Position numbers and translations under genes: made by a program. A DNA stretch of 20,934 bases from a virus. Of this stretch, positions 1-20,934 are shown piece by piece (position 1 is the first letter of the stretch; every line of letters begins with the position of its first letter). The stretch is from positions 1 to 20,934 of IMG/VR virus record IMGVR_UViG_3300010354_000840, one strand, 5' to 3'. The notes beneath the pieces are model-generated. The model saw nothing but the letters and a program-made list of their open reading frames with translations. It was not told where the DNA came from and searched no databases.

Positions 1-201
1 AATAATCAATTTAATTCACCGCTTTGGTCTAAGTCTATGCCCGCGCGCTTTCCTAAAGACTACTCTGATAGAAGCAAGGTTGAGCTTACAGGCGCAAATG
101 GTCGCGCTATTGAGCACAGCGTGACACTTGCAAGTATTCTTGAACAATTGGATGGAAACACTAAAGGACTGCCAGAATCGGCAGAAAAACAGGAAGATTG
201 A
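1..201 (+). CDS. Probable terminase small subunit, C-terminal part (5' end outside window)
   Basis: An open frame enters from the left edge and ends at TGA 199-201, leaving 66 residues. It reads through a W-S-K-S-M-P-A-R-F-P-K-D-Y segment followed by DRSKVELTGANGRAIEH. A 'W-K-x-x-x-P-x-x-Y-x-D-R' stretch followed by a 'V-E-L-T-G-x-x-G-x-x-I-E' strand is common near the C-terminus of phage small terminase subunits, which recognise phage DNA and load it on TerL. The position just before an unknown gene and TerL fits. The N-terminal helix-turn-helix domain that would prove the call is not in the window; other phage DNA-binding proteins share this tail, so the assignment is an inference from motif plus location. 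Confidence 0.5.
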   Translation, partial: NNQFNSPLWSKSMPARFPKDYSDRSKVELTGANGRAIEHSVTLASILEQLDGNTKGLPESAEKQED

Positions 202-237
202 CGTTTTACTGTTGATTGAGTATTAACTAATTGTTAA
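198..237 (+). promoter_or_regulatory. Possible promoter with inverted repeat upstream of the 159-aa gene
   Basis: TTGACG (198-203) overlaps the stop of the upstream gene and is followed after 17 nt by TATTAA (221-226), a 5/6 and a 4/6 match to sigma70 boxes. A perfect inverted repeat TTAAC-N5-GTTAA lies at 223-237, over and just after the -10 position, where an operator would sit. The 60-nt gap (202-261) is AT-rich and is one of the few real intergenic spaces here. AT-rich DNA yields such matches by chance, so this is a weak call. Confidence 0.25.
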
Positions 238-261
238 CCATTTAATAAATAGGGGTGGAAA

Positions 262-741
262 ATGGGAAAAAAGGTTGTTTGTGAAGGCGAATGGGTGAAG
301 ATGATTGGCAAAGTGTCAAGCATTGACTGGTTTGAAGATGAGGTTTTTATTTTGGATGATAGCGTCGAGGATCAACAGGTTGCGCTTTCGATTATTCAGA
401 ACACCAAAATCGCCGATAGATTGCGCCGCAGTGACAAATACGAAGGCTTTAAGCGCGTTCGGACGTGCAGCATTGCCAAGTTTGTGACTGTTGCCGAGGA
501 ATCAGAAGAGGCCGAAGAGGAAAAGCTATTGGTTGAGGCCATTAACTTGGATTGTGTGCCCGAAACGCTAGGTAACTACACGGGCAAAATACGTCAACGC
601 AAGATTAAAGAATCTATCGACAGCAGAAAAAAGGCTATTGCCAAAAATAAAGTCGAGGTTGGGATAGGCAAGTTTGTGGATGTTGACGGCCAGCGCGTGT
701 TCATGCCAATTAATCCAGGCGAAATACAGAATCAGCCGTAG
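262..741 (+). CDS. Hypothetical 159-aa protein between TerS-like and TerL genes
   Basis: ATG start with a good upstream AGGGGTGG purine-rich site (about 5 nt spacing). I do not recognise the family. The protein is soluble and charged: an acidic patch near residues 79-90 (EESEEAEEEK), a basic stretch KIRQRKIKESIDSRKKAIAK around 109-128, and a C-terminal strand ending in DGQRVFMPINPGE. No membrane segment or signal peptide is visible. The location between the terminase genes suggests a packaging accessory protein, or a host-directed protein carried in the late operon; neither is demonstrated. The gene ends in TAG (739-741), and TerL starts in the same reading frame nine bases later, so amber readthrough would fuse the two proteins. 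Confidence 0.85.
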   Translation: MGKKVVCEGEWVKMIGKVSSIDWFEDEVFILDDSVEDQQVALSIIQNTKIADRLRRSDKYEGFKRVRTCSIAKFVTVAEESEEAEEEKLLVEAINLDCVPETLGNYTGKIRQRKIKESIDSRKKAIAKNKVEVGIGKFVDVDGQRVFMPINPGEIQNQP

Positions 742-750
742 CAATCGGCA

Positions 751-2298
751 ATGGACAATAACTTAGCTTACAAGCAATTGACGGCCAAGCTATCTGATAG
801 ATATTGGCGGCTTAACAATCTGTATTATATCCGCGATGCAGACGGCAACAAAGTCTTGTTTAAGTTTAATTGGATGCAAGAGGAGCTTTATAGGAACCTT
901 TGGCATTTTAACGTTATCCTGAAGGCAAGGCAGCTAGGGTGTACTACGTTTACTTTGCTTTATTTCTTGGATGCTTGTTTGTTCAACAGCAACCACGCAG
1001 CAGGGATTATCGCCCACACACAATATGACGCGGAAAATCTGTTTAAGAACAAGGTGAAGTTTGCTTACGATAACTTGCCTGAGTGGCTTAAAAAGGAAAG
1101 GCCGACAAAGGCAGCATCGGCAAGCACGCTTACGTTTAGCAATGATAGCTACATCACCGTGGGGTTGTCGTTGCGTTCTGGTACGTTTCAAAAGGTGCTA
1201 GTGTCGGAGTACGGGAAAATATCCGCGCGGGATCCTATGAAGGCCGTGGAGATTAAAACGGGGGCGCTGAATACTGTACCCGTTGACGGGCAAATTATCA
1301 TTGAATCCACGGCAGAGGGCAAGACGGGCGAATTCTATAACATGGTGGAGCGTGCCAGAGAGTTAGAATTGTTGGGGCGGCCTCTTACAAGAAAACAACC
1401 GCGCTTTCACTTTTTCCCTTGGTTTAAAAATGATAACTATCAACTATCGCCAGAAGAAACAGAACGGACGACAATCCCCACGGAATTGCGGGAATATCTA
1501 GACGGCTTAGGCGTAAGTAAAGAGCAGGCGGCGTGGTACGCAGAGACCTTGCGTACTCAGGCGGACAAGATGAAGCAGGAACACCCTAGCACGCCAGATG
1601 AAGCATTTGAGGCGCAATTGCATGGGGCATATTACTTAGGGGAAATGCGCGCCTTGCGTAAGAATAAACAGATAGGCGGCTTTAAGTATGACCCAAGCCA
1701 TAGCGTCTATACGGCGTGGGACTTGGGGTTAAATGACCAGATGGTTATTTGGTTTTTTCAGATGATAAACGGCGTGCCAAGGTTTATTGACTATCACGAA
1801 AGCATAGACGAAGGCTGGAATTATTACGCGCAGTTATTGCAGGGCAAAGGCTACACGTATCAGCGGCATTTTTTCCCGCATGATGGCAACAAACGGGTTA
1901 GGGGTGGCGAGGTTATAACGGATAGGGAACAGGCATTGAATGTTGGCATTAGGCCGATTGATGTTATCCCGAGAACCACCAGCGTGATGATTGACATTAG
2001 GAATTACTGCAAGCCCGCCTTGTTGCAAAGCATGTTTGACGAAGAGAATTGTAGCCTTGGAATTGATAGGCTGGACAGTTATCGCAAGAAATGGAACAGG
2101 GCAACGGCACAATATGAGGACTCGCCCCATCATGATGAAGCTAGCCATGGCGCAGACGCATTTAGAACGTTCGCAGTGGCATTTAAGACGGGCAAGCTAG
2201 GGGACAGGTACGCCGAAGTCAAAAGTGTTCCATCGGGCACGACAACGATTCAGAGGGTAAACAGTGTATCGCGGGGGTTGCGTGCTAGAAATTTATAA
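751..2298 (+). CDS. terL: Terminase large subunit (ATPase and nuclease)
   Basis: 515 aa, normal length for TerL. It powers DNA translocation into the prohead through the portal and cuts the concatemer. Visible ATPase motifs: Walker A-type KARQLGCTT (residues 58-66; the residue after Gly is more often aromatic, here Cys), Walker B-like VLVSEYGKI (149-157, Glu153 as likely catalytic carboxylate), and coupling motif IESTAEGKTGEFY (184-196). Nuclease motifs: D324 in AWDLG, D378 in FFPHDG and D469 in HGADAFR, consistent with the RNase H-like metal-binding triad. The start is the first ATG after the upstream TAG; no convincing Shine-Dalgarno precedes it, so translation is probably coupled to the upstream gene. 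The 3' end overlaps the GNAT gene. Confidence 0.96.
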   Translation: MDNNLAYKQLTAKLSDRYWRLNNLYYIRDADGNKVLFKFNWMQEELYRNLWHFNVILKARQLGCTTFTLLYFLDACLFNSNHAAGIIAHTQYDAENLFKNKVKFAYDNLPEWLKKERPTKAASASTLTFSNDSYITVGLSLRSGTFQKVLVSEYGKISARDPMKAVEIKTGALNTVPVDGQIIIESTAEGKTGEFYNMVERARELELLGRPLTRKQPRFHFFPWFKNDNYQLSPEETERTTIPTELREYLDGLGVSKEQAAWYAETLRTQADKMKQEHPSTPDEAFEAQLHGAYYLGEMRALRKNKQIGGFKYDPSHSVYTAWDLGLNDQMVIWFFQMINGVPRFIDYHESIDEGWNYYAQLLQGKGYTYQRHFFPHDGNKRVRGGEVITDREQALNVGIRPIDVIPRTTSVMIDIRNYCKPALLQSMFDEENCSLGIDRLDSYRKKWNRATAQYEDSPHHDEASHGADAFRTFAVAFKTGKLGDRYAEVKSVPSGTTTIQRVNSVSRGLRARNL

Positions 2299-2752
2299 AC
2301 CGACAGAGCAAGACGTTGCTGATGTATTTGTTTTGCTGCAAAAATACGCCACAGAGAGTTTGCAGGGGAATATGTGCAAGCCTGATGATGAGCAGATAGT
2401 AAAATCTCTAACGGAAATCTTTAATTCGACAAACTTCATGCGGTTGATTGCGCGGCGTGATGGTAAAGTTGTGGCAATTGCCTTTGGTTTTATTGGCCAT
2501 ACATGGTGGAAAAGGCCGTGTGGCAGCATTGATATGTTTTATGTTGACCCTGAAGAGCGTGGCAGCGGACTGTCAAGACTATTGGTGGAGCGGTGTATAG
2601 AGCAGTTCAAAGAGTTTAAAGTTGGTTTTATTTGGGCGGGTTCAGAATCTGGAATGGGCAGGAAAAATGAAACACTTTTCAATAATTTATTTTTGCGCTA
2701 TGGTTTTACTGAAGTTGGTGGCGGCGCACTTGTATCTTTTGTAGGACAATGA
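2264..2752 (+). CDS. GNAT-family N-acetyltransferase
   Basis: 162 aa, the usual size of a single-domain GNAT enzyme, which transfers an acetyl group from acetyl-CoA to an amine. The acetyl-CoA pyrophosphate loop is clear: FYVDPEERGSGLSRLL (92-107) contains the R-G-S-G form of the Q/R-x-x-G-x-G/A signature. The C-terminal FLRYGFTEVGG (143-153) matches the typical 'Y/x-GF' end of the fold. The substrate is unknown. The start is a GTG at 2264 preceded by AGAGGG at 6 nt, giving a 35-nt overlap with terL; a second GTG at 2282 with GGGGG upstream is an alternative that would remove six residues. GNAT genes inside virion operons occur in various podoviruses, but their role is not established. Confidence 0.88.
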   Translation: MYRGGCVLEIYKPTEQDVADVFVLLQKYATESLQGNMCKPDDEQIVKSLTEIFNSTNFMRLIARRDGKVVAIAFGFIGHTWWKRPCGSIDMFYVDPEERGSGLSRLLVERCIEQFKEFKVGFIWAGSESGMGRKNETLFNNLFLRYGFTEVGGGALVSFVGQ

Positions 2753-2753
2753 A

Positions 2754-2978
2754 ATGGGAATTTTTGGCGGAGCACCTAAAACACCTAGCCCTGAAGAATT
2801 AAAAGCGCAAGCTGATGCAGCAGCGCGTAAAGCCCGTGATGAAATGGCTACAGATAAAGCGGGAACAGAGGCAGCTATGGCAAAGCAAATGCAGGAACGA
2901 GAAACTACAGCCAGGCAATTTGCTTCAACCGTTATTGAAGATGAAGATTCTAAAAAGAAATTCTTAAAGGGTATTTAA
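2754..2978 (+). CDS. Small charged helical protein, unknown function
   Basis: 74 aa, starting one base after the GNAT stop, with AGGA 7 nt upstream of the ATG. The N-terminus MGIFGGAPKTPSPEEL is followed by an Ala/Lys/Glu-rich stretch (about 16-60) predicted by eye to be a long amphipathic helix or coiled coil, ending in a charged tail DEDSKKKFLKGI. Small proteins with a 'MG-x-F-G-x-P-x-x-P' beginning just before the connector gene are common in podoviruses, and are plausibly minor virion or assembly proteins. No catalytic motif is visible. It abuts the portal gene: its TAA is immediately followed by the portal GTG. Confidence 0.75.
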   Translation: MGIFGGAPKTPSPEELKAQADAAARKARDEMATDKAGTEAAMAKQMQERETTARQFASTVIEDEDSKKKFLKGI

Positions 2979-4679
2979 GTGAACAACTATCAAATGGACA
3001 AACAAGAGTTTGATAGGATTAAGGCCGCGCGGTCAAACTGGAATCTGTTGTATCAGATTTGCGGTGAGTATGTTCACATGATGAAGCAAAACTTCACTGG
3101 GGTTAAATCCGATGGTGAGTTTTTGGTAAACAAAGTTTTTGATAGTACCGCGCCTTTTGCGGCGTCTAGTGCGGCATCTATTTTGGTTGGCATGGTGTGG
3201 CCAGGCAGTGCATCACAAACCTTTGAATTGGTTCCCCCCGACGATTTAGAAGTCACCACGGAGCTGGCGAAGTTTTATGAAAAGTTCAACAAGCGTTCCC
3301 ATGCAGCGTTTGATGACCCAAGCGCGGGGCTGTCATTGGCGTTGGATGAATACATGCTTGACCAGATGGTGTTTGGAACAAGTGGCATTGGTGTTGAGGC
3401 TGGCAAAAAAAGCAAGTTGCAATTTACGCCTTATGGCGTGCAAGAAATGTATGTTGTATCGGGTGCAGGCGGGCGTGTTGGCAAGTTGTATTTGTTTTTT
3501 GAGTGGACAGTAGAGCGTGTTGTTCAAGAATACGGCTATGACAATGTATCCGATGGGATTAGAAACCTTTACGATGCTAAGAAATTTGCCGACAAGGTGC
3601 AGATTTTGCACATTATTCGTGAGCGAAAAGAATTCACAGCAGAAAAAGGCAAGTATGCAATGCCATGGGAGGGCGTGCATTTAGAATACAAGACAAATTT
3701 CTTGTTAAAAGAAGATGGTTATCACGAGTTTCCCATTAACGTGGCGCGATTTAGGCGGTTGAATTACGAAGATTATGGGCGTTCCCCTGCAATGGCGGCG
3801 TTGCCTGATATTATTGAAGCCAATGCTATGCGTGAGGCCATTATTATTGCCACAGAGAAGCAATTAGACCCCGCGCAAGGTGTGTTTCACGATGGGATTG
3901 TTGGTGGCGGGACTATAGATAAATCTGCTGGCGCCATAAATGTATTTAATGCTGCTGCATCAATGGGGAGTTCTAATCCTATTTTTGATGTTGCACCTGT
4001 TGGTGATATGAAGCCCGCATTAACGCGGTTGGAAAAGTTAGAGCAGAACATTGCACAGCATTTTTACATTGACCGCCTGTTAGACTTAAACAACGAAACG
4101 CAAATGACGTTTGGTGAGGCGCAAATACGCGAACAACGGGTAAATTCCAGCATGTTAGGCATGTTAAGCAGACAAAACGCGGAAGTTGTGACTCCGACTA
4201 TTGAGCGTGGCGTAGCCATGTTATGGCGCATGGGTGAGTTTGGGGTAGTGCGCGGAAGTGAAGAAGAAATTGAAGCGCAAGTAACTGGAAGAGAAGTTGA
4301 ATATGTTCCCGATGTAATTGCAGAGCGCTTGGAAAAAGGCTTAGATATTTACAAAGTAATTTTTAAGTCCAAGGCTGGGAATGCGGCAAGGGCGCAAGAA
4401 TATATTTCTATTGTCGACACAACAAACTTTACTTTGCAGGCAATGCAAGTTGACCCGAGCCTTAAGCACAAATTGGATTTACACAAAAGCATTGATTTAA
4501 TGGGTGAGATACGCGGCTTGCCTGTTGGAATATTGCGTAAAAAAGATGAAGTAGAGGCAAGGATGAAAAAAGAACAGGAAGAAATGCAAATGATGCAGAT
4601 GTTGCAAGCTGGCGAACAAGTCGCTAGTATTGCTGAAAAAAGTGCAAACGCTGAACAAACAATGAACAGGAGGCAGTAA
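2979..4679 (+). CDS. Head-tail connector (portal) protein
   Basis: 566 aa, matching the T7-type head-to-tail joining protein family (about 500-560 aa), which forms the dodecameric ring at the packaging vertex and docks the tail. Recognisable elements: N-terminal R-x-x-W-N-L-L-Y-Q helix (about 18-26), FDSTAPFAASSAASILVGMV (54-73) corresponding to the family's 'D-S-T-x-x-x-A-x-x-x-L-x-S' helix, and the NYEDYGRSPAMAALPDI stretch (about 258-275), a strong family signature. The C-terminus is a charged, Met/Gln-rich coiled coil (about 520-560). The start is GTG at 2979, directly after the upstream TAA with AAAGGG nearby; an ATG at 2994 would remove five residues. The stop overlaps the next ATG (TAATG). 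Confidence 0.93.
   Translation: MNNYQMDKQEFDRIKAARSNWNLLYQICGEYVHMMKQNFTGVKSDGEFLVNKVFDSTAPFAASSAASILVGMVWPGSASQTFELVPPDDLEVTTELAKFYEKFNKRSHAAFDDPSAGLSLALDEYMLDQMVFGTSGIGVEAGKKSKLQFTPYGVQEMYVVSGAGGRVGKLYLFFEWTVERVVQEYGYDNVSDGIRNLYDAKKFADKVQILHIIRERKEFTAEKGKYAMPWEGVHLEYKTNFLLKEDGYHEFPINVARFRRLNYEDYGRSPAMAALPDIIEANAMREAIIIATEKQLDPAQGVFHDGIVGGGTIDKSAGAINVFNAAASMGSSNPIFDVAPVGDMKPALTRLEKLEQNIAQHFYIDRLLDLNNETQMTFGEAQIREQRVNSSMLGMLSRQNAEVVTPTIERGVAMLWRMGEFGVVRGSEEEIEAQVTGREVEYVPDVIAERLEKGLDIYKVIFKSKAGNAARAQEYISIVDTTNFTLQAMQVDPSLKHKLDLHKSIDLMGEIRGLPVGILRKKDEVEARMKKEQEEMQMMQMLQAGEQVASIAEKSANAEQTMNRRQ
4668..4673 (+). promoter_or_regulatory. Perfect Shine-Dalgarno for the 484-aa structural gene
   Basis: AGGAGG lies inside the last codons of the portal gene, 5 nt before the ATG at 4679. 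It fixes the start of the downstream gene despite the 1-nt overlap with the portal stop, and suggests high translation of that product compared with most genes here. Confidence 0.8.
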
Positions 4680-6133
4680 TGTCAAGAAGCTTAAGTGTAA
4701 CTGATAATTTTCGAGTTTCTTTTTCAGAAGTTATTGCTTCTAGTATAGATACACAGAATTTTAATATTATTGCTACTGGAACTGGCCAGACTGTTTCTCA
4801 AAGTTCTGGCAACCTTGTTTTGGCATCTGGCACGACCGCAAACAGTGAAACAATTCTTAGGTCGCGCAAGGCTTGGAACCAAGATTTGACGGCAAGATTC
4901 CCTATAATTTTATCTCAAAGAATTGCCAACAACAGTTTTGTTTTTGAATTGGTGGACGTAATTGGCGATGACCTTGATTTTACTATAAATTCAGCGACAA
5001 GTGTGACTGTTATACTGCCCGAAAACCATAAATTTACATCTCGCAATGTTGGGCAATCAATTTCTATTGGGGCAATCCGCCCTCAACCATCTGCTATTCC
5101 TGGCCGTTATGCTATTGCATCCGTTGTTGGCAGGGCTATGACTTTAACTGTTGCTAGCTGGCCTGCATCTGGCACGGGTAAATGTAGTTTGTATGGACAC
5201 AATTTTATTCGCAATGTTTTTGATGGGACAACGGCAACATCATTTACATTTGATTGTGCGCGAAATGGTTGGGCGACTGGTTTAACTACTGTCGCAAACG
5301 CAACAGCCACAACTGGAACTGGTATTATTGTTACAAACAATTTGATTGATTCTGTTTTTTCAGTAAGTTACCAAGCCCCAGATTCATCTGCTGCATTGCA
5401 ATTAATTTCTGCGGGTTCTCGCGCTCAAAACGTTCCAGATGAAGATGCAACATTGTTTTTGCAAATTCGTGTAACAAATGGTTCTGTTGCTCCGGCAAGC
5501 ACAACAACTGCCACAATTGCATTTGTTGGCATAGAAGGATTTAACAGCCAAAACATTTCAATTTCTGCTGTTCGACCTCAATCGTTAAATTCGGCATTGC
5601 CAGTAACTTTTGGCAATACTGGACAGCCAATTGTTGGAACTGCGGCAATTGATGCTGTTGCAAGTGGAAACCCTGTTCAAATTGGCACTGTTGTTAGAAA
5701 CGCATTGCCAACAACATACGCCACTGGTGATGCGGCTGCGCCAGTTGCAACATTGGCTGGTGTGCTGGTTAATGCCCCATACACAATTCCTGAAGCGTCA
5801 TGGCAATATGCTGCTGCTGCTGGCGGCATATTAAACACAACAACGGCAGTGACTATCAAAGCAGCTGCTGCGGCTGGTGTTAGAAATTACATCACTGGGA
5901 TTGATGTAATGCACCAGGCATTAACAACTGCAACTGAATTGGCTATTCGTGATGGAGCTGGCGGAACTGTAATTTGGCGTTCATTCTTACCTGCTGGTGC
6001 GGTTGGTAAATTTAGTGTTGAGTTTCCTGTTCCTTTGCGCGGTACTGCTGCCACATTGTTAGAAGTTGTGACATTAACTGCAAGTGGAGCTGGCGCTGTT
6101 TATGTTAATGCCCAAGGATATTCTGCGGTATAA
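4679..6133 (+). CDS. Putative structural protein (head fibre or decoration), 484 aa
   Basis: I do not recognise a named family with certainty. The composition (Ser, Thr, Ala, Val, Gly and Asn rich, very few Cys or charged clusters) is that of a beta-rich virion surface protein. Apparent regions: an N-terminal part (1-110) with VTDNFRVSFSEVIAS and LSQRIANNSFVFELVDVIGD strands; a middle part (about 111-310) with KFTSRNVGQSISIG and IPGRYAIASVVG; and a C-terminal domain (about 330-484) with an Ala-rich stretch, ITGIDVMHQA, LAIRDGAGGTVIWRSFLPA and a terminal VYVNAQGYSAV strand. A compact domain with such repeated strands is seen in phage decoration and fibre-like proteins. Location directly after the portal and the perfect Shine-Dalgarno argue for an abundant virion component. 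Alternatives are a head fibre, a capsid decoration protein, or a neck-associated fibre. Confidence 0.8.
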   Translation: MSRSLSVTDNFRVSFSEVIASSIDTQNFNIIATGTGQTVSQSSGNLVLASGTTANSETILRSRKAWNQDLTARFPIILSQRIANNSFVFELVDVIGDDLDFTINSATSVTVILPENHKFTSRNVGQSISIGAIRPQPSAIPGRYAIASVVGRAMTLTVASWPASGTGKCSLYGHNFIRNVFDGTTATSFTFDCARNGWATGLTTVANATATTGTGIIVTNNLIDSVFSVSYQAPDSSAALQLISAGSRAQNVPDEDATLFLQIRVTNGSVAPASTTTATIAFVGIEGFNSQNISISAVRPQSLNSALPVTFGNTGQPIVGTAAIDAVASGNPVQIGTVVRNALPTTYATGDAAAPVATLAGVLVNAPYTIPEASWQYAAAAGGILNTTTAVTIKAAAAAGVRNYITGIDVMHQALTTATELAIRDGAGGTVIWRSFLPAGAVGKFSVEFPVPLRGTAATLLEVVTLTASGAGAVYVNAQGYSAV

Positions 6134-6155
6134 TTTAATCTGATGGTGGCTATTT

Positions 6156-6503
6156 ATGATTACTTTTTCTAATGAAGATTTTATTCGGGCTTTAAATGTT
6201 GTTGCGGCAACAGAAGAAGGGCGGATTGTATTTGCAATGATTAAAGAACATTGCAATTGGGATAAGGTTTATTTATCAAGCGAAAACCCTACAGTGTCGC
6301 ATTACTATGCTACTATGAGGGGTGTTTACGGTGCAATTCGTGAGCATATCAACAAAGAGCATTTGAAAAACATAGAGTTTAATTATCAACGTAAGGTGGA
6401 GCAAACAAATGACGGAACAAACAGTATCAACAGCAACAGAGCAAAGCCCCTCAGTGACAATGAGCGGATTTACCGAGGGGTCAGTAAGCCAAGAAAGTTC
6501 TAG
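6156..6503 (+). CDS. Bbp19-like small phage protein
   Basis: 115 aa, ATG with GGTGG about 6 nt upstream. Residues about 5-65 follow the pattern of the Bbp19-like phage domain named after Bordetella phage BPP-1: a helix with 'ATEEGRIVFAMI', a small loop, then a 'NPTVSHYYATMRGVYGAIREHI' type segment in which a Thr and a conserved G-R/G-V-x-x-x-I helix recur. In BPP-1-like phages this gene sits between portal and scaffold, exactly as here. Function is unknown, presumably assembly. The last 31 codons overlap the scaffold gene in another frame; that C-terminal part is polar and looks unstructured, so it may be constrained mostly by the other frame. Stop is TAG. Confidence 0.72.
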   Translation: MITFSNEDFIRALNVVAATEEGRIVFAMIKEHCNWDKVYLSSENPTVSHYYATMRGVYGAIREHINKEHLKNIEFNYQRKVEQTNDGTNSINSNRAKPLSDNERIYRGVSKPRKF

Positions 6504-7260
6504 TGCGGATTTTGCCGTACCAGAAGCATATGCTGGCAAGGGGTGGACTGCTGGCATTAAATCGGTTGATGACTTATGGAAAATGACCGACAACGCGCAA
6601 AGTCTTATTGGCAAGCGCACTGTCCCATCTCAAGACGCATCAGATGAGGAGTGGAGCAATTTCTTTCGGCAAATTGGTGCGCCTGAAACGCCCAATTATG
6701 AATTGCCGCCTGTAGATGGTGTGCCAGAAAATTTTGATGTTGAACCGTATGCTAAAAAGGCTAACGAACTTTTTCATAAAGCGGGGCTAACGACCAAGCA
6801 AGCAAATGCACTATGGCAAGCATATGTTAAATCTGAATTAGATTCGTCGGCAGAGATGATGGCGCAATCTGATGTGCAGTTTCAAGAGTTAACAACCAAA
6901 CACTTTGGCGATAAATTTAGTCAAATACAGGGCATTGCCCAAGATGCTATCAAGGCTTTCGTGCCTATGGAATTGCGCGAATCTTTAAAGACTGCAAGCC
7001 CAGAAGTTTTAACGGCTATGATTGCTTTGGCATCAAATGCAAAAGGTGAAATTGACCGAGTAAAACAAGAATACGGTGCAGAAGGAAAGTTACCAAGTGG
7101 CGGTGTTGTTGAATCTCGTAATGCAGAAAGCATAGCAAAAGAAATATCCCAACTTAAGTTTAGTAGTGCTGGGAGGGATTACAGCAATCCTGAATACAAA
7201 GCAACGTGGGAAAAAATTAACGGACTTCAGCAGCAACTATCACGTCTTTCCAAAACGTAA
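6409..7260 (+). CDS. Scaffolding protein
   Basis: 283 aa. The N-terminus is polar and disordered, followed by ADFAVPEAYAGKGW and IKSVDDLWKMTDNAQSLIGK (residues about 34-69), then SQDASDEEWSNFFRQIGAPE (74-93). This order (short 'P-x-x-Y' motif, 'K-S-x-D-D-L-W-K' helix, 'L-I-G-K-R', 'D-A-S-D-E-E-W') is typical of podovirus scaffolding proteins. The C-terminal half is charged helices, with a final helix KINGLQQQLSRLSK suited to binding coat protein. It should form the internal core on which the coat protein assembles and then leave. The start at 6409 has AAGGTGGAG 7-8 nt upstream, which supports the 95-nt overlap with the preceding gene rather than a later start. Confidence 0.88.
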   Translation: MTEQTVSTATEQSPSVTMSGFTEGSVSQESSSADFAVPEAYAGKGWTAGIKSVDDLWKMTDNAQSLIGKRTVPSQDASDEEWSNFFRQIGAPETPNYELPPVDGVPENFDVEPYAKKANELFHKAGLTTKQANALWQAYVKSELDSSAEMMAQSDVQFQELTTKHFGDKFSQIQGIAQDAIKAFVPMELRESLKTASPEVLTAMIALASNAKGEIDRVKQEYGAEGKLPSGGVVESRNAESIAKEISQLKFSSAGRDYSNPEYKATWEKINGLQQQLSRLSKT

Positions 7261-7270
7261 TTTTATTGCG

Positions 7271-7299
7271 TTGACATGATATATTGATTGTTATATATT
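7271..7299 (+). promoter_or_regulatory. Sigma70-type promoter for the major capsid gene
   Basis: TTGACA (7271-7276), a perfect -35 box, is followed after exactly 17 nt by TATATT (7294-7299), a 5/6 match to the -10 box. It lies in the largest intergenic gap of the window (7261-7425), immediately upstream of the capsid gene and a structured leader. Transcription would start near 7306. This would let host RNA polymerase boost capsid transcription above readthrough from upstream genes. Confidence 0.7.
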
Positions 7300-7305
7300 G
7301 CTTTT

Positions 7306-7374
7306 GAAGGGTAGCGGAATCCGTCCTTCTGACAAGCCTAATGGCCAGAGTCGTCCGCCTTATGGTGGGTAGCG
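7306..7374 (+). promoter_or_regulatory. Structured 5' leader of the capsid mRNA (three hairpins, 8-nt repeat)
   Basis: The leader starts at the predicted transcription start. Hairpin 1: GAAGGG (7306-7311) pairs with TCCTTC (7324-7329), continued after a 3-nt bulge by CGG (7315-7317) with CCG (7321-7323) around an AAT loop. Hairpin 2: GCC (7336-7338) with GGC (7343-7345), loop TAAT. Hairpin 3: CCGCC (7355-7359) with GGTGG (7364-7368, one G-U pair), loop TTAT. GGGTAGCG occurs at 7309-7316 and again at 7367-7374. This block is GC-richer than its AT-rich flanks (7261-7305 and 7381-7415). Possible roles are mRNA stabilisation or translational control of the capsid gene; none is shown. Confidence 0.5.
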
Positions 7375-7411
7375 AATCGAATACAAAACTTGTTTTCGTT
7401 TCAAAATCCAC

Positions 7412-7419
7412 AAAAGGAG
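7412..7419 (+). promoter_or_regulatory. Ribosome binding site that sets the capsid gene start
   Basis: AAAAGGAG ends 6 nt before the GTG at 7426. An ATG at 7424 overlaps this GTG (ATGTG) but is in another frame and terminates after five codons at 7441. The site therefore selects GTG 7426 as the capsid start rather than the in-frame TTG at 7390, which has no Shine-Dalgarno. Confidence 0.75.
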
Positions 7420-7425
7420 TTGGAT

Positions 7426-8313
7426 GTGTCACAGCCTTTAATTGACCCCTCACAAATTATTCAGTTCAGTTCTGATGTTCACACTGTTGCCCAGCAACAA
7501 GAACGTCGGTTTAAGCAATATGTTCCTGTCATGCAAATGACTGGCGACAGGTTTGCTTATGACGGTTTAGGCCGTGTTGAAGCCCGAGAAGTTTCTGGTA
7601 CTGTTGTGCCTGTAAGCTTTGATTCTATCACGCACACTCGTCGTCTTATTCGTCGTAAACGATTTGTTGTTACGTTGCCAATTGACGCTTCAAACGTAGC
7701 AGGTGCTTTGTTTGACCCTCAATCAAACTATGCAGCAGAAATTGCCAAAGCAATGAACCGTGCTTATGACCGTGTTGTTGTTGATGCGGCTTTTGCTGAT
7801 GTGCAAACTGGTCGTGACTTTGAAAACACTGTCACTGCAACCAACGATGGTGTAAAAACCGTTACGGCTACAGGCGGCATGATTTATGAGCGCATCCTTG
7901 AAATTCAACAAAACTTCTTTGATTCAGACGTTGGTGTTGATGTTAATGAGCGTGTTTTCATGACCATTACTGGTAAAGAACAAAACCAGTTGATGCAAGA
8001 AATTGAGGTTATCAATAGCGATTACACTCAAAATTATGTTGTTGACCGTGGGCAACTTACTTCGTTTAGCCGCATTGAGTTTATTCCCTTTGCTGCAAAC
8101 GTACCTAGCCCCATTATCCCAGTTTCTGGTGGTCAGCGTGCATTGATTGCGGCTTGTACTGGTGGGATTGTTTTGGGTGTTTCTCGTGACATTCAAATCA
8201 AAATCCAAGAGCGTAGTGATTACTACAGCACCACGCAGGTTGTTGCAGAAATGGAAATTGGCGCAGTTCGTACTGAAGGTGCCAAAGTTCAGCGCGTAAA
8301 CGTAACCGTATAG
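7426..8313 (+). CDS. Major capsid protein
   Basis: 295 aa from GTG 7426, about the size of the coat proteins of BPP-1-type podoviruses. It follows the scaffold and precedes a small decoration-like gene, the canonical coat position. Visible segments: an N-terminal helix HTVAQQQERRFKQYVPVMQ, a strand pair VPVSFDSITHTRRLIRRKRF around residues 59-78, a long spine-type helix with YAAEIAKAMNRAYDRVVVDA (about 104-123), an FENTVTATNDGV loop, and a C-terminal GGIVLGVSRDIQIKIQER followed by DYYSTTQVVAEMEIGAVRTEG, matching the end of HK97-fold coat proteins of this kind, where a basic-acidic strand runs to a final 'GA-V-R' segment. The gene stops with tandem TAG TAA, ensuring tight termination. Family naming is from pattern recognition only. 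Confidence 0.9.
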   Translation: MSQPLIDPSQIIQFSSDVHTVAQQQERRFKQYVPVMQMTGDRFAYDGLGRVEAREVSGTVVPVSFDSITHTRRLIRRKRFVVTLPIDASNVAGALFDPQSNYAAEIAKAMNRAYDRVVVDAAFADVQTGRDFENTVTATNDGVKTVTATGGMIYERILEIQQNFFDSDVGVDVNERVFMTITGKEQNQLMQEIEVINSDYTQNYVVDRGQLTSFSRIEFIPFAANVPSPIIPVSGGQRALIAACTGGIVLGVSRDIQIKIQERSDYYSTTQVVAEMEIGAVRTEGAKVQRVNVTV

Positions 8314-8328
8314 TAAAGGAACAAGAAA

Positions 8329-8823
8329 ATGGCTATTGAAAACAAATATGTTGACGCACAAACTGTAGCAGGTCGAAAAACCGATGCTGCATATACTGGT
8401 AGCGGTTCCAATGAAATCGTTATGGTTGCCACGTTTGAAATTGCGGCTGCTGATGATGATGGGTCAGTTTATCGTGTGTTTAAGGATGTTCCTTCGACAT
8501 ACATTCCAACTGACATTACCGTTGTTTGCGATGCAATTACTGGTGGTACCAGTTTTGACTTGGGTTTGTACAAAACCAATTTGGGTGCTGTTATCAACAA
8601 AAACTTGTTGATGAGCGCACAAACTTTGGCTACTGCATTGACTCGTGCAACTGGTCACCAACTTGGTTTGGCAAACGTAGATATTGCTAACTGCAAACAA
8701 ACGCTTGGTACTTTGTCGGCGCAAACGACTATTGATTCAGCGTATGACATTGCGGTAACTGGCAACACAGTTGGTACGGCTGCAGGAACGGTATCGGTTA
8801 TCGCTCGATTCGTTCAAGTCTAA
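8329..8823 (+). CDS. Probable capsid decoration/cement protein
   Basis: 164 aa, ATG with AAAGGAA about 7 nt upstream. Strand-rich sequence: MVATFEIAAADDDGSVYRVF, YIPTDITVVCDAITGG, TSFDLGLYKTNLGAV, and a final AGTVSVIARFVQV. The 'T-x-F-D-L-G-L-Y' pattern, describing a jelly-roll-like strand pair, recurs in small phage proteins encoded directly after the coat gene. In BPP-1 the corresponding position holds the cement protein that binds the capsid surface. Sharing one promoter and terminator with the coat gene implies stoichiometric production. The exact family is not certain; a minor capsid protein is the main alternative. Confidence 0.75.
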   Translation: MAIENKYVDAQTVAGRKTDAAYTGSGSNEIVMVATFEIAAADDDGSVYRVFKDVPSTYIPTDITVVCDAITGGTSFDLGLYKTNLGAVINKNLLMSAQTLATALTRATGHQLGLANVDIANCKQTLGTLSAQTTIDSAYDIAVTGNTVGTAAGTVSVIARFVQV

Positions 8824-8831
8824 CCAAAGGC

Positions 8832-8870
8832 GGGGACAGGGCTGCCACCGCTCTGTCCCCACTTCTTTAG
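8832..8870 (+). terminator. Intrinsic terminator after the capsid/decoration cassette
   Basis: An 11-bp stem, GGGGACAGGGC (8832-8842) with GCTCTGTCCCC (8850-8860, one G-U pair), closes a 7-nt loop and is followed by ACTTCTTTA. The U-tract is interrupted, so termination may be partial, which would fit with the tail genes being transcribed by readthrough. It is the strongest hairpin I see in the window and lies between the decoration stop and the Shine-Dalgarno of the next gene. Confidence 0.75.
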
Positions 8871-8879
8871 GGGGTAATA

Positions 8880-9512
8880 ATGGCAACTAGCATAAGTTCG
8901 CCTACCGACATTGGAAATTTGGCTCTTGATTTATTGGCGGCCAACAATGTTCAAGATATAGATTCCCCGACATCAGCAACAGAAATTTTAGTACATAGAT
9001 GGTATTCTGTTGTTCGACAAAAAATACTTCGTGAACATCCTTGGAATTTCGCTACAAAGCGTGCCGTTTTGTCGGCATCTGCTACAGCACCAGCTTTTGG
9101 ATATTCTTCGCAATACCCGTTGCCCAATGATTTTTTGCGTCTAAATTCTATTTCTAACGCAAACAATGATATTATTGCAACAACAGAATATGAAATAGAA
9201 AACGGCAATATTTTGTACAATGGTGACGGCGGTAAATTGTACCTTAAGTATGTTTATGATTTGACCAATGTTGCACAAATGGATGCTTTGTTTGTTGATT
9301 TGTTTGCAATAGATTTGGCATTAAGTTTGTCTTACAAATTTACGGCCAGCAATACAGATATTACCAGGTTAAACGGATTAAGAGAAAAAGCTGCTACACA
9401 AGCGAGGGCAATTGATGGCCAAGAGCGGCCACCACAAGTTCGGCAATACAGCAAAATTTTGGCAGGCAGGTTTAGTTTGTCTAATCAAAACTACTATTAT
9501 CATTTTTCCTGA
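8880..9512 (+). CDS. Tail tube / adaptor protein (T7 gp11-like)
   Basis: 210 aa. This family forms the adaptor ring below the portal in T7-type tails. Diagnostic stretches: IGNLALDLLAAN (11-22), RWYSVVRQKILREHPWNFAT (40-59) with the 'L-x-x-H-P-W-N-F-A' signature, YPLPNDFLRL (79-88), then a helical C-terminal half DLFAIDLALSLSYKFT and a terminal basic-aromatic tail. The start has GGGGG 5 nt upstream, directly after the terminator. Its stop TGA overlaps the ATG of the nozzle gene (TGATG), implying coupled synthesis of the two tail proteins. Confidence 0.9.
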   Translation: MATSISSPTDIGNLALDLLAANNVQDIDSPTSATEILVHRWYSVVRQKILREHPWNFATKRAVLSASATAPAFGYSSQYPLPNDFLRLNSISNANNDIIATTEYEIENGNILYNGDGGKLYLKYVYDLTNVAQMDALFVDLFAIDLALSLSYKFTASNTDITRLNGLREKAATQARAIDGQERPPQVRQYSKILAGRFSLSNQNYYYHFS

Positions 9513-12082
9513 TGGTATCTGTAAACACATCTTACAGTGATTTTTCTGCGGGTGAGATTAGCCCGAAAATATACGGTCGTTTTGATATTCAGATTTTTTA
9601 TAAGTCTGGCCGAAGGGTAAGAAACTTTATACCAGAAACTGTTGGCGGGGCTAAATATCGGACTGGCACATATTTTGCCGCTCAAACTGCTGGCAATTCT
9701 GCGGCTTGTTTAACGACTTTTGTTTATACCGATACTATTGCATTTGGATTAGAATTTACACCGCTGCGGTTAAGATTTTATCGAAATGATTCTCAAGTGC
9801 GGCACGCGGCACAAGCCATTACAGGAATTACCCAAGCCAATCCTGCTGTAGTAACCTATGTTGGGGCGGATACTTTTTCTAACGGTGACTCGGTTTGGAT
9901 TGATAATGTTGTTGGCATGACTGAAGTTAATGGCCAGGAATATGTTGTTGCTGGCGTAAATACTGCGGCCAACACGTTTCAGCTTCAGGGCATAAATAGT
10001 ACAGGATTTAGTGCTTATACAAGCGGTGGGACAGTTGAGAAAATTGTTCAAGTTACAACGCCATACACTGCGAATGATTTGTTTCAGTTAAAATTTGCTC
10101 AAGACAATGACATTTTGTACATTGCCCATCCGCTGTATAACCCTCAAAAATTAACTTATGTTAGCCCTACTAATTGGACTTTGGCTGCTCATTCTCCCAT
10201 AAGAAAAACGCGACAGCCAGGCGTTTTAATAAGCGCGATAAGCCAAGCCAATCCAGCCGTTGTGACTTACACTGGTAGTGATATTTTTGTAAACGGCGAT
10301 GTTGTTTATATTGATAACTGCTCTGGCATGACACAGCTTAACGGCAGAGAATTTACGGTTGCTGGTGTCAATACAGCCGCCAACACGTTTCAATTGTCTG
10401 GTGAAGATTCCAGCGGTTACAATGCTTATTCTGGCGGGGGGCTAGTTCGTCGCATTACATCGGCAGCAGTTCCATTTTTATCTGCCAGTAATTATCCAGC
10501 AGCCGTTGGATTTTATGAACAGCGTTTGGTGTATGCTGGCTCGATTAACAATCCTAATAAAATTTGGTTTTCTGTAACTGGGGAACCAGATGACTTTAGT
10601 TTGCAACAAGGTCTTACGGCACAGCTTGATGACGGTATGGAATATGTTGTTTCTGGCAACGCAACCAAAATTACTTGGCTAAAAGGAACAGAAAAGTTTT
10701 TGGCTGTTGGTGCGTTAAACGATGTTCTTCAAGTGACTGGTGGTATCGACGGTGTAATTACCAGCCAAAGCATTTCAATCAAGCCTTCTAATAGCTTTGG
10801 CGCTTATGATATTATGCCTATTGGCAGAGGCAACCAGATTTTTTATGTACAAAACAACGGCCTTACACTTAGGTCATTTGAGTATAACTTTGAAAAAGAT
10901 AGTTATATCCCAACGGATAGAAATACAATTGCTGACCACATTACCGAAAGCGGCATTAAACAAATAGATTTTCAAGAAGCACGGCCAAACATTGTTTGGG
11001 GCGTTAGAAATGATGGCGCTTTAATTGGAATGACAATTGAAGAACAAGAGGCAGTTTCTGGTTGGCATTACCATGATACAGACGGGCAATTTATTTCTGT
11101 TACATCATTACCGAGGCTAAACAAATATGACCAATTGTGGGTGTGCGTCAAAAGAACTGTAAATGGCGTTGATAAATACTTTGTAGAATTTTTTACGGAC
11201 GAAACAACTTATCCCCGCAGAGAAAATTTTGTTAGCGGCACAGAAACTGATGATAACATAAAATATCAAAACAGTTTGTTTGAAAGCCAAAAACAATACA
11301 TTCACGTTGATTCTGCCATTTCTTATTACGGTGATTCAATTGGGACAACTGCTGGTGCATCTGTAACCCCTGCGGCAACAACGGGTACTGGTGTTGTGTT
11401 TACTGCATCTGCATCAGTGTTCACCGCGTCAATGGTTGGCCGCAAGATAGTGCGTAAAAGCACCACAGGGGCTGAATATGGGGTCGCAGTCATTACGGGG
11501 TACACAAGTGCCACAAGTGTGACTTGCAATATCCTGGAGGCCTTTAATAGCGTTTCTGCTATACCTGCTGGCCAATGGTATTTAACGACCAATCAAATCA
11601 GCGGAGCGGGTCATCTTAATGGAAAATTGGTTACGGTTGTTGGCGACGGCGGGCAATTGCCAGCGGTAACAGTTTCTAACGGTGTTGCTACATTGGCAGA
11701 GCAAGCATCTGTTGTTCACATTGGACTGCCATATGTTGGTTGGCTAGAAACAAATGAGTTAGAGGGTGGTGGTGTAAATGGCACAGCGCAAACCAAACGC
11801 AAAAATGTTTACGGCATTGGCTTTCGATTCCTGGATACACTTTATGCAGAATATGGTGTATCGTATTATGCAATGTCACTTATCGAAATGAGGACAACGG
11901 CTATGCGAATGGACAGACCGCCAGAATTGTTTACGGGCGATACATTTGAGCAATTGCCAACAAAATTAAATGATGTTCGTGATGGTGGATGGTCAAGAAG
12001 TATTAGGGCGATTGTTTGCCAGCGCAATCCGTTTCCTTGTAAAGTTCAGTTAATTGTGCCTTATTTTGCAGTAAGTAATTGA
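9512..12082 (+). CDS. Tail nozzle / tail tubular protein B-like (T7 gp12, P22 gp10 type) with FCCH-like insertions
   Basis: 856 aa, in the size range of T7 gp12 (about 790 aa). The N-terminus FSAGEISPKIYGRFDIQIFY (11-30) and GRRVRNFIPETVGGAKYRTG (33-52) is the classic start of this family. A later GFYEQRLVYAGSINNPNKIW (about 327-346) and GHLNGKLVTVVGDGGQLPAV (about 704-723) also match, the latter being the 'H-L-x-G-x-x-V' strand of these proteins. Two FCCH-like domains (residues 103-178 and 240-315) are inserted in the N-terminal part. The protein should form the distal hexameric nozzle of the short tail through which DNA leaves. It overlaps its neighbours by one base on each side (TGATG). 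Confidence 0.88.
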   Translation: MVSVNTSYSDFSAGEISPKIYGRFDIQIFYKSGRRVRNFIPETVGGAKYRTGTYFAAQTAGNSAACLTTFVYTDTIAFGLEFTPLRLRFYRNDSQVRHAAQAITGITQANPAVVTYVGADTFSNGDSVWIDNVVGMTEVNGQEYVVAGVNTAANTFQLQGINSTGFSAYTSGGTVEKIVQVTTPYTANDLFQLKFAQDNDILYIAHPLYNPQKLTYVSPTNWTLAAHSPIRKTRQPGVLISAISQANPAVVTYTGSDIFVNGDVVYIDNCSGMTQLNGREFTVAGVNTAANTFQLSGEDSSGYNAYSGGGLVRRITSAAVPFLSASNYPAAVGFYEQRLVYAGSINNPNKIWFSVTGEPDDFSLQQGLTAQLDDGMEYVVSGNATKITWLKGTEKFLAVGALNDVLQVTGGIDGVITSQSISIKPSNSFGAYDIMPIGRGNQIFYVQNNGLTLRSFEYNFEKDSYIPTDRNTIADHITESGIKQIDFQEARPNIVWGVRNDGALIGMTIEEQEAVSGWHYHDTDGQFISVTSLPRLNKYDQLWVCVKRTVNGVDKYFVEFFTDETTYPRRENFVSGTETDDNIKYQNSLFESQKQYIHVDSAISYYGDSIGTTAGASVTPAATTGTGVVFTASASVFTASMVGRKIVRKSTTGAEYGVAVITGYTSATSVTCNILEAFNSVSAIPAGQWYLTTNQISGAGHLNGKLVTVVGDGGQLPAVTVSNGVATLAEQASVVHIGLPYVGWLETNELEGGGVNGTAQTKRKNVYGIGFRFLDTLYAEYGVSYYAMSLIEMRTTAMRMDRPPELFTGDTFEQLPTKLNDVRDGGWSRSIRAIVCQRNPFPCKVQLIVPYFAVSN
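9818..10045 (+). repeat. FCCH-like domain repeat, copy 1 (in the nozzle gene)
   Basis: Encodes residues 103-178 of the nozzle protein, starting ITGITQANPAVVTY and ending SAYTSGGTVEKI. It shares the 13-residue block VAGVNTAANTFQL and the NGD-x-V-x-I-D-N and GMT-x-x-NG-x-E segments with copy 2. This resembles the FCCH domain annotated in phage tail proteins and in ubiquitin-activating enzyme E1. Confidence 0.8.
10229..10456 (+). repeat. FCCH-like domain repeat, copy 2 (in the nozzle gene)
   Basis: Encodes residues 240-315, starting ISAISQANPAVVTY and ending NAYSGGGLVRRI. At DNA level the exact shared runs with copy 1 are short (for example GCCAACACGTTTCA), while the protein identity is high, so the duplication is old and kept by selection on the fold. 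Confidence 0.8.
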
Positions 12083-12504
12083 TGTATGAAATTGTGCCAT
12101 TTGAAATAAAACATTTGGAACTTATGGACGTTAGAAGCCATGAGCAGCAATTTACTTCTGATAAAAATTTAATTAACAAAATAATAGACGCATCCGTTGC
12201 ATGGACTGGAATAGCAAATAACAAAATAATTTGTTGCTGGGGCTATATAGTCGGCGAAAGCGGCATTGCAAATCTTTGGCTAATACCTTCAATTTACATG
12301 AAAGATATGCGGTTATCGTTTTTTAGAAAAGTAAAAGAAGTTATTGGACGCACAAGTCAAAACTTTTCTATTATGCAGACCTGTTGCAAAAATGATATAT
12401 TGCATGCACGATGGATGAAATTTCTTGGCTTTAAGCAAATTGGTATTTTAGAAAATTTTTGGGCTGGAAACGATTACGTTTTGTGGGGTAAAAATGGGGC
12501 TTGA
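12082..12504 (+). CDS. T7 gp13-like GNAT-fold protein
   Basis: 140 aa from ATG 12082, which overlaps the nozzle stop (TGATG). The pattern is that of the T7 gp13 family: an N-terminal 'E-I-V-P-F-E-I-K-H' strand, a central CWGYIVGESGIANLWLIPS (residues about 52-70) matching the beta4/beta5 core of the GNAT fold, and a C-terminal HARWMKFLGFKQIG in which 'R-W-x-x-x-L-G-F' is the usual ending. The Q/R-x-x-G-x-G acetyl-CoA loop is not visible, so catalytic activity is doubtful. In T7, gp13 is needed for proper incorporation of core proteins; its place just before the gp14-like gene is conserved here. Ends with an 11-nt overlap into the next gene. Confidence 0.72.
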   Translation: MYEIVPFEIKHLELMDVRSHEQQFTSDKNLINKIIDASVAWTGIANNKIICCWGYIVGESGIANLWLIPSIYMKDMRLSFFRKVKEVIGRTSQNFSIMQTCCKNDILHARWMKFLGFKQIGILENFWAGNDYVLWGKNGA

Positions 12505-13003
12505 ATCAGCATTAGTAACATTGGGGGTTGGCGCTGAAACAGCTGCATCTATTGCAAGTGTTGCATCTGTTGTGGGAACGGCTGGAGCAATTGTTGGCGG
12601 AGTATCATCTATTTCGCAAGGAATGGCGGCAGAAAGTGCGGCCAAAAAACAAGCGGCAGCATTAGAGTTTCAGGCGCAAGAGCAAGGTGCTGAAGCCGCT
12701 AGACAAGCACAACGAGACGCTACCGCTCTTCAACAAGAAGCCGAATCAACACGCAGAGCGCAAAAACTAGCTTATCTTAAATCTGGTGTTGGGTTAGAAG
12801 GCACGCCGCTGCTTACTATGGAGGCAACGCGGGTTGCTGGCCAGCAAAATGTTGAAGAAGTTTTTCGCGCTGGAGGCGCTACTACTGGCGCAGCAAAAAC
12901 AGAAGGCAGACTTAAGGCTATAAATACGTTAGCATCTGGTAGGCAATCATTTGTTTCTGGCTTAACTGGTGGAGCGCAAATGTTTGCGAGCGCTCTTAAG
13001 TAA
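12494..13003 (+). CDS. Internal virion protein, T7 gp14-like
   Basis: 169 aa, close to T7 gp14 (196 aa). A hydrophobic Ala/Val/Gly-rich N-terminal segment (about 6-42, ending AIVGGVSSISQGMAAE) is followed by an Ala/Gln-rich helical region (43-95) and a Gly/Ala-rich C-terminus ending LTGGAQMFASALK. The 'K-S-G-V-x-L-E-G-T-P-L' segment (about 95-106) is a common mark of these proteins. T7 gp14 is ejected and localises to the outer membrane, where it starts the trans-envelope channel; the same role is inferred. Its gene directly precedes the large core proteins. Confidence 0.8.
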   Translation: MGLESALVTLGVGAETAASIASVASVVGTAGAIVGGVSSISQGMAAESAAKKQAAALEFQAQEQGAEAARQAQRDATALQQEAESTRRAQKLAYLKSGVGLEGTPLLTMEATRVAGQQNVEEVFRAGGATTGAAKTEGRLKAINTLASGRQSFVSGLTGGAQMFASALK

Positions 13004-13020
13004 AAATAGGAATAAATTTA

Positions 13021-15288
13021 ATGGTACAAATTCCACAATACACAAGGGGGTTAATTACCAAAGAACGAGCGGTTACGCCTGTTGCCAATCCACAAGCTGT
13101 GCAAAATGCACAAATATCAATTGTTCCCGCTTTACAGTCCATTACAGATTTTGCCGCTGCATATGCAGATAAATTAGAAAAAGCAGATGCGGAAACAAAA
13201 TTAAACGAAGCGCTAATTGCTCAATCAAAATCTACATTTGACATAATAGAGCAAGCTAAAAAAAACTATGAAAACAATCCAAACGAGGCAGTTAGTTTTG
13301 TTCAAGAAGCACTTAATGAAAGCTCTAGCACTCTTGAGTCTGGTTTGCCTTCTATGGCTAGAGATTCGTTTAGATTAAAAGCCGCTGTTTCAAATGAACA
13401 AAGCCGACAATCAATTGTTAATTGGTCACAAAGCCGAAAAGTTGACCAAATTAAAAACACAATGGATACAAATTTTTCATCTTTGGGGGATTATGCCGCA
13501 ACGCTTGGAAAAAATGGTGGCGACCACAAGCAGCTTGTTGAAATGATAAATAATAACTTGGCAAATGCTTATACTATTTTGCCAGAAGATGCTGTTGAAA
13601 AATACAAAATAGAACAAACACAAAGTATTCTTGAATCATATTGGAAGAGTCGGATTGTTTCTGACCCAATTGGTGCGCTAAAACAAATAGATGCTGGTGA
13701 AGCTGGCAACTATGTTGACGCTGGTACAGTAGCTCAATTACGTAAAAATGCTTACAATAGTTTACCAGATATTTTAAAAGTTTTTGGCACGCCAACTGGC
13801 GAAAAACCATCTGTTGGAGATGGCTCTGCCGAATGGAATATTGGCAATGTGTTGCAGCTTGAAGGTGGTTTTAATGCAAATGATGGCGGCTCTGGCTATC
13901 CTGTAATATACGGCATCAACCAAAAATGGTGGCCAGAACAATTTGCTGAGGCCAAAAAAATTACAGATGAAAAAGGCGAATCTGCTGGGAAAATTTATGC
14001 AGAAGAATTTTACCGAAAAGAATATTGGGACAAATACAATTTAGAATCATTGCCACCAGAAACGCGGGGTATTGTGCTTGATGGATTAGTTAATGCCAAT
14101 CATCTTGAACTTATTGATGCAGCAAAAAGTGGTAAGACACCAGAACAGCTTTTGCAAATGCGTAAGGAAAAATACCAGAAAATAGCGCAACAACCTGGCA
14201 TGGGACAGAACCTTAATTCATGGATGAACAGATTAGCATCGCAAGGAATGAACAATGTTGGCGCACAATATCCTGACAAAAGGGCAATGGACAATATTGT
14301 AAACGACCCTGTGCTTGCAATGCAGCAAGCCAACATAGGGCAAAATGTTTCTGATTTAGTAGAGTGGCAAAACAAAAACCTTGGAACGCCAAAAGACATG
14401 GCAAAAGTTTTATCTTCAGTGCAAGCAGAAACTATTTCGCAAAAATTTGGACAGGCAAAAAATGTTGATGAATTTTTGTCACTATCACGAGAGCTTGGGC
14501 AGCAGTACGGCCAATACACAGAAAATGCTGTTAGTCAAATAATACAAACCGCCAAATTGCCCGACACGCAACAAGTGGCTTTAAGATTGGCTGTATCAAA
14601 TGAAGCTAAGTACCGCCGACACATTGAGATGTTGCAAAAAAGCGATATTAAAAGTACGCGCTCATCTTTAGATTCAGGAAAATTAGAAGAAGATGTAGCC
14701 GCCCCATCAAAAGAAGTGGACAATAAGTTAAATAGTTTGATTGCAACAAATGGTGTAACAAACGCATTGTTTAGTGAAGGATTTTCTACTTCAGAAATTG
14801 AAGCTCGAATCAATAGCTACAAAGTTCTTGCATACAGTTACAAACTTGCCAATCCAAATGCGTTCGCAGAAGATGCGGCAAAATTTGCTTTAGAGCCTGT
14901 GTTAGGTGAAAATTCTTATCAAGAATTTAATGGTGGCTTTTACAGAGTGCCAAAAAATTTTATGGATGATGCCGAAACTATAAACAATAATTTGCCAGAC
15001 GTTATCAAAGACACTCTTGAGATGTATGTGCAAAGCGGCCTTTTGGTTAATCCCATTCAGCGTGGAGGCACAGAAATCAATCTTGATGATGTTCGCGTTG
15101 AAATGACAGACGACAAAAAGGGACTGCTGGTCAAATCTGCGGACGACCGTTTATTTATTGTTAATGGCAAGCCTTTGCAAATTGATTATGCCTATTTGTT
15201 AAATCCAATTAAATCAAACTCCCCTAAAGGAGGCACGGTTTACAAAGTTACCACCCCAGCAGCAACTCGCATGATAGAAGGCGAATAA
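13021..15288 (+). CDS. Large internal virion protein with GH108-type muramidase domain
   Basis: 755 aa, close in length to T7 gp15 (747 aa). Helical N-terminal part (about 30-250) contains the 'R-I-V-S-D-P-I-G-A-L-K-Q-I-D-A-G' type segment seen in ejected core proteins. Residues about 272-405 look like a GH108 lysozyme: NVLQLEGGFNANDGGSGYPV (277-296) holds the 'E-G-G-x-x-x-x-D-x-G-G' signature with Glu281 as likely catalytic acid, then IYGINQKWWP, EEFYRKEYWDKYNLESLP and VLDGLVNANH (352-361), a match to the helix that closes the fold. It would cut peptidoglycan locally during DNA entry. The helical C-terminal region (about 410-755) ends in beta segments with 'D-D-R-L-F-I-V-N-G-K-P'. ATG with AGGA about 10 nt upstream. 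Confidence 0.82.
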   Translation: MVQIPQYTRGLITKERAVTPVANPQAVQNAQISIVPALQSITDFAAAYADKLEKADAETKLNEALIAQSKSTFDIIEQAKKNYENNPNEAVSFVQEALNESSSTLESGLPSMARDSFRLKAAVSNEQSRQSIVNWSQSRKVDQIKNTMDTNFSSLGDYAATLGKNGGDHKQLVEMINNNLANAYTILPEDAVEKYKIEQTQSILESYWKSRIVSDPIGALKQIDAGEAGNYVDAGTVAQLRKNAYNSLPDILKVFGTPTGEKPSVGDGSAEWNIGNVLQLEGGFNANDGGSGYPVIYGINQKWWPEQFAEAKKITDEKGESAGKIYAEEFYRKEYWDKYNLESLPPETRGIVLDGLVNANHLELIDAAKSGKTPEQLLQMRKEKYQKIAQQPGMGQNLNSWMNRLASQGMNNVGAQYPDKRAMDNIVNDPVLAMQQANIGQNVSDLVEWQNKNLGTPKDMAKVLSSVQAETISQKFGQAKNVDEFLSLSRELGQQYGQYTENAVSQIIQTAKLPDTQQVALRLAVSNEAKYRRHIEMLQKSDIKSTRSSLDSGKLEEDVAAPSKEVDNKLNSLIATNGVTNALFSEGFSTSEIEARINSYKVLAYSYKLANPNAFAEDAAKFALEPVLGENSYQEFNGGFYRVPKNFMDDAETINNNLPDVIKDTLEMYVQSGLLVNPIQRGGTEINLDDVRVEMTDDKKGLLVKSADDRLFIVNGKPLQIDYAYLLNPIKSNSPKGGTVYKVTTPAATRMIEGE

Positions 15289-15291
15289 CAA

Positions 15292-17694
15292 ATGCTGGAA
15301 AAAAAAGAGCGACAAAGAACGTCATTAAGTGCTTCAGCAGATTTAAGCAATATAGTGCAGCCAACAACACTGAATGTTATTGGTGCATCAGTACAAACAG
15401 CTTTTTTTGGAACAGGAACGCGCTTTGCTGATTTAGAAGCGGCTGCAATTGAGGAAAGAAAAAAAACTGGTACTCCCATGTCAAAAGAAGATTTTGATAA
15501 TGTATATGGGCGGCAATATAAAAATTTAAAATGGACTGAAGGCATGACGCAAGAAGGGGCTGCCATTTTGTCTGCGTATGAAGACCAACAAAGAGATTAC
15601 GATAGCGTATTATCGCGGGCATCAAATTTACAAAGTGCTGCTGCCTTTGTTCCAACTTTTGCGGCCGCCATGATTGAAACTAAAAATGCTGGCATTGAAT
15701 TGGGAGTACAAGCTGGTGTAAGTGCAGCAGCATTTGCCGCATCAAAAGCCAACCCAATTACCGCCGCTTATTTGCCAGTTAAAGCCTTAGCAGCAACACA
15801 CAAGATATTAACTGGTGCAAAAGTATCTGCCAGAACAAAGTTCGCGTACGGGGCTGGATTGGGGGTTGTGAGCGCGGGCATTGCAGAACCAAGCAACATA
15901 TCATCGGCAGAAACATTGCAGCAAGACTATGATTATGTTGACACCCTTATGAACATTGCAAGCAGCAGTATGCTTGGGGGAACTATTGAGGCGGCTCCTA
16001 CTTGGGTGCGGTCATTGCGACAAAAGTTTGGTAGCAAAGCATTTGATGTTCATGCAGCCAAAATGGATACAGCCGCCGCGCAAATGGCCGAGGGGCAACC
16101 GATAGATTTAAGTTATCCTGAAGCTGCTGCAAAAATTTCTATGGCTGATGTGCGTGCGCCAGTTAATGAAAAAATAAATGCAATTCAAAACTTTGTTGCC
16201 GAAAAAACAGGAAAAGATATTTTTCCATCGCAACCAGACTTAAAACAAAATCCTGATATTTTTTTAGAACAAATTGACGGACTTCCTGGCAAAGAATCAC
16301 AAGGTGGGCAAATTGCTACATTGCATCATGGAACAAATATTAATTTTACCAAACTTGACCCAGCAAAAAGCGGCGGAATGGTGTTTTTTGGTGAAGACCA
16401 ATTCATTGCCAAGCGTTATGCAGAAGGAAGTGGCGGCAATCGCGCCAGACTTAGTGACTTAGAAAAATATATTGTTGGGGATAATGGCATTGTTTACGAA
16501 TTAACTGGTGCTAAAACTGTAGAAAAAACAATGACCTTTAAAGGTGAGCGCTTTAACTATGAAGCTCTTGAAGGCGGAGAATGGAGTCCAATTGGACGCG
16601 CAAATCCAAATGAAATTCTTGTTAATAAAAAATCATTACTTCCTCTTGATAGAAAATATTCAAGCCTTAGTATGGATGAAGCCAAAGCTGCAACAAATCC
16701 TGAAACTGGAACAGCAGAACTTATACCAAAATCTTCTAAAATTATTACAAAAGATTTTGAAAATCTTAAATTGCTTGACATTTCTACGCCAGAAGGTCGT
16801 GACGTTATTGCAAAATTAAATCCAACAACTAAAATTGGTCAGACGCTTGTTGATGCAGCAAAATATGATGCTAAATCAATTGACAATAGCACAACACAAT
16901 TAAATAACAATTTTTGGCAATTTACTAAAAGTTCAAAATCTTTTGGCAATCAATTGGCTGAAGATATTGTTGAGCCATTAAAAAAACTTGGATACGACGG
17001 TGTACGGTTTAACGATGACCAACATAAATCTATTGGCCTTTTTGATTCTGGATTAGAAAAAGAAGTCAATGTTAAAAATAAAATAATAACAGATACAAAT
17101 TGGGCTAGGATTGCACGGGATAACAATCTTCCGCCAAATGCAAAAAAACAATTAACTAATCCAAGTGAATATGTTGTTCGCAATAGAGAAACAGGCGAAA
17201 CAATTTTTAAAACTCAAGACAAAACTTTGCTTAGCAATGTTAATAGAGATAAATATGAAACCGTGCCATTGGCAGAACATTTGCTTAATCTTGATGGTAA
17301 GTCATTTGATTTAACAGAGCGTTCATTATTGCAAGCAGAAAAAGTTAGGGCGCTGCACGAACAAACAGCATTTACAGGTTTAAAATCTGGCGATGATGTT
17401 TTGAAAAAAATTGTAAATGACAATAAGGAAATTATAAATTCTGTAGAGCAGTTTGGTGCTAAGAAATTAAGTTTGGAAACGCCAGAGCCAGAACCAGAAT
17501 ATGAAAGCTTTGACGATATTTACAGGCAAGCTCAGCAATTTAAAACAGACCATGATAACATTATGCGAATGATTGAAGCTGGAGAAATTGATACAATAAG
17601 TGCAGCGGCATATAAGGCAGAACTTGCTGGACTTGACCCAGATTCTTTAGACAATGGATTCTTAGAACTTCAAAATTGTTTGTTAGGGATATAA
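15292..17694 (+). CDS. Presumed ejected virion protein with ADP-ribosyltransferase-like (ART-PolyVal type) domain
   Basis: 800 aa. N-terminal half: polar region (1-105), then hydrophobic Ala/Gly-rich helices (about 110-170, 183-198, 215-235) typical of membrane-interacting core proteins. Residues about 340-595 resemble the ART domain of phage polyvalent proteins: LHHGTNINFTKLDP (344-357) with the H-G-T motif, MVFFGEDQFIAKRYAEGSG (363-381) with the 'F-x-x-x-x-x-x-A-x-x-Y-A' motif, GIVYELTG and a long insertion, then LKKLGYDGVRF (563-573) and SIGLFD (580-585). These fit an H-Y-x class of NAD-using transferases. A Glu is not visible in the last motif; D575 and D576 are the nearest acids. The C-terminus is helical and charged. 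It lies between two core-type proteins, so packaging and ejection are inferred, not shown. Confidence 0.68.
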   Translation: MLEKKERQRTSLSASADLSNIVQPTTLNVIGASVQTAFFGTGTRFADLEAAAIEERKKTGTPMSKEDFDNVYGRQYKNLKWTEGMTQEGAAILSAYEDQQRDYDSVLSRASNLQSAAAFVPTFAAAMIETKNAGIELGVQAGVSAAAFAASKANPITAAYLPVKALAATHKILTGAKVSARTKFAYGAGLGVVSAGIAEPSNISSAETLQQDYDYVDTLMNIASSSMLGGTIEAAPTWVRSLRQKFGSKAFDVHAAKMDTAAAQMAEGQPIDLSYPEAAAKISMADVRAPVNEKINAIQNFVAEKTGKDIFPSQPDLKQNPDIFLEQIDGLPGKESQGGQIATLHHGTNINFTKLDPAKSGGMVFFGEDQFIAKRYAEGSGGNRARLSDLEKYIVGDNGIVYELTGAKTVEKTMTFKGERFNYEALEGGEWSPIGRANPNEILVNKKSLLPLDRKYSSLSMDEAKAATNPETGTAELIPKSSKIITKDFENLKLLDISTPEGRDVIAKLNPTTKIGQTLVDAAKYDAKSIDNSTTQLNNNFWQFTKSSKSFGNQLAEDIVEPLKKLGYDGVRFNDDQHKSIGLFDSGLEKEVNVKNKIITDTNWARIARDNNLPPNAKKQLTNPSEYVVRNRETGETIFKTQDKTLLSNVNRDKYETVPLAEHLLNLDGKSFDLTERSLLQAEKVRALHEQTAFTGLKSGDDVLKKIVNDNKEIINSVEQFGAKKLSLETPEPEPEYESFDDIYRQAQQFKTDHDNIMRMIEAGEIDTISAAAYKAELAGLDPDSLDNGFLELQNCLLGI

Positions 17695-20099
17695 TGGCAG
17701 ATTGTTACAAAAGATTTCTTAAAGGTGCAAAAGGTGCTGGAGGGGAAGATGCTGCAAAAAAAATGGAAGATACCATCCGCAAAAATGCGGAAGAGCGAGC
17801 TGCCAACGGTGAAAATTATATTGACGCATTAAATGCAGAAATTAAAGCGCACAAAGATGAATTGACCAAAAGGCAATACACACTAACGCAAAATTTCTTA
17901 AAGTATCAAATGCTTACCTCCGATGTAAAAACACGCATTGAAGGTGGAATGTCAATTAGAGATGCGCTGTTTTCAAGCATAGAAACGCCCAGCGGCACAA
18001 CCGTTCAAGGTGGCATGGCCTCACTTGAAGTAAATATCAATGCACTAGATGCGCGGTATTTTGGTAAATTAACTGGCGGCCTTGCAAGCAAAAACAATAA
18101 ACTTATTAAAATGTTTCAATCATCAGAATTGGACGAACCAATTCAGCGAGCATTGTGGGATTTATCAAGCGGGAAAAAACCGAATGAAATTGAAAATACA
18201 GATATTAGACAGATTGCTACTGCAATTTATGGTGTTCAAGAAGAATTAAGGTTGCGTGCCAACAAATCGGGGGCAAACATATCAAGCGTTCCTGGCGGTG
18301 TATTAGCTCAAAATCACAGTTTAGACAAAATGGCTACAGCAGGAAAAGAAGCTTGGGTTAATGATGTGTTGCCTTTGCTCAATTCAAAAACTTCTTTTAA
18401 TGGAAAATTTAAGAATAATTCTGCTGGATTAAAAAAAGCATTAGAGTCTGCCTATGACGCCATGGTTACTGGCGTTCGCTATCAATCGCGGCTGCAATAT
18501 ACAGATGAAAAATTCTTTGATTTTTTTGGCAGTCAAAACCTTGCCCGCAGGTTATCGCAAAAACGTGAGTTGCATTTTAAGAATTATGATAGCTGGAAAA
18601 AATGGCATGAAAATTATGGTGAAGGTTTTTTAGGCGAACAGACAATTAAAGATATTCAGAGCATGACACACAACATTGCCATGCTTGAAAAATTTGGAAC
18701 CAATCCTGAAGTGGCTTGGAAAAACGCGGTGCAAAATATACTGGAAGCTAACCGTGATAAGCTATCTGCTGAAGCGCAAAAAGCGGGAAAATCCAATAAA
18801 GAATATTTAGATTCTATAAAAAACAAATCTCAAGAAATAATGGATTTTGCATCTGGCAAAAATCAGATTGCTGTTAATCCAACAATAGCACAATTTGCTG
18901 GAACAACACGTTCTATTGTTGCAATGGCTTCTCTTGGGAAAATGCTGCTTTCTGTAATTTCAGATATACCGCTTAAAGCATCTGAATATAAATACCAAGG
19001 CAGAACATTTCTTGGGGGTATTGCCAAAAGCTTTACTGATATTATTGGGCAAACTGGCGTTTCTTATGCAGAAGCCACCAAAACCGCATCATTGCTAGGC
19101 GTGTACATGGACGCCTTTACAGGTGGAACCAATAGATTTTGGGATGACAAATTAACCAAAACAAGCCGAGTGTTTTTTGATATAATTGGCAACACATGGT
19201 GGACGGGCAGGCACAAATTAGCAATGACCATGACGCTGTCACACGATTTGGCACTGAAAAAAAACATAAGTTTTAATGACTTAGATGAAGAAACTTTACG
19301 TTCGTTTACGACTTACGGAATTACAGAAAATGACTGGAATAAATTAAGGCAGGCCGTATCAAAAATTGAAGGAAACAATAAGGAATTTATTGTAACAGAT
19401 TTGATTAAAGATGACGCTGTTGCTGAAAAATATATTGGTTGGATTGTTAGCCGACAAAGTTTTGGAGTTGTTGAGGGAGGGTTTAAGCAACAACGACAAT
19501 TAAGTCTTGGAACAAAACGCGGAACCGCATCTGGTGAACTGATAAGAATGCTTACTCAATTTAAAAGTTTTAGCTATTCTATGCTTACCAAAGTTTATGG
19601 CCGCGAAATATATGGAAAGCAGAAGATAGAACCTATGACCATAACACAATTGTTTTTGGCAACCGTTGCCTTTGGTTATTTGGCTGAAGTGTCGTCAGAT
19701 TTATTAAATGGAAAAACACCAAAACAACCTGATAAATTAGAAACGTGGCACAAAGCCGTTGCGCGCGGTGGCGGATTAGGATTGATTGGCGATTTTGTTT
19801 TGCCAGAATACGGCGGAACAAGAAAAATAATTGGCGCGGCTGCCGGGCCAGTATTAACCAAAGCAGGTGATATAACTGAAATGGCCACTGGTTTAGTCAC
19901 AAGGGGCAAGCTGCCGTCGTCTAAAAAAGCGTTTGATGTAGCTCTATCTACAATTCCTTTTAACAATGTTATTTGGACTAGACCTGTTTTAGACCAATTG
20001 CTTGTAAACGATATTCGCAAGCTTTTAGACCCAGCGGGTTATGCGCGTCAACAGCGCGAACAAATGAAAATGTACGGGCAGAGAAACATTGACTTTTAA
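17694..20099 (+). CDS. Large internal virion / ejection protein, 801 aa
   Basis: The start is the ATG at 17694 overlapping the previous TAA, with TTAGGGAT just upstream; an in-frame TTG at 17676 is less likely. The N-terminus (1-75) is helical and charged and the middle (about 110-390) helical. Hydrophobic segments occur around 405-425 (VAMASLGKMLLSVISDIPL), 650-668 (ITQLFLATVAFGYLAEVSS) and 690-725, Gly-rich. The motif LIRMLTQFKSFSYSML (616-631) closely resembles the 'Q-F-K-S-F' helix of the C-terminal part of large podovirus core proteins, which may play the T7 gp16 role of crossing the inner membrane and translocating DNA. Unlike T7 gp16 it is short and has no N-terminal lytic transglycosylase; the muramidase is in another protein here. 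Confidence 0.8.
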   Translation: MADCYKRFLKGAKGAGGEDAAKKMEDTIRKNAEERAANGENYIDALNAEIKAHKDELTKRQYTLTQNFLKYQMLTSDVKTRIEGGMSIRDALFSSIETPSGTTVQGGMASLEVNINALDARYFGKLTGGLASKNNKLIKMFQSSELDEPIQRALWDLSSGKKPNEIENTDIRQIATAIYGVQEELRLRANKSGANISSVPGGVLAQNHSLDKMATAGKEAWVNDVLPLLNSKTSFNGKFKNNSAGLKKALESAYDAMVTGVRYQSRLQYTDEKFFDFFGSQNLARRLSQKRELHFKNYDSWKKWHENYGEGFLGEQTIKDIQSMTHNIAMLEKFGTNPEVAWKNAVQNILEANRDKLSAEAQKAGKSNKEYLDSIKNKSQEIMDFASGKNQIAVNPTIAQFAGTTRSIVAMASLGKMLLSVISDIPLKASEYKYQGRTFLGGIAKSFTDIIGQTGVSYAEATKTASLLGVYMDAFTGGTNRFWDDKLTKTSRVFFDIIGNTWWTGRHKLAMTMTLSHDLALKKNISFNDLDEETLRSFTTYGITENDWNKLRQAVSKIEGNNKEFIVTDLIKDDAVAEKYIGWIVSRQSFGVVEGGFKQQRQLSLGTKRGTASGELIRMLTQFKSFSYSMLTKVYGREIYGKQKIEPMTITQLFLATVAFGYLAEVSSDLLNGKTPKQPDKLETWHKAVARGGGLGLIGDFVLPEYGGTRKIIGAAAGPVLTKAGDITEMATGLVTRGKLPSSKKAFDVALSTIPFNNVIWTRPVLDQLLVNDIRKLLDPAGYARQQREQMKMYGQRNIDF

Positions 20100-20137
20100 C
20101 AACTTTTCTAACGGCTTAATTTAAGGTATAAGTAATC

Positions 20138-20934
20138 ATGACTATTGCATTGCAGCCAATTAAATTTAGATACCAAGGCAACGGGGCTACTGCCAGCTTT
20201 TCGTTTGCGAATAAAATTTATGACGAAACAGATTTAATTGTAGAAATTTTAGACAGGACTACATCTGTATTAACCGAAACGCTTACATATGTAACGCACT
20301 ACAGTGTAAGTATTGCCGCCAATGGTTATGCGACTGTTACAATTACTAATCCTGCAAAAATACCAAGCAATACTCAAGATATTTTATTACGAGCTTCATT
20401 TCCATTTACACAAACGGCTGAATTTAATTCAGGAACAGTATTGCCCGCCGAAACTATTGAGAACATGGGCGACAAACTTACATCTATTGTTCAGCAGCTT
20501 GATGAAAGCGTTGGCCGTTCCTTAAAGTACAATGCTCAAAGCCCTGTAACCAATCCAACTATCGCTAATCCCGTTGCTGATGCAACCCTGGCATTTGACG
20601 GAACAACTGGTGCATTAAAAGCTGGGGCAACATTGGGCGATATTTCCAATGCGGCGGCCAATGCAACGTCGGCTGCTGTTTCTGCTGCCACGGCCTCGGC
20701 TGCATCTGCTGCGGCACAAGCAGCTAATGGTGGTATTGGTCGGGTAGTCCGCTTGGCAACCAGTGGCAACGTTACCTTGTCGGGATTGCAAACGATTGAT
20801 GGTGTTGTCGGCGCGGAGGGCGATAGGATTCTGGTGCGTACAAACACCACATCTTCGCAAAACGGCATATATCTCATGGCCAGTGGTGCATGGACAAGGG
20901 CAACAGATGCGAACACCTGGTCATCTTTTGTTGG
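20138..20934 (+). CDS. Tail fibre / tailspike, N-terminal part (3' end outside window)
   Basis: At least 265 residues. The N-terminal module (1-130) is a common virion-anchoring domain: NGATASFSFANKIYDETDLIV, then a 'T-E-T-L-T-Y-V-T-H-Y-S-V' strand, LLRASFPFTQTAEFNSG and DKLTSIVQQLDESVGRSL (112-129). This is the pattern seen in T7-like and tailspike N-termini. A proline/threonine-rich linker, an Ala/Ser-rich coiled-coil (about 170-197) and a domain beginning RVVRLATSGNVTLSGLQTID (202-221) with NGIYLMASGAWTRATDA (242-258) follow; this last unit recurs in fibres and spikes. Receptor-binding parts lie beyond the window. ATG 20138 has only a weak, distant AAGG (spacing about 12). A 38-nt gap separates it from the previous gene. 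Confidence 0.85.
   Translation, partial: MTIALQPIKFRYQGNGATASFSFANKIYDETDLIVEILDRTTSVLTETLTYVTHYSVSIAANGYATVTITNPAKIPSNTQDILLRASFPFTQTAEFNSGTVLPAETIENMGDKLTSIVQQLDESVGRSLKYNAQSPVTNPTIANPVADATLAFDGTTGALKAGATLGDISNAAANATSAAVSAATASAASAAAQAANGGIGRVVRLATSGNVTLSGLQTIDGVVGAEGDRILVRTNTTSSQNGIYLMASGAWTRATDANTWSSFV

What the first reader, a model, noticed from the sequence alone, without database searches (positions are those of the whole stretch)
16312..17076. ADP-ribosyltransferase-like domain inside a presumed ejected core protein
Seen: HGT (346-348), a FFGEDQFIAKRYA segment (365-377), and YDGVRF (568-573), in order and with spacing like ART domains of polyvalent phage proteins, in an 800-aa gene sitting between a muramidase-bearing and a gp16-like core protein. 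Known: T4 packages and injects the ART enzyme Alt, and T7-type core proteins leave the virion with DNA. Inference: this podovirus may deliver an ART into the host at entry, acting before any phage gene is expressed. Caveat: no Glu is obvious in the third motif, so the domain may be inactive or use D575/D576.
Basis: partly seen in the sequence, partly recalled or inferred. Interest (0 to 1): 0.72.

Follow-up and report, generated by a model that had tools for sequence, protein, structure and literature searches.

The report
ADP-ribosyltransferase cassette in phage ejection protein
A protein that this short-tailed virus of bacteria probably shoots into its host along with its DNA carries a swappable insert related to ADP-ribosyltransferases, enzymes that chemically tag proteins, so the virus may start re-tuning or disarming the cell before any of its genes are read; activity and delivery are not yet shown.

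Summary
ART homology is supported by sequence: Pfam ART-PolyVal E 2.8e-5 (below cut-off, first two motifs only); profile-profile E 3.4e-6 over the same part; an HMM of the window's own subfamily independently finds the canonical ART of Vibrio phage 1.182.O (E 1.2e-6). Fold evidence is weak (low-confidence models, no significant match). The subfamily is divergent: about 100 aa longer between motifs 2 and 3, and no acid on the last strand. Its conserved DDQ loop lines up with the catalytic D115 loop of AcrIF11, so H346-F366-Y376-D575 is the likely active site (inferred). The host protein is the epsilon15/phiV10-type ejection protein before the phrog_684 virion protein. Of 86 complete orthologues (median 579 aa, max 622) none has an ART. 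A sibling phage (92-96% DNA identity) carries another cassette, joined at base 17314; Vibrio 1.182.O has a canonical ART and one IMG/VR phage an LPD3 domain at the same place. A 61%-identical copy of the ART sits in a giant polyvalent protein. Best reading: a swappable early-effector slot, filled here by a divergent, probably active ART. Ejection and activity are inferred.

The parts
15292..17694 (+). 800-aa ejection protein (epsilon15 gp16 / phiV10p19-like, phrog_3003 backbone) carrying the cassette
15532..16131 (+). conserved N-terminal backbone (about residues 81-280), shared with ART-less orthologues
   Evidence: phrog_3003 E 1.9e-5; column occupancy 0.91-0.98 except residues 121-160 (0.41)
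16312..17076 (+). ART-like domain (residues 341-595), divergent subfamily
16327..16335 (+). motif 1, HGT (H346)
   Evidence: invariant in the subfamily; H invariant in the canonical set
16384..16422 (+). motif 2, FFGEDQFIAKRYA (F366, Y376)
16990..17046 (+). motif 3, GYDGVRFNDDQHKSIGLFD (D569, D575, D576, S580)
   Evidence: conserved in six members; aligns to the AcrIF11 D115 loop
17170..17298 (+). short module (residues 627-669) shared with the F116/phiC725A giant virion protein
   Evidence: phrog_25603 E 2.2e-6; tblastn 43% identity, E 9e-4
17314..17694 (+). C-terminal backbone (residues 675-800); 3' edge of the cassette at 17314; near-invariant Cys796
   Evidence: identity to sibling phage starts abruptly at 17314
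13021..15288 (+). upstream ejection protein with GH108 muramidase domain
   Evidence: PF05838 E 5e-9
17694..20099 (+). downstream virion structural protein (phrog_684; epsilon15 gp17-like), ATG overlapping the stop of the 800-aa gene
   Evidence: phrog_684 E 1.3e-125; 107 phage records; junction TAATG

Best explanation
The 800-aa protein is an epsilon15/phiV10-type DNA-ejection protein. Into it a divergent ADP-ribosyltransferase domain has been inserted, between the conserved N-terminal backbone and the conserved C-terminal tail. The protein is packaged in the head, leaves with the DNA and carries the ART into the host cytoplasm, where NAD+ is available and where it modifies a host protein before phage transcription. 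Likely NAD site: H346, F366, Y376 with D575 (or D576) as the acidic residue, as in AcrIF11 (H-F-H-D). The insertion site is a slot that different phages fill with different early-effector domains. Shown by sequence: homology to ART-PolyVal, location of the insert, cassette difference between sibling phages, same-site effector-type domains in two other phages, purifying selection on relatives of the domain. Inferred: packaging, delivery, catalysis, target.
For: PF18760 E 2.8e-5; hhalign E 3.4e-6; subfamily HMM finds the Vibrio phage 1.182.O ART at E 1.2e-6. That orthologue has a phrog_3003 N-terminus plus ART-PolyVal at 64 bits, over the cut-off, in the same slot. An LPD3 domain sits at the same place in L137 (E 1.5e-23). 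0 of 86 complete orthologues have an ART; 800 aa against median 579, max 622. Sibling phage G002 is collinear at 91-96% with window 1-8066 and 17314-20931 but has unrelated sequence just 5' of 17314. The insert lies in the G+C minimum of the window (0.342). The domain recurs at 54-61% identity in giant proteins of five other phage contigs, one with a GNAT, a second ART and LPD38. dN/dS about 0.05-0.08 among four of those. AcrIF11 (6kyf) is the top-ranked PDB fold match of the better model, though not significant (E 0.5), and its D115 loop aligns with D575/D576 (PMC12421852).
Against: The Pfam match is below cut-off and covers only motifs 1-2. Structure models are poor (pLDDT 57 and 64) and no fold match has E below 0.001. 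The last-strand catalytic column holds Ser, not D/E. The AcrIF11 alignment covers only 12-17 residues (hhalign probability 3.9%). In the second model canonical ART sequences were part of the alignment, which favours an ART-like result. No virion proteomics, no enzyme data, no known target. The purifying selection was measured in giant-protein relatives, not in the podophage itself.
Confidence: 0.66

Rival explanations
1. Degenerate ART: the domain keeps the fold but has lost catalysis and serves as a binding or structural module of the ejection complex.
For: The strand position of the catalytic acid is Ser in the window and in the relatives; canonical members also include V, S and H at this column.
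Against: H346, Y376, GYDG and DDQH are invariant in six members that differ by about 40%, dN/dS is about 0.05-0.08 among four of them, and AcrIF11 uses a loop Asp in the matching place.
Confidence: 0.2
2. The protein stays in the head or in the envelope channel and the insert acts there, or is a neutral passenger of module exchange without function in entry.
For: Giant virion proteins exchange such modules freely (PMC5512222); no evidence here places the protein in the cytoplasm; no strongly hydrophobic segment was found in the window protein.
Against: Different cassettes occupy the same site in related phages, which suggests selection for an effector; NAD+ is cytoplasmic.
Confidence: 0.09
3. 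Not an ART: the H-G-T and GYDG motifs are a coincidence in an unrelated fold.
For: Poor structure models and no significant fold match.
Against: Three sequence-profile comparisons with E between 1e-4 and 1e-6; a 61% identical copy lies in a polyvalent-type protein.
Confidence: 0.05

Closest known systems
ART-PolyVal (PF18760) domains of phage polyvalent proteins (Tox-ART-HYD2 / N4-ART group, Iyer et al. 2017, PMC5512222)
   Same: HGT motif, strand-2 motif and GYDG motif in order; large virion proteins predicted to be injected
   Different: about 100-aa expansion between motifs 2 and 3; Ser at the last-strand acid position; host protein is an 800-aa ejection protein, not a giant polyvalent protein; scores below the family cut-off
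AcrIF11 (6KYF, PMC12421852)
   Same: GYxxVxxxD[DE] third motif with a loop Asp as catalytic residue; Phe at the strand-2 position (H-F-H-D in AcrIF11, H-F-Y-D proposed here)
   Different: AcrIF11 is a small free anti-CRISPR protein made after infection; overall sequence similarity is not detectable outside the motif
T4 Alt
   Same: works-like model: ART packaged in the head and injected with DNA to modify host proteins
   Different: Alt belongs to the R-S-E clade (PMC5512222), is a separate protein, and the phage has a contractile tail
Epsilon15 gp16 / phiV10p19 / phrog_3003 ejection proteins
   Same: N-terminal backbone, C-terminal tail with Cys, gene order between the muramidase or lysozyme protein and the phrog_684 protein
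   Different: surveyed members lack the insert and are about 580 aa
Vibrio phage 1.182.O NVP1182O_16
   Same: same gene, ART domain at the same position
   Different: canonical, shorter ART with Gln at the last-strand position

Membership tests
ART-PolyVal PF18760 | Pfam score over the curated cut-off | tested here: not met
   22.7/25.3 bits vs 31.2
ART-PolyVal PF18760 | motif 1 H-G-T and strand-2 motif with following Tyr | tested here: met
   H346, F365-F366, Y376
ART-PolyVal PF18760 | GYDG motif before the last strands | tested here: met
   G567-G570
ART-PolyVal PF18760 | acidic residue of the H-Y-D active site (PMC5512222) | tested here: inconclusive
   Ser at the strand column by one register, Lys by another; D569, D575, D576 conserved nearby
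ART superfamily | ART fold in a model or structure | tested here: inconclusive
   pLDDT 57/64; best PDB match AcrIF11 E 0.5; four ART-PolyVal-named proteins among the 50 best BFVD matches, none significant
ART superfamily | NAD+-dependent transfer activity | not testable with these tools
   needs biochemistry
phrog_3003 / epsilon15 gp16-like ejection proteins | backbone similarity and gene order before phrog_684 | tested here: met
phrog_3003 / epsilon15 gp16-like ejection proteins | packaged in the virion and ejected with DNA | not testable with these tools
   inferred from gene order; epsilon15 ejects internal proteins (PMC8954989)
polyvalent proteins | two or more unrelated effector domains in one injected polypeptide | tested here: inconclusive
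   one ART-like domain plus a 43-aa phrog_25603 module of unknown function

The most novel reading that the evidence does not exclude
Epsilon15-type podophages carry an effector slot in one ejection protein: a fixed delivery backbone with a swappable insert (divergent ART, canonical ART, LPD3, an unidentified cassette), so that closely related phages differ in the enzyme that acts on the host before gene expression.
Probability: 0.5. Interest if true: 0.7.

Novelty: new variant of a known kind. Interest (0 to 1): 0.55.

Why it matters
Virion-borne ARTs are known from T4 Alt and from giant polyvalent proteins. A swappable effector insert in a compact podophage ejection protein would give a small, tractable system in which backbone and cargo can be told apart, and would make it testable how ejected proteins reach the cytoplasm and what they do there before phage genes are expressed. 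The link to AcrIF11-type catalysis suggests that some virion ARTs could act against host defences from the first moment.

Tried and rejected
A genome-contig scan for the ART subfamily found nothing; plasmids gave no match. PDB searches by sequence with the protein and with the subfamily profile found nothing. The first structure model was too poor to search. The sibling cassette (L003, residues 1-153) shows a GYRGYEHLGG...HNVRIYWFP stretch that looks ART-like by eye, but Pfam, PHROGs, NCBIfam, hhalign against ART-PolyVal and tblastn do not support it, so it is called unidentified. PADLOC and Rfam: nothing. Weak Pfam matches such as PAD in Greip gp6 (E 0.024) were disregarded. Papers on internal virion or ejection proteins with ARTs: none in the held library was seen to describe this case (titles, abstracts and term counts only). 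One search was a mistaken call; one search was a submission in the wrong format.

Full report
WHAT IS THERE. The window is a 20,934-base IMG/VR phage fragment. ORF 15292-17694 (800 aa) holds the three motifs exactly at the stated residues. It lies in a late operon: terminase, portal (Head-tail_con E 1.2e-61), capsid (PF19821), tail proteins, a protein with a GH108 muramidase domain, the 800-aa protein and a phrog_684 virion protein. The stop of the 800-aa gene overlaps the ATG of the next gene (TAATG at 17692-17696).

IS IT AN ART. PF18760 (ART-PolyVal) matches residues 339-383 with E 1.8e-4, or 2.8e-5 for the domain alone, below the curated cut-off. Five relatives of the domain (54-61% identity) were found in other viral contigs, all inside giant ORFs; one of these proteins (3546 aa) also has a canonical ART-PolyVal, a GNAT and LPD38, which marks it as a polyvalent protein in the sense of PMC5512222. 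The subfamily alignment (A3, six sequences) keeps HGT, GGM[VI]FFGED, RYA, GYDG, DDQH and GLFD. Twelve canonical ART-PolyVal domains were collected from phages and viral contigs (A5). Profile-profile comparison of A3 with A5 gives E 3.4e-6 over the first two motifs, and an HMM of A3 finds the Vibrio phage 1.182.O ART with E 1.2e-6 although that sequence was not used to build it. Structure prediction was weak (pLDDT 57 and 64). The better model has AcrIF11 (6kyf, an ART) as the first PDB match, and MbcT (an NAD+-consuming toxin with an ART-like fold, from my own knowledge) at ranks 7-8, but with E of 0.5 and 1.5 (identity of 6kyf); among the 50 best BFVD matches four are named ART-PolyVal, none significant. 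Canonical ART sequences were in the alignment of that model, so this is supportive only.

ACTIVE SITE. In the canonical set the column of the last catalytic acid holds D, E, Q and, in some, V, S or H; a weak alignment of the canonical profile with PARP4 places a DDE stretch, which I take to hold the PARP Glu, at this column. The window has Ser580 there (Lys579 by the MAFFT register). Three to five residues upstream lies DDQ, invariant in the subfamily. AcrIF11 has GYTSVEMEDEHG with D115 required for activity and a H-F-H-D site (PMC12421852). The window's GYDGVRFNDDQH aligns without gaps so that D575/D576 face D115/E116: hhalign E 0.011 but probability only 3.9%, and a motif score reached by 0.18% of shuffles. 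The proposed site is H346-F366-Y376-D575. This is inference from a short stretch.

THE SLOT. The backbone is phrog_3003, the epsilon15 gp16 / phiV10p19-like protein. In Pseudomonas phage Flu_PA14_4 and Stenotrophomonas phage BUCT708 it has no ART. Vibrio phage 1.182.O has ART-PolyVal at 310-462 of 566 aa with 64 bits. A survey of phrog_684 loci in genomes and viral contigs gave 86 complete upstream orthologues: median 579 aa, maximum 622, none with an ART by two HMMs (one of the 86, L064, looks like a wrong ORF). A Pfam scan of 36 representatives found ART-PolyVal in two (window and 1.182.O) and LPD3 in one, L137, at 300-406 of 559 aa. So ART occupancy is rare, and effector-type domains recur right after the conserved N-terminal part. 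Residues about 161-280 are present in nearly all orthologues, those of the ART mostly not (the residual occupancy inside the insert reflects forced alignment of other middle sequence).

CASSETTE EXCHANGE. Contig G002 (IMGVR 3300045999_005817) is a sibling phage, circularly permuted: 91-93% identical over window 1-8066, with interruptions near 2790 and at 5239-5453, and 96% over 17314-20931. Its version of the 800-aa protein is identical at 98-99% from residue 674/675 on and unrelated before it. The contig begins inside its cassette, so the left junction could not be read. The insert of the window (16312-17313) lies in the G+C minimum of the window, 0.342 against 0.418 overall. This fits recent exchange.

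SELECTION. Among four giant-protein relatives, dN/dS of the ART is about 0.05-0.08; against the window, synonymous sites are saturated.

MECHANISM. Likely: packaged with the other ejection proteins, ejected at adsorption, cargo reaching the cytoplasm, NAD+-dependent modification of a host protein. Precedents: epsilon15 ejects internal proteins (PMC8954989) and T4 Alt is injected (PMC5512222, PMC9503650). None of these steps is shown for this phage. The target is unknown; RNA polymerase (as for Alt) or a defence complex (as for AcrIF11) are the obvious candidates.

NOVELTY. Virion-borne ARTs and their spread as modules are known. New here: a divergent ART subfamily with an AcrIF11-like third motif, and a swappable effector site in a compact podophage ejection protein, with different cassettes in sibling phages. 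No paper in the held library was seen to describe it. I rate it a new variant of a known kind.

Noticed in passing
window 17677-17679 (C796): A cysteine 3-8 residues from the C-terminus is kept in 35 of 36 phrog_3003-type ejection proteins aligned (the exception is probably a wrong ORF), although the rest of the tail varies; also by eye in phiV10, Greip, HTVC203P, K227 and Shamal. No explanation.
   Followed up: partly
L003 2-460: Sibling phage cassette of at least 153 aa with no database relative found; its end (GYRGYEHLGG...HNVRIYWFP) looks ART-like by eye but is unsupported.
   Followed up: partly
window 17170-17298: A 43-aa module shared with the giant virion protein of F116-like Pseudomonas phages (phrog_25603, function unknown) lies between the ART and the C-terminal backbone.
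   Followed up: partly
L137 4168-5844: Orthologous ejection protein with an LPD3 domain at the slot position.
   Followed up: partly
window 2264-2752: GNAT acetyltransferase gene (E 3.3e-10) overlapping the end of the terminase gene, between terminase and portal.
   Followed up: no
window 12079-12504: Small gene matching phrog_308 internal virion protein and phrog_4177, at the position where Vibrio phage 1.182.O has an annotated acyl-CoA N-acyltransferase.
   Followed up: no
window 9512-12082: Tail protein with two copies of an E1_FCCH-like repeat (63.5 bits) in its N-terminal half.
   Followed up: no
L048 3130-13767 (minus strand): Giant 3546-aa protein with two different ARTs (one of the window's subfamily, one canonical), a GNAT and LPD38; by eye also an L,D-transpeptidase-like stretch.
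   Followed up: partly
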